Positions 1-64,000 of a stretch of 64,000 nt of DNA are shown in pieces (position 1 is the first letter of the stretch; the number at the start of each line of letters is the position of its first letter). The stretch covers positions 124,001 to 188,000 of the forward strand of contig NZ_VITA01000004.1 in the NCBI RefSeq assembly GCF_007827695.1. Direction: 5' to 3'. A model generated the notes under the pieces. It saw only the letters and a program-made list of their open reading frames with translations. It had not been told where the DNA came from and made no database searches. Source of the stretch: Sinorhizobium medicae. GTDB taxonomy: Bacteria > Pseudomonadota > Alphaproteobacteria > Rhizobiales > Rhizobiaceae. Both the position numbers and the translations under genes were made by a program.

Positions 1-1
1 G

Positions 2-436
2 GACCGCAACAATCTGGCGCCGCTTGGCGAGCGTATCGCCAGGAGCGAGAAGATCGCTCGCAATCCACGCATCAAGGTGACCGCTTTCGAGCAGGCGCTT
101 GGCCAAAGCTATACGGCCCGTACGCTCGAGGTGATCCAGGCCCGCAATCGCGATGTGCGTTTCGTCTGGGTCATGGGCGCGGACAATCTCAAGAATTTCC
201 ACCGCTGGCAGGACTGGCGCAGGATCGTCGCCACCTTCCCGATCGCCGTCATCGACCGGCCGGGGTCGACCCTTGCCTATCTCTCCTCGCCGATGGCGAG
301 GGCTTTCAGCCAGGCTCGCGTCGACGAAGATCGCGCGGGCAGCCTGGCGTTGCGCCGCGCGCCCGCCTGGACTTTCATTCACGGACCCCGTTCGGGCCTG
401 AGCTCGACGGCACTTCGTTCCGCTAATTCCGGGTGA
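2..436 (+). CDS. nadD: Nicotinate-nucleotide adenylyltransferase, C-terminal part
   Basis: The reading frame is already open at base 2, so the gene enters from the left and its start is outside the window. The visible 144 codons contain the WVMGADNLKNFHRWQDW stretch and the late ISSTxxR-like element (LSSTALRS) typical of the NadD/CoaD nucleotidyltransferase fold. NadD transfers AMP from ATP to nicotinate mononucleotide in NAD biosynthesis. It is followed by rsfS and rlmH, a gene order common in alphaproteobacteria. The missing N-terminus (GGxFxPxHxGH motif) is simply off the edge. Confidence 0.93.
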   Translation, partial: DRNNLAPLGERIARSEKIARNPRIKVTAFEQALGQSYTARTLEVIQARNRDVRFVWVMGADNLKNFHRWQDWRRIVATFPIAVIDRPGSTLAYLSSPMARAFSQARVDEDRAGSLALRRAPAWTFIHGPRSGLSSTALRSANSG

Positions 437-443
437 ATTTCCG

Positions 444-460
444 TTCCAGAAAGGCTCTAA
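444..460. repeat. Possible end fragment of the same repeat family
   Basis: The sequence TTCCAGAAAGGCTCTAA just after nadD resembles the outer end of the right terminal repeat at 6275-6292 (CCAGGAAAGGCTCTAA). No partner arm was found within the next few hundred bases, so this would be a solo or decayed end. Confidence 0.35.
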
Positions 461-537
461 CCCATTGGAATCGGCCAGATTCATAATATCGGGGAGAGCC
501 GACCTGAAATGATCGTTATCTCATGTCTTGAAACCGT

Positions 538-1038
538 ATGGGTTTGATGCCTACATTTAGGTACGGTTCGAAGAAATATTTCGAATCGAACGTGCCTGTT
601 CTGTTCACTTGGAAAGGAAAAACCCTGACAACAGCACACGCCAAGGGATATGCGGTCTCCGCGATCCCGCGCAGCACGGAATCGAGCGACGAAGCCGCTG
701 TCCGTGCGCTTCAACTGGTCCTCGAAAGCCTAGAGGACTCGAAGGCAGAAAATATCGTCACCATCGACATTGCCGGGAAATCGGCGCTGGGAGACTTCAT
801 GGTCGTTGTCTCCGGGCGATCGAACAGGCATGTGATAGCCATTGCCGATCACCTGATCACGGACCTGAAGGACGACGGCCTCGGCAGGGCTCGCGTCGAG
901 GGACTTGAGAGCGGTGACTGGGTACTGATCGACGCCGGCGACGTGATCGTTCATATCTTCCGGCCGGAGATCCGGGAGTTCTACAACATCGAAAAGATGT
1001 GGGCGGCTCCCGACGTCGAAGACGGTACCCTGCACTGA
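538..1038 (+). CDS. rsfS: Ribosomal silencing factor RsfS (Iojap family)
   Basis: The protein has the RsfS core at about residues 55-150, including DIAGKSALGDFMVVVSGRS, GDWVLIDAGDVIVHIF and REFYNIEKMW. RsfS binds ribosomal protein uL14 and blocks joining of the 30S and 50S subunits when nutrients run out. The listed ATG gives 166 residues with an unusual N-terminal extension. A purine-rich GGAAAGG at 611-617 lies just upstream of a CTG at 628 in the same frame, so the real product may begin there (about 136 residues, L/M-TTAHAKGY). The family identification is firm; the start is not. Neighbours are nadD and rlmH, the usual arrangement. Confidence 0.92.
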   Translation: MGLMPTFRYGSKKYFESNVPVLFTWKGKTLTTAHAKGYAVSAIPRSTESSDEAAVRALQLVLESLEDSKAENIVTIDIAGKSALGDFMVVVSGRSNRHVIAIADHLITDLKDDGLGRARVEGLESGDWVLIDAGDVIVHIFRPEIREFYNIEKMWAAPDVEDGTLH

Positions 1039-1196
1039 GAAGCACCGCCCGATCCTGACCATCGTCTCAGGACGGAGCGACCGCCGGTGCCAATCGTGAA
1101 ATAAGGCTGCCACCGCCGATGAGGCGGATGGCGGCAAGAGTTGTTTTTGCCGGTTGAATTTGGCGTCGGCCGGCGCCGGCTGGGACGGATCGGGTC

Positions 1197-1679
1197 ATGC
1201 GCATCGGACTTTTCGCAGTGGGCCGCCTCAAGGCGGGCCCGGAGAAGGATCTTGCCGTCCGCTATCTCGACCGGTTCGCCAAGACGGGGCCGGCGGTCGG
1301 CCTCGAGCTGGCCCGCGTCGCCGAGACGGTTGAGAGCCGCGCTGCCAACGCCGAGACGCGCAAACGCGAGGAGGCCGTTCAGCTCGAAAAGGCACTCGTC
1401 GACGGCAGCCTTCTCGTGTTGCTCGACGAGCGCGGCAAAGCGCTCGACTCGGAAGCCTTCGCGAACCTGCTCGCTACTTTCAGGGACAGCGGCAAACGCG
1501 ATCTCATGATCGCGATCGGCGGCGCAGACGGCCTCGACCCGGCGCTCCACGCACGGGCGGACGCCGTGCTGTGCCTCGGCAAGATGACCTGGCCGCACCA
1601 GCTCGTTCGGATCCTTATCGCCGAGCAGCTCTACCGGGCCGTGACGATCCTCTCGGGGCACCCCTATCATCGGGCGTGA
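1197..1679 (+). CDS. rlmH: 23S rRNA (pseudouridine-1915-N3)-methyltransferase RlmH
   Basis: This is a 160-residue protein of normal RlmH length. It has the SPOUT-fold C-terminal half: LLDERGKALDSEAFA, FAIGG-like IAIGGADGLDP at about residues 100-110, and the terminal LIAEQLYRAVTILSGHPYHRA, which forms part of the knotted SAM site. RlmH methylates pseudouridine 1915 in helix 69 of 23S rRNA on 70S ribosomes. It starts at ATG with MRIGLFAVGRLK. It sits 158 bases after rsfS on the same strand, the common nadD-rsfS-rlmH cluster. Confidence 0.96.
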   Translation: MRIGLFAVGRLKAGPEKDLAVRYLDRFAKTGPAVGLELARVAETVESRAANAETRKREEAVQLEKALVDGSLLVLLDERGKALDSEAFANLLATFRDSGKRDLMIAIGGADGLDPALHARADAVLCLGKMTWPHQLVRILIAEQLYRAVTILSGHPYHRA

Positions 1680-1887
1680 TCAAGCGGAGAGCTTGCCACT
1701 CATCCCGCTGCCGCGACCGTTCTCCCCGTTTTGACGGGAAGAAGGGCAAGCCGAGAGCGCCCGCTTCAAAACGGAGCAAGACAGCGGCCGCGGGTCCTGA
1801 TCTCTACGAACACCGACATCACCTCACCCCCCAATAACGCGATTATGTATTGGTGTGCCCGGCAAATCAGAATAGGGTCCCCTGACT

Positions 1888-3342
1888 TTGGACTTACGTG
1901 ACTGGATGAGACCTCCAACGAATAGAGCCGATCTGATATCCTATGCGCGCCGGATCGGCCGCGGCATTGCGGTCGCGTCGCTTTTGCTGTCGATGATCGG
2001 CCCGGCTGCGGCTCAAAACGCGCCAGCCGATGTGTTTGCCGATGCGCCCGCGGGCAGGAATGCCGCCGGGCAGACGCCGCCGGACCCGGCAGCCGATCTT
2101 GCGGTTCGTCGCGACAGTACCGCTAGCGAACTCGAGGCGTTGTCCAGGACGATCACGCTTTCGCGGGAGCGCTCCCAATCGCTCGAAAAGACGATCGCCG
2201 AGATCGACAAGAACAACGAGGCCCTTCGTGACGCCCTCGTCTCTTCGGCAGCCAAGCGGCAGGAACTGGAACGCAAGATCGTCGACGGGGAGAAGAAGCT
2301 TGGTGATTTGCGCGTCAAGGAGGATGTGGTGCGGCGTTCGTTGCGCGCCCGTCGCGGTCTTCTTGCCGAAGTACTCGCCGCCCTTCAACGCATGGGCCGC
2401 AATCCGCCCCCGGCAATCCTCGTGACGCCGGAGGATGCACTCGGCTCGGTGCGCAGCGCCATCCTGCTCGGCGCCGTCGTACCTGAAATCCGCGAACAGA
2501 CCGAAAGCCTCATCGCCGACCTGAAGGCGCTCGCGGACATCCGCGTCGGCATCGCCAGGGAACGCGAGGAACTGACCGCGGCAATGACCGCCAGGCTCGA
2601 GGAAGAGCGGCGTATGTCGATGCTCGTCGCCGAGAAGGAGAAGCTGAGGCAACGGAATGCGGCAGACCTGGCGGCCGAACAGCGCAAGGCCGAGGAACTC
2701 GCTTTGCAGGCAACCAACCTCGAAGGACTGATCGCATCGATCGAAAACGAGATCTCCTCCGTACGCGAGGCGGCTGCCGCCGCCCGTGCCGAGGAGGAGG
2801 AACGCCGCCGCATGAGCGAGGCTGAACGCGAGGCTGCGCGGGAGCTCGCGAGGAGTGCGGTGCCCGACAAAAACCGCATTGCCCCGGCATATGTCTTTTC
2901 CGAGTTGCGGGAGCGGCTGGTTTATCCCGTCGCGGGTTCGCTTGTGCGCCGTTTTGGCGACGCGGACGGAACAGGGCATTCGCTGCAGGGGATCATGCTT
3001 GAGACCAATGCAGACGCGCTGGTGACCACGCCGGCGGACGGGTGGATTGTCTATGCCGGGAGTTTCCGCAGCTACGGGCAGATGATCATTCTCAACGCCG
3101 GTGACGGGTATCACATCGTGCTCGCCGGCATGGAGAACGTCACTGTCCGGCCTGGGCAGTTCGTGGTGGCCGGAGAGCCGGTGGGGACGATGGGTGCAAA
3201 AAGAGTGGCGAGTGCGGCAGCCTTGGCGCTGGAAACCGACAGGCCAACGCTTTACATTGAGTTCAGAAAAGACGGGAAACCGGTTGATTCCCGACCGTGG
3301 TGGACCGCAGCAGAGGTTGGAAGGGCGCGAAATGATACGTAG
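1888..3342 (+). CDS. EnvC-like murein hydrolase activator (coiled coil plus degenerate LytM/M23 domain)
   Basis: The protein has 484 residues from a TTG start. An ATG six codons later (1906) is an alternative. Residues about 24-43 look like a signal peptide ending in PAAA-QN. Residues about 75-330 are charged coiled coils rich in Glu, Arg and Ala, and residues about 345-470 are an M23/LytM-like domain. That domain keeps the fold signatures (TPADGWIVYAG, SYGQMIIL, GDGYHIVLAGM) but lacks the zinc-binding HxH, having YHIVLAG instead. It is therefore probably an amidase activator, like EnvC, not an enzyme. The stop overlaps the ctpA start by 11 bases, so the two are translationally linked and likely act together in the periplasm on the cell wall during division. 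Confidence 0.9.
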   Translation: MDLRDWMRPPTNRADLISYARRIGRGIAVASLLLSMIGPAAAQNAPADVFADAPAGRNAAGQTPPDPAADLAVRRDSTASELEALSRTITLSRERSQSLEKTIAEIDKNNEALRDALVSSAAKRQELERKIVDGEKKLGDLRVKEDVVRRSLRARRGLLAEVLAALQRMGRNPPPAILVTPEDALGSVRSAILLGAVVPEIREQTESLIADLKALADIRVGIAREREELTAAMTARLEEERRMSMLVAEKEKLRQRNAADLAAEQRKAEELALQATNLEGLIASIENEISSVREAAAAARAEEEERRRMSEAEREAARELARSAVPDKNRIAPAYVFSELRERLVYPVAGSLVRRFGDADGTGHSLQGIMLETNADALVTTPADGWIVYAGSFRSYGQMIILNAGDGYHIVLAGMENVTVRPGQFVVAGEPVGTMGAKRVASAAALALETDRPTLYIEFRKDGKPVDSRPWWTAAEVGRARNDT

Positions 3343-4654
3343 AGCTTCACTTGTCCTGGTCGGGGCGCTGATGGGCGCGACGGCGATGGGCGTCGTCTAT
3401 TCGGCAACGATGCCGGCCGTGGCCGCGAATTCGTCGACATACCGCGAACTCGCCATCTTCGGCGACGTCTTCGAGCGCGTGCGTGCGCAGTATGTGACGC
3501 CGCCCCAGGACGACAAGCTGATCGAGAACGCGATCAATGGCATGCTCACCTCGCTCGACCCGCATTCGAGCTACATGAACTCGGCCGATGCCGAAGACAT
3601 GCGCACCCAGACGCGCGGCGAGTTCGGCGGCCTCGGCATCGAGGTCACCATGGAGGAAGACCTCGTCAAGGTAACGAGCCCGATCGACGACACGCCCGCC
3701 GCCCGCGCCGGCGTGCTGGCAGGCGATTTCATTTCGAAGATCGACGGCCAGGACGTCCGCGGCCTGAAACTCGAAGAGGCGGTCGACAAGATGCGCGGCG
3801 CCGTCGGCACGCCGATCAAGCTGACGATCCTTCGCAAGGGAGCCGAAAAACCGATCGAGCTGACGATCGTACGCGACGTGATCGCCGTACGCGCGGTGAA
3901 GGTGCGTGTCGAAGGCGATGTCGGCTATCTCAGGGTTATCTCGTTTACGGAAAAGACCTTCGAAGACCTGAAGAAGGGCATTGAAAAGATTCAGGCGGAA
4001 GTTCCGGTGGACAAGCTCAAGGGCTATGTTCTCGATCTGCGCCTCAACCCGGGCGGCCTGCTCGATCAGGCGATCAATGTTTCGGACGCGTTTCTGGAGC
4101 GTGGCGAGGTCGTTTCGACCCGCGGCCGCAATCCGGACGAAACCCGCCGTTTCAATGCGACCCCCGGCGATCTCGCCGACGGCAAGCCCGTCGTCGTGCT
4201 CGTCAACGGCGGCTCGGCATCCGCTTCGGAAATCGTGGCCGGAGCGCTGCAGGACCTGAAGCGGGCGACCGTTCTCGGCACGCGCTCCTTCGGCAAGGGC
4301 TCGGTGCAGACGATCATCCCGCTCGGCGAGGCCGGCGCACTGCGCCTGACGACGGCGCTCTATTACACGCCGTCCGGCAAGTCGATCCAGGGCACCGGCA
4401 TCACGCCGGACATCAAGGTCGAGCAGCCGCTGCCCCCCGAACTTCTGGGCAAGGTGGAAGCGCAGGGCGAATCCGATCTCAGAGGCCACATTCCGGGCCA
4501 GGAAGAGACCGAAGAAGGCTCCGGTTCCGTTGCCTACGTGCCACCGGAGACCAAGGACGACATTCAGCTCAACTATGCGTTCGACCTCTTGCGCGGCAAG
4601 AAGACGGATCCGTCCTTCCCGGCCAATCCGCAGCAGGCGCAGCTGAAAGAATAG
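3332..4654 (+). CDS. ctpA: C-terminal processing peptidase CtpA (S41 family)
   Basis: I start this gene at ATG 3332 (MIRRASLVLVGALMG), giving 440 residues. The frame is open further upstream, but that part overlaps the envC-like gene and precedes the signal/anchor segment at residues about 3-33. A PDZ domain follows at about 95-170 (GGLGIEVTMEE), then the S41 protease domain. The catalytic dyad is visible as Ser297 in GGSASASE and Lys322 in SFGKGSVQ, with Gln326; the 25-residue Ser-Lys spacing matches Prc-type enzymes. CtpA cleaves C-terminal tails of periplasmic proteins and is linked to peptidoglycan hydrolase turnover, which fits its overlap with the EnvC-like gene. A strong terminator follows. 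Confidence 0.96.
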   Translation: MIRRASLVLVGALMGATAMGVVYSATMPAVAANSSTYRELAIFGDVFERVRAQYVTPPQDDKLIENAINGMLTSLDPHSSYMNSADAEDMRTQTRGEFGGLGIEVTMEEDLVKVTSPIDDTPAARAGVLAGDFISKIDGQDVRGLKLEEAVDKMRGAVGTPIKLTILRKGAEKPIELTIVRDVIAVRAVKVRVEGDVGYLRVISFTEKTFEDLKKGIEKIQAEVPVDKLKGYVLDLRLNPGGLLDQAINVSDAFLERGEVVSTRGRNPDETRRFNATPGDLADGKPVVVLVNGGSASASEIVAGALQDLKRATVLGTRSFGKGSVQTIIPLGEAGALRLTTALYYTPSGKSIQGTGITPDIKVEQPLPPELLGKVEAQGESDLRGHIPGQEETEEGSGSVAYVPPETKDDIQLNYAFDLLRGKKTDPSFPANPQQAQLKE

Positions 4655-4676
4655 GGCCTCGACAGGGCCGACAAAG

Positions 4677-4709
4677 AGGCGCCGGGCTGTTCAACCCGGC
4701 GCCTTTATA
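4677..4709 (+). terminator. Intrinsic terminator after ctpA
   Basis: A 10-bp perfect GC-rich stem (AGGCGCCGGG at 4677-4686, CCCGGCGCCT at 4695-4704) with an 8-base loop is followed by TTTATATT. It lies 22 bases after the ctpA stop and separates it from the deacetylase gene. Confidence 0.85.
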
Positions 4710-4816
4710 TTATCCGTCGCATGTAGTCGGATGTGCGGTGATTCTGATCCCCTTCGAATTCATCGTCATGCCGGCCGCGATATGAGCCCAGGATCGAAGC
4801 TCTGCCGAGGCCCCGT

Positions 4817-6016
4817 TTGGCAACTGATCTCAACGCCCCCCTTGGACAGAACCGCAAGGAGAGACGCGCGCATAAGCGCGATCTTCGTCGCCTCCTGCGC
4901 TATTCGGGCCTCAGTCTTGCAGCCGTCGCCATCATGGGGCTTTCGGCGAGGAGCGCCCTTTTTCCCGTTCCCCTGACGCGCTCCCCGGCAGCACCGACCG
5001 TGGCCGAAGCGAACCCTGTTGCCGAGGCATCGTCCTCCGGCGCGCCCGTAACATCGCCCTCGCCGCTGAAGCGCAGCGGCGCTCTCTCCGGCGCCGATGT
5101 CGAGGAGGTTCTGACCGACCACGGTGCGACGGTCCGGAAATACACGCCCCGTCCACGCGAAACCGGCGGTCCCGCCTTTATCGATGTCGGGTCGACGCGC
5201 GGCCAGGACCCTCGCATGGCAGCGCTTCCGAATGAAAGCCTGCTGGAGGATCGTCCCGAAGGCAGGCTGCCGATCATCGGCCCGGACGGCCTGAGACCTA
5301 TGGAGCAATATGCGCGTCCCTGGTCCGGCGCGCGCGGAACGCGGATCGCCATCGTCGTCGGCGGCCTCGGCCTCAGTCAGACGGGAACTCAGCGCGCCAT
5401 CCGCGATCTGCCGCCGGAAGTGACGCTCGCCTTCGCGGCGGCCGGTAACAGCCTCCAGCGCTGGATGCAGGAGGCGAGGCGCGACGGCCACGAAATCCTG
5501 CTGCAGGTACCGATGGAACCATTCGACGCCCCCGACAACGATCCGGGGCCACCTGCGCTCAGGGTTTCCGCGGATGCGCGGGAGAATCTTGCGCAATTGC
5601 ATAGGAGCATGGGGCAGATCACCAACTATACCGGGGTCATGAACTATCTCGGCGGGCGGTTCCTTTCCAATGCGGATGCGCTCGAGCCGGTCATGCGCGA
5701 TCTCGGCAAGAGGGGTCTTCTCTTCCTGGACGATGGCACGTCGGCACAATCCCTGTCCGGCACACTCGCCGGCGCCTTCGACGTGCCGCACGGCTTCGCC
5801 GATGTCGTTCTCGACAGCGAACTCAGCCGCAGTACCATTCTGCGCAGGCTTGACGATTTGGAGCGCATCGCGCGCAAGGGCGGTACGGCAATCGGCGTGG
5901 CCTCCGCCTTCGACGAAAGCGTCACGTCCATTGCGGAATGGATCGAGGAAGCCGGCGGACGGGGCATCGAGGTTGTCGGCGTTGCCGCGCTCGTCAAAGA
6001 TCCGAAACACAATTGA
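4817..6016 (+). CDS. Divergent polysaccharide deacetylase family protein (YibQ/DUF610)
   Basis: The protein has 399 residues from a TTG start, supported by GAGG six bases upstream. The basic N-terminus (KERRAHKRDLRRLLRY) is followed by one membrane segment at about 31-50, then a Pro/Ala-rich linker. The globular domain from about residue 175 carries TRIAIVVGGLGLS, LAFAAAGNS, EILLQVPMEP, GVMNYLGGRF, LLFLDDGTS and GTAIGVASAFDESV, the pattern of the divergent polysaccharide deacetylase family. The protein is probably anchored in the inner membrane with the domain in the periplasm; the substrate is unknown in most family members. The position between ctpA and rppH is typical for rhizobia. Confidence 0.9.
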   Translation: MATDLNAPLGQNRKERRAHKRDLRRLLRYSGLSLAAVAIMGLSARSALFPVPLTRSPAAPTVAEANPVAEASSSGAPVTSPSPLKRSGALSGADVEEVLTDHGATVRKYTPRPRETGGPAFIDVGSTRGQDPRMAALPNESLLEDRPEGRLPIIGPDGLRPMEQYARPWSGARGTRIAIVVGGLGLSQTGTQRAIRDLPPEVTLAFAAAGNSLQRWMQEARRDGHEILLQVPMEPFDAPDNDPGPPALRVSADARENLAQLHRSMGQITNYTGVMNYLGGRFLSNADALEPVMRDLGKRGLLFLDDGTSAQSLSGTLAGAFDVPHGFADVVLDSELSRSTILRRLDDLERIARKGGTAIGVASAFDESVTSIAEWIEEAGGRGIEVVGVAALVKDPKHN

Positions 6017-6017
6017 T

Positions 6018-6292
6018 TTAGAGCCTTTCCTGCTAAATGGAACCATTCTGGCGGAGCAGGTTTTCGTCAGGGCAGCGGCGATTGGCGAAGGTCGTACCCC
6101 AAGGTACGGCCGAGACGATCGCCGCTGTTCCTGGCGGAAAGATTCCCGGCCCTTCGGGTTGGCTGAAGCGGGCGGCCTGTTTGCTCGGCTGGCTTGGCCG
6201 TATGCTTGGGCTACGACGCGCGCCAGCCGAGCAAGCATTCCACTCCGCTCGAGCCAACAGAATCGTTTCCATTTAACCAGGAAAGGCTCTAA
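6018..6292. repeat. MITE-like element with about 34-bp terminal inverted repeats
   Basis: This covers the 342-base gap between the deacetylase gene and rppH. The left end (6018-6050, TTAGAGCCTTTCCTG...ATTCTG) matches the reverse complement of the right end (6258-6292) at almost every base, with two one-base length differences. Inside are more inverted repeats: 13-bp arms at 6181-6193 and 6222-6234, and a nested palindrome around GGTCGTACC/GGTACGGCC near 6089-6111. Both strands stay open for about 79 codons, but neither reading looks like a known protein. A TA flanks each end of GAGCC...GGCTC, compatible with a TA target duplication. The boundaries are read from the repeats; the mobility is inferred. 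Confidence 0.7.
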
Positions 6293-6358
6293 GCAGCGGC
6301 CTTGCGCGCCTGATGAGGCGCCGCAGCAGACGAACATGCAAAGGAAGGATGACACGAC

Positions 6359-6886
6359 ATGGGCAACGAAAAGGGGCGCGTCATGAAGGCAGAGGACCTG
6401 CCCTACCGGCCATGCGTGGGCGCCATGGTTCTCAACCAGCAGGGACTGGTCTGGGTCGGGCATCGGCTCGCCGTCGGCAATTCGGAATATGACGGGTCGC
6501 CGCAGCTCTGGCAGATGCCGCAAGGGGGCATCGACGAGGGAGAGGACCCGCTCGAGGCCGCCTACCGCGAACTTTACGAAGAGACCGGCATCCGCTCGGT
6601 TTCGCTCATCGCCGAGGCGCCGGACTGGATCAATTACGACCTTCCTTCGCACCTGATCGGGATCGGACTCAAGGGCAAGTATCGCGGGCAGAGGCAGCGC
6701 TGGTACGCCTTCCGCTTCGAGGGCGACGAAAGCGAGATCGCCATCAACCCGCCGCCCGGCGGTCATGAGCCGGAATTCGACGCCTGGGAATGGAAGCCCA
6801 TGCATGCGCTGCCAGGTTTGATCGTTCCCTTCAAACGCAAAGCCTATGAAGAGATCGTCGCGACGTTCTCGCATCTGGTGCGTTGA
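6359..6886 (+). CDS. rppH: RNA pyrophosphohydrolase RppH (Nudix hydrolase)
   Basis: The protein has 175 residues. The Nudix box [20 protein letters not shown], followed by TGI, fits Gx5Ex7REUxEExGU exactly at about residues 57-79. The N-terminal [13 protein letters not shown] and the C-terminal [25 protein letters not shown] are typical of RppH (the IalA/InvA group). RppH removes pyrophosphate from the 5' end of triphosphorylated mRNA and so triggers RNase E decay. An in-frame ATG at residue 9 ([10 protein letters not shown]) is a possible alternative start. The gene converges on bfr across a palindromic repeat. Confidence 0.94.
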
Positions 6887-6892
6887 GAAGAA

Positions 6893-7006
6893 AAGGGCGG
6901 CACGGGCCCCTCATCCGGCCACCGGCCACCTTCTTCCCTCAAGGCGGTTCCTTCTCCCCGTATAACGGGGGAGAAGGTGGCGGCAGCCGGATGAGGGGCC
7001 GCCCTT
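6893..7006. repeat. Rhizobial-type palindromic repeat between convergent genes
   Basis: A long interrupted inverted repeat: the left arm around 6893-6919 (AAGGGCGGC...CCTCATCCGGC) pairs with the right arm at 6986-7006 (GCCGGATGAGGGGCCGCCCTT). An inner CTTCTCCCCG/CGGGGGAGAAGG hairpin lies at about 6950-6976. This composition is characteristic of dispersed palindromes in rhizobial genomes. It sits between the stops of rppH and bfr and probably also acts as a bidirectional transcription terminator. Confidence 0.75.
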
Positions 7007-7027
7007 GAGATTTGATGATACCGGAGC

Positions 7028-7513
7028 TTACTCGGCTTCGTCGGCGGAAGCGGCGTTGAGCTGGCCGTATTTCTCATCACCGATCTTGTCGAGCAGGTCG
7101 AGCTGGGTTTCCAGGAAGTCGATATGGCCTTCCTCGTCTGCGAGGAGTTCCTCGAAGAGCTTCATCGATACGTAATCGCCGGCCGCGTGACAGATGTCGC
7201 GGGAGTTCTTGTAGGCGGTGCGGGCATCGTATTCGCCGGCAAGGTCGGCCTTCAGCACTTCCCTGACGTTCTGCCCGATGCGCAACGGTGCAACCGTCTG
7301 CAGGTTCGGATGACCTTCAAGGAAGAGGATTCGCGCAACGAGCTTGTCGGCGTGATGCATTTCCTCGATCGATTCGGCCCGCTCCTTCTTGGCAAGCAGC
7401 GTGTAGCCCCAATCTTCGAGAAGGCGGTAATGCAGCCAGTACTGGTTTACGGCACCTAGTTCGAGATAGAGCGCTTCGTTAAGCTGCTCGATGACCTTTG
7501 CGTCGCCTTTCAA
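7028..7513 (-). CDS. bfr: Bacterioferritin (heme-containing iron-storage ferritin)
   Basis: I choose TTG 7513 ([10 protein letters not shown]) because GGAGG lies seven bases upstream. With this start every functional residue falls at its family position: Met52 as heme ligand (EEMHH), and Glu18, Glu51, His54, Glu94, Glu127 and His130 as the di-iron ferroxidase centre. The product is 161 residues, the standard length. Twenty-four Bfr chains form a shell that oxidises and stores iron. The start lies inside the end of bfd (35-base overlap), so the two are cotranscribed, and Irr-box-like sequences lie upstream of bfd. Confidence 0.96.
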
Positions 7514-7790
7514 GATCCGCCCTCCGGTTTTCTTCATGGAATTGTCTGAGGCGGGTCATGAAATCAAATATATCGCCGTCCGTCGAGTCGCGGCGGGCGT
7601 GATATTGTTCGGTGGTGCGGATGATGATGTCGATGACGTTGGGAAAACAGCCGCAGCAACGGCCGCGTTTTTCCATCGCATGATAGACTTTCGCCGGCAC
7701 GATCAGCTGCCAACAGTCCTCATCGAGGAGGCTGACGATCGTGTCCTCGATCTCTTTCTCGGTGATGAAATTGCAACTGCAAACCAGCAT
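7479..7790 (-). CDS. bfd: Bacterioferritin-associated [2Fe-2S] ferredoxin
   Basis: The protein has 103 residues with Cys4 and Cys6 (MLVCSC) and Cys45/Cys48 (RCCGC), the ligand layout of Bfd [2Fe-2S] proteins. The Cys6-to-Cys45 spacing is slightly longer than in the E. coli protein. Bfd docks on bacterioferritin and donates electrons to release stored iron. A hydrophilic C-terminal tail of about 35 residues extends beyond the core and overlaps the bfr start. Iron-dependent control is suggested by the sites at 7891-7953. Confidence 0.92.
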
Positions 7791-7890
7791 TTCGTCTTGC
7801 CTGCCATACGCAACGCTCTGATTTTGCGATAAAGCAAAAGAGGATATTTGCCGTCAAGTAAAAACTCCTCTCCATAAGGTTGAAGGATTA

Positions 7891-7907
7891 ATTAGAGCGA
7901 TTCTAAA
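7891..7907. promoter_or_regulatory. Irr-box-like (ICE) site upstream of bfd-bfr
   Basis: TTAGAGCGATTCTAA at 7892-7906 is an interrupted palindrome close to the iron control element TTTAGAA-N-ATTCTAA bound by Irr in Rhizobiales. It lies about 100 bases upstream of bfd. The match is by eye; Irr control of bfr/bfd is known in relatives and inferred here. Confidence 0.6.
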
Positions 7908-7936
7908 CTTGACGGAAATCATCGTATTATCATCAC

Positions 7937-7953
7937 ATTAGTCGATTCTAAGG
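7937..7953. promoter_or_regulatory. Second Irr-box-like site
   Basis: ATTAGTCGATTCTAAGG repeats the TTAG...GATTCTAA pattern of the site 45 bases away, with a spacer one base shorter. It lies between bfd and the end of dnaE2. It may be a weaker second half of the same operator. Confidence 0.4.
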
Positions 7954-8034
7954 GGCAGATTTTTCTTCCTTAACTTGCAATTTCGGCAGAGCGGCCTGCG
8001 ACATTTTTACACAGGCCGATCTCGCTTGGGGTGT

Positions 8035-11000
8035 CTAATGAAAATTGCGCCCTTTCGGCATGGCCTCGGCCACCTGAGCGGCTGCCTCGCCCTCGGGCTC
8101 TGCCCCGCCGGGCAGGCCGAGGCGCAATTGCCGGAGCTTTCTCTTTTCGCGAGCGTCCCCGCTCGGCCGCAAGGCTCCATCCGCGCGGTCGTTGGCGCCG
8201 AAACGCCGCGCCTCACGGCGCAGGAGGCCGAGCATCGGCGTTATATCCTCCAGATGATCGGCGACCACGTGAATGACGCCGCTCTGGTTCTGCAAGCGTC
8301 CACGTATTTTCACGAGCCGCGATCCCATGACCTGAGGCCGGTATTTCCGGAACGTCTTTTCCCAGACGATGATATTGGCGATTCCGGTTTCGTCCTCGAT
8401 CGTCATGAAGATGACTCCATTGGCGGAGCCCGGCCTCTGCCTGACCAGCACCAGACCCGCCACAGTTACCCATTTCCCCGTTGCAGTTGCCGCCAGATCC
8501 CGGCTGCGCAGGATCCCCGTTCGCGAGAAATCCTCCCGCATGAAAGAAACCGGGTGTGCCTTCAGGGAGAGCGTCAGGGTGCGATAATCATGAATGACCT
8601 GTTCGCCTGCCGGCATTTCGGGAAGAGCAACCTTGGGCTCGGCCCGCAGATCGAGAGAACCCGCCCCCTCGAAAAGCGGCAACCGCTCCACCGCCGATTG
8701 CTCGTCGAGGGCTTTCACCGCCCAGAGGGCCGCGCGCCGGTCGAGACCTAGCGATCGGAAAGCATCGGCATCCGCAAGGCGCTCCAGAACGGAGCGGGAA
8801 AGGCCGGAGCGAAACCATAGGTCATGAACGGAGCGATACCCCTCTCCCCGGCACGCGACGAGCGCCCCCATATCCGCTTGCTTAAGGCCCTTGACCAGCC
8901 GAAAGCCCAGCCGCACGGCCTTCCGGGTTTTGATCACCTCCCGCATATCGGCATGGCGCGGGTCGACAGACTCCTTTCGGAACTGGCCTTCGCCTTCGAG
9001 CAAGGCATCCCAATCCGAGTGGTTGATGTCGACCGGCAGCACTTTCACTCCGTGTTCCCGGGCATCGCGCACCAATTGCGCCGGCGCATAGAAACCCATG
9101 GGCTGCGCGTTCAGGAGCGCGGCGCAGAAAATGTCCGGATAATAGGTCTTGAGCCAGGCCGAGGCATAGACGAGAGAGGCGAAGGAGGCGGCATGGCTTT
9201 CGGGGAAGCCATATTCGCCGAATCCCTTGATCTGGTTGAAGCAGCGCTCGGCAAATTCCCTCTCGTAACCATTCGCGACCATGCCCTCGACCATCTTCCG
9301 CTCGAAGGTGTGGATCGTGCCGGTCCGCTTGAAGGTTGCCATGGCACGGCGCAGGCGGTCAGCCTCGCTGGGCGAGAAACCGGCGGCGGTGATCGCGATC
9401 TGCATCGCCTGTTCCTGGAACAGCGGCACGCCCAGCGTCCTTTCCAGGACCGCCTTCAATTCGGGGCTCGGATATTTGACCTTTTCGCCCTTGCGCTGTC
9501 CCTCGCGGCGTTTGAGATAGGGATGCACCATATTGCCCTGGATGGGTCCGGGCCGGACGATCGCAACCTCGATCACCAGATCGTACATCTCACGTGGCTG
9601 CAGGCGCGGCAGCATGCTCATCTGCGCCCGGCTTTCGATCTGGAAGACGCCGACCGTATCGGCACGGCAGATCATGTCGTAAACGGCCGGCTGGTGATCC
9701 TGATAGATTTCGGCCAGCGTTATCGGCTCGCCGTAATGCGCCTCCAGCAGCTTGAAGCCCTTGGCAAGGCAGGTCAGCATGCCGAGCGCCAGCACATCGA
9801 CCTTGAGGATCTTCAACTCGTCGAGATCGTCCTTGTCCCACTCGATCATGTAGCGGTCCGGCATGGCCGTATTCATGATCGGCACGACTTCGTCGAGCCT
9901 GTCGCGGGTAATCACGAAACCGCCCACATGCTGCGAGAGATGGCGCGGATAGTTCATGAGCAGGCTGGCATAGGCAAGGACGCGCCGCGTCGACGGGTCC
10001 GCCGCGTCGAGTCCCGCTCCCCTGGCCTGTTCCTCTGTGAAGGGCGAGTTCCCCCAGCCCCAGATGGAGCTGACGAGGGCCGACTGTACATCCTCGGAAA
10101 ACCCGAAGGCCTTGGCGACTTCGCGCCCGGCGGACCGTGAGCGATAGCTGATCACCGCAGCCGCAAGGCCCGCATGCTCCTTGCCGTAGGTCCTGTAGAT
10201 ATACTGGATCACCTCTTCGCGCCGCTCATGCTCGAAATCGACGTCGATATCGGGCGGCTCGTCGCGATCCTTCGACAGGAAGCGGTCGAACAGCAGCGTG
10301 AATTTCTGCGGATCGACATCGGTGATGCCGAGACAGAAACAGACCGAGGAATTGGCCGCCGACCCCCGCCCCTGGCAGAGAATCTTCTCGCTTCGGGCAA
10401 ATTTCACAAGCTTGTGGACGGTCAGGAAGTAAGGCTCGTATTTCTTGTCGTTGATAAGCTCGAGTTCGTACTCGATCTGACGCTGCACCTTTTCCGGCAC
10501 GCCTTCGGGATAGCGCTCGGCGGCACCTTCCGAGACGAGCCTCCGCAAGCTTTCGGCCGGCGTCTCACCCCCGGCGTTTTCATCCGGATATTGATGCCTG
10601 AGCTCGTCGAGGCTGAAGGCGAGATGCCTGAAAAATTTCTGCGTATTGGCAATCGCCTCGGGATAGTCGCTGAAAAGCCGCGCCATTTCCCTCGGACTCT
10701 TCAGATGCCTTTCGGCATTCTTCTGCAGCAGGAAGCCGGCGCCGGCGACCGGCACATGTTCCCGTATCGCGGTCACGACATCTGCAAGCGGTCTGTAATC
10801 CGGATCGTGATAAAGCGCGTCATTGGTGGCGAGTAACCCGATGCCGGCTTTTCGGGCGACCGTGGCCAGCACGGCGAAATCATGCCGGTCGAAACCGTCA
10901 TAGCGCGGCGCCAGGCCGAGATAGAGCCGATTGCCGGCATGTTCCTGCAGCTTCCCGAGCAGTGGCTTGAGGCTCTCCGGTTCCGGCCGTACCCTATCCG

Positions 11001-11385
11001 GCATGACGATCAGGAGAAGCTCCTCCTGCCATTCGAGAAGATCGGCGAGATGGAGCGTGCAATCGCCCGTCTTCGAACGCAGGTTACCGGCGCTGAGCAG
11101 GCGGCAGAGATGCCCCCACCCCCGCCGGTTCCTCGGATAGGCGAGCACGTCCGGAGTACCGTCGGCAAAAACCAGACGGGCGCCCGGCTGGAAAGGATAG
11201 TTCTCCATTTTCGCCTTGGCATGGGCTCTCACCACACCGGCAACGCTGTTGCGGTCGGCAATACCGAGACCGGCAAGCCTCGCCTTCTTGGCGAAGACGA
11301 CCATTTCCTCGGCCGGCGCCGCCCCTTCGAGAAAAGAGAAATTCGTGCACGCACCGAGTTCGTAGAAGGCAGTATCCCCGCTCAT
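8035..11385 (-). CDS. dnaE2: Error-prone DNA polymerase III alpha subunit DnaE2 (ImuC)
   Basis: I start at ATG 11385 ([11 protein letters not shown]), with GGAG seven bases upstream and the imuB stop overlapping as ATGA. The frame is open upstream but that part lies inside imuB. The 1116-residue protein has an N-terminal PHP domain ([19 protein letters not shown]), the C-family polymerase catalytic region with PDIDVDF near residue 377, a helix-hairpin-helix region and a late OB fold ([16 protein letters not shown]). DnaE2 does translesion synthesis with ImuA and ImuB in the SOS response. It is the third gene of a LexA-controlled cassette and is distinct from the replicative DnaE. Confidence 0.96.
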
Positions 11386-12941
11386 GCGAAAACTCCATGC
11401 ATGAACCAGCGGGGCGAGGCGGTCTCTCTTCCATAAAGGCCTTCGCGAAACAGCCAGAAGCGGCGGCCCTCCTGGTCCTCGATCCGAAAATAATCGCGCG
11501 TCGGATGGCCCTCCCCATCGATCCACCATTCGGCGGCGACGCGCTCCGGTCCCTCGGCACGGGCAACGCGATACCGGGTCTTGCGCCAGTTGAAGCTGCG
11601 CGGCGCGCCCTCGGGTACTTCGGCCGTCGCCTCCACCGGTTCGGGATGCGCGAAAATCCGAAGCGGGCGGTTTTCGGGGAAAGCCCTCTCTCCAAGGGGA
11701 GGTGATCCCAGGATCGCGGCCACGTCCGTTACGGCGGCAAATCCCCCGGCCCGTTCCGGTAGGTGGCTTTCCATAAGGGTCGCCTGCATCAGACAATCCG
11801 GCCCGAAGCGGGCGGAGACCTTGTCGACGAAAGCCGCCAGCGGCTGGCTTTCGTCGGGAACGCCGGAAAAATCCTGTTGCGCAGGATCGAGCCTCTCGCT
11901 TCTGAGAACCGAGAGCCTGACGATCTCGAAACCATACCCGGCATCCAGATCGTCATGAACCGCCTGCAGCCGTTCGCGAAAGAGGGCGGCGATACGGATG
12001 GCATCGTTCAAGGGCACGGCTGCGTGCGCTCGGACGCGAAATACCCGGCCATCGACGCGGAACAGGAGAAGCTCGAAGAGCCGCCCGCCTTCGCCATGCC
12101 GCTCCAGCGAGGAACGGACATCCCTGGCGAGATGCCGGGTCAGTTCGAGAATGTATTCCTCGTCCTGCAGCGGTTCGGCGAGCCGGCGCTCGGCCGAGAA
12201 ACTCGGCACGGGCAGCCGGGGCGAAAGCGGCTCCTCCTCCAAGCCCCTTGCCTGATCGAGCCTCAGAAGAAGGATGGAGCCGAAGCGGCGCGCGAGCGGC
12301 GCCCGCGGCGCTTCGAGAAGATCGCCGATTTGCTTCAGCCCGACCCGTTCGAGGGCGGCAGCAGTTTCCGCCGGCAGCCGCAACGCGGCGACCGGCAAGG
12401 GCGCAAGGAGCGGATCTCCATCTCCCGGCGCGATGACATCTGCATCGCCGTAACGGGTGGCCGCCCAGGAGAGGCCGGCTGCGGAGGAAACGGTTGCCCG
12501 CGCTTCGACGCCGAGAGAGAAAAGGCGCGACAGAACATCGCTGACGAGCGCCTTCTCGCCGCCATGAAGATGGGCGCAGCCGGTGATGTCGAGGAACAGG
12601 CCGTCCTTGCCGTCGAGTGCCACGAGCGGCGTATAGCGGTCGCACCAGTCGGCAAGCGCCTCCAGAAAGGCCTGATCGGCGGCCGGATCGAAGGCGATCA
12701 CGTCGAGAGAGGGACACATGGCGCGGGCTTCCGCCGCCCCCTGGCCACGCTTCAGGCCGACACGCTCCGCAACAGTATCGAGCGCGACGAGCCGCATAGC
12801 ATTGTCGAGCTTGGCGGCGAAGACGACGGGCGGATGGTCAGGACGCCCGCGGGAAAGCCAGGAGGCGCCCCAACGAATGCGCGCGATGCGATCGGCCGGC
12901 AGATGCGGAAAGTGGATCGACAGGATCCGTTGGCTCATCAT
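11382..12941 (-). CDS. imuB: ImuB, Y-family-like translesion accessory protein
   Basis: I start at ATG 12941 ([19 protein letters not shown]), the conserved N-terminus of the family, giving 519 residues; the second Met (12938) is equally possible. The fold is that of a Y-family polymerase, but the N-terminal catalytic acidic residue is replaced (ILSIHFPHL) and the SIDE region reads [11 protein letters not shown], as in the catalytically inactive ImuB group. ImuB is the hub that links DnaE2 to the beta clamp and ImuA. The start lies inside imuA (104-base overlap) and the stop overlaps dnaE2 by four bases, so the cassette is tightly coupled. Confidence 0.94.
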
Positions 12942-13794
12942 TTGTCTGAAGAGCGGCGTTCCAGCGCTCGTCGAGTGCGTAGAAGCGGCGGTCATGGGCG
13001 TTCCATTCAAGAAAGATGTCGTCGGAGGCTTGAAGCCTGCTTTTTTCGACAAGGAGGTGAAAGACGGGATGGCCGATGCTGCCGCAAAGCACCGAGCCGT
13101 CGGGAAGAGGACGTTCGCCGGCCGGCGCCGGCTTGACCTGAAAACGGAAAAAGGCGCTGCTCGCCTCCTCCTCGCCCGCCTGGCGGAAGACGAGGAGAGG
13201 CACGCCGCCCGCCCGGGCCCTCACATGCAGCCGCCGGCTCTCGCTCAGGGCCAGGGAGGCAGGATTGCCGCGGATTTCCAGAACGACCGCGGCGAAGACC
13301 GGCACCGAAAGAGCCGTTTCGGCGATCCAGAGCGCATCCTTGACCGTGCGTGCCGAAACGAAGAGGAAGCGTTGGACGTCGAGCCCATAGGCCTTGAGGC
13401 CAGGCGCATATGGCTGACCCGCCTCACGGGCGGCAAGCGTCTGGCTGATCCAAAGGACCGGAGCCAGACAGCCACTCTCCTTTTTCTGCCGCTGATAGAG
13501 CGCCGCAAGGGCCGCCACGAAACCGACGGCGGCCCCCGCATCGCGGGTTTCCGCATTGCGAATCTCCATCATGCCCCCGAACGGCAATCCGCCGTTCAGG
13601 ACCTCATCGAGCTTCGGGACGCCCAGTGGCAGAACCTCGGGGCGGGAAGCCTCTTCCTTTCCCCGGCGAAAACCGGCGGGATCGGCCGCCTTGGCCACCG
13701 CCCGGGCGCATCCCTGCAGCCCGCGATCTTCGATCCGCGCAATGGTTTCGCGAAGGGAAAGAACAGTTTGCCGTTGCACGGCGTTTCCGGCCAT
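12838..13794 (-). CDS. imuA: ImuA, RecA-like SOS mutagenesis protein
   Basis: I start at ATG 13794 (MAGNAVQRQTVLSLRETI), with GGAG nine bases upstream, giving 318 residues; a TTG five codons earlier is less likely. The protein has the RecA-like core LPLGVPKLDEVLNGGLPFGGMMEIRN, but the P-loop is degenerate, as is usual in this family. ImuA is required with ImuB and DnaE2 for damage-induced mutagenesis. A consensus alphaproteobacterial LexA site lies 21 bases upstream of the start and should control the whole imuA-imuB-dnaE2 operon. Confidence 0.93.
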   Translation of the reverse strand: MAGNAVQRQTVLSLRETIARIEDRGLQGCARAVAKAADPAGFRRGKEEASRPEVLPLGVPKLDEVLNGGLPFGGMMEIRNAETRDAGAAVGFVAALAALYQRQKKESGCLAPVLWISQTLAAREAGQPYAPGLKAYGLDVQRFLFVSARTVKDALWIAETALSVPVFAAVVLEIRGNPASLALSESRRLHVRARAGGVPLLVFRQAGEEEASSAFFRFQVKPAPAGERPLPDGSVLCGSIGHPVFHLLVEKSRLQASDDIFLEWNAHDRRFYALDERWNAALQTNDEPTDPVDPLSASAGRSHRAHSLGRLLAFPRAS

Positions 13795-13814
13795 GACGGT
13801 CAACTCCAATCTAT

Positions 13815-13829
13815 GTTCCTGTTATGTTC
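13815..13829. promoter_or_regulatory. LexA (SOS) box of the imuA-imuB-dnaE2 operon
   Basis: GTTC at 13815-13818, seven bases, then GTTC at 13826-13829: an exact GTTC-N7-GTTC direct repeat, the LexA site of alphaproteobacteria. Its position just upstream of imuA is where a repressor would block transcription. Confidence 0.88.
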
Positions 13830-13961
13830 TTATGGATTCCAGAGCTGCCCTCAGGAGTCAACAACCAATCTTGGGAATATATTCCCGCCTCCTGACGAGC
13901 GAGAATTCATCACTCGAAAAACCGGGGCAAAATCGCTATATGAGGGCAACAAGGAGTGCCC

Positions 13962-14396
13962 ATGGCCCGCATTGACCAGACCGATGATTGGCGGGAACGC
14001 CACGCACCGACGCTTACCGTATTCGAACAGCTCGCGTTTGAAGCCTACAGCCATCTGCCTGAGGAATTCCGCAAGCTGACGACGGATCTCACGATCGAAG
14101 TCGCCGAATTTCCAAGCGACGATGTCTTCGAAGACATGGCGCTCGAAACGCCGTTCGACCTCCTCGGCCTGTTCGAGGGCCGCGGCCTCGGCGAACGCTT
14201 CACCATGGAAACCGGGGAGTTCCCGAACCGGATCACCCTCTATCGCCGTCCGATCATCGACTACTGGGCCGAAAACGAGGAAACGCTCGGCGACATCATC
14301 ACCCATGTACTCATCCACGAGATCGGCCATCATTTCGGCCTGTCGGATGACGACATGGAACGGATCGAGGCTAGCGTGGAGCACGTGGGCGGCTGA
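13962..14396 (+). CDS. Small zincin-like metallopeptidase (Zincin_1/DUF1025)
   Basis: The start at ATG 13962 (MARIDQTDDW) follows AAGGAG by five bases and gives 144 residues. HEIGHHFGLSDDDME near residue 122 holds the HExxH zinc motif plus an acidic DDxxME segment, and TDLTIEVAEFP and ITLYRRPI match the small PF06262 metallopeptidase family. No signal peptide is seen, so it is cytoplasmic. The substrate is unknown in the family. It lies divergent from the SOS cassette but outside its operator side. Confidence 0.88.
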   Translation: MARIDQTDDWRERHAPTLTVFEQLAFEAYSHLPEEFRKLTTDLTIEVAEFPSDDVFEDMALETPFDLLGLFEGRGLGERFTMETGEFPNRITLYRRPIIDYWAENEETLGDIITHVLIHEIGHHFGLSDDDMERIEASVEHVGG

Positions 14397-14441
14397 GGCC
14401 TGTTGAGATTCGGGATACCCGCCGCGGCCTGTTTGATTTCC

Positions 14442-14474
14442 TCATCCCTGTGCTCGCAACAAGCACAGGGATGA
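14442..14474. terminator. Hairpin between convergent genes
   Basis: A perfect 13-bp stem (TCATCCCTGTGCT at 14442-14454 with AGCACAGGGATGA at 14462-14474) and a seven-base loop lies between the metallopeptidase gene and the minus-strand DUF1737 gene. No U-tract follows on either strand, so it may protect 3' ends or terminate inefficiently. Confidence 0.55.
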
Positions 14475-14584
14475 AGGGAGAGGAGAGGCTTCAGTCTCCA
14501 ATACCTTAATAGTCTTAGTCTAGTGCGCTCAGGCGCTCACACCTCTTTACCCGCTTGAGGCGTAAACTCACCCGAAAACGATCC

Positions 14585-14791
14585 CTACTGTTCCGACAGT
14601 TTCATATCCGGATGGTAATCCTTGCCCTCCACGTCCTTCACCACCGCCTGGCCGCATTGCATATGCTGGGTGTCGGCATTGAAGGCGTAGGTCGTCGGGC
14701 CATGCAGCGTCCACCCCTGGTTCAATGCCGCCGTCACCTTGTGACAGAAGGAGGCATCGTCGGGGCCGGTTAGAAAGCGGTAGAGTTTCAA
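14585..14791 (-). CDS. DUF1737 domain-containing small protein
   Basis: The protein has 68 residues. The N-terminal MKLYRFLTGPDDASFCHKV and the following LNQGWTLHGPTTYAF match the DUF1737 family, whose members contact nucleic acid or nothing yet known. The start overlaps the stop of the upstream CitE-like gene by four bases (ATGA), so it is translated from the same message. No function is assigned. Confidence 0.85.
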   Translation of the reverse strand: MKLYRFLTGPDDASFCHKVTAALNQGWTLHGPTTYAFNADTQHMQCGQAVVKDVEGKDYHPDMKLSEQ

Positions 14792-15693
14792 GATCTTGCC
14801 TTTCGCTTTTCGATGATCTCCGCCTTGGCGGCGATTTTCATCGCCTGCTCGAGGTGGAGGCGCTCGACCATGCGGCCATGAAGATTGATGACGCCCTTTC
14901 CGGCATTTTCCGGCAGGCTGAAGGCCTCGATGATCGAAAGCGCCTCCTCGATCGCCGCCTCTTCCAGGCCGAAATACCGATTGGCCGCATCGATCTGGGC
15001 CGGATGAATCAGCATCTTGCCGTCATAGCCCATATCGCGTCCCTGCCGGCACTCCGTGTCAAAGCCTTCCGGATCGCGGAAATCATTGAAGACGGCATCG
15101 ATCACGTCGAGCCCGCTGCCGCGCGCGGCAAGAAGAATCTGCATCAGCCAGGGGACGAGATAGTTACGGCCGGGAAGGGCGGGTACGCCCGTCTCCTTGC
15201 GGAGATCGTTCAGCCCGACGACGAAGCAATCCAGCCGTCCGCCGAAGGTGCGGCCGGTCTCGGCGATGGCCGGTCCGTTTACGACCCCGCGCGGCGTCTC
15301 GATCATCGCCCAGAGCCTCAGTTCTTCCGGGGCATCCCTTTCCGAAAGCCAGTCGAGAACGCGCTGGATATCGGCAGGGCTTTCGACCTTTGGCAGGAGG
15401 ATAGCATCGGGCCGCGCGGCAAGCGCCGCTGCGAGATCGGCCTCGCCGAAGTCCGAACCCGCCGCATTGACGCGGATGATCGTTTCGGCCTGCGGCCGGT
15501 TGCCGGCAAGATGACGGACGAGCGCATCGCGTGCCTCGCCCTTCCGGTCCGGCGAGACGGCGTCCTCGAGGTCGAAGATCACGGCGTCCGCCGCCAGATC
15601 GCGGACCTTGGCGAGCGCGCGCTGATTGTCGGCCGGAACCGAGAGCACCGAACGGCGCAGCCGCACGGGGTGATGGTCGATCGCTCTCGTCAT
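14788..15693 (-). CDS. HpcH/HpaI aldolase / CitE-like CoA ester lyase
   Basis: I prefer ATG 15693 (MTRAIDHHPVRLRRSVL), preceded by AGGG at six bases, giving 301 residues; ATG 15708 is possible. It is a CitE/Mcl-type TIM barrel with RRSVLSVPADNQRAL, DAVIFDLEDAVSPDRK (metal and substrate site), LPKVESPADI, LWAMIETPRGVVN and DGKMLIHPAQID. Family members cleave or hydrolyse malyl-CoA, citramalyl-CoA or similar esters using Mg2+. The true substrate cannot be read from the sequence. It is coupled to the DUF1737 gene downstream. Confidence 0.88.
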   Translation of the reverse strand: MTRAIDHHPVRLRRSVLSVPADNQRALAKVRDLAADAVIFDLEDAVSPDRKGEARDALVRHLAGNRPQAETIIRVNAAGSDFGEADLAAALAARPDAILLPKVESPADIQRVLDWLSERDAPEELRLWAMIETPRGVVNGPAIAETGRTFGGRLDCFVVGLNDLRKETGVPALPGRNYLVPWLMQILLAARGSGLDVIDAVFNDFRDPEGFDTECRQGRDMGYDGKMLIHPAQIDAANRYFGLEEAAIEEALSIIEAFSLPENAGKGVINLHGRMVERLHLEQAMKIAAKAEIIEKRKARS

Positions 15694-15835
15694 GCCGTTC
15701 CCTGTCATGGCATTCGTTGTGCCTGCCTTTCAACCTTTGCGCAAGACGAGACAAGCTATGCGCAAGACGCGATAGGCGGACCCTCTTGCAAGCCGCATCG
15801 CCAACACCCACATGGCCGATAGAAAGGTGACGCAC

Positions 15836-16090
15836 ATGCAAAGCATTCGCTCTGTTCTCTTCACGGCCGCCGCCATCACCATCACGCTCGTGGCCTTCGT
15901 CTTTACCGCCTCGCTCGCCCTGGCGCTGGCAGGGATTGCGGCCGTCGTCGCGATCGGCAGCGCCATCGCCGCAAAGCTCAACCCGCGGCCGATCCACGCC
16001 AGCACGCGCGCCGAGGCAAGGCCGGCAGGCGTCCCCCCGCGCGAGATGCGGATCTGGAACGACGGTCGGGGCACGATCATCGATCTCTAG
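15836..16090 (+). CDS. Small membrane protein of unknown function
   Basis: The start at ATG 15836 (MQSIRSVLFTAAA) follows AAAGGTG by seven bases and gives 84 residues. Residues about 5-50 are continuously hydrophobic, enough for two membrane helices, followed by a basic tail (KLNPRPIHASTRAEARP) and a short EMRIWNDGRGTIIDL end. I do not recognise the family. Its closeness to leuD downstream may be incidental. Confidence 0.6.
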   Translation: MQSIRSVLFTAAAITITLVAFVFTASLALALAGIAAVVAIGSAIAAKLNPRPIHASTRAEARPAGVPPREMRIWNDGRGTIIDL

Positions 16091-16240
16091 ATTAGAATTG
16101 GCTGCCGGAGCGGGATTGAAGAGAAGCGTGAAGCGGTTTTCCGCCCTGCTCCCTCTCGAAGAGAGCAGATTCTCCTTCATTTCGGCGCAAAACTGATCTA
16201 AACGCTTACCAACATTTCCGCTGAAATCGAAGGCCAAGTC

Positions 16241-16846
16241 ATGGACAAGTTCGTCAAGCTCACCGGCGTTGCCGCTCCCCTGCCCGTCGTCAACATCGAC
16301 ACGGACATGATCATTCCGAAGGACTACCTGAAGACGATCAAACGCACCGGTCTTGGCACGGGTCTTTTCGCGGAAGCGCGCTACAACGAGGACGGCAGCC
16401 CCAACCCGGATTTCGTGCTCAACAAGCCCGCCTACCAGAATGCAAAGATTCTCGTCGCCGGCGACAATTTCGGCTGTGGCTCCTCGCGCGAGCATGCTCC
16501 CTGGGCTCTTCTCGATTTCGGCATCCGCTGCGTCATCTCGACCTCCTTCGCCGACATCTTCTACAACAACTGTTTCAAGAACGGCATCTTGCCCATCGTC
16601 GTCAGCCAGGAAGACCTCGACAAGCTGATGGACGACGCGAGCCGCGGCTCCAACGCCGTCTTGACGATCGATCTGGAAGCGCTGGAAATCACCGGGCCGG
16701 ACGGCGGCTCGATCAAGTTCGAGGTCGATGCCTTCAAGCGCCATTGCCTGCTGAACGGCCTCGACGATATCGGCCTCACGCTCGAAAAGGGTCGCTCCAT
16801 CGACAATTTCGAGAAGGCGACCGCCGCCTCGCGCCCTTGGGCCTGA
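16241..16846 (+). CDS. leuD: 3-isopropylmalate dehydratase small subunit LeuD
   Basis: The protein has 201 residues, the normal LeuD length. [16 protein letters not shown] and [17 protein letters not shown] are the swivel-domain signatures, and the latter loop lines the active site. With LeuC it isomerises 2- to 3-isopropylmalate in leucine synthesis. LeuC is encoded in this same window about 31 kb away (47021-48430, minus strand), so the two subunits are not in one operon. Confidence 0.97.
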
Positions 16847-16854
16847 ACTGCCGG

Positions 16855-17235
16855 ATGACGCGCAAGCTCATCTCGTCCGGTTCTCCCTTCGAAAGGACGG
16901 CAGGCTATTCGCGTGCCGTCGTGAAAGGCGACTGGTGCTTCGTCTCCGGCACGACCGGCTACGACTACGCCACCATGACCATGCCGGAAACGGTGGAGGA
17001 ACAGGCACGCAACTGCCTGAAGACGATCGAAGACGCCCTGGAACAAGCCGGTTTCTCGCTGTCGGACGTCGTGCGCAACCATTACTACGTCACCGATGCG
17101 AGCTTTGCCGACCGCGTCTTCCCAATCTTCGGCGAGACCTTCGGCGACATCCGCCCGGCCGCAACGATGATCGTCTGCGACCTCATCCGATCGGAAATGC
17201 TGATCGAGATCGAGGTCACGGCGTTTCGCGGCTAA
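16855..17235 (+). CDS. RidA/YjgF family protein
   Basis: I start at ATG 16855 (MTRKLISSGSPFER), eight bases after leuD; the upstream extension of the frame lies inside leuD. The 126-residue protein has WCFVSGTTGYD, QARNCLKTIEDALEQAG, VVRNHYYVTD and RPAATMIVCDL, with the conserved Arg of RidA that contacts the imine/enamine carboxylate. RidA proteins hydrolyse reactive 2-aminoacrylate-type intermediates. Linkage to leuD suggests a role in amino acid metabolism. Confidence 0.9.
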   Translation: MTRKLISSGSPFERTAGYSRAVVKGDWCFVSGTTGYDYATMTMPETVEEQARNCLKTIEDALEQAGFSLSDVVRNHYYVTDASFADRVFPIFGETFGDIRPAATMIVCDLIRSEMLIEIEVTAFRG

Positions 17236-17326
17236 GCCGCTTCGCGTCGTTCGACCGAAGGCCGCATCCAAGCGGTGCGAATCGTTTTTCATTGACCGCG
17301 ATCCCCGCCTCGCGCTATCAAACAAT

Positions 17327-17378
17327 CCGTGGTGATTTGGCCGGCCGGCTTGCAGCCACGTTAAAGAAGTCGCTAAAG
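17327..17378 (+). ncRNA. SAM-II riboswitch (metA leader)
   Basis: The segment has the SAM-II consensus: the P1 stem CGTGG at 17328-17332 pairs with CCACG at 17356-17360, GGTGATTTGG follows the first strand, GGCTTGCAGCC precedes the second, and TTAAAGAAG...GCTAAA forms the pseudoknot strand. SAM-II aptamers bind S-adenosylmethionine and repress methionine genes in alphaproteobacteria. It is followed by a terminator and then metA. Confidence 0.93.
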
Positions 17379-17404
17379 GGCCGAGGGAACGATAGATTTC
17401 CGAG

Positions 17405-17438
17405 GACCGGTCGCGATGGTTTCGCCGCCGGTTTTTTT
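17405..17438 (+). terminator. Terminator in the metA leader
   Basis: An ACCGG/CCGGT stem, with inner GCGA/TCGC pairing, runs into seven T residues at about 17431-17438, between the SAM-II aptamer and the metA start 22 bases on. It fits premature termination, although the SAM-II pseudoknot does not overlap this stem directly, so constitutive partial termination is also possible. Confidence 0.7.
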
Positions 17439-17460
17439 GTATTTGATCGAGTGGACACCC

Positions 17461-18387
17461 ATGCCCATCAAGATACCCGATACGCTGCCCGCCTTCGAAA
17501 CCCTCGTACACGAGGGCGTGCGGCTGATGACCGAAACAGAGGCGATCCGCCAGGACATCCGGCCGCTGCAGATCGGGCTCTTGAACCTCATGCCGAACAA
17601 GATCAAGACCGAGGTCCAGATGGCGCGGCTGATCGGCGCCACGCCGCTGCAGGTCGAACTGACGCTGGTGCGTGTCAACGGCCACCGGCCGAAAAATACG
17701 CCCGAAGAACATCTGCTCGCCTTCTACGAGACCTTTGAAGAAGTCGAGGCCCGCAAGTTCGACGGCTTCATCATCACCGGCGCGCCCGTCGAGACGCTCG
17801 AATATGAAGAGGTCACCTACTGGAAGGAACTGCAGCGGATCTTCGACTGGACGACGACCAACGTGCATTCGACGCTGAACGTCTGCTGGGGCGCGATGGC
17901 TGCCATTTACCATTTTCACGGCATTCCGAAATATCCGCTGAAGGAGAAGGCATTCGGCGTCTACCGCCACCAGAACCTCAAGCCCTCCTCGGTCTATCTG
18001 AACGGCTTCTCCGACGATTTCGCCGTGCCCGTTTCGCGCTGGACCGAAGTGCGCCGCGCCGATATAGATCGGGTGCCGGATCTCGAAATCCTGATGGAAT
18101 CCAAGGAGATGGGCGTCTGCCTCGTGCACGAGAAGAAAGGCAACCGGCTTTATATGTTCAACCACGTCGAATATGATTCAACGTCGCTGTCAGAGGAATA
18201 TTTCCGCGACGTCGATGCCGGCGTGCCGATCAAGCTGCCGCACGACTATTTCCCGCACAACGACTCCGCCCTTCCCCCGCAGAACCGCTGGCGCAGCCAC
18301 GCACATCTCTTCTTCGGCAATTGGATCAACGAGATCTACCAGACGACGCCCTACGAACCGGCGAAAATCGGAGCCGGAGCGTATTGA
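17461..18387 (+). CDS. metA: Homoserine O-acyltransferase MetA (predicted O-acetyltransferase)
   Basis: The protein has 308 residues from ATG 17461 ([12 protein letters not shown]). Catalytic residues fall at family positions: Cys142 in NVCWGAM, His235 and Glu237 in FNHVEYD. Residue 111 is Glu ([11 protein letters not shown]). In the MetA family Glu111 is associated with acetyl-CoA and Gly111 with succinyl-CoA, so I predict homoserine O-acetyltransferase despite the usual succinyltransferase label. It makes the activated homoserine for methionine synthesis. The SAM-II riboswitch upstream supports the pathway assignment. Confidence 0.96.
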
Positions 18388-18469
18388 AGCGGAAAAGTAT
18401 GACTTTATAGTTGCCGCACCGCCGGAAATGCCGCAGGTTGGCGCCCGATTGCGGAAATGGGGAGACAAA

Positions 18470-19486
18470 ATGACGACCGACATGGAAATCTTCGGCCATC
18501 TGGCCTCAGGCGAGCCCGTCCACCGGGTGACCCTCAAGGGCGGCGGTCTGACGGCGTCGGTAATCACCTGGGGCTCGGTCATCCAGGATCTGCGGCTCGA
18601 CGGACATGCGCCGCCGCTGGTGCTCGGCTTCGAGGATTTCCCAAGCTATCCAGCCCATTCCTCCTATTTCGGCGCCACGCCCGGCCGCAACGCCAACCGC
18701 ATCGGCGACGGCCGTTTCTCGCTCGACGGCAGGGCCTATCAGCTCGAACGCAACGAGAAGGGCGTCACGCATCTACATGGGGGCAGTGACAATATCGCCA
18801 GGCGCAACTGGACGATCGTCGGACGGGACGAAGACAGTGTGACGCTCAAAATCACCGATCCGGACGGCCGTGCCGGCTATCCCGGCAATTGCACGATCAC
18901 CTGCACATATCGGCTGAAGCCCGGCGGTACGCTCAACGTCGTCTACGAAACCGAGACCGACGCGCCGACGCTCGCCAATGTCTGCCAGCACAGCTATTTC
19001 AACCTCGATGGCGGATCGGACGCGTTCGGCCACGATATCATGATCGCGGCGGACCACTTCCTGCCTACCGACGAGCGGCAGATTCCAACGGGAGAGATCC
19101 GCCCCGTCGACGGCACCGCCTTCGACCTGCGCGAAATGACCTCGCTCAAGCGACAACTGGACGGCGACAGGATAGGCTACGATCACAATTTCTGCCTCTC
19201 CCCGGAACGGATGCAGAAGCGATCCGTCGCGCTGGTACGCAGCATCAATTCGGGCGTGTCGCTGGAAGTTCTGACGACGGAGTCCGGCGTCCAGCTCTAT
19301 ACCGGAGAAAAACTCGACGTAGCCGTTCCCGGCCTCGAAGGCCGCCGCTACGGCGCCTTTGCAGGCTTCTGTCTCGAAACACAGATCTGGCCCGATGCGG
19401 TCAATCACGAAGGTTTTCCTAACGCAATTCTGCGGCCGGGCGAAACGCTTCGGCAGGAGACGGACTACGTCTTCACCAGGAATTGA
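18470..19486 (+). CDS. galM: Aldose 1-epimerase (galactose mutarotase)
   Basis: I start at ATG 18470 (MTTDMEIFGHLASG) after GGGGAG, giving 338 residues; the open frame further upstream overlaps metA. Signatures are HSSYFGATPGRNANRI, HLHGGSDNI, CQHSYFNLDGG (catalytic His), YDHNFCL and LYTGEKLDV with the late Glu (GFCLETQIWPDAVNH). It interconverts alpha and beta anomers of aldohexoses. The 82-base gap after metA and lack of shared theme suggest it is not part of the methionine regulon. Confidence 0.93.
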   Translation: MTTDMEIFGHLASGEPVHRVTLKGGGLTASVITWGSVIQDLRLDGHAPPLVLGFEDFPSYPAHSSYFGATPGRNANRIGDGRFSLDGRAYQLERNEKGVTHLHGGSDNIARRNWTIVGRDEDSVTLKITDPDGRAGYPGNCTITCTYRLKPGGTLNVVYETETDAPTLANVCQHSYFNLDGGSDAFGHDIMIAADHFLPTDERQIPTGEIRPVDGTAFDLREMTSLKRQLDGDRIGYDHNFCLSPERMQKRSVALVRSINSGVSLEVLTTESGVQLYTGEKLDVAVPGLEGRRYGAFAGFCLETQIWPDAVNHEGFPNAILRPGETLRQETDYVFTRN

Positions 19487-19573
19487 GGGCTGAGTAAGGG
19501 CAGGGACGAGCGCGCGCCCTGCCGCCGACTTTCGTTTTTGGCCGCTGACGAGGCCCGCATACGAGCTTCGGGG

Positions 19574-19628
19574 TTGACAAGCATCGGGTGTGTTACGTTA
19601 TTACATTGCAAGGTTACGTAATAACATT
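19574..19628 (+). promoter_or_regulatory. Promoter with two direct Zur-like boxes
   Basis: TTGACA at 19574-19579 lies 18 bases before TTATTA at 19598-19603. Two near-identical 16-mers, GTTACGTTATTACATT (19592-19607) and GTTACGTAATAACATT (19613-19628), sit 21 bases apart, two helical turns, and cover the -10 region and start point. Each resembles the alphaproteobacterial Zur operator (GTTATrnnATAAC type). The downstream gene is a COG0523 GTPase, a class often Zur-controlled. Confidence 0.65.
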
Positions 19629-19678
19629 ATGGCCGGCCGGCGTATCCATCCGGCGACCATGCAGCCTCGAGGTTCGCC

Positions 19679-20668
19679 TTGCCAGACCAGATCGCCCCCA
19701 CCCCCGTTACAGTTCTCACCGGCTATCTCGGAGCTGGAAAGACAACACTCCTCAACCGCATCCTTTCTGAGCCGCATGGCAGGAAATTCGCCGTGATCGT
19801 CAACGAATTCGGCGAGGTCGGCATCGACAACGACCTGATCGTCGATGCCGACGAGGAAGTGTTCGAAATGAACAATGGCTGCATCTGCTGCACGGTGCGC
19901 GGCGACCTGATCCGCATCATCGAGGCGCTGATGAGCAGACGCGATCGTTTCGACGGCATCCTGATCGAGACCACGGGTCTCGCCGATCCGGCTCCGGTCG
20001 CCCAGACTTTCTTCGTCGACGAGGACGTTCGCTCCAAGACACGGCTCGATTCCATCGTCACCGTCGTCGATGCGAAGCATCTTCTCGGCGAAATCGACCG
20101 CGCGCACGAGGCGCAGGAGCAATTGGCTTTCGCAGACACGGTCATCCTCAACAAGACCGATCTCGTATCGGCCGAGGGCGTCAAGGCCGTGGAGGATCGC
20201 ATCCGCCGGATCAATCCCACGGCCGGCATTCTCAGGACTGAACGCTGCGATCTCGATATTACCAGTCTGCTGGATCGCAAGGCCTTCGACCTCGACCGCA
20301 TTCTCGAAATCGAGCCCGACTTCCTGGAAGAAGAGCACGCTCACGAGCATGACGATCATGTCACCAGCTTTTCACTGGTCGAACGTCGACCCGTCGACCC
20401 TGACAAGTTCTTCCGCTGGATCCAGACAACCGCTCGGACCTTCGGCATGGACATGCTGCGGATGAAGGGCATCATCGCCCTTGCCGGCGATCCCCACCGC
20501 TATGTCGTCCAAGGCGTGCATATGCTGGTGGAAGGCGATCACCAGCGTCCCTGGACAGATGGGGAGGAGCGTGTCTCGCGCCTTGTCTTCATCGGCCGCA
20601 ACCTCCCAAGGGACGTAATCTCCGGAGGCTTCGCTTCATGCTGCGCAACCCCGCCTGCCGGCGGATAG
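19679..20668 (+). CDS. CobW/COG0523-family GTP-binding metallochaperone
   Basis: The protein has 329 residues from TTG 19679, with GAGG six bases upstream. The G domain has Walker A GYLGAGKTT, the metal motif CICC (NNGCICCTVRGDL), ETTGLADP, and the NKTD base-recognition motif. A His/Glu-rich loop (EEHAHEHDDH) and a CobW C-terminal domain follow. The family loads or chaperones metal ions using GTP. The absence of cobalamin genes nearby and the Zur-like boxes favour a zinc role over cobalt; that is inference. Confidence 0.92.
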   Translation: MPDQIAPTPVTVLTGYLGAGKTTLLNRILSEPHGRKFAVIVNEFGEVGIDNDLIVDADEEVFEMNNGCICCTVRGDLIRIIEALMSRRDRFDGILIETTGLADPAPVAQTFFVDEDVRSKTRLDSIVTVVDAKHLLGEIDRAHEAQEQLAFADTVILNKTDLVSAEGVKAVEDRIRRINPTAGILRTERCDLDITSLLDRKAFDLDRILEIEPDFLEEEHAHEHDDHVTSFSLVERRPVDPDKFFRWIQTTARTFGMDMLRMKGIIALAGDPHRYVVQGVHMLVEGDHQRPWTDGEERVSRLVFIGRNLPRDVISGGFASCCATPPAGG

Positions 20669-20730
20669 TGGAGAGTTCCCGGGCAGTGCGATGGCCGAAA
20701 CCGTGCAGCGGTTCGGGCCACGCGACTTGA

Positions 20731-21486
20731 TCAGCTCAGCACGATGCCGCCGTCCACATTCAGCGTCTGGCCGGTCACGAAAGCCGCATCATCGGAAGCA
20801 AAGAAGGCAACCGCACCGACGACATCCTCGGGATCGCCGATGCGACGCATGGCGGTTTTGTCCTGCCAGCTCTTCTTCACAGCCGGATCGTCGAGATTGA
20901 CGCGCCCCATATCCGTGAGAATGATCCCGGGGCACACGCAGTTGGCAGTGATCCCGTCAACGCCCACTTCCTGTGCCAGAACGCGCGTGAAACCCATCAC
21001 TGCAGCCTTCGACGCGGAATAATGGGCCTGTTCGGGTGCACCATGCTTGCCGCCGATCGAGGCGATGTTGACGATGCGTCCATATCTGCGCGCTTTCATC
21101 ATCGGCAGAACGGCCTGGACGACCAGGAAGGTTCCCTTGGCGTTCACATCCATGACACTGTCCCAGTGTTCTTCGTCGAGGCCTTCGACATCACCTGAAA
21201 TCAGTATTCCGGCATTGTTGACCACCGCATCGAGATGGCCGAAGGCATCACCGACGGCTTTTGCCATTGCCCTCACCTCGGCCTTGCTGCTGACATCGGC
21301 GCAAACGGTTATGACGCGCCGCCCGAGCTCTTCTATCTCCGTCGCCACACCGGCGAGAACATCCTTCTGCCGCTCAATATCGTTGATGGCGACGTCATAG
21401 CCGCGCTCGGCGAGACCGATGGCGATAGCACGGCCGATGCCGCGGCTTGCGCCGGTTACGAGCGCGGTACGGTTGGAAGCAGTCAT
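20731..21486 (-). CDS. SDR family oxidoreductase (last gene of the catabolic operon)
   Basis: The protein has 251 residues from ATG 21486 (MTASNRTALVTGASRG), with GGAGG five bases upstream. It is a classical SDR: TGASRGIG at 11-18, NNAG, NIASIGG and YSASK carrying the catalytic Ser, Tyr and Lys. Asp in NDIERQ after beta-2 suggests NAD preference. It resembles 3-oxoacyl-ACP reductase-like sugar and polyol dehydrogenases. Being at the end of a sugar-type ABC/kinase operon, it probably oxidises a polyol or hydroxy sugar. Confidence 0.88.
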   Translation of the reverse strand: MTASNRTALVTGASRGIGRAIAIGLAERGYDVAINDIERQKDVLAGVATEIEELGRRVITVCADVSSKAEVRAMAKAVGDAFGHLDAVVNNAGILISGDVEGLDEEHWDSVMDVNAKGTFLVVQAVLPMMKARRYGRIVNIASIGGKHGAPEQAHYSASKAAVMGFTRVLAQEVGVDGITANCVCPGIILTDMGRVNLDDPAVKKSWQDKTAMRRIGDPEDVVGAVAFFASDDAAFVTGQTLNVDGGIVLS

Positions 21487-21499
21487 TGGGTCCTCCATT

Positions 21500-22270
21500 C
21501 TAAAGAGCGGTATAGCCGCCATCGATCGTCAACACCGTACCGGTGATATAGCTCGAAGCGTCGGCGGCAAGAAAAAGGACGGCATTGGCGATCTCGCGCG
21601 GCTCGCCCAGACGTCCCATAGGTGTCATTTGCATCCAGGTGCCAAACCATTCGGGATTGCTGCGGCCGCGCAACGTCAGTTCGGTACCGACATAGCCGGG
21701 AGCGACGGCGTTTACGCGGACACCACTCTTCGCCCATTCTACGGCAAGCGATTTCGTCAGCAGGTTCACGCCGGCCTTGGCGGCATTGTAGGAAACCTGG
21801 GGCTGCGGATAGACGGTCACTTCGCCGCAGATGGATGAAATATTGACCATCGAGCCACGCCCGGCTGCGACCATGCGCCTGCCGAAAGCCTGCGCACAAT
21901 GGAAAATGCCCCCGAGATCGATGTCGATCACCGTTTTCCAGTCATCCAGGCTCATCTCCAAAGCAGGCGCGTTACGAACGATGCCGGCATTGTTGACCAG
22001 AACGTCAACAGGGCCATACTCGTCATAGATGGTGTCCACGGCCCGAGCGACAGCTCCCGGATCGGTGACGTCCAGAGAAATGAAAGCGCCTTTACCTCCG
22101 GCCGCCTCGATGGACGCTACCGCCATATTACCCTCCGCTTCTTCGCGGTCGGCGACGACCACATGCGCACCGGCCACAGCCAGCCGTTCGGCGATCGCCC
22201 GGCCGATGCCCCGGGCAGCGCCCGTTACGACCGCACGCCTGCCGTCCAGCCTGAAGTCAGCGTCACTCAT
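21500..22270 (-). CDS. SDR family oxidoreductase
   Basis: The protein has 256 residues. The TGAARGIG cofactor loop, ADREEAEG after beta-2 (an Asp favouring NAD), NNAGIV, NISSICG and YNAAK are visible. The C-terminal VLTIDGGYTAL is typical of polyol/sugar SDRs. It overlaps the kinase stop by four bases and is followed 13 bases later by a second SDR. Two different SDRs in one operon suggest two successive or alternative oxidation steps on the imported compound. Confidence 0.88.
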   Translation of the reverse strand: MSDADFRLDGRRAVVTGAARGIGRAIAERLAVAGAHVVVADREEAEGNMAVASIEAAGGKGAFISLDVTDPGAVARAVDTIYDEYGPVDVLVNNAGIVRNAPALEMSLDDWKTVIDIDLGGIFHCAQAFGRRMVAAGRGSMVNISSICGEVTVYPQPQVSYNAAKAGVNLLTKSLAVEWAKSGVRVNAVAPGYVGTELTLRGRSNPEWFGTWMQMTPMGRLGEPREIANAVLFLAADASSYITGTVLTIDGGYTAL

Positions 22271-23775
22271 CTTGGTTCACCTCCCCGATCCCGAAGCGAC
22301 TTCAGTGCAGGATAGAGCGCGCGGTACTGCTGATAGATCCCGTCGTAGAGCGCTGCCTCACGCGGGCGGGGCTCGATACGCTTACCCGGCCGCACCATCG
22401 CTGAAATGCCCTCGTCGATGCTGGCGAAATAGCCGGCGCCATGCGCGGCAAGAACCGCGGCACCTACGGACGGCGCATCGCGGGAGGCCGGCACGCACAC
22501 CGGAAGACCGGCGGTATCGGCATGAATCTGAAGCCAGAGCTCGGATGCGCCAGCACCTCCGCCAACTGTGATTTCGCTGCCGCGATAGCCTGCTTCCGCC
22601 ATGGCATCGAGAATTGCGCGCGTCCCGAAGCCTATGCCCTCCATGATGGCGCGAAAGATATGATGCGGCTCGTGGGCCAGTGTCAGACCGACGATCGCGC
22701 CGCGCGAGAGCGCATCGGTGTAGGGAGTTCGGTTCCCCTGGAAATGGTCCTGTACCAGAAGCCCGTCGCAACCGGGCTCGAGCGCGGCCGCCTTGCGGTT
22801 CAGTTCGTCGAGATCCATCGTCCCGTTCATCAGCCGGCCGAGCCAGGCGATGATCGATCCGGTGGAAGTCTGGCCCCCTTCGACGATGTAGCGGTTCGGA
22901 TAAACGCAGTCACGATAAGTGCCCCAAACACCCGGTGCATGAACGGCGGATTCCGTGACGCCGAACTGAAGATGCGACGAGCCGGTGATCAACGCGAGCT
23001 GCCCGGGTTTGGCGACGCCCAGCCCGATCATGCCGATCAGGGCATCCGCGCCGCCTTGGACCAGCTTGACCCTGGTGGAGAGACCGAGTTCCTGTGCGGC
23101 AGCCGGCGATAGGGTACCTACGACTTCACCTGGGGCGACGACTCGCTGGGGCCATTTGTCGAGCAGCGCCGAAAGTCCGAGCTTCTCTACGAGCGTCCTG
23201 GCCCAGCCGCCGCGATCGGTCTGGTAGTGCCATCGTAGCGTCACGTTGTTGAGGCTCGCCGCACGCTCCCCGGTGAGCCTCAAGGTCATGAAGTCCTGGT
23301 ATTCGCAGATCGTGTGTGCTTCTTCGAATATCTCGGGTTCGTTGCGGGCGATCCACAATGCCTTCGGGATCATCCATTCCGCTGACACCGGTCCACGACC
23401 GGCCCCGTTTGAAATGAGGGCTTCGTCGCCGGTTGCGAGAACCGCGTCCGCTTCATCGCTGGCGCGCACATCCATCCAGATGATCGCCGGCCTGAGCGCC
23501 TTGCCCTCACGGTCGAGCGCGACCACTGTGCAACTCGTCGTCGCAAGCGTGATCGCCTCGATTGCAGCCGGTTCCACGTCTGCCTCCGAGATCGTCCGGC
23601 GCGATGCTTCGACGAAGGCTCTCCACCAATCCTCCGGGTTCTGTTCGGCGCGCGCGCCGGCCGAAAACCTCGTCTCGTAAGGGACGGCAGCGCTCCCGAG
23701 GCAGTTGCCGGTGAGATCGTAAAGGCGTGCCCGAAGACTTTCGGTGCCGCCATCCGCGGTCAGAAAATAGCCCAT
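22267..23775 (-). CDS. FGGY-family carbohydrate kinase
   Basis: The protein has 502 residues. The N-terminal ATPase-fold signature DGGTESLRARLYD, IIWMDVRASDEA near residue 97, YQDFMTLRLTGE, the Gly-rich LITGSSHLQFG and the C-terminal TVGGGAGASELWLQIHADTAGLPV place it in the FGGY kinases (ribulokinase, xylulokinase and relatives). It has GGT in place of the usual GTxS start and so belongs to a less characterised subgroup. It likely phosphorylates a ketose or oxidised polyol. LsrK, which phosphorylates the AI-2 precursor, is in the same superfamily, but nothing here shows that specificity. Confidence 0.9.
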   Translation of the reverse strand: MGYFLTADGGTESLRARLYDLTGNCLGSAAVPYETRFSAGARAEQNPEDWWRAFVEASRRTISEADVEPAAIEAITLATTSCTVVALDREGKALRPAIIWMDVRASDEADAVLATGDEALISNGAGRGPVSAEWMIPKALWIARNEPEIFEEAHTICEYQDFMTLRLTGERAASLNNVTLRWHYQTDRGGWARTLVEKLGLSALLDKWPQRVVAPGEVVGTLSPAAAQELGLSTRVKLVQGGADALIGMIGLGVAKPGQLALITGSSHLQFGVTESAVHAPGVWGTYRDCVYPNRYIVEGGQTSTGSIIAWLGRLMNGTMDLDELNRKAAALEPGCDGLLVQDHFQGNRTPYTDALSRGAIVGLTLAHEPHHIFRAIMEGIGFGTRAILDAMAEAGYRGSEITVGGGAGASELWLQIHADTAGLPVCVPASRDAPSVGAAVLAAHGAGYFASIDEGISAMVRPGKRIEPRPREAALYDGIYQQYRALYPALKSLRDRGGEPR

Positions 23776-23810
23776 TCCATCCTCCTCCTCCGCCCCTGCG
23801 GGATGGCTCC

Positions 23811-24146
23811 CTATTGCAGTGCGCGCATGATTTCCAATGCCTTTGCGCCATACATGACCGCCGGACCGCCGCTCATCTCCACCGCGACCTCGAGGGCCTC
23901 GACCAGTTCCGCCTCCTTGGCACCGTGCTTAAGTGCGGCATCCACATGGTAAAGAATGCAATCTTCGCATCCTTTCGATACGGCGATTGCTACCGCCATC
24001 AACTCTTTCTGCGTCGAAGTGAAGCTGCCTGACGCGGCCGCGACCTTGCTGACCCGTGCAAAGCCACCGAAGAGCTCTGGGCTGGCTTTGGCCAGCGCAG
24101 CGATCCGGCGTTGCGCATCCTTCAGTTTTTCCGAAACTTCGCTCAC
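23811..24146 (-). CDS. Carboxymuconolactone decarboxylase/AhpD-like protein
   Basis: The start GTG 24146 (MSEVSEKLKDAQRR) has GGAG seven bases upstream and overlaps the acoC-like stop by four bases; the product has 111 residues. GCEDCILYHVDAALKHGA holds the CxxC...H motif of AhpD-type thiol peroxidase partners. In some systems AhpD couples a lipoyl-bearing E2 to peroxide reduction. A lipoyl E2 is encoded immediately upstream, so a thiol-redox role with that complex is plausible but unproven. Confidence 0.85.
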   Translation of the reverse strand: MSEVSEKLKDAQRRIAALAKASPELFGGFARVSKVAAASGSFTSTQKELMAVAIAVSKGCEDCILYHVDAALKHGAKEAELVEALEVAVEMSGGPAVMYGAKALEIMRALQ

Positions 24147-25456
24147 GGCTGTTCTCCCTTGGAAAGCAGGATTTCGAGGACGTCCTTCGTCTGGTCCCAT
24201 TGCGGCATATGGCCGGACCTGGACAGGAGATGGATCGCCACCTGCGGCGGCAAAGCAAGGACCTGCCGCCACGGAATGATCCTGTCTTCGAGACCGAAGA
24301 GCACCCGCACCGGCATCGATGCGACGAGCCTCTGAAGCGCCATAAGGCTGTCCACTCTCTGGCCGGACGGACCCGCCACGGCATCGGCAAGCGCCCTAAG
24401 CCTTCCTCTCGCGAGATCAGCCGCAATCGCTTCCAATGCAGCTTCTGAAAGCTCGATGCCGTTGACGGACAAGCGGCGCAGGAGATGGGCTATTTCCCCG
24501 CTCGTGCGAGCACCAGCCATGCCATGAACGAAGCCGGTGTCGATTTCGGAACCGATGCCGGCAGGGGCGATCAACGAAAGCGACCCGATCCGGCGCGGTT
24601 CCGAAGCGGCAAGCCCGAGGGCAGCTACCGCCCCAAGCGAATGCGCGACGACGTCCACCTTTTCGATGGCGAGCGCGTCAAGAAATTCGACAAGGTCGGC
24701 GGATAGGTCGGAAGGCGAGCTAGCTTCAATCTCCGTCAGTCCATGACCGGGAAGATCCGGAGCGATGACGCGCTTGCCGGCGCGTCTGAGGCCCGCGAGG
24801 ACTGCCGTCCAGGTGGTCCGGTCACCCGAAAAGCCATGAAGGAGCAGCACTGTGCCCCCGAATGCCTTGCCGCTGTCGAGGTAAGCCATGCGGCCGCGCC
24901 GAAGCGCTGCGTAGCTGGTTGCCGCAGCAGCGGGCATCCTGGATGGCACCGATTGACCGTCTGCGGCGGCCAGCACATCATGCTTCTCGATGCGGCCGCG
25001 CCGGCCAGTGCCGGCTACGGAGTTGATGTCGATGCCGCTGCGGCGCGCAAATCGGCGTGCAAGGGGCGTCGCACGGACGCGATCACCCGGGCGCTTGGGA
25101 TTATCGTCTAAAGGCGGTTCTTTCGCCGTATCTGCCGTCGCCTCGGCCTTTGTCACTGCGGCTTCGGTCTCCGGTTCCGCCGCGGAGCCATCCTCGGCGG
25201 TCCAGTCGGGACCGGAGACGATATCGACGCGCGCAAGCGGCTTGCCGACCTCGATCATGTCGCCGATCTCGACGAGAACCTCCTCTAGCCTTCCGTCCCC
25301 GAGCGCCGGGAACTCGGCGATCGTCTTGTCGGTTTCGATCTCGATGATCGGATCGCCGCGGCGGAAACTGTCGCCCGGCTTGATCAGCCAGCCGACAATC
25401 TTGCCTTCTTCCATCGTCTCGCCGAGGCGAGGCATTTTGAGGATGCGTTCGCTCAT
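24143..25456 (-). CDS. AcoC-like E2: lipoyl domain, E3-binding domain and alpha/beta hydrolase
   Basis: The protein has 437 residues in three parts. A lipoyl domain at about 3-78 has the lipoylated Lys in EIETDKTIAEF. A peripheral-subunit-binding domain is at about 128-165 (ATPLARRFARRSGID, GRRGRIEKHDV). A C-terminal alpha/beta hydrolase follows, with LLLHGFSGD, nucleophile elbow AHSLGAVAALG and late SRSGHMPQWDQ. This is the layout of acetoin-dehydrogenase E2 proteins. There is no HxxxD acyltransferase core as in PDH E2. It overlaps E1 beta by four bases. No E3 gene is present, so a housekeeping lipoamide dehydrogenase is presumably shared. Confidence 0.9.
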   Translation of the reverse strand: MSERILKMPRLGETMEEGKIVGWLIKPGDSFRRGDPIIEIETDKTIAEFPALGDGRLEEVLVEIGDMIEVGKPLARVDIVSGPDWTAEDGSAAEPETEAAVTKAEATADTAKEPPLDDNPKRPGDRVRATPLARRFARRSGIDINSVAGTGRRGRIEKHDVLAAADGQSVPSRMPAAAATSYAALRRGRMAYLDSGKAFGGTVLLLHGFSGDRTTWTAVLAGLRRAGKRVIAPDLPGHGLTEIEASSPSDLSADLVEFLDALAIEKVDVVAHSLGAVAALGLAASEPRRIGSLSLIAPAGIGSEIDTGFVHGMAGARTSGEIAHLLRRLSVNGIELSEAALEAIAADLARGRLRALADAVAGPSGQRVDSLMALQRLVASMPVRVLFGLEDRIIPWRQVLALPPQVAIHLLSRSGHMPQWDQTKDVLEILLSKGEQP

Positions 25457-26430
25457 GCCATCATTCTCGCGGCAACATCGGCAATCATCCTTGCGGAAGG
25501 CACGCTGCCGGACTCGAGTTCCTGCGAAACCGAGATCGGGATGTCTTCACCGGCCACGCGCAGGACGGGCTGTTCCAGAAAATCGAAACACTCCTCGGAG
25601 ATGCGGGCGGCAAGCTCGGCGGCAACGCCCGAGGTCATCACCCCTTCGCTCACCACCATCGCCTTGCCTACGCGCTCGACATGCTCGCGCACCGTATCGA
25701 AATCCAGGGGATTCAGCGTCCGGAGATCAATGACGGTCGCTTCGATCCCCTTCCTGGCAAGCGCGTCGGCCGCTTCCAATGCGTAAAACACCTGTCGGGA
25801 ATAGGTGACGATGACGAGATCGTCGCCTTGGCGGCGAACGGCAGCCTTGCCCCAGGGCAAAGGATCTGCGTCGAGGTCGATTTCCTCCTTGCGGGTATAA
25901 AGTGCCTTGTGCTCGATGAAGACCACCGGATCCGGTTTGGTCAGGCTCTGGCGCAGCAGATGATAGGCATCGGCGACCGTTGCCGGCATGGCGAGCCGAA
26001 GACCTGGCGTATGCATCACCCAGGCTTCGAGGCTCTGCGAATGCTGTGCGCCAGCGGAACGGCCCGTACCGCCCTGGGTTCTGAGCACCATAGGTACGCC
26101 GATCTGGCCGCCGAACATGTACCGTATCTTGGCCGCCTGGTTGGCGAGCTGATCCATGGTCATGCCCAGAAAGTCGATATACATCAGTTCTGCGACCGGG
26201 CGCAGGCCCGTCATCGCCGCACCGACAGCGGTGCCGACGATGGCCGGCTCGGAGATCGGCGTATCGATCAGTCGGTCGGCCCCATGTATCTTGATGAGAT
26301 CCTTGGTGACCCCGTATGCGCCGCCATAGCGGCCCACTTCCTCGCCGATCACGACGATGGAGCTGTCATCCGTCATCGCGTCGTCCAGCGCCTTGCGGAG
26401 CGCGTCTCTGTACGTCATCGAAGTCATCAT
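25453..26430 (-). CDS. Thiamine-dependent 2-oxoacid/acetoin dehydrogenase E1, beta subunit
   Basis: The protein has 325 residues. MTYRDALRKALDDAM, IGEEVGRYGGAYGVTKDL, DTPISEPAIVGTAVGAAM and QGGTGRSAGAQHSQSLEAW are classic E1-beta (transketolase C-like) motifs; the conserved Glu of EEVG contacts the thiamine N1'. It overlaps E1 alpha and E2 by four bases on either side. In this ABC/kinase/SDR setting the substrate is more likely an acyloin-type intermediate than pyruvate, as argued under findings. Confidence 0.92.
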   Translation of the reverse strand: MMTSMTYRDALRKALDDAMTDDSSIVVIGEEVGRYGGAYGVTKDLIKIHGADRLIDTPISEPAIVGTAVGAAMTGLRPVAELMYIDFLGMTMDQLANQAAKIRYMFGGQIGVPMVLRTQGGTGRSAGAQHSQSLEAWVMHTPGLRLAMPATVADAYHLLRQSLTKPDPVVFIEHKALYTRKEEIDLDADPLPWGKAAVRRQGDDLVIVTYSRQVFYALEAADALARKGIEATVIDLRTLNPLDFDTVREHVERVGKAMVVSEGVMTSGVAAELAARISEECFDFLEQPVLRVAGEDIPISVSQELESGSVPSARMIADVAARMMA

Positions 26431-27455
26431 GCGTCATCCCTGGCAAGAACACGGTCGATACGGGCCCTGACGGATTCAGGCTCGGGCTCGCCGGCGGCGT
26501 AGACATCCTTGAACATCGAGCCCAGCGGCGGTGCCTTGGATTCGACGGCAAAATCGATGGTCGCATCCATTTCCGCGGCGATCGCTTTGTCCAGTTCGTC
26601 GAGTATCCGCTCCTCCTCGATACCGGTGTCGATCAGCTTGTTGCGCGCGAAAAGCACCGGATCCTTTTTGCGGCCTTCCAGTTCCTCCGCCTCCTCGCGA
26701 TAGGGACTTTTGTCCATGCGTGCATGGCCGAAGAAACGATAGACCTCGACGGACAGGAATCCGGGCTTGCCGGCGCGCGCCTCGTCAACGAGCCAGCGCG
26801 CCGCGGCTTGAACTTCCTCGACGTCGAGGCCGTCGACCACCGCGCCGTTCAGCCCAAAGGCCTTGGCCCGCTGGTCGAATGCCGTGTTGCGGGTCGCCTG
26901 GTCGATGCGCGTGCCCATGCCGTACTGATTGTTGATGCAGACGAAGAGCACCGGCAGGTTCCAGAGCGAAGCCATGTTCATGCTCTCGTACAGGATGCCC
27001 TGCTGCATGGCCCCGTCCCCAAAGAAGGCGATCGAGACCGAATCCTGCTTGAGATGCCTGCTCGACAGACCGGCACCGATCACGGCGGGTATGCCGCCGC
27101 CGACAATGGCATTGGCACCAAGATGACCGAGCGCCATGTCCGCGATGTGCATCGAACCGCCCTTTCCGCGGCAGTAACCGGTTTCCTTGCCGCCGATTTC
27201 AGCCATCATCCGCTTAGGATCGGCACCGCGTGCGAGGAAGATGCCATGGCCGCGATGGTGGGTCGTGAAGGTGTCCTGGGGCTTCATTGCCGCGCAGACG
27301 CCCGCAGCGCTCGACTCCTCGCCTATGGAAAGATGCAGCATCGAACCTGCGGATTGTCCGCGCACGAAGAGTTCGCCGACCCGTTCCTCGAAGGTGCGGA
27401 TGCGCCGCATCGTCCGATAGAGCTCGAGCAGGTTGGTATTCACAGGAGCGTCCAC
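26427..27455 (-). CDS. Thiamine-dependent 2-oxoacid/acetoin dehydrogenase E1, alpha subunit
   Basis: The protein has 342 residues. The ThDP/Mg motif starts as FFGDGAMQQGILYESMN and ends in CINNQYG (GDG...NN); HHRGHGIFLARG and KGGSMHIADMALGHLGANAIVG are E1-alpha landmarks. The phosphorylation loop of PDH E1 alpha is not evident. It is the fourth gene from the start of the operon, 40 bases after the ABC permease, and overlaps E1 beta. Name choice between acoA and pdhA cannot be made from sequence alone. Confidence 0.92.
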   Translation of the reverse strand: MDAPVNTNLLELYRTMRRIRTFEERVGELFVRGQSAGSMLHLSIGEESSAAGVCAAMKPQDTFTTHHRGHGIFLARGADPKRMMAEIGGKETGYCRGKGGSMHIADMALGHLGANAIVGGGIPAVIGAGLSSRHLKQDSVSIAFFGDGAMQQGILYESMNMASLWNLPVLFVCINNQYGMGTRIDQATRNTAFDQRAKAFGLNGAVVDGLDVEEVQAAARWLVDEARAGKPGFLSVEVYRFFGHARMDKSPYREEAEELEGRKKDPVLFARNKLIDTGIEEERILDELDKAIAAEMDATIDFAVESKAPPLGSMFKDVYAAGEPEPESVRARIDRVLARDDA

Positions 27456-27495
27456 GCGTCCCTCCTTTTATGGTTCATGATTCGGGATTCCGCGA

Positions 27496-28488
27496 TCAGA
27501 GAAGCTTGAGCTTCGTCGTCCGGGAGACGATCGCTACGGCGACCAGGATGATCAGTCCCTTGACGATGCTCTGGATGTAGGTGTCCATGCCGACAAGGTT
27601 CAGTCCGTTGTTGATGACGCCGATGAACAGTGCCCCGAAGAAGGTGCCGGTGACGGTCGCCGTGCCGGGACGGATCATCGTCATGCCGATGAACACGGTT
27701 GCCAGGCCATCGAGCAGGTAGCGCTCGCCGGCATTCGGCTGACCGGAGCCGAGACGCGCGGCCAGCAATGCGCCGGCGACAGCAGCAAAGAGGCTGCAGA
27801 CGACGAGCGCCGCGGCACGGTAGAAGCGGCCGTTGACGCCCGAGAGCTCCGCCGCCCTGAGATTGCCGCCGGCCGCGTAGATGTAGCGGCCGAAAATCGT
27901 CCGCTCCATCAGGAACCATGCCAGCAGCACGAAGAGCACCATTGCATAGGCGAGCACGGGAATCCCGAGCAACCGCCCCTGCCCCATCCACAGATAGGCA
28001 TCCGGCAGGCCGCCATAGATGGCGCGGCCGCCAGTCGTGAGAAAGTTGATGCCGTAAAGGATCGAACCTGTTGCCAGGGTCGCTATCAGCGAGGGCACGC
28101 CGACAAGCGTCACCAATGCGGAATTGACTGCGCCGACCGCGAAGCCGGCGCCGACTCCAGCGAGAAGCGCAAGCGGCAGCGGCACACCCGAAATCAGCAG
28201 CAACGGCACGAGGATACCGGAAAGACCAACCATATAGCCGACCGACAAATCCATTTCACGCGCGGCAAAGCCGAAGGTCAATCCGGCACCGACGATCGTC
28301 AGCATCGAAATCTGCTGGATGATGTTGAGCAGGTTGGACGCCGTGAGGAATCGATCGACGGTGATGGCGAAGCCAAGGAACAGAACGATAAGCGCGAAGA
28401 GCGTGCTGTATCTGAGGAGCCAGTCCTTGCGGCCTCGGCTCGCCGTCACGCCTTTGGCACCTGCCAGGGTTTGTGAGGTTGCATTCAT
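27496..28488 (-). CDS. Sugar-type ABC transporter permease (RbsC family)
   Basis: I start at ATG 28488 (MNATSQTLAGAKGV), which overlaps the ATPase stop by four bases; the longer frame lies inside the ATPase gene. The 330-residue protein has about eight to ten hydrophobic helices and the BPD_transp_2 signatures MDLSVGYMVGLSG, NSALVTLVGVPSLIATLAT and VNGRFYRAAALVVC. It forms the membrane channel of a CUT2-type importer with the neighbouring SBP and ATPase. Confidence 0.92.
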   Translation of the reverse strand: MNATSQTLAGAKGVTASRGRKDWLLRYSTLFALIVLFLGFAITVDRFLTASNLLNIIQQISMLTIVGAGLTFGFAAREMDLSVGYMVGLSGILVPLLLISGVPLPLALLAGVGAGFAVGAVNSALVTLVGVPSLIATLATGSILYGINFLTTGGRAIYGGLPDAYLWMGQGRLLGIPVLAYAMVLFVLLAWFLMERTIFGRYIYAAGGNLRAAELSGVNGRFYRAAALVVCSLFAAVAGALLAARLGSGQPNAGERYLLDGLATVFIGMTMIRPGTATVTGTFFGALFIGVINNGLNLVGMDTYIQSIVKGLIILVAVAIVSRTTKLKLL

Positions 28489-29999
28489 TGAATTACTCCT
28501 GCCATGGCAGAGATGAATCGGATCTCGGAAAAATCGGCTCGCTCGATGATGGGGTGAGCCCGTCCGCCGACAAACGGAATGACCCGGTCGGAGATGTCGG
28601 CGATCTCCATGAGATCCGACGACGTGACGATGATGGCCGCACCCTGCGCCGCCAGCCGCTTCAGGTGACCGTGGATTTCGCGCTTGGCGCCGATGTCGAC
28701 GCCTTCGGTTGGCTCGATGAAGATCATCAGGCTGTAGCGCTCGCCGGCACCGTAGAGCCACTTGCCGATCGAGACCTTCTGCTTGTTGCCCCCGCTGAGA
28801 TCCTTGATCATCTGCGCCGAGGAATGCGCCTTGATGTTGAGGAGCGACATGATCTCGTTGGCTTCATGCACTTCCTTGCGCGGTGAGAGCACGCCGGTGG
28901 ACCCGAAGGTCGCGTGCTGCGGATGCACCATGGCGAGGTTCTCACGCACATCCCAATCCGCGACGAGCGCGTTTTCCATGCGCTGATCGGGGATGAAGGC
29001 GACGCCGCGCTTCTGCATGTCGCGGGCGTTGACGCTCCTCAGTGACTGACCTTTGTACCGCGTCTCGCCGCGGACCACGCCTTCCCCGGTGTAGATCGAC
29101 CGGGCAAAACCGAAATGGCCGGCGCCGGTAAGACCGATCAGGCCGACAATTTCCCCTGACCGGATCGCGAAGCGGTCGACTTCGACAGCGCCCGCCTTCC
29201 ACTCTTCGAGTTCGAGCACCGCGTCGCCGATCGTGCGGGTCACTTGTGCCGCGGCGGTCCCCGTCCCCGCCCCGCCGGCGCGCTGCAGCATGAGATCGAC
29301 GAGTTGCGCTTCGCTGGCCTCCACCGATGCGAGGGTGGAGACGTGGCGGCCGTCGCGAAGCACCGTAATCCTGTCGCTCAGCGCCTTCACCTCCGATAGA
29401 AAGTGGCTGATCAGAACGATGCCGACGCCGCGGGCCGGCAATGTCTTGATGATGCGCCAGAGATTTTCCTTTTCGCGCGCCGGCAACGTTGCCGTCGGCT
29501 CGTCGAGGATGAGCAGCCGGATATCGCCGCGCAATGCGCGCACGATTTCGATGACCTTCTGGTCGGCCATCGGCAAGCTGTCGATGGTCATGTCGAGGTC
29601 GATGGAGACCTCAGGAAACCACTTCTCGAGCAGAGCTGCCGCGCGGCTGCTGAGTTCACGCTTGTTGATGATGCCGAGCGCATTTCTCGGCTCGTCTCCG
29701 AGCAGGATATTCTGGGCGGCGCTGAGCCCGGGAACCAGGCACCCCTCCTGCGAGACATGGGCAATGCCCTTGCGCAGCGCGTCACCGGCACTGTGCAGTA
29801 CCGCTTGCCTGCCGTCGATCGTGATCTTGCCGGCAGTCGGCAGTTTGCTGCCGGCCAGAACGCTGACAAGCGTGGTCTTGCCCGCCCCGTTTTCGCCAAT
29901 AAGGCCGTGGACCTCGTCGAAGCGAAAGTCGACGCTTACGTCGTCGAGCGCGCGCGTGCCCGGATATTGCATGACGATGCCGGAAAGACTGACGGCCAT
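28485..29999 (-). CDS. Sugar-type ABC transporter ATP-binding protein (RbsA/MglA family)
   Basis: I start at ATG 29999 (MAVSLSGIVMQYPGTRAL), with GAGG five bases upstream, giving 504 residues. Two fused ATPase domains are seen: Walker A GENGAGKTTL and LILDEPTAT in the first; in the second the Walker A is degenerate (GLTGAGHFGFARSI) and LSGGNKQKVSIGKWL is the signature. This asymmetry is normal in CUT2 ATPases. It energises uptake of the unknown sugar or polyol. Confidence 0.93.
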   Translation of the reverse strand: MAVSLSGIVMQYPGTRALDDVSVDFRFDEVHGLIGENGAGKTTLVSVLAGSKLPTAGKITIDGRQAVLHSAGDALRKGIAHVSQEGCLVPGLSAAQNILLGDEPRNALGIINKRELSSRAAALLEKWFPEVSIDLDMTIDSLPMADQKVIEIVRALRGDIRLLILDEPTATLPAREKENLWRIIKTLPARGVGIVLISHFLSEVKALSDRITVLRDGRHVSTLASVEASEAQLVDLMLQRAGGAGTGTAAAQVTRTIGDAVLELEEWKAGAVEVDRFAIRSGEIVGLIGLTGAGHFGFARSIYTGEGVVRGETRYKGQSLRSVNARDMQKRGVAFIPDQRMENALVADWDVRENLAMVHPQHATFGSTGVLSPRKEVHEANEIMSLLNIKAHSSAQMIKDLSGGNKQKVSIGKWLYGAGERYSLMIFIEPTEGVDIGAKREIHGHLKRLAAQGAAIIVTSSDLMEIADISDRVIPFVGGRAHPIIERADFSEIRFISAMAGVIQ

Positions 30000-30066
30000 C
30001 TGGTCCTCGCTTCCATTGCCTTTTCCCCGCATCGCGAGCGACGCTGCGGAATCCAAGTCGAGTCCG

Positions 30067-30094
30067 GGCCGGCTCCTCAGACGGAGCCGGCCCT
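30067..30094 (-). terminator. Stable hairpin after the SBP gene
   Basis: A perfect 11-bp stem (GGGCCGGCTCC, 30067-30077, with GGAGCCGGCCC, 30084-30094) and six-base loop begins five bases after the SBP stop. No U-tract follows, so it more likely stabilises the SBP mRNA 3' end or attenuates than ends transcription, giving more SBP than membrane parts. Confidence 0.6.
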
Positions 30095-30098
30095 TCGG

Positions 30099-31046
30099 TC
30101 ACTTCGGGAGGAAGTCCTTGCAGTTCTGCTTGGTGACCAACGGGGCGTCCATATAGACCGTCTTCGCCGGTATGACCTTGGCTGGGTCTTCTTTCCTGAC
30201 GACGATCTCCTCGATCCACGCGCCGGCCTGTGCACCCATCTTCTCGAAGGGCTGACTGACTGTGGCGATCATCAGACCGTCCGGCTTGCAGACCTCGGTG
30301 ACGGCATTGGGATGGCCGTCGATGCCGATAACCTTCACGTTCTTGAGGCCGGCAGCCTGCAGCACGTTGATCGCCGCTTGCGCAGGCTCGTCCCAGGGAG
30401 CCCAGACGGCGTCGATCTCGTCTCCGAACCGGGATGCATAATCCTGCATCGTCGATGTCGTATCCTCGAAGAAGGCGGTGTAGTCGATGTTGTGCTCGGC
30501 CAGAACCTTCACGTCCGGGTATTCCCTGAGGATGGTCTCCATCACGTCGCCGCGCTTGCGGGTGCCGTGATGTTCGGCCATGCGAAGGAATATGATGCGG
30601 CCCTTCCCACCCAGTTCGTTCAGCAGATAGGGCGAAACATCCGAAGACATGGCCCAGTTATTTGTGGTGACGTCGACCAGAACGCCCGGAATGTAACCGC
30701 TGTCGACGGTGATGATCGGGATTTTTGCGTCGACCGCGGCATCGATTGCGGCGCGGGACGCGCGCAGATCCGCCATGGTGATGATGATCGCATCGACGCC
30801 GCGGGAAGCCGCGTCCTGAAGGTTGGATGCGGTGCGTTCGCCGGAGCCGCCGCTGTCGAGCAGGCTCACATTCCAGTCCTTGCCGGTTTCCTTCAGCCAG
30901 GCATCGAAGCCGGCCTTGACCCGCTGCTCGGATTGGGCGGCGGCATTTGCGTGCACCCAGGCGAGATTCAGCGCATTCGCGCCGGTTGCATTCAATAGAA
31001 ATCCTACGACGGCGGCGGCCGCCGCCTTCCTCCAATTAGCTGACAT
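30099..31046 (-). CDS. Sugar-type ABC transporter substrate-binding protein
   Basis: The protein has 315 residues from ATG 31046 (MSANWRKAAAAAVVG), with GGAGG upstream. The signal peptide ends near GANA-LN (about residue 25). It is a periplasmic-binding-protein type 1 (RbsB-like) fold: DAASRGVDAIIITMADLRA, AVDAKIPIITVDSG, VWAPWDEPAQAAINVLQAAG and VKVIGIDGHPNAV. It is the first gene of the operon, immediately facing the SorC-type regulator. The ligand cannot be named from sequence. Confidence 0.93.
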   Translation of the reverse strand: MSANWRKAAAAAVVGFLLNATGANALNLAWVHANAAAQSEQRVKAGFDAWLKETGKDWNVSLLDSGGSGERTASNLQDAASRGVDAIIITMADLRASRAAIDAAVDAKIPIITVDSGYIPGVLVDVTTNNWAMSSDVSPYLLNELGGKGRIIFLRMAEHHGTRKRGDVMETILREYPDVKVLAEHNIDYTAFFEDTTSTMQDYASRFGDEIDAVWAPWDEPAQAAINVLQAAGLKNVKVIGIDGHPNAVTEVCKPDGLMIATVSQPFEKMGAQAGAWIEEIVVRKEDPAKVIPAKTVYMDAPLVTKQNCKDFLPK

Positions 31047-31113
31047 TTGATCTCCTCCACGGCGGGCCACATTGACCCACTTCCCCATTCGCGCTCACTA
31101 GGCGAATGCAGTC

Positions 31114-31160
31114 ATGTAAATTGACAGCGTTACATTTGTCAACTTAAAATACATTTGTAA
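31114..31160. promoter_or_regulatory. Overlapping divergent promoters and operator between the SBP and SorC-type genes
   Basis: TTGACA occurs on the plus strand at 31121-31126 and on the minus strand at 31142-31137, so TTGACA-N10-TGTCAA forms an inverted repeat. Plus-strand TAAAAT (31145-31150) lies 18 bases from its -35; minus-strand TTACAT (31119-31114) lies 17 bases from its own. A direct repeat TACATTTGT (31131-31139 and 31150-31158, 19 bases apart) overlays both and is the likely site of the SorC-type regulator. Confidence 0.6.
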
Positions 31161-31173
31161 GGAAAGGGATGGA

Positions 31174-32151
31174 ATGTCGGAAGATGATGACGCGCTGATG
31201 GTGCGGGCGGCCTGGTTTTACTATGTCGGCGGCCTCAACCAGGAAATGACCGCCGCCCGGCTGGGCCTCACCCGTGCCAGGGTCAATAAAATGCTGGCCG
31301 AGGCGCGCGAGAGCGGGCTTGTCAGCATTTCGATCGACCATCGGCGGGTCGGTGTCCTGCCGCTCGAGGACAGGCTGCGCACGCGCTTCGGGCTTGATTT
31401 CTGCATCTCCACACCGGCCTTCGGGTTTCACGATACGTCCAAGCAAGACAGCGAAGTGCGCAAGCAGATCGCCTTCCGAGCCGTGGGCGTGGCTGCCGCC
31501 AATCACTTGAAAACATTGCTTTCCGAGAACGATTCCCTGACGGTCGGGACCGGTTGGGGCCGAACGATCGAACAGATGACCTTGCATCTGGCCGGCGTTC
31601 GGGCGCCGCATGCGCGCTTCATCTCGATCATGGGGTCGTTGACGGCAAACAATGCCTATAACCCGTTCGAAGTCGTGCACAGCCTCGCGAGACGCACCGG
31701 CGGCGAAGGTTATTTTCTTCCGGTGCCCTTCATCGCCGACTCGGTAGATGACAAAAAGGTCCTCATCTCACAACGTTCCGTGGTCAAGGCATTGGAAATC
31801 GCCCGCAGTGCTTCCGTCTGCTTCATCAGCGCGGGTGAATTGACGGAGGAATCGCTTTTACGGCGCCAGGGCATGATCAGCGGCACCGAACTCGAAAGCC
31901 TGCGGCAGGCCGGCGCCGTCGGCGACACCAACGGCATTTTCTTCGACAGCGAAGGGAGGCAGGTCGACCATGAGCTCAACGAACGGACCATCGCACTGGG
32001 TTTCGAAGAGCTGAAGGCTCTGCCGGTGCTCCTGCTGATCGCCGGCCTGGAGAAAATCCAGGCGGCCCGGGCCCTGCTTCGCAGCGGCGTCGTCAACGGT
32101 CTGATCATAGACGGCGATGCGGCCGAGGCGTTGGCAGCGTTGGGCGAATAG
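31174..32151 (+). CDS. SorC/DeoR-type sugar-binding transcriptional regulator
   Basis: The protein has 325 residues. An N-terminal winged helix at about 12-55 (YYVGGLNQEMTAARLGLTRA) is followed by the SorC sugar-phosphate-binding domain: VGVAAANHLKTLL, VGTGWGRTIEQM, SIMGSLTANNAYNPFEVV and DTNGIFFDSEGRQVDH. Regulators of this class, including LsrR, sense a phosphorylated sugar. It is divergent from the ten-gene operon and shares a compact promoter with it. The effector is predicted to be the product of the FGGY kinase. Confidence 0.92.
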   Translation: MSEDDDALMVRAAWFYYVGGLNQEMTAARLGLTRARVNKMLAEARESGLVSISIDHRRVGVLPLEDRLRTRFGLDFCISTPAFGFHDTSKQDSEVRKQIAFRAVGVAAANHLKTLLSENDSLTVGTGWGRTIEQMTLHLAGVRAPHARFISIMGSLTANNAYNPFEVVHSLARRTGGEGYFLPVPFIADSVDDKKVLISQRSVVKALEIARSASVCFISAGELTEESLLRRQGMISGTELESLRQAGAVGDTNGIFFDSEGRQVDHELNERTIALGFEELKALPVLLLIAGLEKIQAARALLRSGVVNGLIIDGDAAEALAALGE

Positions 32152-32176
32152 CTCGATCAGGATCCCTGCTACCAGC

Positions 32177-32317
32177 ATGGCAATGCCAGTGTTGGAAACG
32201 GCCGCGATCGTGCGTCAGGCGCTTGTGCGCGTCGAGATCGGGAAGCGCCTCATTGCCCTCGGGGGCACGATACACGACGCCGAGGCTGCGCATCGCCGGA
32301 ACGAGGCTGCGAAGTGA
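32177..32317 (+). pseudogene. vapB: vapB antitoxin remnant (C-terminal part)
   Basis: A 46-codon frame carries VRQALVRVEIGKRLIALGG followed by TIHDAEAAHRRN, which matches the C-terminal half of VapB antitoxins that read like ...VRVEAAKRLAALGG...PRRR. The N-terminal DNA-binding part is missing or unrecognisable. The stop overlaps a GTG that begins a VapC-like peptide (GTGA), the usual vapBC junction. The pair is a decayed toxin-antitoxin locus. Confidence 0.65.
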
Positions 32318-32380
32318 TCCTTGCGGACACTTCGATCGCCTTTCGGCGGCTTCATTACATATCGCTATTTCTTGGAAAAC
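32314..32380 (+). pseudogene. vapC: vapC toxin remnant (first codons only)
   Basis: After GTG 32314 the peptide reads MILADTSIA, the PIN-domain N-terminus of VapC with its first catalytic Asp, then loses similarity and runs into the tRNA-Gly 3' end at 32381. The toxin is truncated after about nine residues. Its position against the tRNA suggests the rest was lost in an integration or excision event. Confidence 0.55.
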
Positions 32381-32455
32381 TGGAGCGGGTGAGGCGATTC
32401 GAACGCCCGACCCCAACCTTGGCAAGGTTGTGCTCTACCCCTGAGCTACACCCGC
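32381..32455 (-). tRNA. tRNA-Gly (anticodon GCC)
   Basis: The minus strand folds as a complete cloverleaf: acceptor GCGGGTG/CACCCGC, D arm GTAGCTCAGGGGTAGAGC, anticodon stem ACCTT-GCC-AAGGT around GCC, T arm GGGCGTTCGAATCGCC, discriminator T and encoded CCA (75 nt). GCC reads GGC and GGU glycine codons. Its 3' end faces the vapBC remnant and the catabolic locus. Confidence 0.97.
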
Positions 32456-32705
32456 TCATAAGACCCAGGTCCGGGGGTAGTCTATGGACCAGGGCGTCAC
32501 CCCGTCTTGCGGCGACGGGCGCTATATGGCCCAAGCCCTTTTCAAATGCAACAGGGAAATGACGCGAACGCGAAGAATTTTTTTGTGAGCGTATGCGAAG
32601 ACCGGGGATGCCGTTGTTGCGGCGGCGCAATGCCGCGCATGAGATTGCGAAATCTTCCGCCCATCCTTAAACCATGCGGGATATCGCACGGCAGAAAGGG
32701 TGACC

Positions 32706-33215
32706 ATGAGCAAGGCAGAGCCGAAGACGGCGGAGGACCTGTTCCGTTTTCTGGACGAACTCGGAATCGAACACAGGACGACGCGGCACGCGCCGGTCTT
32801 TACCGTCGCCGAGTCGGTGGCGCTGCGCGATGAAATCCCCGGCGGACATACAAAAAACCTGTTCCTGAAGGACAAAAAGGACAATTATTTCCTTCTAACC
32901 GTCGAGGAGCACGCAACGGTGGACCTGAAGGCCGTTCACCAGATCATCGGCGCGGCAAGCAAGGTTTCCTTCGGCAGATCGGAGAAGCTGATGGAGTATC
33001 TGGGCGTGATACCGGGCGCCGTCACCGCCTTCGGGGCGATCAACGACACCGAAGGCAAGGTGAAGATCATTCTCGACGAGACCCTGATGGCTTTCGACAC
33101 GATCAACTGCCATCCGCTCTCGAACGACCAGACGACCTCGATCGCGTCGAAGGACATGCTGCGCTTCATGGAAGCGACAGGACACGAGCCGCTTGTCTTG
33201 AAAGTAACGGCCTGA
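32706..33215 (+). CDS. Prolyl-tRNA synthetase-associated editing domain protein (ProX/YbaK family)
   Basis: I start at ATG 32706 (MSKAEPKTAEDLFRFLDEL), with AAGGG upstream, giving 169 residues. RHAPVFTVAE, PGGHTKNLFLKDKKDNYFL, KAVHQIIGAASKVSFG and GVIPGAVTAFGAIND are typical of PrdX/ProX-type trans-editing proteins, which hydrolyse mischarged Ala-tRNA(Pro). The conserved Lys of HTKNLF is present. It stands alone between tRNA-Gly and the thioredoxin-like gene. Confidence 0.9.
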   Translation: MSKAEPKTAEDLFRFLDELGIEHRTTRHAPVFTVAESVALRDEIPGGHTKNLFLKDKKDNYFLLTVEEHATVDLKAVHQIIGAASKVSFGRSEKLMEYLGVIPGAVTAFGAINDTEGKVKIILDETLMAFDTINCHPLSNDQTTSIASKDMLRFMEATGHEPLVLKVTA

Positions 33216-33275
33216 CATACGATCTTTGGCGCGAATGCATGAAAACCGGACGCCCGAGTCCGCGAGGAGAGAAGA

Positions 33276-34268
33276 ATGAGCGGTAGCGACAATCCCTATC
33301 AAGGTTCCTTCGGCAGCCAGATGACGGGCTCGGCTTCCTTCGGTGTACGGCCGGAAAGCGCCGCGGGCGGTCCGAACGGCTTGATCCCGGACGACCTGAT
33401 CAGGGAGACGACGACCGCCGCCTTCAGTCGCGACGTGCTCGAGGCATCCCGCCAGCAGCCGGTTCTCGTCGATTTCTGGGCGCCTTGGTGTGGTCCATGC
33501 AAGCAACTGACCCCGGTCATCGAAAAGGTGGTGAAGGAAGCCGCCGGCCGGGTGAAGCTCGTCAAGATGAACATCGACGATCATCCCTCGATTGCGGGCC
33601 AGCTCGGTATTCAGTCCATTCCCGCAGTGATCGCCTTCGTCGACGGCCGACCGGTTGATGGTTTCATGGGGGCCGTGCCCGAAAGCCAGATCAAGGAGTT
33701 CATCGACCGCATCGCCGGCCCGGGCACAGACGACGCAACGGCCGAGATCGAGAATGTGCTTGGGGAAGCCAGGGCGCTGCTCGATGCAGGCGACGCGCAG
33801 AACGCCGCCGGCCTCTACGGTGCGGTCCTGCAGGCGGATCCGGAGAATGCCACGGCAGTAGCCGGGATGATCGAATGCATGATCGCGCTCGGGCAGCTCG
33901 CCGAGGCACGCCAGGCGCTTTCCGGCTTGCCGGAGGCGCTCGCCAATGAAGCGTCCGTCGCTGCCGTCTCGAAAAAGCTCGACCAGATCGAGGAGGCCCG
34001 CAAGCTCGGTGACCCGACGGCGCTCGAGCGTCAGCTCGCGCTCGATCCGGATGACCACGGCGCACGGCTCAAGCTTGCCAAGATCCGCAATGTGGAGGGC
34101 GACCGGGCCGCCGCCGCCGAACACCTCCTGACCATCATGAAGCGCGACCGCAGCTTCGAGGACGACGGCGCCCGGCGCGAACTGCTGTCGTTCTTCGAGG
34201 TATGGGGGCCGAAGGATCCGGCAACGATCGCGGCACGGCGCAAGCTGTCGTCGATTCTCTTTTCGTAA
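33276..34268 (+). CDS. Thioredoxin-TPR co-chaperone-like protein (CnoX/YbbN type)
   Basis: The protein has 330 residues. An N-terminal Gly/Ser-rich segment is followed by a thioredoxin domain at about 45-145 with the intact WCGPC active site (DFWAPWCGPCKQL) and cis-Pro in SIPAVIAF. TPR-like helices follow at about 155-325 (ARALLDAGDAQNAAGLYGAVL). YbbN/CnoX proteins protect oxidised clients and pass them to GroEL or DnaK. Here the CxxC motif is intact, so redox activity is expected. Confidence 0.92.
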   Translation: MSGSDNPYQGSFGSQMTGSASFGVRPESAAGGPNGLIPDDLIRETTTAAFSRDVLEASRQQPVLVDFWAPWCGPCKQLTPVIEKVVKEAAGRVKLVKMNIDDHPSIAGQLGIQSIPAVIAFVDGRPVDGFMGAVPESQIKEFIDRIAGPGTDDATAEIENVLGEARALLDAGDAQNAAGLYGAVLQADPENATAVAGMIECMIALGQLAEARQALSGLPEALANEASVAAVSKKLDQIEEARKLGDPTALERQLALDPDDHGARLKLAKIRNVEGDRAAAAEHLLTIMKRDRSFEDDGARRELLSFFEVWGPKDPATIAARRKLSSILFS

Positions 34269-34409
34269 CGGCTGCGCGGCAATTTTTTCAGCCGCAGCCG
34301 ATCGATTCCGGTGCACTCCTTCTTGAGAATTCGGAGTACCGCACCATTTTTTGGTCCTACAGCGCCGCGTGTCGACGAGGCGCGGCCGCCATCTGCAGGG
34401 TCTGTCGGA

Positions 34410-35090
34410 ATGCATGTCGGAAATGCGCGCTATCTCGGTCCGAAGGACTTGCCGGAGATTCTTCCGGTGTTTCCCTTGACGGGCGCGCTGCTGCTTCCCG
34501 CCGCGCAGCTGCCGCTCAACATTTTCGAGCCCCGCTATCTCGCAATGCTCGATGACGCGCTCGCCGGCAATCGTCTGATCGGCATCGTCCAGCCCTCCTT
34601 CGCGGAAGGCCGCAACGACATCGATTCCTCGCCGGTCCCGGCCCTTTGCCAGGTGGGCTGCATCGGCCGCATCACCTCTTTCGCCGAAACCGGCGACGGC
34701 CGATACATCACTTCGCTAACCGGCGTCTGCCGTTTCCGGCTCTTCTCCGAGGTCGCCGGCGCCCGCGGCTATCGGCGCTTCCGCATCGGCCCCTTTGCCA
34801 GCGATCTCGAAAACGCGGACGATGAGAGCCTTGTCGACCGGGGCGCCCTTCTGGCGGCCTTCCGTGCCTATCTCGACGCCAACAAGCTCGAGGCCGACTG
34901 GGAAAGCGTGGAACGGGCAAGCAACCGTACCCTCGTCAATTCCATGGCGATGATGTCGCCCTATGGGCCGGCGGAAAAACAGGCCCTGCTGGAGGCACCC
35001 GACCTCAAGACGCGCGCCGAAACGCTGATCGCCATCACCGAGATCGTGCTCGCCAGGGATTTCGGCGATCTCGACAACATCCTGCAGTGA
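34410..35090 (+). CDS. LON peptidase N-terminal domain protein
   Basis: I start at ATG 34410 ([18 protein letters not shown]), 226 residues; a longer frame to 34311 lacks similarity. [29 protein letters not shown] is the Lon substrate-binding domain N-terminus, and [22 protein letters not shown] and [18 protein letters not shown] fit the free-standing family. It lacks the ATPase and protease domains. The role is unknown, perhaps substrate recognition. It is closely followed by the Trm112-like gene. Confidence 0.9.
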
Positions 35091-35097
35091 AAAGAGC

Positions 35098-35286
35098 ATG
35101 GACGTCAACGCAAGCAAGGTCGACCCGAAACTCCTGGAACTGCTCGTCTGCCCCCTGACCAAGGGCCGCCTCAGCTACGATCCGGAAGCCAACGAACTGG
35201 TCTCCGAAAAGGCCCGCCTCGCCTATCCGATCCGCGACGGCGTGCCGATCATGCTGATCTCGGAGGCACGCAAGATCGAAGAATAA
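35098..35286 (+). CDS. Trm112 family protein (UPF0434)
   Basis: The protein has 62 residues. [20 protein letters not shown], then [18 protein letters not shown], match the Trm112/YcaR fold; only the first Cys of the usual zinc CxxC is kept (CPLT), as in many bacterial members. Trm112-like proteins act as partners for methyltransferases in other organisms. It lies seven bases after the Lon-N gene, so the two are cotranscribed. Confidence 0.9.
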
Positions 35287-35333
35287 TGTTCGGAGCGGAC
35301 GCTGCCGCAGACCGAGAAAGAATTCAAATTATC

Positions 35334-36548
35334 TCAAATCGGCTCGCCGGCGAGCAACCGCGGATCGTTTCTGCCGGGCGCACCCGCCGCCTGGCGGATG
35401 AAGAATTTCTTGAGCGACGGCATGCGGTCCACGACGCCGAGTCCGAAATCGCGCGCGACCCGCACCGGCATGATGTCGTTGGAGAAGAGCCTGTTGAGGA
35501 CGTCCGTCGTAACGCCCATCCGGAAGGTATCGAAACGCCTCCACGTCTGATAACGCTCGAGAACGGCGAGTGAGCCGATATCGAGGCCGAGGCGGTCCGC
35601 TTCGACGATCGTTTCGGCAAGAGCCGCGACGTCCTTGAAGCCGAGGTTGAGCCCCTGTCCGGAAATCGGGTGTATCCCATGTGCGGCATCCCCGGCGAGC
35701 GCGAAACGCGACGCGACGAAATCCCGCGCAAGCGTGAGGCCGAGCGGGAAGGCGCGCCGTCCGCCCACCACCTTGAGGCGGCCAAGCTTATGGCCGAAGC
35801 GACGCTCCAACTCCTCCTCGAAGATGAAATCATCTTCCTTGACCAGGCGCTCTGCATCATAGGTGCTCTCCGTCCAGACGAGCGAGGAGCGATTATCCTT
35901 GAGCGGCAGCGTCGCGAAAGGGCCGGCCGGCAGGAAATGCTCCTCCGCCGTTCCGCCGTGCGGCCGCTCGTGCTCGACGGTCGTGACGATGCCCGACTGG
36001 CCGTAATCGAATTCAACGACCTTGATGCCCGCCGCCTCGCGCAGCCTGGAGCGAACGCCGTCGCAGGCGACCAGCAGCCGCGACTCGACCGCCTCCCCTC
36101 CAGCGAGCGTAACGGCAACGGAATGATCTCCGGTCTTGAAACTCTCCACCAGGGTCGACTGCCGGACCGAAACGCCGAGTTCGTCACAGGCGCGGCGAAG
36201 CGCACCGACGAGGGCCGTGTTCGGTACCATGTGGGCGAAGGGCCGGCCGTCACCGCCATCGCCCTCGAATGTGAGGAAGACCGGGCGCACGGGATCCGCC
36301 GTCTTCGAATCGGTGATCACCATCCTCAGGATCGGCTCCGCTTCCGGCGCGATCGCCTGCCACACGCCGAGGATCTCGAGCATCCGCTCGGCGGCCGACG
36401 CGATGGCCGACGCCCGCTCGTCCTTCTTCCAGGCGCCTTCCGGCGCGGCATCGACAACCATGACATCGAGATGGGGTGCCGCCTTTTTCAGCGATACCGC
36501 AAGCGAGAGGCCGACATAACCGCCCCCGGCAATCAATACATCGATCAT
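35334..36548 (-). CDS. UbiH/UbiF/VisC-type FAD-dependent monooxygenase
   Basis: The protein has 404 residues from ATG 36548 (MIDVLIAGGGYVGLSLAV). The Rossmann GGGYVG, the mid-protein ACDGVRSRLREAAGI and the FAD motif FALAGDAAHGIHPISGQGLN define the ubiquinone hydroxylase family. It probably hydroxylates a ring position of the ubiquinone precursor. Several paralogues (UbiH, UbiF, UbiL) exist in alphaproteobacteria, and I cannot choose among them from sequence alone. Confidence 0.9.
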   Translation of the reverse strand: MIDVLIAGGGYVGLSLAVSLKKAAPHLDVMVVDAAPEGAWKKDERASAIASAAERMLEILGVWQAIAPEAEPILRMVITDSKTADPVRPVFLTFEGDGGDGRPFAHMVPNTALVGALRRACDELGVSVRQSTLVESFKTGDHSVAVTLAGGEAVESRLLVACDGVRSRLREAAGIKVVEFDYGQSGIVTTVEHERPHGGTAEEHFLPAGPFATLPLKDNRSSLVWTESTYDAERLVKEDDFIFEEELERRFGHKLGRLKVVGGRRAFPLGLTLARDFVASRFALAGDAAHGIHPISGQGLNLGFKDVAALAETIVEADRLGLDIGSLAVLERYQTWRRFDTFRMGVTTDVLNRLFSNDIMPVRVARDFGLGVVDRMPSLKKFFIRQAAGAPGRNDPRLLAGEPI

Positions 36549-36632
36549 CCGCCTCGTCTCCCGCACTTGAGCATCATCTCGTGCCTATATAGATCAATGC
36601 CATCGCCGTTCCTACCATAGGAGACCGCCAAG

Positions 36633-37517
36633 ATGTCGCGCCTCACCGAGACTGCCACGCCAATGGACGCGCTGCTTGCGATACTCGACCTCGAAAAGCT
36701 CGAAGAGAACCTCTTCAGGGGCTTAAGCCCGCAGGTCGGCTGGCAGCGGGTCTTCGGCGGCCAGGTGATCGGCCAGGCGCTGGTCGCCGCCCAGCGCACG
36801 GTCGAAGGAGGCCGTTACGTCCATTCACTGCACGCCTATTTCATGCGGCCGGGCGATCCGTCGGTCCCTATCGTCTACGAAGTTGACCGGATCCGCGACG
36901 GCTCGAGCTTCGCCACGCGGCGCGTGGCGGCGATCCAGCACGGCAAGGCCATCTTCGCCATGTCGGCCTCCTTCCAATACGACGAGGATGGATTCGAACA
37001 CCAGTTCGACATGCCGGACGTGCCTATGCCGGAGACGCTGCCGGGCGAGCAGGAACTCAAGGAGAAGTTCCTCGTCCACGCGCCGGAGGCGATCCGCCGT
37101 TATTGGGAGCGGCCGCGGCCGATCGAAATCCGCCCCGTCTCGCTCGAGCATTATTTCTCACGAGCCAAGGCATCGCCGAAGCAGGACGTCTGGGTGAAAG
37201 CGGTCGGCGCGGTGCCTGACGAGCGCCATCTGCAGGCCGCCGTCCTTGCCTATCTTTCCGACATGACGCTTCTCGACACATCGCTTTACGCGCACGGCAC
37301 GTCGGTGTTCGACCGCAGCCTCCAGGTCGCGAGCCTCGACCACGCAATGTGGTTCCACCGGCCCTCGAAGATGGACGATTGGCTGCTCTACACCCAGGAC
37401 AGCCCGAGTGCGCACGGCGCGCGCGGCATGACCCGTGGCAGCCTTTTCGATCGCTCCGGCGTTCTGATTGCCTCTGTGGCGCAGGAAGGATTGATCCGCA
37501 AAAAGGCAACTGCATAA
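36633..37517 (+). CDS. tesB: Acyl-CoA thioesterase II (TesB)
   Basis: The protein has 294 residues, the usual TesB length. Double hot-dog features are GWQRVFGGQVIGQALVAAQ, HSLHAYFMRPGDPSVP, ATRRVAAIQHGKAIF and a C-terminal SLDHAMWFHRP...GARGMTRGSLFD with the catalytic Asp, Thr and Gln region. It hydrolyses medium- and long-chain acyl-CoA to free acid and CoA. It is divergent from the hydroxylase gene and precedes glnK by a 236-base gap that holds a sigma-54 promoter. Confidence 0.95.
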   Translation: MSRLTETATPMDALLAILDLEKLEENLFRGLSPQVGWQRVFGGQVIGQALVAAQRTVEGGRYVHSLHAYFMRPGDPSVPIVYEVDRIRDGSSFATRRVAAIQHGKAIFAMSASFQYDEDGFEHQFDMPDVPMPETLPGEQELKEKFLVHAPEAIRRYWERPRPIEIRPVSLEHYFSRAKASPKQDVWVKAVGAVPDERHLQAAVLAYLSDMTLLDTSLYAHGTSVFDRSLQVASLDHAMWFHRPSKMDDWLLYTQDSPSAHGARGMTRGSLFDRSGVLIASVAQEGLIRKKATA

Positions 37518-37650
37518 AATTAGTTCAATTTTTCGATTCTGCCCGAATAATAATCATTCCACGTGGCTTTTTTTTAGCTCCCTCGGGCAGATGCCGCTCC
37601 AATCAAATTTTTTCCATTAGTTTTCAGTGGTTTGTTCTGCTTCATCGAAT

Positions 37651-37667
37651 CTGGCACGCCCCTTGAA
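37651..37667 (+). promoter_or_regulatory. Sigma-54 promoter of glnK-amtB
   Basis: CTGGCACGCCCCTTGAA matches the sigma-54 consensus YTGGCACGrNNNTTGCW at the -24 GG and most other bases, with GA in place of the -12 GC. It lies about 87 bases before glnK, which is NtrC/sigma-54 controlled in relatives. No clear NtrC site was recognised upstream. Confidence 0.75.
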
Positions 37668-37672
37668 TGTAG

Positions 37673-38092
<420 letters not shown>

Positions 38093-38119
38093 ACCACGCC
38101 GTTCAGGGAGCTATTACCG

Positions 38120-39475
38120 ATGTCGTCATTCATTCCTTCCACCTCTCTTCGGCGCGTGGCCGCGACGGCTTCCGCCATGCTCGCGCCCGTCGTTGCATTT
38201 GCTCAGGAAGCGGCACCCGCCGCGGCCGCAACACCGGTGCCGGACAAGGCCGATACCGCGTTCATGTTCCTTTCGACGCTGCTCGTCCTGTTCATGCTGA
38301 TTCCGGGCCTTGCCCTCTTTTACGGCGGCCTCGTACGAGCCAAGAACATGCTGTCGGTGCTGATGCAGTGCACGGTCATCGGCGCCGCCATGATGATCGT
38401 CTGGGTCGTTTACGGTTATTCATTTGCATTCGGCGGCTCGACCAGCGCCTATTTCGGCGGCTTCGCCAAGCTTTTCCTCGCGGGCGTGACCGTCGATAGC
38501 ACGGCTGCGACCTTCACCGACGGTGTCGTCATCCCGGAATATCTCTTCATGCTGTTCCAGATGACCTTCGCCGCGATCACCCCGGCACTCATCGTCGGTG
38601 CCTTTGCCGAGCGTATCAAGTTCTCGGCCGCAATCCTCTTCTCCATTCTCTGGGCGACATTCGTCTATTTTCCAATCGCGCATATGGTCTGGGACGCCAA
38701 CGGGCTGCTCTTCGGCATGGGCGCGCTTGATTTTGCCGGCGGCACCGTCGTCCATATCAATGCCGGCGTCGCAGGCCTCGTGGGTGCATTCATGGTGGGC
38801 AAGCGCATCGGCTATGGCAGGGATATGATGGCCCCGCATTCGATGACCCTGACGCTTGTCGGAGCGGCCATGCTGTGGTTCGGCTGGTTCGGCTTCAATG
38901 CCGGCTCCAACCTCGAAGCATCCGGCGGTGCGGTTCTGGCTACCGTCAACACCTTCCTCGCAACGGCTGCCGCAGTTCTTTCGTGGTCGCTCGTCGAAAC
39001 GCTGACGCGTGGCAAGGCGTCGATGCTCGGCGCCGCCTCGGGCATGATTGCCGGCCTCGTCGCCGTCACCCCGGCTGCCGGTATCGCCGGCCCGATGGGT
39101 GCCATCATTATGGGCCTGATCGTCTCGCCGCTCTGCTACTTCTTCGTCTCGGTCATCAAGAACAAGTTCCACTATGACGACACAGCAGACGTCTTCGGCG
39201 TTCATGGCGTCGGCGGTTTCTTCGGCGCGATCGCTACCGGCATCTTCGCCTCCTCGTCGCTCGGCGGCATCGGCTATGCCGACGGCGTGACCATGGCCGG
39301 CCAGCTCATGACCCAGCTCACGGCAGTCGCCATCACGATCGTCTGGTGCGGCGTCGTTTCCGTCATCCTTTACAAGGTGGTCGATGCGCTTGTCGGCCTG
39401 CGCGTCAGCGTGGAAGCGGAGCGGGAAGGCCTCGACCTCTCCTCGCATGGCGAAGCCGCTTATCACGCGAGCTGA
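38120..39475 (+). CDS. amtB: Ammonium transporter AmtB
   Basis: The protein has 451 residues: a signal-like N-terminus (to about VVAFAQEAA), a linker and about eleven membrane helices. PGLALFYGGLVRAKNMLS is the Amt signature; the pore twin histidines are in GGTVVHINAGVAG and FGVHGVGGFFG. It conducts ammonium and is blocked by GlnK when nitrogen is restored. A strong terminator lies 65 bases downstream. Confidence 0.97.
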   Translation: MSSFIPSTSLRRVAATASAMLAPVVAFAQEAAPAAAATPVPDKADTAFMFLSTLLVLFMLIPGLALFYGGLVRAKNMLSVLMQCTVIGAAMMIVWVVYGYSFAFGGSTSAYFGGFAKLFLAGVTVDSTAATFTDGVVIPEYLFMLFQMTFAAITPALIVGAFAERIKFSAAILFSILWATFVYFPIAHMVWDANGLLFGMGALDFAGGTVVHINAGVAGLVGAFMVGKRIGYGRDMMAPHSMTLTLVGAAMLWFGWFGFNAGSNLEASGGAVLATVNTFLATAAAVLSWSLVETLTRGKASMLGAASGMIAGLVAVTPAAGIAGPMGAIIMGLIVSPLCYFFVSVIKNKFHYDDTADVFGVHGVGGFFGAIATGIFASSSLGGIGYADGVTMAGQLMTQLTAVAITIVWCGVVSVILYKVVDALVGLRVSVEAEREGLDLSSHGEAAYHAS

Positions 39476-39539
39476 GCCGCGTCGGCAAACGACGCCGCCA
39501 ACAGTCCCGTCGCGGTCCGCATCCTGCGGATCGCCCTTC

Positions 39540-39569
39540 GCCCGGATCGCAGGATCCGGGCACTTTTTT
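39540..39569 (+). terminator. Intrinsic terminator after amtB
   Basis: GCCCGGATC (39540-39548) pairs perfectly with GATCCGGGC (39553-39561) across a four-base loop, followed by AC and six T residues. It closes the glnK-amtB operon. Confidence 0.88.
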
Positions 39570-39628
39570 GCGCGGTTCAGCTAGGGAACATGCGGCAGAC
39601 AGGCTAATTTGCCGCTGCACGCGCATGG

Positions 39629-39643
39629 TTAATGTCGCATTAA
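39629..39643. promoter_or_regulatory. CtrA-type site upstream of ftsK
   Basis: TTAA-N7-TTAA (TTAATGTCGCATTAAC) is an exact full CtrA recognition sequence, inside the larger palindrome GGTTAATG-tcg-CATTAACC (39627-39645). The 341-base amtB-ftsK gap otherwise holds only the amtB terminator at 39540 and no gene. Control of ftsK by the cell-cycle regulator CtrA fits what is known in Caulobacter and is inferred here. Confidence 0.6.
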
Positions 39644-39816
39644 CCCTGCTTCGCTTAGGTTGATTCCATGGGCACGCAATGTGCCCGGAGCATCCTGATT
39701 TTCGCCCGGATCCAGGCGGAGAGGCTGCTCCCGCACTGAAAAGGGCTGGAATTTCATGAGCGGTCTCTTTCCGGCCGCTCTCGTTCCGGCGGATCGAAAC
39801 GGGCAAAGCAGGCAAC

Positions 39817-42489
39817 ATGAGCAGAAGCAATCCCGCAACGCTTGACAGCCGTTCCAACCGGTTCGTGCTGACCCACTTCGTCTGGCGGCAGATCGCCTCG
39901 CTGGCGGGGTTTGTTCTCCTCGGTGGGCTGGCGCTCGCCATTGCCGCCCTTTCGACCTGGAACGTCGCGGATCCGAGCTTTTCCTATGCGACCTCGAACG
40001 AGCCGACGAACCTGCTCGGCTATGGCGGCGCCGTTTTCGCGGATATTTTCATGCAGTTCTTCGGCCTTGCGAGTGTCGTGGCGCTGCTTCCGGCCGTCGC
40101 CTGGGCCATTGTCCTCATCCGCGGCACGCATTTTGACAAGATCCTCAAGCGGCTCGGCCTGTGGTTCGCGGGCTCGGTCCTTGCCAGCGCGGCCCTGAGC
40201 TGCGTACCGGCGCCGATCACCTGGCCGCTTCCGAACGGCCTCGGAGGCGTCTTCGGCGATATGATCCTGCGTTTTCCCGCGCTCTTTACCGGAACCTTCC
40301 CGACGGGCACCCTTGCGACCGTCCTCGCCTGCCTTTTCGCCGCGCCCGCCGCCTGGTGCCTCATCTACAGCGCCGGCCTTATCGGGGTCAGCGAGGAGGA
40401 TGAAGTTGACTCCGCGCCGGAGCCCGCACCCAGCAAGGCCCGCACCATACGCGACGAACTCGAGGAAGACGACGAAGGGGGGCCGCTTACCGTGCTGATG
40501 GGCTCGCTGGCCCATATTCGCTACACGGCGCAGGCCAGGCTTCGCCGCGCCTTCGGCATGAAAGGCAAGCCGGCGAAGCGTCACTACGACGAACCCTACG
40601 ACTTCAACAATGACGAATTCGGCACGCTGAACGAGCCGGTCCGGCCGAAGGCTCAGACGGGTGGCGGGCGAATCGAACCCTCGCTCGATCGATCCGAGCG
40701 CCGCATCGTCACACCGCCGCCGATGATGAGCGACGATAACGAACCGCCCTTCGATATCGACGAGCGCCGTGCCGCCGGCATCCTGCCCGCCGGCATCCTG
40801 CCGGACGACGAGGAAGACGATGGAGCCGCCGACTGGGCTCCAAGACCCGCACCGCCGAGACCCGCTCCGGCCATTGCAGGTTCGCGTGTTGCCCCGCCGC
40901 CGGTGCGGCCGAAAAGCGGCCAGCGCATCGAGCGCGAGGCACAGCGCTCCTTCGTCGATGACGACGGCGATTTCACGCTCCCACCGATCCATTTCCTGGC
41001 CGAACCGAAGAATATCGCGCGCGACGCCTCGCTTTCGGCCGACGCGCTCGAGCAGAACGCCCGTATGCTCGAAGGCGTTCTCGAGGATTTCGGCGTAAAA
41101 GGCGAGATCATCCATGTTCGCCCCGGCCCCGTCGTAACCCTCTACGAGCTGGAACCCGCGCCCGGGATCAAATCGTCGCGCGTCATCGGGCTCGCCGACG
41201 ACATCGCCCGTTCGATGAGCGCTATCGCCGCACGCGTCGCCGTCGTGCCCGGCCGCAATGCGATCGGTATCGAACTGCCAAACCAGCGGCGCGAGATGGT
41301 CTATCTTCGCGAGCTCATCGGCTCCCGTGACTTCGAGACGACCAAAACCAAGCTGGCAATGGCGCTCGGCAAGACGATCGGCGGCGAATCCGTGGTCGCC
41401 GATCTCGCGAAGATGCCGCATCTTCTCGTCGCAGGCACCACCGGCTCGGGCAAATCCGTGGCGATCAACACCATGATCCTGTCGCTGCTCTATCGCCTGA
41501 GGCCCGATCAGTGCCGTCTCATCATGATCGACCCCAAGATGCTCGAGCTTTCCGTCTATGACGGCATTCCGCATCTCCTCTCGCCGGTCGTGACCGACCC
41601 GAAGAAAGCGGTCGTGGCGCTGAAATGGACCGTGCGCGAGATGGAAGAGCGCTACAAGAAGATGTCGAAGATCGGCGTGCGCAACATCGACGGCTTCAAC
41701 AGCCGAGTCGAACAGGCGCTGGCCAAGGGTGAGGCGATCACCCGCACCGTTCAGACCGGCTTCGACCGCCAGACCGGCGAAGCGATCTACGAAACGGAGG
41801 AATTCGACCTCTCGCCCATGCCCTATATCGTCGTCATCATCGACGAGATGGCCGATCTGATGATGGTCGCCGGCAAGGACATCGAAGGTGCCGTCCAGCG
41901 CCTCGCTCAGATGGCGCGTGCCGCCGGCATCCACGTGATCATGGCGACGCAGCGGCCATCGGTCGACGTCATAACCGGCACGATCAAGGCAAACTTCCCG
42001 ACCCGGATCTCTTTCCAGGTGACCTCGAAAATCGACAGCCGCACCATCCTGGGCGAACAGGGTGCGGAGCAACTGCTCGGCATGGGCGACATGCTCTATA
42101 TGGCCGGCGGCGGCCGTATCCAGCGCGTGCATGGGCCCTTCGTCTCCGACACTGAGGTAGAAGAGGTCGTCGCCTATCTGAAGACGCAAGGCGTGCCGCA
42201 ATATCTCGACGCAATCACAGAGGACGATGACGACGAGAACGAGGGCGGCGGACCGGCCGGCACTTCCAACCTCGCCGACTCCGAGGATCCTTACGACCAG
42301 GCGGTCGCGATCGTGCTGCGCGACGGCAAGGCTTCGACCTCCTATGTGCAGCGACGCCTCGGAATCGGCTATAATAGGGCCGCCTCGCTGATTGAACGCA
42401 TGGAACAGGAGGGCATAATCAGCCCTGCCAACCACGCCGGCAAACGCGAAATACTGGTGCCGACCGAGGCTGAAATCACCGGCCGATGA
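39817..42489 (+). CDS. ftsK: DNA translocase FtsK
   Basis: The protein has 890 residues: four or five N-terminal membrane helices (about 25-200), an acidic/proline linker (about 200-390), then the motor. Walker A GTTGSGKS is near residue 540 and Walker B VVIIDEMADLM near 672, with MATQRPSVDVITG between motor elements. The C-terminal gamma winged helix (QAVAIVLRDGKASTSYVQRR) reads KOPS-type sequences. It clears chromosome ends at the septum and activates XerCD at dif. The CtrA-type site upstream suggests cell-cycle timing. Confidence 0.97.
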   Translation: MSRSNPATLDSRSNRFVLTHFVWRQIASLAGFVLLGGLALAIAALSTWNVADPSFSYATSNEPTNLLGYGGAVFADIFMQFFGLASVVALLPAVAWAIVLIRGTHFDKILKRLGLWFAGSVLASAALSCVPAPITWPLPNGLGGVFGDMILRFPALFTGTFPTGTLATVLACLFAAPAAWCLIYSAGLIGVSEEDEVDSAPEPAPSKARTIRDELEEDDEGGPLTVLMGSLAHIRYTAQARLRRAFGMKGKPAKRHYDEPYDFNNDEFGTLNEPVRPKAQTGGGRIEPSLDRSERRIVTPPPMMSDDNEPPFDIDERRAAGILPAGILPDDEEDDGAADWAPRPAPPRPAPAIAGSRVAPPPVRPKSGQRIEREAQRSFVDDDGDFTLPPIHFLAEPKNIARDASLSADALEQNARMLEGVLEDFGVKGEIIHVRPGPVVTLYELEPAPGIKSSRVIGLADDIARSMSAIAARVAVVPGRNAIGIELPNQRREMVYLRELIGSRDFETTKTKLAMALGKTIGGESVVADLAKMPHLLVAGTTGSGKSVAINTMILSLLYRLRPDQCRLIMIDPKMLELSVYDGIPHLLSPVVTDPKKAVVALKWTVREMEERYKKMSKIGVRNIDGFNSRVEQALAKGEAITRTVQTGFDRQTGEAIYETEEFDLSPMPYIVVIIDEMADLMMVAGKDIEGAVQRLAQMARAAGIHVIMATQRPSVDVITGTIKANFPTRISFQVTSKIDSRTILGEQGAEQLLGMGDMLYMAGGGRIQRVHGPFVSDTEVEEVVAYLKTQGVPQYLDAITEDDDDENEGGGPAGTSNLADSEDPYDQAVAIVLRDGKASTSYVQRRLGIGYNRAASLIERMEQEGIISPANHAGKREILVPTEAEITGR

Positions 42490-42604
42490 AGCACCCCTCG
42501 GCGGCGGGTAACGGTCATTTGAAGGCGGCGCGTTTCTGGGATTTCGCAACGCCTTGAAGGCGCCCCACTTGCCCTTCAAATGATCCCGAATGAAGGAGAC
42601 TGCG

Positions 42605-43267
42605 ATGATGGAGACCAAAACCGACGGCAGCAACGGGGCAATCTCGCGGCGCGTCTTCATTGGCGGCCTGGCGGCCCTTGCCGGCTTCGGCCCCACGATG
42701 TTCGGCTCGAAGCATGCTTCGGCTCAGGCGTCTGCCGTTGCCCAGAGGATCGCCGATCATTTCTCGTCCGTGAAGACAATGGCCGGCGAATTCGTCCAGT
42801 TCGGCCCGCGCGGCGAACAGACCGGTGGCAAGTTCTATATCCGACGGCCGGGACGCATTCGCTTCAATTACGAAGCGCCCTCGCCGATGCGGGTCATCGC
42901 CGACGGCAAATCGGTCGTCATCGGCAATATGAAGCTCAAGACCTGGGACATCTACCCGCTCTCCAAGACCCCGCTCAACCTGCTGCTCAGTGAGAGGATC
43001 GACTTGAGCAGCAAAATGGTGCGTGACGTGAAGGTGGAAGCGGACCTCATCACCATCGTGCTGGGCGACCGCTCGATCTTCGGCGATTCGACCATCACGA
43101 TGATGTTCGACCCGAAGAGCTACAATCTCCGGCAGTGGACGATCACCGACGCGCAGAGGAAGGATACCTCGGTGATGATCTTCAACGTCCGGACAGGTAT
43201 CGCACTCGACGACAAGGTCTTCCGCATCCCCTATGACGAGGTTCGCAACAAGCGGCGCGGCGGCTGA
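42605..43267 (+). CDS. LolA-like outer-membrane lipoprotein carrier family protein
   Basis: I start at ATG 42605 (AAGGAG six bases upstream), giving 220 residues. The twin-arginine-like N-terminus SRRVFIGGLAALAGFG ends near ASAQAS. The mature part fits the LolA family: FSSVKTMAGEFVQFGPRGEQTGGKFYIRRPGR...FNYEAP and PLSKTPLNLLLSERID. LolA ferries lipoproteins through the periplasm. A Tat-type signal is unusual for LolA and should be treated as prediction. It sits between ftsK and xthA, with a terminator after it. Confidence 0.85.
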   Translation: MMETKTDGSNGAISRRVFIGGLAALAGFGPTMFGSKHASAQASAVAQRIADHFSSVKTMAGEFVQFGPRGEQTGGKFYIRRPGRIRFNYEAPSPMRVIADGKSVVIGNMKLKTWDIYPLSKTPLNLLLSERIDLSSKMVRDVKVEADLITIVLGDRSIFGDSTITMMFDPKSYNLRQWTITDAQRKDTSVMIFNVRTGIALDDKVFRIPYDEVRNKRRGG

Positions 43268-43351
43268 TTCAGAGCGGATCGAGGACGTGCTGCAGTGACT
43301 TTGTGCGTCTGACAACACGAACGGCGCCGGAAAAGCCGGCATCAGAGAAAC

Positions 43352-43374
43352 GGCCGCTTTCGGGCGGCCTTTTT
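43352..43374 (+). terminator. Intrinsic terminator after the lolA-like gene
   Basis: GGCCGC (43352-43357) pairs with GCGGCC (43364-43369) around TTTCGG, followed by TTTTT. It lies 85 bases after the lolA-like stop and before xthA. Confidence 0.85.
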
Positions 43375-43463
43375 CATGCTTGTCGATCCGGGTTGAACCT
43401 GTTTTAAACGCTCCGCTTTGCCGGACGCTTCCTTTGCCGGTAATTTCCCCGGGAGAATGAGGA

Positions 43464-44270
43464 ATGCCTCTTTCCATTGCCACATGGAACATCAACTCCG
43501 TTCGCCTGCGGATGCCGCTGGTCGAACATTTCCTGAAGACATGGCAGCCGGACATCCTCTGCCTGCAGGAAATCAAATGCATCAACGACCAGTTTCCCTC
43601 CGCGCCGCTGCGCAAGCTCGGCTACGAATATATCGAGATGCACGGCCAGAAGGGCTATCACGGCGTCGCCACTATCTCGCGCCTGCCGCTTCACCAGCTG
43701 AGCGATCGTCGCGATTATTGCGGTATCGGCGATGCACGGCATCTCTCGGTCGTTTTCGCAGCCGGGGGAAAGACGATCCGCCTGCACAACTTCTATGTCC
43801 CGGCCGGCGGCGACGAGCCGGACCGCACTGTCAACCCGAAGTTCGGACACAAACTCGACTTCGTCGATGAGATGAAGCTCCTGCACGCGGAGGCCGAAGA
43901 AGGTATCTCTTCGATCCTCGTCGGCGATCTCAACATCGCGCCGCTCGAGCACGACGTCTGGTCGCACAAGCAGCTCCTTAAGATCGTCAGCCATACGCCG
44001 ATCGAGACCGAAGGCCTTATTTCGGTCATGACCGGCGGCGCCTGGGTCGACCTGATGCGCCGCCACACGCCACCGCCGGAAAAGCTCTACACCTGGTGGA
44101 GTTACAGGGCCAAGGACTGGGCCGCAGCCGACCGCGGACGCCGCCTCGACCACATCTGGTCCTCCGCCGATCTCGCAAACCAGCTCGTCCGCGTCGAAAT
44201 CATCAAGGAAGCGCGCGGCTGGGAGCGCCCATCCGACCACGTCCCGGTGATCGCCCATTTCGAGCTTTGA
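43464..44270 (+). CDS. xthA: Exodeoxyribonuclease III (XthA)
   Basis: The protein has 268 residues. The endonuclease/exonuclease/phosphatase fold is shown by ATWNINSVRLR, ILCLQEIKC (metal Glu), YHGVATISR, LVGDLNIAPLEHDVWSHK and the terminal ERPSDHVPVIAHFEL with the catalytic Asp-His. It acts as the main AP endonuclease and 3'-phosphatase in base excision repair. It converges on the cyclic-nucleotide-binding gene. Confidence 0.95.
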   Translation: MPLSIATWNINSVRLRMPLVEHFLKTWQPDILCLQEIKCINDQFPSAPLRKLGYEYIEMHGQKGYHGVATISRLPLHQLSDRRDYCGIGDARHLSVVFAAGGKTIRLHNFYVPAGGDEPDRTVNPKFGHKLDFVDEMKLLHAEAEEGISSILVGDLNIAPLEHDVWSHKQLLKIVSHTPIETEGLISVMTGGAWVDLMRRHTPPPEKLYTWWSYRAKDWAAADRGRRLDHIWSSADLANQLVRVEIIKEARGWERPSDHVPVIAHFEL

Positions 44271-44302
44271 CGGATGGGCGCGTGCCGCCTGGCCGTGCCC
44301 CG

Positions 44303-44758
44303 TCAGGCAAACCGCCCGGCAAGCGCCTCGACGCGCCGGATCATCGCCTGGATGTTTTCCCGGATGCGGGCTTCGACCATGGCGGTCACTTCGGGATATT
44401 CCTCCAGCATCCGACGGAAGAGCGGGCGGTTGATGCGGATCACTTCGCTGTCTTCCTGCGCCGTGGCGGTGAACTTGCGCTCGACCATCGAGATGAGTGC
44501 CAGTTCCGACAGCAGCGCACCATGGCCGACCGTCATCACCTGCTGCTGCCGTCCCTGTGCGCCCGCCTTCGAGAGGACAAAGCTGCCGGCTGCGACGGCA
44601 TAGGCGCAATCGGCCGGCGCGCCCTCGCGGAAAAGCTCCTGGCCCTTTGCCACCCGGCGGCGCTCGGCGCCGAAGGCGATCAGCCTCAGCTTGTCCTCGC
44701 CGATGTCAGCGAAGAGCGAAACATTGGACAGGAGCGCAATGTCGTCATTGAGCGCCAA
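44303..44758 (-). CDS. Cyclic-nucleotide-binding domain protein
   Basis: The protein has 151 residues consisting only of a cNMP-binding domain (ALLSNVSLFADIGEDKL, REGAPADCAYAVAAGSF, GHGALLSELALIS). The phosphate-binding cassette lacks the usual Arg-Thr-Ala of cAMP binders and has no HTH. It is a stand-alone sensor or regulatory subunit. The pair with the next OmpR-type regulator resembles Brucella otpR and its neighbour annotated as a cAMP-dependent protein kinase regulatory subunit. Confidence 0.85.
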   Translation of the reverse strand: MALNDDIALLSNVSLFADIGEDKLRLIAFGAERRRVAKGQELFREGAPADCAYAVAAGSFVLSKAGAQGRQQQVMTVGHGALLSELALISMVERKFTATAQEDSEVIRINRPLFRRMLEEYPEVTAMVEARIRENIQAMIRRVEALAGRFA

Positions 44759-44795
44759 GCGGCAAATCTCCCCCGGTCACGCAGCGATCTCCCAT

Positions 44796-45479
44796 TTACG
44801 GAACGATCTTGTAGCCGCCGTTTTCTGTCACCAAAATCTCGGCATTGGAAGGGTCGCGCTCGATTTTCTGGCGGAGCCGGTAGACATGCGTCTCAAGAGT
44901 ATGGGTGGTGACGCCGGAATTGTAACCCCAGACCTCTTCCAGGAGCACGTCGCGGGTAACCACCTTCTGGTCGGCACGATAGAGATAGCGGATGATCGCG
45001 GCTTCCTTTTCCGTCAGCCTGATCTTCTGCCCGTTCTCCATGGTAAGCAGCTTCTGGCTCGGCTTGAAGGTATAGGGGCCGACATTGAAGGTCGCGTCTT
45101 CGCTCTGCTCGTGCTGGCGAAGCTGGGCGCGGATGCGGGCCAGCAGAACCGCGAAGCGGAAGGGCTTCGTCACATAGTCGTTGGCGCCGGCCTCGAGGCC
45201 GAGAATCGTATCGGAGTCCGTGTCATGGCCGGTGAGCATGATGATCGGGGCCTTGAAGCCGCCTTTGCGCAAAAGCTTCACCGCCTCGCGCCCATCCATG
45301 TCCGGCAGACCGACATCCATGATCAGGAGATCGACCTGGCGGGCACGAGCGGTCTGAATGCCTTTACCGGCGGTCGCTTCCTGCAAAAGATCGAACTCTT
45401 CGTAAAGGGAGAGCTGCTCTATCAAGGTCTCACGCAGATCATCGTCGTCGTCGACAAGGAGGATGGTGCGAGTCGCCAT
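44796..45479 (-). CDS. cenR: OmpR-family response regulator (CenR/OtpR type)
   Basis: I start at ATG 45479 (MATRTILLVDDDDD), giving 227 residues. The receiver has Asp55 (LLIMDVGLPDMDG), Thr83 and Lys105 at the phosphorylation switch positions; the winged helix follows at about 125-225 (LTEKEAAIIRYLYRADQKV, HVYRLRQKIERDP). The sequence and the cyclic-nucleotide-binding neighbour match CenR/OtpR, a cell-envelope regulator of alphaproteobacteria. No histidine kinase is adjacent, consistent with an orphan gene. The symbol is by resemblance. Confidence 0.75.
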   Translation of the reverse strand: MATRTILLVDDDDDLRETLIEQLSLYEEFDLLQEATAGKGIQTARARQVDLLIMDVGLPDMDGREAVKLLRKGGFKAPIIMLTGHDTDSDTILGLEAGANDYVTKPFRFAVLLARIRAQLRQHEQSEDATFNVGPYTFKPSQKLLTMENGQKIRLTEKEAAIIRYLYRADQKVVTRDVLLEEVWGYNSGVTTHTLETHVYRLRQKIERDPSNAEILVTENGGYKIVP

Positions 45480-45724
45480 GGGACAATTCCTGTTTGCTTC
45501 CTGATCCAAAACTATCTCAAATGCCACGCTTGGCAAGCGCGGCGGTCGCTGCCGCATGTTTCGCTAAATCCTGGCCGATGTAGGATAGAAGCATGTGGTA
45601 ACTGAGACTGGCTAAAGCGACCTTCGCGCTTCCGGTGAAACGCAGGCGCGTTAGCCATCGTCATATATGAAAACCCGCTTAAGGTCGCCGCGAGATCGCG
45701 GCAAAACAAGAATTCGTGAGAACG

Positions 45725-46273
45725 ATGCGCAAGAAGGCGTCCGCAAGGAGATCGAGACCATCAACCGTCGTCGTGAAAACCGCCCCGCGCGACCGCCGGC
45801 GCGCGCTCGTGCTTTTCGACGGACACGCGGAACAGGCCGCGATCGGACGAAACGGCATTACGGCGTTCAAGCGCGAAGGCGACGGGGCGACCCCGCGCGC
45901 GGCAATGCGGCTCATCGGCGGCTACATACGGCGCGACCGCGTATCCTTACCCCCGACGCGCCTGCCGATGCGGAGCGTCCGGCGTGACATGCTCTGGTGC
46001 GACGCTCCGCAACACGCGTGCTACAATCGCCCGGTCAGGGCGCCTTTTCAGGCGGGACATGAAAGCATGATGCGCGAGGATGGGCTCTATGACATCTGCC
46101 TCGTCATGGACTGGAACGTCTCCTGCCGCAGGCGCAATGCGGGCTCGGCCATTTTCTTCCACCTCATCCGCCCCGGTTACGAGCCGACCGAAGGCTGTGT
46201 CGCGATCAGTCTGACGGCGATGCGGCGACTGATCCGGAACATGCACCGCCGCACGATCGTGAAGGTCGTGTAG
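45725..46273 (+). CDS. L,D-transpeptidase (YkuD family) with basic N-terminus
   Basis: The protein has 182 residues from ATG 45725; GTG 45716 is an alternative. The catalytic loop is AIFFHLIRPGYEPTEGCVAI at about residues 145-165, with the active-site Cys in TEGC and the family His. The usual Ser-His-Gly-Cys is replaced by Thr-Glu-Gly-Cys, seen in an alphaproteobacterial subgroup. The N-terminus is very basic (RKKASARRSRPS) and no clear signal peptide is visible, so its export route is unclear. Such enzymes cross-link peptidoglycan or attach proteins to it. Confidence 0.82.
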   Translation: MRKKASARRSRPSTVVVKTAPRDRRRALVLFDGHAEQAAIGRNGITAFKREGDGATPRAAMRLIGGYIRRDRVSLPPTRLPMRSVRRDMLWCDAPQHACYNRPVRAPFQAGHESMMREDGLYDICLVMDWNVSCRRRNAGSAIFFHLIRPGYEPTEGCVAISLTAMRRLIRNMHRRTIVKVV

Positions 46274-46353
46274 GCTCCGCCCTTGAGTCGCGCTCGCTTT
46301 GGCTCCTCATCAGCCTTCCGGCAGACGGTCGTCATGATGCCGGGCGGGCTGAA

Positions 46354-46911
46354 CTACGCTAAACCGGATTGCTCTTGTTTCAACAGGCGCGGCGTCACGA
46401 AGCGGACAAGGCGGCCGGTGCCGCGCGCAATTTCCGACCAGCTCCCGGCTTCGAAATCGATGACGGCCAGCCCGGCTGTCGGAAACTTCTCCCTCAACTG
46501 CTCCAGCCCCGCTTCGTCGCCGCGGCCGGCGAGCAGTAGCGCGAGATCGGCCATTCCCGGATTGTGGCCGACGAGGAGTAATGTCTCGACAGACGGCTCC
46601 ACCTTGCGGATAACGCCGAAAATCGCGGGCGCATCAACCTCATAGATGTCAGCGGTATCGCGGGCAGTGATCCGTTGCGGAAAAGCCCCGGCGACGAACT
46701 CCCATGTCTCCTGCGCACGCCGCGCGGTCGAAACGAGGGCCAGGTCCGGAGCAAACCCTTGGCGCGCCATGAAGGCACCGAGGGCGGGAGCCGCTTTCCG
46801 CCCGCGCTGCGAAAGCGGCCGGCAATGGTCGTGGACATCGTCCGGCCAGGCGGATTTCGCGTGGCGGAGCAGCAAGAGGCGGCGTGCCGCGGGTCGGGCG
46901 TCATCAGGCAT
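46354..46911 (-). CDS. SixA-type histidine phosphatase
   Basis: I start at ATG 46911 (MPDDARPAARRLLLLRH), with GGAG upstream, giving 185 residues. The RHG-type active site LLLRHAKSAWPD, the second-half TARRAQETW and LLLVGHNPGMADLALLL identify the branch-2 histidine phosphatases near SixA. These dephosphorylate phospho-His of phosphorelay or PTS proteins. The substrate here is unknown. Confidence 0.88.
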   Translation of the reverse strand: MPDDARPAARRLLLLRHAKSAWPDDVHDHCRPLSQRGRKAAPALGAFMARQGFAPDLALVSTARRAQETWEFVAGAFPQRITARDTADIYEVDAPAIFGVIRKVEPSVETLLLVGHNPGMADLALLLAGRGDEAGLEQLREKFPTAGLAVIDFEAGSWSEIARGTGRLVRFVTPRLLKQEQSGLA

Positions 46912-46972
46912 TGAACTCCTCACGGGCAGTTTTCGCGGGGATGGCCGCGCATTGTCGCACTGCCTGGAGTGT

Positions 46973-46998
46973 AAAAAAAGCCGCCCCGAAGGGCGGCC
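46973..46998 (-). terminator. Intrinsic terminator after leuC
   Basis: On the minus strand GGCCGCCC-TTC-GGGGCGGC is followed by a run of seven T residues. It lies about 23 bases after the leuC stop. Confidence 0.88.
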
Positions 46999-47020
46999 AG
47001 ATGGCGGAAGCTCAAACCGG

Positions 47021-48430
47021 CTATTTCCATTCGCGAATGTCGACAAAATGCCCGGCGATCGCCGCTGCAGCCGCCATTGCCGGAGAAAGCAGATGCGTGC
47101 GCCCTTTGAAGCCCTGGCGGCCTTCGAAGTTGCGGTTCGATGTGGAGGCACAACGTTCGCCGGGCTTCAGCCGGTCGTCGTTCATCGCCAGGCACATGGA
47201 GCAGCCGGGCTCGCGCCAGTCGAAACCCGCTTCCCTGAAGATCTTGTCCAGGCCTTCCACTTCCGCCTGTTCCTTGACGAGGCCGGAACCGGGAACGATC
47301 ATCGCCGAAACCGTCGGGGCGACCTTGCGGCCTTCGACGACCTTGGCGACGGCGCGCAGGTCCTCGATACGGCCATTGGTGCAGGAGCCGATGAACACCC
47401 GGTCGATCGCGATATCGGTGATCCTGGTGCCGGGCTTCAGCCCCATATAGTCGAGCGCGCGCCACTTCGAGGTGCGCTTCGTCTCGTCCGGGATCTCGTC
47501 CGGATTGGGAACGACGCCCTGGACGGAAACGACGTCTTCCGGCGAGGAGCCCCAGGAGACGATCGGCGGCAGGTTCGCCGCATCGAGAACGACGACGCGG
47601 TCGTAATGGGCGCCTTCGTCCGTATGCAGCGTCTTCCAGTATTCGACCGCCATATCCCAAGCCTCACCCTTCGGTGCGCGCGGCCTGTCCTCGATATAAG
47701 CGAAAGTCGTTTCGTCCGGAGCGATCAGGCCCGCACGGGCGCCGCCTTCGATCGTCATGTTGCAGACGGTCATCCGGCCTTCCATCGACAGCGAGCGGAT
47801 GGCTTCGCCGGCGAATTCGATAACGTGGCCGGTGCCGCCCGCCGTTCCGATTTCACCGATGATGGCAAGGATGATGTCCTTGGCGGTGACGCCCGGCGGC
47901 AACTGGCCGTCTACGCGCACCAGCATGTTCTTTGCCTTTTTCTGGATCAGCGTCTGCGTGGCCAGAACGTGCTCGACCTCGGACGTGCCAATGCCGTGCG
48001 CCAGGGCACCGAAGGCGCCATGCGTCGAAGTGTGGCTGTCGCCACAGACGATCGTCATGCCCGGCAGGGTGAAACCCTGCTCGGGGCCGACGATGTGAAC
48101 GATCCCCTGGCGCTTGTCGCTCTCCGAATAATATTCGACGCCGAAATCCGCCGCATTCCTTGCGAGTGCCTCTACCTGAATGCGGCTTTCCTCGTTCTTG
48201 ATGCCGAGATGGCGGTCCGGCGACGTCGGGACGTTGTGATCGACGACTGCGAGCGTCTTTTCCGGGGCTCGAACCTTGCGGCCGGCAATGCGCAGGCCCT
48301 CGAAGGCCTGAGGACTCGTCACCTCATGAACGAGGTGACGGTCGATGTAGAGAAGACAGGTTCCGTCGGCCTGGCTGTCGACCAGATGATCGTCCCAGAT
48401 CTTGTCGTAGAGAGTACGCGGTGCGCTCAT
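47021..48430 (-). CDS. leuC: 3-isopropylmalate dehydratase large subunit LeuC
   Basis: I start at ATG 48430 ([15 protein letters not shown]), giving the standard 469 residues; an in-frame ATG five codons upstream is less likely. It is an aconitase-fold enzyme whose [4Fe-4S] Cys ligands lie in [12 protein letters not shown] and in [12 protein letters not shown]. Other motifs are [14 protein letters not shown] and [12 protein letters not shown]. It pairs with LeuD (16241-16846) in leucine synthesis. The upstream gap contains a small open frame described separately. Confidence 0.97.
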
Positions 48431-48507
48431 GGCTTGTATGTCCATCAGAATAAGGAATGTGGAATGGGGCCGGCACCAAGGCGGCCGGCAAACTGCTGAT
48501 CGAGCGA

Positions 48508-48624
48508 TCAGGATAGGCGGCTGGTAAGAGCCCCTGAGACGCGCGCGAAAAAGCGTGCCGGCAGGCGCTTGTGGTCCTGCAGCACGACGATTTTCTGCTC
48601 ACGACATCCGAATTTGGATTCCAT
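48508..48624 (-). CDS. Possible 38-residue leader peptide upstream of leuC
   Basis: ATG 48624 opens 38 codons that begin [20 protein letters not shown] and end at TGA (48510-48508), 78 bases before the leuC start. The product is basic and has no known domain. Leu codons are present but not in a run, so a classical leucine attenuator is not obvious. The ribosome site is weak. The 336-base leuC-MarR gap holds this frame and the operator at 48730-48744. Confidence 0.3.
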
Positions 48625-48729
48625 GCCCGTGCTCATATCAATTTTTTGTCGGTTCGGCAATCGCGCGACGACTGCAGTGTCTCACAGGAGGAGGGGGTTT
48701 GAGCGCGTTGAACGCCCGGAAGGGGTATG

Positions 48730-48744
48730 ATAAGCAAAACTTAT
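48730..48744. promoter_or_regulatory. Candidate MarR-family operator
   Basis: ATAAG-CAAAA-CTTAT is a perfect inverted repeat with five-base arms, 22 bases before the MarR-type gene. It overlaps an AT-rich likely -10 region, fitting autoregulation of the MarR-MFS pair. The divergent leuC side could also be affected. Confidence 0.5.
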
Positions 48745-48766
48745 TATTTTGAACACGATCGGTCAA

Positions 48767-49246
48767 ATGCCCAGGAAACTCGAGTCCGATACGATCGGGA
48801 TGCTCCTCACCGATGTTTCACGCCTGTTGCGCGGAGCCTTCGATCGCAAGGTCAACGCGATGAACCTTGGGATCACCCCCGGCGAAGCGCGCACACTGGT
48901 CCAGGTGGCCGTTACCGAAGGCATCAAGCAGGCGGAGATCGCGACCCGGATGGGAATCGAGCCCATGACGCTCTCGGCCTATCTCGACCGGCTCGAAGCA
49001 ATGGGTCTTGTCATGCGGATACCGGATCCCGCGGACCGGCGCGCCAAGAACGTCGTCGTAACGGACAAGGCCGACCCGCTCATCACCGAGCTGATGTCCG
49101 GTCTGCGGGAGATGATGAAAGCCTACACGGAGGATCTGGGGGACGAAGGACGCGAGGTCCTGCGTGCAAACCTGAGGATTCTCCGTGACAGTCTCCACCG
49201 CCTCGATCCATGCCTCGCCGGCAAGGGGAAGGGGGAGGCCGAATGA
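48767..49246 (+). CDS. MarR-family transcriptional regulator
   Basis: I start at ATG 48767 (MPRKLESDTIGMLLTDVS), giving 159 residues. A winged helix at about 55-100 has IKQAEIATRMGIEPMTLSAY, LDRLEAMGLV and the wing IPDPADRRAKNVVVTD. MarR regulators usually repress a linked efflux pump until a small ligand binds. The stop overlaps the MFS start (ATGA), so both are expressed together, with an inverted repeat upstream as the likely operator. Confidence 0.9.
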   Translation: MPRKLESDTIGMLLTDVSRLLRGAFDRKVNAMNLGITPGEARTLVQVAVTEGIKQAEIATRMGIEPMTLSAYLDRLEAMGLVMRIPDPADRRAKNVVVTDKADPLITELMSGLREMMKAYTEDLGDEGREVLRANLRILRDSLHRLDPCLAGKGKGEAE

Positions 49247-50481
49247 CGCTCCGGATGAGCGAACGGCGCACGAGCATCATCGGCGCCTTTCTGGTGGCAC
49301 TCGGCCCTATATCGATGGCGCTCTACACGCCGGCAATGCCGGAGCTCGTGCGTGCCTTCGCCTCCAGCGAAGCGGCAATCAAGATGACGCTGTCGCTCTA
49401 TTTCGGCGGCTTCGCCTTCGCTCAACTCGTTTCGGGCACGCTTTCCGACGTTATCGGCCGGCGGCGTACAACGTTGATCTTCATGGCGATCTACCTCGCC
49501 GGGAGCCTGATGGCGGCCTTCGCGCCCTCGATCCCGGTGCTGCTCGCCGGCCGCCTGGTGCAGGGGATCGGCGCCTCAGTCGGAATGACGGTATCGCGCG
49601 CGCTCGTTCGCGATCAGTTCACCGGGACGACTGCGGCCCGGATCATGAACATGATCGGCATGATGCTGGCGCTCGGGCCCGCGGTCTCACCGACCCTCGG
49701 CGGCATCGCGCTCGGCCTTTTCGGCTGGCAGTCGATCTTCCTGCTGATGGTGGGCTTTGCCCTGACGGCCTGCTTGGTCGTGCAATTCTTCATGGTGGAA
49801 ACCGCGACGCCGGACCGCAGCAAGGGGCACCTCGCACTCATATTCGCGGCCTATTGCCAGCTTATGAGCGACAGCCGTTTCATGTCTTCCACTCTGGTGA
49901 TCGCCGGCGCCGTTGGTGCGCTCTATGCCTGGGCCACCATGCTCCCCTTCGTTCTGATCAGCCAGGTCGGCCTCACGCCCACAGCGTTCGGCATCGGCAT
50001 GCTCATGCAATCCGGCCTGTTTTTTTCGGGCACGGTCACGATGCGCCTCATGATGCGACGCTTCACCCCGCAGGCACTCGTGCCCGTCGGACTCTCATTC
50101 ATCGGCGCGGCGAGCCTCGCCCTCGCCTTCACCATGCATGCGCTGGAGCCGACCTTCCTTTCGGTGATGACGCCGATCGGGATCTATGCTTTCGGCATCG
50201 CCTTTGTCATGCCCTACATGATGACGGCGGCGTTGGCCCCCTTTCCGCACATCGCCGGCACCGCTTCGGCCATGATGGGCTTCATCCAGATGAGTGCCGG
50301 GCTTCTCGGCGGCGCACTTGCTGCCCTCGTCGGCGTGCCCGCCTTGGCGCTCGGCACGATCATCCCGAGCTTCGGCCTTGTCTCGCTAGCAAGCTATCTC
50401 TGGTATCGCAGGGCCGTTCGACTGAGGCCGCTGGCCGCGCCGACGGCCGAGCAAGATCCTATCGTTCAGGCGGCGGAATGA
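49243..50481 (+). CDS. Bcr/CflA-type MFS multidrug efflux transporter
   Basis: The protein has 412 residues with twelve predicted membrane helices. Motifs are MALYTPAMPELVRAF, SGTLSDVIGRRRTTL (MFS motif A), GRLVQGIGASVGMTVSRALV and a proline-containing ALGPAVSPTLGGI antiporter segment. Bcr/CflA pumps export drugs and sulfonamide-like compounds by proton antiport. The coupled MarR gene suggests induction by a substrate. Confidence 0.9.
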   Translation: MTLRMSERRTSIIGAFLVALGPISMALYTPAMPELVRAFASSEAAIKMTLSLYFGGFAFAQLVSGTLSDVIGRRRTTLIFMAIYLAGSLMAAFAPSIPVLLAGRLVQGIGASVGMTVSRALVRDQFTGTTAARIMNMIGMMLALGPAVSPTLGGIALGLFGWQSIFLLMVGFALTACLVVQFFMVETATPDRSKGHLALIFAAYCQLMSDSRFMSSTLVIAGAVGALYAWATMLPFVLISQVGLTPTAFGIGMLMQSGLFFSGTVTMRLMMRRFTPQALVPVGLSFIGAASLALAFTMHALEPTFLSVMTPIGIYAFGIAFVMPYMMTAALAPFPHIAGTASAMMGFIQMSAGLLGGALAALVGVPALALGTIIPSFGLVSLASYLWYRRAVRLRPLAAPTAEQDPIVQAAE

Positions 50482-50532
50482 GCGGAGACGAGCCGCGGCG
50501 AATTGCTCCACCGCAGCTCCCGCTCAATCGTC

Positions 50533-51750
50533 TCAGCGATTGCGCGCCGCGAGCGTGCGCAGGCGCAGCGCGTTGAGCTTGATGAAGCCTGCAGCATCCT
50601 TCTGGTCGTAGGCGCCCTGGTCGTCTTCGAAGGTGACGAGCTTGTCGGAATAGAGCGACTTGCCGCTTTCCCGGCCGACGACCATGACGTTGCCCTTGTA
50701 GAGCTTGAGTGTCACCTCGCCTTCCACATGCTCCTGGCTCTTGTCGATCGCGGCCTGCAGCATCTCGCGTTCGGGCGAGAACCAGAAACCGTAATAGATG
50801 AGCTCGGCGTAGCGCGGCATCAGCTCGTCCTTAAGATGCGCCGCGCCGCGGTCGAGCGTGATGCTCTCGATGGCGCGATGAGCCGAAAGCAGGATCGTGC
50901 CGCCGGGGGTTTCGTAGACGCCGCGCGACTTCATGCCGACGAAGCGGTTTTCCACGAGATCGAGGCGACCGATGCCGTTATCGCGGCCATATTCGTTGAG
51001 CTTTGCAAGAAGCGTCGCCGCCGACATGCGCACACCGTCGATTGAAACAGCATCGCCGCGCTCGAAGCCGACCTTGATGATCGTCGCCTTGTCGGGCGCT
51101 GCTTCCGGCGAAATGGTGCGCATATGCACATATTCGGGCGCTTCCTGTGCCGGATCCTCCAGAACTTTCCCCTCCGAGGAAGAGTGAAGAAGGTTGGCAT
51201 CGACGGAGAAGGGCGCCTCCCCCTTCTTGTCCTTGGCGACCGGAATCTGGTGCTTTTCGGCGAATTCGAGCAGATCGGTGCGGCTCTTGAACGACCAGTC
51301 GCGCCAGGGCGCGATAATCTTGATGTCCGGATTGAGCGCGTAAGCCGAGAGTTCGAAGCGGACCTGGTCGTTGCCCTTGCCGGTCGCGCCATGGGCGATC
51401 GCGTCGGCGCCGGTCTTCCTGGCGATGTCGATGAGGTGCTTGGAGATCAGCGGACGGGCAATCGAGGTGCCGAGCAGGTAGACGCCTTCATAAACGGCAT
51501 TGGCCCGGAACATCGGGAAGACGAAGTCCTTCACGAATTCCTCGCGGACGTCCTCGATATAGATCTCCTTGATGCCGAGCATCTCCGCTTTTTTGCGGGC
51601 CGGCTCCAATTCCTCGCCCTGGCCGAGGTCGGCGGTGAAGGTCACCACTTCGGCGCCCAGTTCCGTCTGGAGCCATTTGAGGATGATAGAGGTGTCGAGT
51701 CCGCCGGAATAAGCGAGAACGACCTTTTTCACGTCTTTATGCGATGCCAT
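50533..51750 (-). CDS. argG: Argininosuccinate synthase
   Basis: The protein has 405 residues. The pyrophosphatase-type P-loop [14 protein letters not shown] is at the N-terminus. [31 protein letters not shown] and [20 protein letters not shown] follow. It condenses citrulline and aspartate in arginine synthesis. The gene stands alone, divergent from the LysE-type exporter; export of a basic amino acid next to an arginine gene may be meaningful but is not shown. Confidence 0.97.
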
Positions 51751-51917
51751 GGTTCTTGTCCGTCTGCTCGGGGGCGGCGAGGCCGCACGAAAATCTGCGG
51801 CACTTTAGCCAGAACGTGACGGGATACAAGCGTTAGCAGGCCGGGATCGCGCAAATCCGCTGGCAAAAGAGCCGCACCGCCGGTATCAGCTAAGACCATC
51901 TTTTCAAGGAATGCGCC

Positions 51918-52559
51918 ATGGACTTCGTTCCCAGTCTGCCGACCTTGCTTGCCTTCGCTGCGGCGAGCCTGCTTCTCGCCGCAACGCCCGGACCCGACAT
52001 GACGCTGTCGATCAGCCGGGCGCTGGCGCAGGGAAAGAAAGCAGCGCTCCTGGTCGTGCTCGGAACAGGCCTCGGCATCGTGGTCCACACGCTCCTCGTC
52101 GCCTTCGGCATCTCCGCTCTGATCACCGCATCCCCGACCGCCTTCCTGGCGCTGAAGACGGGGGGCGCCGCCTATCTTCTATGGCTGGCGATCCAGGCAA
52201 TCCGCTATGGATCGAGCCTTTCGGTGACGAAGATGACGGATGCGAAGGGAAGCGGGTTTTCGAATGTCGCGACCGGATTCTCGGTCAACATTCTGAACCC
52301 GAAGGTGGTGATCTTCTTCATGACGTTCCTGCCGCAGTTCGTCAGGGTCGATGACCCGGCGGTAACCGGCAAGCTCTTGTTTCTCGGCTTTTTCTTCATC
52401 GTCATCGGCATGCCGGTGAACGCGCTGGTCGTTCTTGCTGCGGACTGGCTCGCAGCCTGGCTGCAGCGCAACAGGCGCGTGATGCGGGCGATCGACTACG
52501 GCTTCGCCGGCGTCTTCTCCATATTCGCGATCAAGATCTTCTTCACACAGGCGCGCTGA
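51918..52559 (+). CDS. LysE/RhtB family amino-acid exporter
   Basis: The protein has 213 residues and about six membrane helices. TPGPDMTLSISRALAQG, GTGLGIVVHTLL and the NPKVVIFFMTFLPQF loop are LysE/RhtB signatures. The family exports amino acids such as lysine, threonine or homoserine lactone-like compounds; the specificity is unknown. It is divergent from argG. Confidence 0.9.
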   Translation: MDFVPSLPTLLAFAAASLLLAATPGPDMTLSISRALAQGKKAALLVVLGTGLGIVVHTLLVAFGISALITASPTAFLALKTGGAAYLLWLAIQAIRYGSSLSVTKMTDAKGSGFSNVATGFSVNILNPKVVIFFMTFLPQFVRVDDPAVTGKLLFLGFFFIVIGMPVNALVVLAADWLAAWLQRNRRVMRAIDYGFAGVFSIFAIKIFFTQAR

Positions 52560-52577
52560 GACGGCTTCGTTTGCATT

Positions 52578-52615
52578 TGCCTCTCATCTGCCTCCCGGCA
52601 GGCAGATGAGAGGCA
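52578..52615. terminator. Long perfect hairpin between convergent genes
   Basis: TGCCTCTCATCTGCCT (52578-52593) pairs over all 16 bases with AGGCAGATGAGAGGCA (52600-52615) across a six-base CCCGGC loop. It lies 18 bases after the lysE-like stop and 16 bases from the end of the ABC ATPase gene. There is no U-tract, so it may act as an mRNA 3'-end stabiliser or a factor-dependent stop for both genes. Confidence 0.65.
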
Positions 52616-52631
52616 CGTCCCTGAAGGCGCG

Positions 52632-53426
52632 TCACCCGATCAACAGAGCATCATCGTCCAACGTCTGACCGCGGATGCGGCGGAACATGGCAATGAGGTC
52701 CTCGACCTCGAGCGTCTTGCGGCTGTCGCCGGCGACGTCGAGCACGATCTCGCCGCCGTGGAGCATGACGGTGCGATGGCCGAAATCGAGCGCCTGGCGC
52801 ATCGAGTGCGTTACCATCAGCGTAGTGAGCTTGCGCTCGGAAACGATCTTTTGCGTAAGGTTCATGATGAACTCGGCCATGCCGGGATCGAGCGCGGCCG
52901 TGTGCTCGTCGAGCAGCAGCACCTCGGAGCCGGCGAGCGTCGCCATCACCAGCGATACCGCCTGTCGCTGGCCGCCCGAAAGCAGGTCCATGCGGTCGCC
53001 CATGCGGTTTTCGAGGCCCAGATTGAGATCGGCTATACGCTCGCGGAAATGCTCGCGGCGCTTCGAGCCGAGCGCCGGCGTAAGGCCGCGGCTTTCTCCT
53101 CGCCTGGCGGCGAGCGCAAGGTTCTCCTCGATCGAGAGCGCACCGCAACTGCCGGCAAGCGGATCCTGAAAGACGCGCGCCACAAGCCCCGCGCGCGATG
53201 CGGTGCTCTTGCGTGTCACATCCGTCGTGCCGATCGTGACCCGGCCGCCGCTCGGCAGCACATCGCCGGCAAGAACCCCGAGAAGCGTGGACTTGCCGGC
53301 GCCATTGGAACCGATGACCGTGACGAAGGAGCCTTCCTCGATGATCAGGCTGACGCCGTTCAGCGCCTGCTTCTGGAGCGGAGTGCCCTTGCCGAAGACG
53401 ACCTGGATGTTTTCGACGTTGATCAT
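52632..53426 (-). CDS. ABC transporter ATP-binding protein (PF04392-type system)
   Basis: The protein has 264 residues. Walker A GSNGAGKSTL, signature LSGGQRQAVSLV and Walker B VLLLDEHTAALDP (His in place of the usual Pro after Glu) are clear; VTHSMRQALDFGHRTVML holds the switch His. It overlaps the permease stop by four bases. With the permease and the SBP it forms a complete importer of the family proposed to carry aromatic amino acids or similar ligands. Confidence 0.92.
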   Translation of the reverse strand: MINVENIQVVFGKGTPLQKQALNGVSLIIEEGSFVTVIGSNGAGKSTLLGVLAGDVLPSGGRVTIGTTDVTRKSTASRAGLVARVFQDPLAGSCGALSIEENLALAARRGESRGLTPALGSKRREHFRERIADLNLGLENRMGDRMDLLSGGQRQAVSLVMATLAGSEVLLLDEHTAALDPGMAEFIMNLTQKIVSERKLTTLMVTHSMRQALDFGHRTVMLHGGEIVLDVAGDSRKTLEVEDLIAMFRRIRGQTLDDDALLIG

Positions 53427-54301
53427 GCGGCACCTCCGCGGCGCAGACGGGGCAGGATGAGCGCTATCGTCACGAGCAGCGCGGTCACGAAATTGAGGTC
53501 GGACGCCTGCAGCCCGAGCGTATCCGTCGAAAGCGCCACCTGGATCGCGATGCGGTAGAGGATCGACCCGAGAACGCAGCCGATGAGCGCGATCAGAATG
53601 CCGCGGGCACCGAGCAGCGTCTCGCCGATGATCACTGCGGCAAGCCCGACGACGATCGTGCCGACGCCCGAGGTCACGTCGGCAAAGCCGTTAGTCTGGG
53701 CAAAGAGCGCACCGCCCAGCGCAACGAGTGCGTTGGAGATCGCCATTCCGAGATAAATCTGCCGGCTGGTATCGACTCCTTGCGCCCGCGCCATGCGCGA
53801 ATTGGCGCCGGTTGCCCGCATCGCCAGCCCCGCATCGCTTTCCAAGAAGCGCCATACGATAACGACGGCGACGGCGACGAGGATACCGACGAATAGCGGC
53901 CGCACATAAAAGTCCCGGATGCCAAGCCCGTAAAAGGGCGACAGCATCGTATCGGCATTGATCAGCGCGACATTCGGCTTGCCCATGACACGGAGATTGA
54001 CCGAGAACAGCGCAATCATCGTCAGGATCGAGGCGAGCAGGTTGAGGATTTTGAACCGCACATTCAGGAGCGCCGTGACGATACCCGCGGCGGCACCCGC
54101 GACCATTGCCACCGCTGCTGCAAGCCACGGATTGACGCCGGCTATGATCAGGACCGCGGTAACTGCCGCGCCGAGCGGAAACGACCCGTCAACGGTCAGG
54201 TCGGGAAAGTCGAGCACCCGGAAGGCGAGAAAGACGCCGACGGCGACGAAGGCATAGACAAGCCCCAGTTCCACGGCTCCCCAGAAAGCGATTTGACTCA
54301 A
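53423..54301 (-). CDS. ABC transporter permease (PF04392-type system)
   Basis: I start at TTG 54301 (MSQIAFWGAVELGLVYAF), giving 292 residues; the open frame upstream contains the SBP terminator and is unlikely coding. About eight or nine membrane helices and FLAFRVLDFPDLTVDGSFPLG, NPWLAAAVAMVAGAAAG and RATGANSRMARAQGVDT match BPD_transp_2 permeases of this group. It follows the SBP gene after a terminator, so its level is expected to be lower. Confidence 0.88.
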   Translation of the reverse strand: MSQIAFWGAVELGLVYAFVAVGVFLAFRVLDFPDLTVDGSFPLGAAVTAVLIIAGVNPWLAAAVAMVAGAAAGIVTALLNVRFKILNLLASILTMIALFSVNLRVMGKPNVALINADTMLSPFYGLGIRDFYVRPLFVGILVAVAVVIVWRFLESDAGLAMRATGANSRMARAQGVDTSRQIYLGMAISNALVALGGALFAQTNGFADVTSGVGTIVVGLAAVIIGETLLGARGILIALIGCVLGSILYRIAIQVALSTDTLGLQASDLNFVTALLVTIALILPRLRRGGAA

Positions 54302-54411
54302 CGCCGGCAGTCCTTTTCCTCGGTTGCTCCGCAGGCTTGAGGCGCATGCGGAACATGTATTCTCAAAATGGGAGCGATGGGCACGATTGCTCATTCCGCT
54401 CTATAAGCAAA

Positions 54412-54436
54412 CCGCCCCCGTATGGAACGAGGGCGG
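54412..54436 (-). terminator. Terminator/attenuator between SBP and permease genes
   Basis: On the minus strand CCGCCC-(tcgttccatacggg)-GGGCGG is followed by TTTGCTT. It lies 58 bases after the SBP stop and before the permease start, so it probably cuts most transcripts after the SBP. Confidence 0.65.
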
Positions 54437-54493
54437 CGAAAACGCAACAATATCCGTGCAGCGCCGCGTCCTGTCAGACGCTCGAAGGCATTT

Positions 54494-55447
54494 TTATTCG
54501 ATCGTGCGGGTCGCCCGGCCGACGACGCTCTCCGGCAGGGTGATCCCCATGCGGGTGGCGGCGCCCTTGTTGATCACGAGGTCGGTTCCGGCCGCAACCT
54601 TGACGGCAATGTCGCCGGGGTTTTCGCCCTTGAGGACACGGACAACCACCTCGCCGGTCTGTTTGCCGACATCATAGTAATTGAAACCGAGCGCCGCGAC
54701 GGCGCCACGGGAAACGGAATCGGTGTCGGCGGTGAAAAGCGGCAGCTTACTTTCCTCGGCGACCGCAACGGCGCCTTCGAGCGCGGAGATGATGGTGTTG
54801 TCCGTCGGAATGTAGATCACGTCGGCGCGGCCGACGAGCGCACGAGCCGCCCCCTGAACCTCGGCCGATTTCGTCGCGGCGGATTCGATCACGCTCAGGC
54901 CGGCCTTTTCAGCCTCTTCCTTGAGAACCGCCAGCAGCGATACGGAATTCGCCTCGCCCGAATTGTAGAGAAAGCCGATCGTCTTGACGTTCGGCAGGAT
55001 CTCCTTGATCAGCGCCACGTGCTCGGCAACCGGGGACAGGTCGGAAAGACCGGTGACGTTGCCGCCGGGCTTCTCCATATCCTTCACGAGCTGCGCGCCC
55101 AGCGGATCGGAAACGGCGGTGAAAACAACGGGGATATCGCGGGTGGAGGAAACGACGGCCTGGGCCGACGGGGTGGAAATCGGCACGATCACGTTCGGGG
55201 CTTCACCGGCGAACTGGCGGGCGATCTGCGCAGCAGTCGCCGGATTGCCCTGCGCCGACTCGTAGATGAACTTGAGGTTCTCGCCTTCCTTGTAGCCAGC
55301 GGCGGCCAGCGCATCCTTGACGCCGTCGCGGGCGGCATCGAGCGCCGGATGTTCGACGATTGCCGTCACGGCGACCGTGACCTCGTCGGCGCGTGCCGGC
55401 AGTGAAAGCGCGACCGTGGCGGCAAGCGCGATGAGAAGCGAACGCAT
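54494..55447 (-). CDS. ABC transporter substrate-binding protein (PF04392 family)
   Basis: I start at ATG 55447 (MRSLLIALAATVALS), with GGAGG upstream, giving 317 residues. The signal peptide ends at PARA-DE. The mature protein has AVTAIVEHPALDAARDGVK, GNPATAAQIARQFAGEAP, VIVPISTPSAQAV and IYIPTDNTIISALEGAV, the PF04392/TrpX-like binding proteins. A member in streptococci binds tryptophan; the ligand here is not known. It heads the three-gene operon. Confidence 0.9.
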   Translation of the reverse strand: MRSLLIALAATVALSLPARADEVTVAVTAIVEHPALDAARDGVKDALAAAGYKEGENLKFIYESAQGNPATAAQIARQFAGEAPNVIVPISTPSAQAVVSSTRDIPVVFTAVSDPLGAQLVKDMEKPGGNVTGLSDLSPVAEHVALIKEILPNVKTIGFLYNSGEANSVSLLAVLKEEAEKAGLSVIESAATKSAEVQGAARALVGRADVIYIPTDNTIISALEGAVAVAEESKLPLFTADTDSVSRGAVAALGFNYYDVGKQTGEVVVRVLKGENPGDIAVKVAAGTDLVINKGAATRMGITLPESVVGRATRTIE

Positions 55448-55574
55448 GGGTGTCCTCCGGTTTTTGGTTGGCGATTTCCGGAATAGGCAATGCAACGCCC
55501 CTCCCGCATCCCGCTGTAGAATATTTTCGCCACATTCTTAGGAAAGCGGGGGGCCGAAATCAATCGGCAAATAC

Positions 55575-55599
55575 CCGACCGCACGAATACTGCGGTCGG
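55575..55599 (-). terminator. Hairpin after rlmN
   Basis: CCGACCGCA (55575-55583) pairs with TGCGGTCGG (55591-55599), 49 bases after the rlmN stop; only a weak T-rich stretch follows on the minus strand (TATTTGCC). Confidence 0.5.
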
Positions 55600-55648
55600 T
55601 GAAGACGTTTGATCATGAAGCCGTTGCCTTCGGCGGGCGATCGGACGT

Positions 55649-56890
55649 CTAGTCCTCGCCGTGATTGGCAATCATCATCGCCTCGAAGGCAAGGCGGTCG
55701 ACCTTGCGCATGCGCTCCGAGTCCGACTTAAGCTGGCCGCAAGCGGCCAGAATGTCGCGCCCGCGCGGGGTGCGGATCGGCGAAGCGTAGCCCGCCTGAT
55801 TGATGAAATCGGCAAACTTCTCGATCTGCTCCCAGTCCGAGCACTGGTAATTGGTTCCCGGCCAGGGATTGAACGGGATCAGGTTTATCTTGGCGGGAAT
55901 GCCCTTCAGGAGCTTCACCAGTTCCTTGGCGTCTTCCAGGCTGTCGTTGACATCCTTCAGCATCACATATTCGAAGGTGATGCGGCGGGCATTCGACAAG
56001 CCCGGATAGGCGCGGCAGGCCTCCATCAGCTCCTTCAGCGGATACTTCTTGTTGATCGGCACCAGCATATCGCGCAGATCGTCGCGCACGGCGTGAAGCG
56101 AGATCGCGAGCATGACCCCGATTTCCTCGCCGGTGCGGTAGATCTCCGGCACAATGCCCGAGGTCGAAAGGGTGATGCGTCGCTTCGAAAGCGACAGCCC
56201 GTCGCCGTCGGAGGCGATCAGAAGCGCCGTCTTGACGTTCTCGAAATTGTAGAGCGGCTCGCCCATGCCCATCATCACGACATTGGTGATCTTGCGGCCT
56301 TCCGCCGGTACGATGGCGCCCTGCGGCGTGTCGCGATCCGGGAAATCGCCGAGCCGGTCACGCGCAAGCAGAAGCTGCGCGAGAATTTCTTCCGCCGTCA
56401 GATTGCGCACCAGCTTCTGCGTGCCGGTATGACAGAAGGAGCAGGTGAGCGTGCAGCCGACTTGGCTGGAAATGCAGAGCGTACCGCGGCCTTCCTCGGG
56501 AATGTAGACCGTCTCGATCTCCACCGGGCGGCCGGCTCCGCGCGGAGGGAAGCGCAGCAGCCATTTGCGCGTGCCGTCGCCGGAAACCTGCTCTTCGACG
56601 ATCTCCGGCCGCGCGATGGTGAAATGCGCACTGAGCATCTCGCGCATGTCCTTGGAGACATTCGACATCTCGTTGAAATCCGAGACGCCGCGGACATAAA
56701 GCCAGTGCCAGACTTGGCTGACGCGCATCTTCACCTGGCGCTCCGGCACGCCTTTCTCGACGAGCAGCTTCGCCATATCTTCGCGCAACAGGCCGATCAG
56801 CGACGGCTTTTCCGGCTGTGCCGCAAGCCGCACCTGCGGCGCCTTGGCGATGTCGGTCCTGTTCAAGGTTTCGGTGGCTGCCATGCTCAT
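55649..56890 (-). CDS. rlmN: Dual-specificity 23S/tRNA adenine-C2 methyltransferase RlmN
   Basis: The protein has 413 residues. The radical-SAM motif CTLTCSFC (CxxxCxxC) is followed by [24 protein letters not shown] and the C-terminal [10 protein letters not shown] with the second catalytic Cys are present. It methylates C2 of A2503 in 23S rRNA and A37 of some tRNAs. AGGACAAAT before ATG 56890 supports the longer start; MAATETL two codons on is possible. Confidence 0.97.
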
Positions 56891-57118
56891 ATTTGTCCTG
56901 TCGTAAAGCAGCGGCTCGTCCGGAGACGTCTCCGGACCCTGTACCGATGCTCGAATTGAAATCTGGCGAGCCTCGGTCGCGCGCTCGACGGGGGCGCAGG
57001 GGGCTCCGAATTTGGAGCCGCTTTAGCATTCTTTTTGCGGCGAGTCACCATAGGGCGTTGCGGCAGCGGCAAAAGCGTCCATGCGGTCAAATTCCGTCCT
57101 GCCACCGGCGAGACGACG

Positions 57119-57141
57119 AAGGCCGGCGCATGGCCGGCCTT
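57119..57141 (-). terminator. Hairpin after the ialB-like gene
   Basis: AAGGCCGGC (57119-57127) pairs with GCCGGCCTT (57133-57141) across five bases, 27 bases after the ialB-like stop. There is no clear U-tract. Confidence 0.55.
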
Positions 57142-57168
57142 CGCAAATCGAAAGATCGCTTTCGTCGC

Positions 57169-57672
57169 TTATTTGCAGGCCTCGATCTGCTTCAGGGCAG
57201 CCGATATGCCTGACAGCGAATAGGAGTAGGAGGTTTCGGTACCGCGACGCGACTTCGCATTGACCGACATGGCCTTGCCCGATTTCATCGCGGCCACCAG
57301 TGCCGGCTCTTCTGCGGCGTTTTCCACCCAGGCCGAGTTGCCCTTGGTGAACATGACGAAGGTGCGACCGTCGACCACCACGTTGACCTTGGAATTGTCC
57401 TGCAGCTGATAACCCATCATCGCCTGCGGCTCGTAGCTGATGTTCTGTCCCGGACGCTGCGAAACCAGGAAGAAGATATCGCCGTGATCGACACTGGCCG
57501 GGCTCTTTTCCTTCGGTACCGAGAGCACGTAGCAGACCTTGCCGTTGCCTGCCTGATAGGAATAGGCGCCCCAGGCGTTGAACTGCTGGATTCGCGTCGG
57601 AGATTGAGCGGAGGCCACGCCGGATGCAGCCAATACGAATGCGAGTGCCGTTACGATCTTTCTTACAAACAT
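57169..57672 (-). CDS. Invasion-associated locus B (IalB) family protein
   Basis: I start at ATG 57672 (MFVRKIVTALAFVLA), giving 167 residues; AGGA lies upstream. The signal peptide ends near GVASA-QS. The mature part has FNAWGAYSYQAGNGKVCYVLS, FFLVSQRPGQN, WVENAAEEPALVAAMKSG and TSYSYSLSGISAAL, typical of IalB proteins, which are periplasmic or surface proteins of uncertain function. The name comes from Bartonella and does not imply invasion here. Confidence 0.88.
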   Translation of the reverse strand: MFVRKIVTALAFVLAASGVASAQSPTRIQQFNAWGAYSYQAGNGKVCYVLSVPKEKSPASVDHGDIFFLVSQRPGQNISYEPQAMMGYQLQDNSKVNVVVDGRTFVMFTKGNSAWVENAAEEPALVAAMKSGKAMSVNAKSRRGTETSYSYSLSGISAALKQIEACK

Positions 57673-57741
57673 GAGTTCCTGCCGCTTGTCTTGCTTACGG
57701 TCGCCCGACACCGCCTGGCGCGGGCAACGCATAGTCACGAT

Positions 57742-57761
57742 TTAAGTTTATTTTGACTTAA
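57742..57761. promoter_or_regulatory. Inverted repeat in the ialB-like promoter region
   Basis: TTAAGT and ACTTAA form perfect six-base arms around an eight-base AT-rich spacer. On the minus strand TTGACG (57782-57777) lies just upstream. In the 351-base gap before ialB (57673-58023) this is the only structure I could support; no gene is convincing there. Confidence 0.35.
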
Positions 57762-58023
57762 TCCGGGTTACCAAACCGTCAACGATTCGGGAAAGCCGCC
57801 CCTTTATTGCGCCCGAATGTAACCGCCACGCGGTTGACCTTCACTGATGGCTCGAGGTCCATTCGCACGCGGATTGCCGGTCCGGTCGACGTTGATTGCT
57901 GGAGAGCCGCCCCTTGCCTCCTCTATGTCACAAAGAATCGGGCAAGAGTTTGACTTTCCGGGCGGGATTGCGGCAAGGCGGACGACGTCGCGCGCCGTTC
58001 GGGCGCGCAAGAGCCGCCGCGGC

Positions 58024-58401
58024 TCAGGAGTCGACGCTGTCCCGCATCACTTCGTCGGCCTTCTGGTAATGTCTTTCCTTGATCTGGCCGCTGATCGCGG
58101 CAAAGGCCGCCGTCAGCACGGCGATATCGTCGGAGAAGCCGATCATCGCGAGCACGTCGGGAACGAAATCGAGCGGCAGGACGAAATAGCCGAGCGCCGC
58201 AAGCAGAATACCGCGCGTGCGCGTGGGAGTGGCCGGGTCCACTGCGCAATAATAGGCAGCGACGAGATCGCGGCTGAAGGGAATCTGCCGAGCCGCCCGG
58301 CGGAAAGTCGGCCAAAACCGGCGGCGCACCTTGTGCTCCCTGCGCTCCTGTTCGGACTCCTCGCCGGGGAGGAGAATTTCACCGATCTTGATATCGTCCA
58401 T
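58024..58401 (-). CDS. YkvA family protein (DUF1232)
   Basis: The protein has 125 residues. The DUF1232 core RGILLAALGYFVLPLDFVPDVLAMIGFSDD lies at about 65-95, preceded by basic residues (RREHKVRRRFWP). The family has one or two membrane-associated helices and no known function. It stands between phhB and ialB on the same strand. Confidence 0.88.
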   Translation of the reverse strand: MDDIKIGEILLPGEESEQERREHKVRRRFWPTFRRAARQIPFSRDLVAAYYCAVDPATPTRTRGILLAALGYFVLPLDFVPDVLAMIGFSDDIAVLTAAFAAISGQIKERHYQKADEVMRDSVDS

Positions 58402-58504
58402 CGCTTCCGTTCCGGTTGGCCAAAAAGCTGCGGCGGCTTCGAAGAGCGCCGCAATCCTGATATGGGAATGGCGGCCGCCATTTCAAAGTCGCGGGCCTCC
58501 GGCC

Positions 58505-58822
58505 CTATTTCATGTGGTCGGGCATCCGGCCCTCCGCCGCCTGGTCCATCTTTGCCGCCAGCTTGAAATCGAGTTCGGTCAAACCTTGCGCGTCGTGAGT
58601 CGACAGCGTGACGTCCACCTTGTTGTAGACGTTGAACCATTCGGGGTGGTGGTTGAGCTTCTCGGCGGCGAAGGCGCATTGCGTCATGAAGGCGAATGCC
58701 TCGGCAAAACTCTTGAACCGGAACGCCTTCCATATCGAACCGCCGTCCTCGGCAAGAACCCAGCCCTCCATCCTGTGCAATTGCTCGGCAATGGCCGCCG
58801 CGTCCAATTTTTCCGGCCGCAT
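58505..58822 (-). CDS. phhB: Pterin-4-alpha-carbinolamine dehydratase
   Basis: I start at ATG 58822 ([15 protein letters not shown]) after AAGGAGG, giving 105 residues. [20 protein letters not shown] is the active-site motif with the paired His, followed by [17 protein letters not shown]. The enzyme recycles the pterin cofactor of aromatic amino acid hydroxylases (DCoH family). No phenylalanine hydroxylase gene is adjacent. Confidence 0.92.
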
Positions 58823-59056
58823 GCTGTTCCTCCTTGCTTCATCCGTGCTTAACAACGAAATCGCCCGCGACAATGTTCACGCGCAACCCCGCCGCCATGC
58901 CTGCAAGGCTGAGTGGATATCATGAAACCGGCCGGAATTCTCGTCGTTTGTACGGCTGCGATGGCGCGCAAGATGCACCTCTTCCGGGGCCTATGCCGCA
59001 GTGCGAGGCGAGGAGTTCCGGACTCCATCACGAATGGACGGAAGCTTCGATGCGCT

Positions 59057-59644
59057 CTACCAGGCGCTGGAAGCCGGATGTTTGTCGGTACTCGAGAGGC
59101 TCGAGCGCTCTTCGTGAAGCGGAAAGACCTCTTCCGTGAGATACGGACCACCGCCGACCGAATCGCGTGACGATAGAAGCACGAAGCGCGAAACGGTGAA
59201 TGGAGCAGTGACGAAATTGCCACGCCCGGAGAGGTATTCGACCACGTCCTCGACGCGCGATGAGCGCAGGCGCGCCAGCGTCACATGCGGGGTGAACTTG
59301 CGTGGATCCGAGGGCAGCCCTATGCGCTGGCAGATGCGTTCGATTTCCGCCTGCAGGGCGAACATCTCGGGAACGGCACTGACGCCGGCCCAGACGGAAT
59401 GCGGCTTCTTGGAGCCGAAGGCGCCGGTGCCCGACAGCTGCAGCTGAAACTCGGGCCGTTCGATGCGGTCAAGTCTGTCGATGATTTCATCGGCGGTACG
59501 CCAGTCTACGTCGCCGATGAAGCGGAGCGTGATGTGATAATTCTCCACATCGATCCAGCGAGCTCCGGGAAGACCTCCGCGCAGCAAGGAAAGACTCATT
59601 GCTGCATTGCGCGGAATTTCGAGGGCGGTGAATAGTCTCGGCAT
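59057..59644 (-). CDS. thpR: RNA 2',3'-cyclic phosphodiesterase ThpR
   Basis: The protein has 195 residues. The two HxTx motifs are ENYHITLRF near residue 38 and FTPHVTLARL near 120, the hallmark of 2H phosphoesterases; MPRLFTALEIP is the typical start. ThpR opens 2',3'-cyclic phosphates and can join tRNA halves in vitro. A CtrA-type site lies 86 bases upstream. Confidence 0.93.
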   Translation of the reverse strand: MPRLFTALEIPRNAAMSLSLLRGGLPGARWIDVENYHITLRFIGDVDWRTADEIIDRLDRIERPEFQLQLSGTGAFGSKKPHSVWAGVSAVPEMFALQAEIERICQRIGLPSDPRKFTPHVTLARLRSSRVEDVVEYLSGRGNFVTAPFTVSRFVLLSSRDSVGGGPYLTEEVFPLHEERSSLSSTDKHPASSAW

Positions 59645-59729
59645 GGCGAGCTCCCCGAATCTCTTGCAGATGCTTGAAGCGAATCACGCATCGCACCTGC
59701 ACGCAACCATTATTTGTTCCGTAGGAACG

Positions 59730-59744
59730 TTAACTTTATCTTAA
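59730..59744. promoter_or_regulatory. CtrA-type site upstream of thpR
   Basis: TTAA at 59730-59733, seven bases, TTAAC at 59741-59745 gives an exact full CtrA recognition sequence, in the space between the esterase stop and thpR. Regulation of thpR by CtrA is inferred from position alone. Confidence 0.5.
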
Positions 59745-59769
59745 CTGTGGATGTCGCTAAGCGCTGGCG

Positions 59770-60411
59770 TCACTCTCCTTCCTGAAGTGTGCGGATGAAG
59801 GTCTCGGCCGTCGGCAGGAAGCGATCTACCATTACGGCGATACCCTCGCCGTTCGGATGCATTCCGTCTTCTAGCTTCAGACCGGCCTCGGTGACGACGC
59901 CATCGAGAAAGAAGGGGTAGAAAACGGTGTCATGCTCCTTGGCGAGCTCGGGATAGATGGCGTTGAAGCGCTCCCCATAATCCGGCCCCATGTTCGGCGG
60001 CGCCATCATCCCAGCAAGCAGGACTGCGATGCCGCGCTTCTTGAGCCGCACGATCATTGCTTCGAGATTTTTGCGCGTCTCTTCCGGCGGGATGCCGCGT
60101 AACGCATCATTGGCCCCGAGCTCCAGGATCACTCCGTCGGTTCCCTCCGGGACCGACCAGTCTATGCGGGCGAGGCCGCCGGAGGTCGTGTCCCCTGAAA
60201 CGCCGGCATTGGCGATCGTGACATCGATTCCCTTGCCTTTCAGGGCCTTTTCGAGACGCGTGGGAAAAGCATCTTCAGGGGGAAGCTGATAGCCGGCCAT
60301 GAGGCTGTCGCCGAAGCCGACGAGGCTTACGGGCTCGGCACGAGCCGCCGCCGATAACACGATTGTCATTGTCAGGCCGAATAAAAAGGGCAGAAAGTCT
60401 TTTAATGCCAT
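59770..60411 (-). CDS. tesA: SGNH/GDSL esterase (TesA-type arylesterase)
   Basis: The protein has 213 residues with a signal peptide to about residue 25 (ARA-EP). SGNH blocks are complete: GFGDSLMAGY (Ser), SGDTTSGG (Gly), LELGANDALRG (Asn) and DGMHPNGEG (Asp-His). It is a periplasmic thioesterase/arylesterase like E. coli TesA. It is divergent from the ABC pair at 60483-63790, the same arrangement as tesA-ybbA-ybbP in enterobacteria. Confidence 0.92.
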   Translation of the reverse strand: MALKDFLPFLFGLTMTIVLSAAARAEPVSLVGFGDSLMAGYQLPPEDAFPTRLEKALKGKGIDVTIANAGVSGDTTSGGLARIDWSVPEGTDGVILELGANDALRGIPPEETRKNLEAMIVRLKKRGIAVLLAGMMAPPNMGPDYGERFNAIYPELAKEHDTVFYPFFLDGVVTEAGLKLEDGMHPNGEGIAVMVDRFLPTAETFIRTLQEGE

Positions 60412-60482
60412 AGGTTCGTTCCTAAATCGGCGTGCAATTCATTTCGTGATCCGTATCAGATTTTCATATAGGGCTCTTTCGC

Positions 60483-61202
60483 GTGGCAAAAACCATCATC
60501 GAGTTGAAAAATGCAGATCTGACGCTGGGCGAGGCCGCCGCCTCCGTGCATGTGCTGAAAGGTGTGAGCCTCGCGATCAATAGCGGCGAATCGGTCGGCA
60601 TCGTCGGCCCCTCGGGGTCGGGCAAATCCACGCTGCTCATGGTCATGGCCGGACTGGAGCGGCTCGACGGCGGCGAAATCATCATCGCCGACACGGCGCT
60701 CCACCGCCTCGGCGAGGATGCGGTCGCCGATTTCCGCGGCCGCAATATCGGCATCGTCTTCCAGTCATTTCATCTCATTCCAAACATGACGGCTCTGGAG
60801 AACGTCGCTGTGCCGCTCGAGCTCGCCAATGTCGGCAACGCCTTCGACATAGCGCGTAAGGAACTGATCGCCGTCGGACTCGGCGAGCGCCTGACGCACT
60901 ACCCCGGGCAGCTTTCCGGCGGCGAGCAGCAGCGGGTGGCGATCGCCCGGGCGCTCGCGCCCTCGCCGAAACTCCTGATCGCCGACGAGCCGACGGGCAA
61001 CCTCGATGCCGAGACCGGCCGGCAGATCACCGACCTGCTCTTCGCCGAGCAGCGCGAACGCGGCATGACGCTTGTCCTCGTCACGCATGATGCGGCGCTG
61101 GCCGGGCGCTGCGAACGGCAGGTGCGCGTCCGCTCCGGTGAAATCGTCTCCGACGCGGAACGGCTCTCTGCCTCGACCCGGCAGGGAGCCGTGTCAGCAT
61201 GA
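60483..61202 (+). CDS. ABC transporter ATP-binding protein (YbbA type)
   Basis: The protein has 239 residues from GTG 60483. Walker A GPSGSGKSTL, Q-loop FQSFHLIPNMTALEN, signature LSGGEQQRVAIARAL, Walker B LLIADEPTGNLD and the switch His in VTHDAAL are all intact. It is a MacB/LolD-type ATPase and overlaps the 863-residue permease by four bases. The divergence from tesA points to the YbbA-YbbP-TesA system, whose cargo is not firmly known. Confidence 0.94.
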   Translation: MAKTIIELKNADLTLGEAAASVHVLKGVSLAINSGESVGIVGPSGSGKSTLLMVMAGLERLDGGEIIIADTALHRLGEDAVADFRGRNIGIVFQSFHLIPNMTALENVAVPLELANVGNAFDIARKELIAVGLGERLTHYPGQLSGGEQQRVAIARALAPSPKLLIADEPTGNLDAETGRQITDLLFAEQRERGMTLVLVTHDAALAGRCERQVRVRSGEIVSDAERLSASTRQGAVSA

Positions 61203-63790
61203 GCGAGGCAGCTGCCGTCCGACGCACTCGCCCCCTGTTTGCGCTTCGCCCCCTCTTCGCACTTCGCCCCCTCTTCGCACTTCGATTGGCGCTCAGGGAA
61301 ATGCGTGGAGGTCTGAAGGGCTTTTACATTTTCCTCGCCTGTATCGCCCTCGGCACGGCGGCGATTGCCGGAGTCAACTCGCTATCGCAATCGATCAGCG
61401 AAACGATTGCCTCGCGGGGGCAGGAACTGCTCGCCGGCGACATCCGCTTCGAGCTCAACAATCGCGTGGCGACGGCGGATGAGCGCGCCTTCCTCCAGGG
61501 GCTGGGCGATGTCTCGGTGTCCGCGGGGCTGCGCTCCATGGCACGTCTTCCGGACGGCTCCAACCAGGCGCTCGTCGAGCTCAAGGCCGTTGATGGCGCC
61601 TATCCGCTCTATGGCAAGCTGGAAAGCGATCCGGCAAAGCCGGTCCCTGAACTGCTGGCGAAGGAAGGTGAGATCTTCGGGGCAATCGCCGCGCCGCTGC
61701 TGCTTGAGCGCCTCGGCGTCACGCCTGGCGCGGAAATCTTCATCGGCAATGCACGCGTCCGGATCAGCGCCTCCCTTGTCAGCGAACCCGACGCTCTTTC
61801 CGACGGCTTCGGTTTCGCGCCGCGGCTGATGATTTCCTCGGAGGCGCTTGTCGCTTCGGGGCTCGTGCAGACCGGCAGCCTCGTCGAACATACCTACAAG
61901 ATCCGCCTGCCCGACCCCGCGGACGTGCCCGTCATTCGCGCCCAGGCGGAGACGCGCTTTCCCTCCGCCGGCTGGTCTATCCGGACGAGCGGCAATGCCG
62001 CACCGTCTCTGAACGCGAACATCACCCGATTCTCCCAATTTCTGACGCTCGTCGGGCTCACGGCGCTGATCGTCGGCGGCGTCGGCGTGGCCAATGCCGT
62101 GCGCTCCTATCTCGACGGCAAACGCAGCGTCATCGCCACTTTCAAGTGCCTCGGCGCTCCGGCATCGCTAGTCGCGATGATCTATCTTTCGCAGATCCTG
62201 ATGATCGCCCTTGTCGGTATCGGCATCGGCATCGCCATCGGTGCCTTCATCCCCTTCGTGGCGGCGCAGTTTCTCGCCGGCGTGCTGCCAGTCTCCACCG
62301 CATTCGAGCTCTACCCTTCGGCTCTGGGCCTTGCGGCACTTTTCGGCCTCCTGACGGCCCTTACCTTCGCCATTCTGCCGCTTGGGCGAGCACGCCGGGT
62401 GCCGGCCACCGCACTTTTCCGGCAGCAGGGATTCGAACCTACGGGCTTTCCCCCGCTGGCCTATCTCACCGGAGCCTTCATCTGCCTGGCGGCACTTGCC
62501 GGGCTTGCTGTCTGGACTGCCTATGACCAGTACATTTCACTGGTCTTCCTCGGCGCGATCGCCTTTGCCTTCATCGTGCTGCGCGGCGTTTCGCTCCTGA
62601 TATCGTGGCTCGCGCGGCGCAGCCCGCGCGTCCATTCGCCGGCTCTGCGATTGGCCATCGGCAATATTCATCGGCCGGGGGCACTGACACCATCCGTGGT
62701 ATTGTCGCTTGGCCTCGGCCTGGCCCTTCTGGTGACCCTGGCGCTGATCGACGGCAATCTCAGGCGTGAGCTCACCGGCGACATGGCCGAGCGCGCTCCC
62801 AACTTCTTCTTCGTCGACATTCAGAGCAGCGAGATCGAAGGCTTCCGTTCCCTGCTCGCGGGAGCAATGCCGGAGGGCAAGATCATCGAGGTGCCTATGC
62901 TGCGCGGGCGCATCGTGGCGCTCAACGGCGAAGATGTGAACAGCCGCAACGTTCCGCCGGGAGGGCAATGGGTGCTGCGCGGCGACCGTGGCATCACCTA
63001 CGCCAGGAACAGGCCCGAAAACTCGAAGCTCACCGAAGGCAGCTGGTGGCCGGAGGACTATGGCGGCGAGCCCCTCGTCTCCTTCTCGGCCGAGGAGGCC
63101 CGCGAACTCGGGTTGAAGCTCGGCGATACGGTGACCGTCAACGTACTCGGCCGCAACATCACGGCAAGAATCTCGAATTTCCGCGAAGTCGAATGGGAAT
63201 CGCTGTCGATCAATTTCGTCATGGTCTTCTCGCCGAATACCTTTGCCGGCGCCCCGCATGCCTGGCTCGCGACGATTATCGATCCCGACGCCTCCGCGCA
63301 GGAGGAGGCGGCGGTCTTGAAGACGGTGACCAATACCTATCCCACCATCACGAGCGTGCGCGTCAAGGACGCGCTCGATATCGTCAACACTCTGCTCGGA
63401 CAGCTTGCAACGGCAGTTAGAGCCGCTGCGGCGGTCGCGCTGGTCGCGTCCATCCTCGTGCTCGCCGGTGCACTTGCTGCCGGCAATCGTGCCCGGATCC
63501 ATGATGCGGTCGTCCTGAAGACACTCGGCGCCACACGGGCCACGCTCATCCGCGCCTTCAGCTACGAATACATCATCCTCGGCCTGGCGACGGCGGTGTT
63601 CGCACTGTTCGCCGGTGGCGTTTCGGCCTGGTTCGTCGTCAGTCGCATCATGACCCTGCCCTCGAGCTTCCTGCCGGACGTCGCGATTGCGACGATCATC
63701 CTGGCGCTGGTCGTGACGGTGGGGATCGGCCTTGCCGGCACCTGGCGCGTCCTCGGGCAAAAAGCCGCTCCGGTGCTACGGGAACTTTGA
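61199..63790 (+). CDS. FtsX-like ABC transporter permease (YbbP type)
   Basis: The protein has 863 residues in the YbbP layout: N-terminal helix, periplasmic domain, three helices around residue 285-400, a middle helix pair around 425-465, a second periplasmic domain and a C-terminal three-helix FtsX module (VRAAAAVALVASILVLAGAL). The N-terminus holds three tandem RPLFAL units encoded by 18-base repeats, just before the first helix. It overlaps the ATPase gene. Such permeases move lipids or envelope substrates; this one is paired with TesA by position. Confidence 0.93.
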   Translation: MSEAAAVRRTRPLFALRPLFALRPLFALRLALREMRGGLKGFYIFLACIALGTAAIAGVNSLSQSISETIASRGQELLAGDIRFELNNRVATADERAFLQGLGDVSVSAGLRSMARLPDGSNQALVELKAVDGAYPLYGKLESDPAKPVPELLAKEGEIFGAIAAPLLLERLGVTPGAEIFIGNARVRISASLVSEPDALSDGFGFAPRLMISSEALVASGLVQTGSLVEHTYKIRLPDPADVPVIRAQAETRFPSAGWSIRTSGNAAPSLNANITRFSQFLTLVGLTALIVGGVGVANAVRSYLDGKRSVIATFKCLGAPASLVAMIYLSQILMIALVGIGIGIAIGAFIPFVAAQFLAGVLPVSTAFELYPSALGLAALFGLLTALTFAILPLGRARRVPATALFRQQGFEPTGFPPLAYLTGAFICLAALAGLAVWTAYDQYISLVFLGAIAFAFIVLRGVSLLISWLARRSPRVHSPALRLAIGNIHRPGALTPSVVLSLGLGLALLVTLALIDGNLRRELTGDMAERAPNFFFVDIQSSEIEGFRSLLAGAMPEGKIIEVPMLRGRIVALNGEDVNSRNVPPGGQWVLRGDRGITYARNRPENSKLTEGSWWPEDYGGEPLVSFSAEEARELGLKLGDTVTVNVLGRNITARISNFREVEWESLSINFVMVFSPNTFAGAPHAWLATIIDPDASAQEEAAVLKTVTNTYPTITSVRVKDALDIVNTLLGQLATAVRAAAAVALVASILVLAGALAAGNRARIHDAVVLKTLGATRATLIRAFSYEYIILGLATAVFALFAGGVSAWFVVSRIMTLPSSFLPDVAIATIILALVVTVGIGLAGTWRVLGQKAAPVLREL
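61229..61282 (+). repeat. Three tandem 18-base units in the ybbP-type gene
   Basis: Units CGCCCCCTnTTyGCrCTT at 61229-61246, 61247-61264 and 61265-61282; the last two are identical and the first differs at three bases. Each encodes RPLFAL in frame. Unit number can change by slippage without a frameshift. Confidence 0.9.
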
Positions 63791-64000
63791 GCTTGCGGTC
63801 ATTTTGCAGCGCTTACGGCCCTGATCGCCGAATTAACCGTAAATCACTTCAGTTTGATGGCCCGACTGCCCGGCTTTGTGCGATTCCAAGCGCTTCGGCC
63901 CTTGTGCATGACGGCGTTCGCCATCATATTTGTCAACAGGCATGCTGGAGCCCCGCAGCGGCGCCTGGGCGCGCAAGGAAACGACAAAGTTCGCCGCCCG

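Follow-up and report, generated by a model that had tools for sequence, protein, structure and literature searches.

The window analysed here, a stretch of 64,000 nucleotides from Sinorhizobium medicae, harbours ten minus-strand genes and one divergent regulator gene (Table 1). All were found, with the domains that a first, sequence-only reading had assigned to them; ten proteins scored above Pfam cut-offs and the domains were otherwise matched by NCBIfam models. The minus-strand set consists of a CUT2 importer, E1alpha, E1beta, an AcoC-type E2, an AhpD-like protein, an FGGY kinase (KIN) and two SDRs, the AhpD-like protein being the tenth gene, which had been left unnamed. Adjacent genes had been described as mostly overlapping by 4 bases, and this holds for five of the nine junctions (ATP/PERM, E1a/E1b, E1b/E2, E2/AhpD-like and KIN/SDR1), the other four being gaps of 13, 35, 40 and 99 bases. 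The 99-base gap shrinks to 42 bases should TTG 30056 be the start codon of the ATPase, for which 29999 is the likely start; the substrate-binding protein (SBP) and SDR2 probably begin at 31046 and 21486, respectively. The SBP start is preceded by GGAGGAG and agrees with that annotated for S. meliloti Ak57. A tRNA was the sole match in an Rfam scan of positions 20000-33500.

Table 1. Genes and predicted operator of the locus, in window coordinates.
Feature	Position	Strand	Match or remark
SorC-family regulator (REG), divergent	31174..32151	+	NCBIfam DeoR 161.5 bits (cut-off 420), LsrR 114.8 (486)
Predicted operator ACAAATGT-N11-ACAAATGT, minus-strand reading	31132..31158		octamer recurs in REG-SBP intergenic stretches
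CUT2 (RbsB-like) substrate-binding protein (SBP)	30099..31046	-	Peripla_BP_4 117.5 bits
CUT2 ATPase (ATP), alternative start 30056	28485..29999	-	ABC_tran, two stretches
CUT2 permease (PERM)	27496..28488	-	BPD_transp_2 123.3 bits
E1alpha (E1a), TPP-dependent dehydrogenase complex	26427..27455	-	E1_dh 222 bits; KIN-type clade; loop GHARMDK
E1beta (E1b)	25453..26430	-	Transket_pyr 142.9 bits, Transketolase_C 121.2 bits
E2 (AcoC type): lipoyl, E3-binding and alpha/beta hydrolase domains	24143..25456	-	Biotin_lipoyl, E3_binding, Abhydrolase_6; PRK14875 416.8 bits (cut-off 307)
AhpD-like small protein (CMD family), E-x11-C-x2-C-x3-H	23811..24146	-	CMD 66.8 bits; ahpD_dom 44.5 (cut-off 27.8)
FGGY kinase (KIN), pentulokinase-like	22267..23775	-	FGGY_N, FGGY_C
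SDR1, polyol-dehydrogenase-like	21500..22270	-	best PDB match 2wdz (galactitol dehydrogenase), 226 bits
SDR2	20731..21486	-	adh_short_C2 231.3 bits

The best NCBIfam scores of the kinase were obtained with pentulose kinase models, every one of them below its cut-off: 288.1 bits for XylB (cut-off 380.25), which places it outside the xylulokinase equivalog, 265.9 for ribulokinase (cut-off 428) and 261 for FGGY pentulose kinase. Its neighbourhood was surveyed at 80 kinase loci (L039-L118), 55 of which had full flanks. Among these 55, E1alpha and E1beta lie near the kinase at 38 of the 42 loci with at least 55% kinase identity and at 3 of the 13 below 55%, and none of E1alpha, E1beta and E2 was found within about 1.5 kb per side of 15 FGGY kinases of lower identity (31-42%; L023-L036 and L038). 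The importer, kinase, SDRs and complex had been singled out together in the sequence-only reading; what recurs of that gene set is the core of kinase, E1alpha and E1beta, while importers and dehydrogenases vary, and a relative of SDR2 is near the kinase in 24 of the 55 full-flank loci. A search with one representative per gene cluster identified three variants around the core: a CUT2 importer with SDRs, an ABC importer with a RhaS/LsrB-like SBP and a D-psicose-3-epimerase-like gene, and a CUT1 importer with a FucU-like mutarotase and Dak1/Dak2. Four minimal loci (L069, L074, L086 and L090) carry an importer, SorC, a 3-epimerase-like gene, E1a/E1b/E2 and the kinase, and since their clustered genes gave no match to SDR, AKR or Dak, the substrate there is probably imported as a ketose.

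The gene arrangement is not due to chance, as it recurs over the Hyphomicrobiales and Rhodobacterales, and the core is found also in betaproteobacteria and, solely in metagenome-assembled genomes, in Verrucomicrobiota, Myxococcota and Deinococcota. Two close kinase loci with full flanks (L043, 84.8%; L051, 82.6%) are without E1, and so are L081 and L092, which counts against the reading preferred below. The kinase family is not bound to a single substrate either, because relatives sit with other enzymes, an MtnA-like isomerase and a FucA-like aldolase in L099 and a fucose-isomerase-domain protein in L111.

The E1alphas of KIN-type operons, 56 rows, cluster in a single clade (100/99) that excludes the acetoin E1s of Klebsiella, Rhodococcus and Mycetohabitans, three acetoin-context rows that group elsewhere. 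The active-site loop, located by alignment to human PDH Ser264, reads GH[AG]R[MK]DK in 56 of 56 KIN-type rows, GHFEGD in all six of the acetoin type and GHS[KR]SD[RA] in all nine from a further group of operons, discussed below, in which the gene for DXR-II precedes E1alpha. The basic residues in the KIN-type and DXR-II-type loops, R246 and K249 in the E1alpha of the window, fit a phosphorylated substrate and may themselves bind the phosphate; a SorC-linked E1 of C. difficile likewise has a basic loop, which counts against the preferred reading. Like acetoin dehydrogenase (AcoA, AcoB, AcoC), the operon encodes a TPP-dependent E1alpha/E1beta and a lipoyl E2 in which an alpha/beta hydrolase stands where the usual acyltransferase domain would be, and it would likewise cleave an acyloin beside its methyl ketone. 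Unlike acetoin dehydrogenase, its E1 belongs to a clade of its own with a basic loop, lacking the GHFEGD signature, and the complex is tied to an FGGY kinase and a sugar importer without AcoX or AcoR. The E2 types interchange: a classical acyltransferase E2 takes the place of the AcoC type at one KIN-type locus, L109, and at two of the DXR-II type, L123 and L156, and the AcoC type is present in L157 and L158. An acyl-CoA is therefore the expected product of both operon types.

The DXR-II operons bear on the nature of that substrate. Of the 60 plasmid records listed, at least 32 have DXR-II, the DXP/MEP enzyme, immediately 5' of a related E1alpha, and in annotated operons E1a is followed by E1b and then E2; the identity of DXR-II is indicated by the match of the Priestia protein to 3upl (E 5e-109) and by 227.5 bits with DRL_cat in Rm41. 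These DXR-II (DRL) operons, of the form E1a-E1b-E2(-E3) as in S. meliloti Rm41 pRM41A, share with the present operon the succession of sugar uptake, phosphorylation and E1/E2, and most annotated examples have a SorC gene, Aminobacter being without. They differ in that DXR-II and a PTS or other kinase replace the FGGY kinase and SDRs (Priestia has DXR-II and FGGY), and in that their E1s form a clade separate from the KIN clade. DXP would be the obvious E1 substrate in these sister operons, with DXR-II presumably running backwards. Since both the E1 and the SorC clades of the two operon types are separate, the DXP link extends to the present operon only by analogy, and the E1 phylogeny was rejected as proof of a shared DXP substrate, the two E1 groups being distinct. 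The operon itself has no DXR-II gene; none matched above 100 bits in the 80 kinase loci and none was found in its own genome at E 1e-50. Branched sugars, which the sequence-only reading had allowed for, would be involved only by way of the sister operon type and not demonstrably in the operon itself. Some DXR-II relatives in Listeria, Ligilactobacillus, Phyllobacterium and Deinococcus occur without E1 in other settings, which also counts against the preferred reading.

The regulator presents a similar picture. Fifteen hand-picked SorC rows from KIN operons, that of the window among them, form one clade (98/94), and the SorC proteins of DXR-II operons fall outside it. The octamer ACAAATGT occurs in 29 of 30 REG-SBP intergenic stretches, as the exact pair in 21 of 30, and across 247 family genomes the paired pattern was found at 15 places, ten of them at KIN operons. 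Of 16 DXR-II rows that have SorC, PTS or E1 in their context, 7 carry the octamer upstream of DXR-II; the 16 rows represent 14 distinct places, as L122 and L123 coincide and so do L036 and L204. The octamer occurs in 4 of the 28 other DXR-II rows, just past the estimated start codon and hence upstream in none of the 28. Perfect pairs near DXR-II were found in two Listeria records and in Ligilactobacillus. A common operator was rejected as proof of a common effector and taken as a hint only, as the SorC proteins do not form one clade. The hosts of the DXR-II octamer rows are AT-rich, giving more half-sites by chance. A phosphorylated sugar would be the likely SorC effector.

Its sequence shows that the operon combines an importer with two SDRs, an FGGY kinase, an E1/E2 complex dependent on lipoate and a SorC regulator, and that kinase, E1 and E2 are conserved as a unit. 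On balance we think it probable that it serves the catabolism of a 1-deoxy sugar, that is, a sugar or sugar alcohol in which the carbon destined to become the ketone bears a methyl group, and that E1/E2 cuts the kinase product into acetyl-CoA and glyceraldehyde 3-phosphate. The importer would take up a 1-deoxypentitol or 1-deoxyketose, the SDRs would oxidise or epimerise it to the 1-deoxyketose, and the kinase would yield a 1-deoxyketose phosphate, most likely a five-carbon one, 1-deoxypentulose 5-phosphate, for example DXP. The TPP of E1 would then add to the C2 ketone and break C2-C3, releasing glyceraldehyde 3-phosphate, and the remaining C2 unit would pass to the lipoyl group of E2 and on to acetyl-CoA. 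The lipoate could be reoxidised by a housekeeping E3 brought in through the E3-binding domain of E2. Because the stereochemistry at C3 is lost in the cut, xylo and ribo forms would yield identical products. The reaction would be the oxidative counterpart of DXP synthesis, with the same bond and the same sort of TPP intermediate as the DXS/PDH side reaction (DX or DXP) but in the direction of oxidative, catabolic cleavage to acetyl-CoA. PMC3424233 has PDH forming 1-deoxyxylulose out of pyruvate and glyceraldehyde, aceE mutants, with variant PDH E1, forming DXP and XylB phosphorylating 1-deoxyxylulose. That a thiamine/lipoate complex cuts a kinased deoxy-ketose directly to acyl-CoA had been suggested in the sequence-only reading; in favour of this idea are the conservation of the kinase-E1-E2 core, an E1 clade and loop distinct from those of acetoin E1s, the minimal operons without dehydrogenases and the DXR-II/E1/E2 operons, while the substrate is a proposal.

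A six-carbon 1-deoxyketose would serve the same chemistry, with fucitol, rhamnitol or another 6-deoxyhexitol giving 1-deoxyhexulose 6-phosphate and from it acetyl-CoA and a tetrose 4-phosphate. The RhaS/LsrB-like SBP of the alternative importer in L069, the FucU-like mutarotase adjoining the core in L095 and the closeness of SDR1 to galactitol dehydrogenase would suit this substrate; we nevertheless regard it as unlikely, as the kinase scores highest, though below cut-offs, with pentulose kinase models and the DXR-II operons indicate C5. It is improbable that the operon is an ordinary pentitol operon sharing its transcript with an acetoin dehydrogenase whose substrate is acetoin or pyruvate. 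The E2 exceeds the AcoC model cut-off, the E1s are related to AcoA and AcoB, and acetoin reductases (4weo, 1geg) are among the PDB matches of SDR2, but the E1 clade and loop are unlike those of acetoin E1s, AcoX and a sigma-54 AcoR-type gene are both absent from the operon, and E1/E2 stay with the kinase across changes of importer and phylum. An oxidative transketolase, whose substrate would be a ketose phosphate of the normal, 1-hydroxy kind and whose products would be glycolyl-CoA and an aldose phosphate, would suit the kinase and SDRs through common pentitols; we consider it more doubtful still, since by textbook biochemistry such phosphates already enter the pentose phosphate pathway, making E1/E2 superfluous, and the DXR-II operons do not match it. 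The least likely explanation is scavenging of AI-2 (DPD), in which an SDR would convert DPD to 1-deoxypentulose ahead of kinase and cleavage; the LsrB-like SBP of L069 and the families in common with Lsr speak for it, but the kinase and regulator fall far under the LsrK and LsrR cut-offs, and the C4 configuration of DPD would lead to L-glyceraldehyde 3-phosphate.

The parallel with Lsr (LsrR/LsrK/LsrACDB/LsrFG) drawn in the sequence-only reading is best retained as an analogy. The Lsr system consists of a SorC regulator, a CUT2-type importer and an FGGY kinase, as does the operon in these parts, and its end products, acetyl-CoA and a triose phosphate, would be the same. Family membership does not follow, with 177.6 bits for LsrK (cut-off 528), an LsrR score likewise far short (Table 1) and no LsrF thiolase-type domain by Pfam among the operon's ten proteins.

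A wider proposal, that several phyla carry a 'reverse DXP synthase', is offered tentatively as a possibility somewhat short of likely. This acetoin-dehydrogenase-like, phosphate-tolerant complex would oxidatively cleave DXP, or else a 1-deoxypentulose 5-phosphate, yielding acetyl-CoA and glyceraldehyde 3-phosphate. In the present operon its substrate would derive from 1-deoxy-sugars by the action of SDRs and an FGGY kinase; in the sister operons it would derive from 2-C-methylerythritol, by way of a kinase or PTS and a backward-running DXR-II. In a limited search of the open-licence PMC literature (titles and abstract beginnings), neither a deoxy-sugar phosphate pathway of kinase and E1/E2 nor a description of such cleavage of any sugar phosphate was found. 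If the proposal is true, the MEP-pathway sugars 1-deoxyxylulose and methylerythritol gain a bacterial catabolic fate that yields two central metabolites with no carbon lost, and the puzzling DXR-II genes a purpose. It would also explain their persistence in genomes with DXR-I or without the MEP pathway. PMC3847144 describes a set of strains, most of them Firmicutes and designated class B, that have DXR-II in addition to DXR-I; it also reports DXR-II, with its activity confirmed, from Finegoldia magna, for which no further genes of the MEP or MVA pathways were found.

The AhpD-like protein has both the AhpD core domain and the E-C-C-H spacing of the AhpD catalytic residues. A role in place of E3 is not favoured, as the E2 still has its E3-binding domain. 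The E-x11-C-x2-C-x3-H motif is kept in all 30 relatives found at the 80 kinase loci.

The unit formed by the kinase, E1 and E2 is kept while everything else changes. Named genomes were scanned for relatives of KIN, the FGGY kinase of the operon, and the best 80 loci retained; E1alpha and E1beta both lie near the kinase in 41 of the 55 loci with full flanks (at least 5 kb each side), and in 56 of all 80, cut loci included, E2 being present in 55 of these 56. The loci are related by descent and the counts are not independent events. Among full-flank loci both E1 genes occur in 32/34 at a kinase identity of 70% or more, 3/4 at 60–70%, 3/4 at 55–60%, 3/8 at 50–55% and 0/5 below 50%; those lacking them nearby at 55% or more are L043, L051, L081 and L092. 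The sequence-only reading had proposed a neighbourhood search for the substrate-binding protein (SBP), kinase, acetoin-dehydrogenase-like genes and dehydrogenases together; the kinase and E1 part of this set held, but the window-type importer (24/55), SDR1 (18/55) and SDR2 (24/55) did not follow at the survey thresholds, and the AhpD-like gene is near the kinase in 24/55. No E1 or E2 was found within about 1.5 kb at 15 FGGY loci of lower identity (31–42%) from Rhizobiaceae genomes.

The ten minus-strand genes and divergent SorC regulator (REG) described from the sequence were all found with their stated domains. The 4-base overlaps occur at five of nine junctions, the other four being gaps of 13, 35, 40 and 99 bases. 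From the promoter the order is SBP, ATPase, permease, E1alpha, E1beta, E2, AhpD-like, KIN, SDR1, SDR2. In the E2, a lipoyl and an E3-binding domain are joined to an alpha/beta hydrolase domain, and the protein scores 416.8 bits with the AcoC model, above its cut-off of 307. The tenth gene, left unnamed by that reading, encodes the AhpD-like protein, whose E-x11-C-x2-C-x3-H spacing is conserved in 30/30 relatives and which may shield the complex's lipoyl groups or return them to the oxidised form.

Positions of features in the window and in loci (L) of relatives, with the gene content of DXR-II operons
Feature	Locus	Position	Strand	Content
KIN	window	22267-23775	minus	FGGY kinase
AhpD-like gene	window	23811-24146	minus	between E2 and kinase
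Predicted operator	window	31132-31158		octamer-N11-octamer, between REG and SBP
REG	window	31174-32151	plus	SorC regulator
tRNA-Gly (gcc)	window	32381-32455	minus	adjoins regulator
E2, S. meliloti Ak57	L119	12308-13626		annotated in two pieces
E2, Deinococcota MAG	L109	8844-9986		kinase-E1 core; acyltransferase type replaces alpha/beta hydrolase type
Divergent genes	L093	3363-6500		MtnA-cluster isomerase, APH-family kinase, 3-epimerase-cluster gene; divergent from kinase-E1-E2 core
Kinase/DXR-II, one Rhizobiaceae genome	L204	7596-10425		FGGY kinase directly adjoins DXR-II; SorC, CUT2 importer genes, SDRs
Perfect paired operator	L154	8883-8909		precedes DXR-II, with glucitol-type PTS genes alongside (L154, L155, L170: Listeria, Ligilactobacillus)
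Perfect paired operator	L155	8962-8988		as L154
Perfect paired operator	L170			as L154
Operon, S. meliloti Rm41				CUT1 importer, PfkB-family kinase, SorC, DXR-II, E1alpha, E1beta, E2, E3, lipA
Operons, Terrarubrum and Pseudoroseomonas				SorC, glucitol-type PTS, DXR-II, E1alpha, E1beta, E2
Operon, Aminobacter				DXR-II, E1alpha, E1beta, E2; without SorC

Replacements of the CUT2 importer and SDRs were identified by searching one representative per gene cluster. They consist of an ABC importer with RhaS/LsrB-like SBP and a D-psicose 3-epimerase-like gene (158.6 bits in L086, under the equivalog cut-off); this combination with an AKR and Dak1/Dak2 added; or a CUT1 importer together with Dak1/Dak2 and a mutarotase resembling FucU. 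The SBP of the alternative importer, tested in L069, scores 136.7 bits with RhaS and 120.8 with LsrB, both under equivalog cut-offs. Minimal loci (L069, L074, L086, L090) have importer, SorC, 3-epimerase-like gene, E1alpha/E1beta/E2 and kinase. Neither an SDR match nor an AKR or Dak cluster turned up among their clustered genes; here the substrate probably enters as a ketose for whose breakdown kinase and E1/E2 suffice. Some other loci with the core add an APH-family kinase and MtnA-cluster isomerase (L093, the divergent genes hinting at a 5-deoxypentose as input) or an FGGY_C_2 kinase (L088, L098), and some relatives of the kinase without E1/E2 have as neighbour a FucA-like aldolase (L099) or, in L111, a protein with a fucose-isomerase domain. 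Because of these varied modules and E1-less settings, the kinase family probably acts on several pentulose-like sugars.

The E1 is distinct in sequence from acetoin E1. A tree of 68 E1alpha rows, in which the program flags long branches, places the 56 rows from KIN loci on one side of a branch (100/99) and acetoin-context E1s of Klebsiella, Rhodococcus and Mycetohabitans in a separate group (100/99), and clusters four E1s of DXR-II operons with a SorC-linked C. difficile E1 (97/89). Residues 10-324 of the window E1alpha align to human PDH E1alpha, and A245 falls opposite a position occupied by Ser in 1ni4 and by Glu in 2ozl, which we take to be the active-site regulatory serine, Ser264. In this loop 56/56 KIN rows have GH[AG]R[MK]DK, 9/9 DXR-II-operon rows (five full, four from partial loci) GHS[KR]SD[RA], 6/6 acetoin-type rows GHFEGD, and L001 of the same genome GHSMSDP. 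The distinction is not clean-cut: the loop is GHSKSDA in the C. difficile E1 (substrate unclear), and GHYVGDP and GHHVGDI in Thermus and Phaeobacter relatives. KIN and DXR-II rows also share residues elsewhere that set them off from five acetoin rows, for example at E1alpha 43 (Ser in KIN, Ser/Cys in DXR-II, Tyr in the acetoin rows) and E1beta 291 (Arg in both, Leu/Cys in the acetoin rows). The basic loop residues of KIN and DXR-II-operon E1s would suit a phosphorylated substrate.

A sister operon type, in which E1/E2 accompany DXR-II, names the likely INTERMEDIATE for E1/E2. DXR-II makes MEP from DXP, according to PMC3847144. A Priestia plasmid encodes an FGGY kinase (40% to KIN), E1alpha, E1beta, E2, E3, two SorC regulators and a SAF-domain protein matching Brucella DXR-II (3upl_A, E 5e-109), E1alpha lying 8.3 kb upstream of DXR-II. 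Among the best 60 of 77 plasmid records with a DXR-II match, E1alpha follows on the same strand, starting at most 154 bases downstream, in at least 32, a lower bound because the E1alpha matches listed are 60 of 334 records; many of these plasmids are from related strains. In such operons PTS or kinase would give MEP and DXR-II, run backward, would give DXP, the obvious substrate for the E1/E2 that follow. No E1 lies within about 1.5 kb at 26 of the best 30 DXR-II loci from Rhizobiaceae genomes, as expected for isoprenoid synthesis. E1-less relatives occur beside PTS in Listeria and Ligilactobacillus (fsa and tkt are downstream in the latter) and beside a CUT2 importer in Phyllobacterium, and a more distant match, also without E1, in a polysaccharide locus of Deinococcus. 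L204 had no E1 match across 18 kb.

For the window operon we infer that KIN yields a 1-deoxyketose phosphate, probably C5 because pentulose kinase models score best with KIN. The TPP of E1 would attack the C2 ketone and the C2-C3 bond be cleaved, setting free an aldose phosphate; the remaining two-carbon unit would be oxidised onto lipoate and transferred to CoA. As precedents, formation of 1-deoxyxylulose by PDH and of DXP by aceE mutants, and phosphorylation of 1-deoxyxylulose by XylB, are described in PMC3424233. Either operon type may have an AcoC-type E2 (L157, L158) or a classical acyltransferase (L109 of the KIN type, L123 and L156 of the DXR-II type). The component families are known; what would be new, pending enzymology, is a pathway in which they jointly cleave a phospho-1-deoxyketose. 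No such pathway was found in a limited search of the available open-licence literature; "catabol" and "salvage" are absent from the main text of PMC3847144 as available, and the accessible text of PMC13001223 mentions DXR-II once, without "catabol".

A predicted operator lies between REG and SBP. The octamer ACAAATGT is found in 29 of 30 such intergenic stretches, the window included (L068 lacks it), with 44 occurrences against about 0.1–0.3 expected and a mean of 0.15 rows in shuffled stretches; it was chosen from these same, related stretches. Its paired form with N11 spacing is exact in 21/30. In a less biased search of 247 Rhizobiaceae genomes the pair occurs at 15 places, of which the coordinates put 10 at KIN operons; since these genomes hold 15 kinase loci of at least 73% identity, five lack an exact pair. 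Of the five remaining places, one has a SorC gene at a distance of about 0.7 kb; at the other four, stretches of 19–20 kb contained no match to SorC, kinase, E1 or DXR-II. Within its own genome the octamer marks the window operon alone of ten SorC loci. Upstream of DXR-II it occurs in 7/16 rows with SorC, PTS or E1 context (14 places) vs 0/28 other rows, which is suggestive, but the SorC proteins of KIN and DXR-II operons form separate clades. L154, L155 and L170 have no E1/E2 within the stretch examined.

The operon is rare in the genus, as E1alpha above 43% identity was found in one of 33 genomes searched at E 1e-60, its own, and the adjoining tRNA gene may therefore be its insertion point; base composition does not distinguish the region. 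S. meliloti Ak57 has a copy, with identities from 94% (kinase) to 97% (E1alpha).
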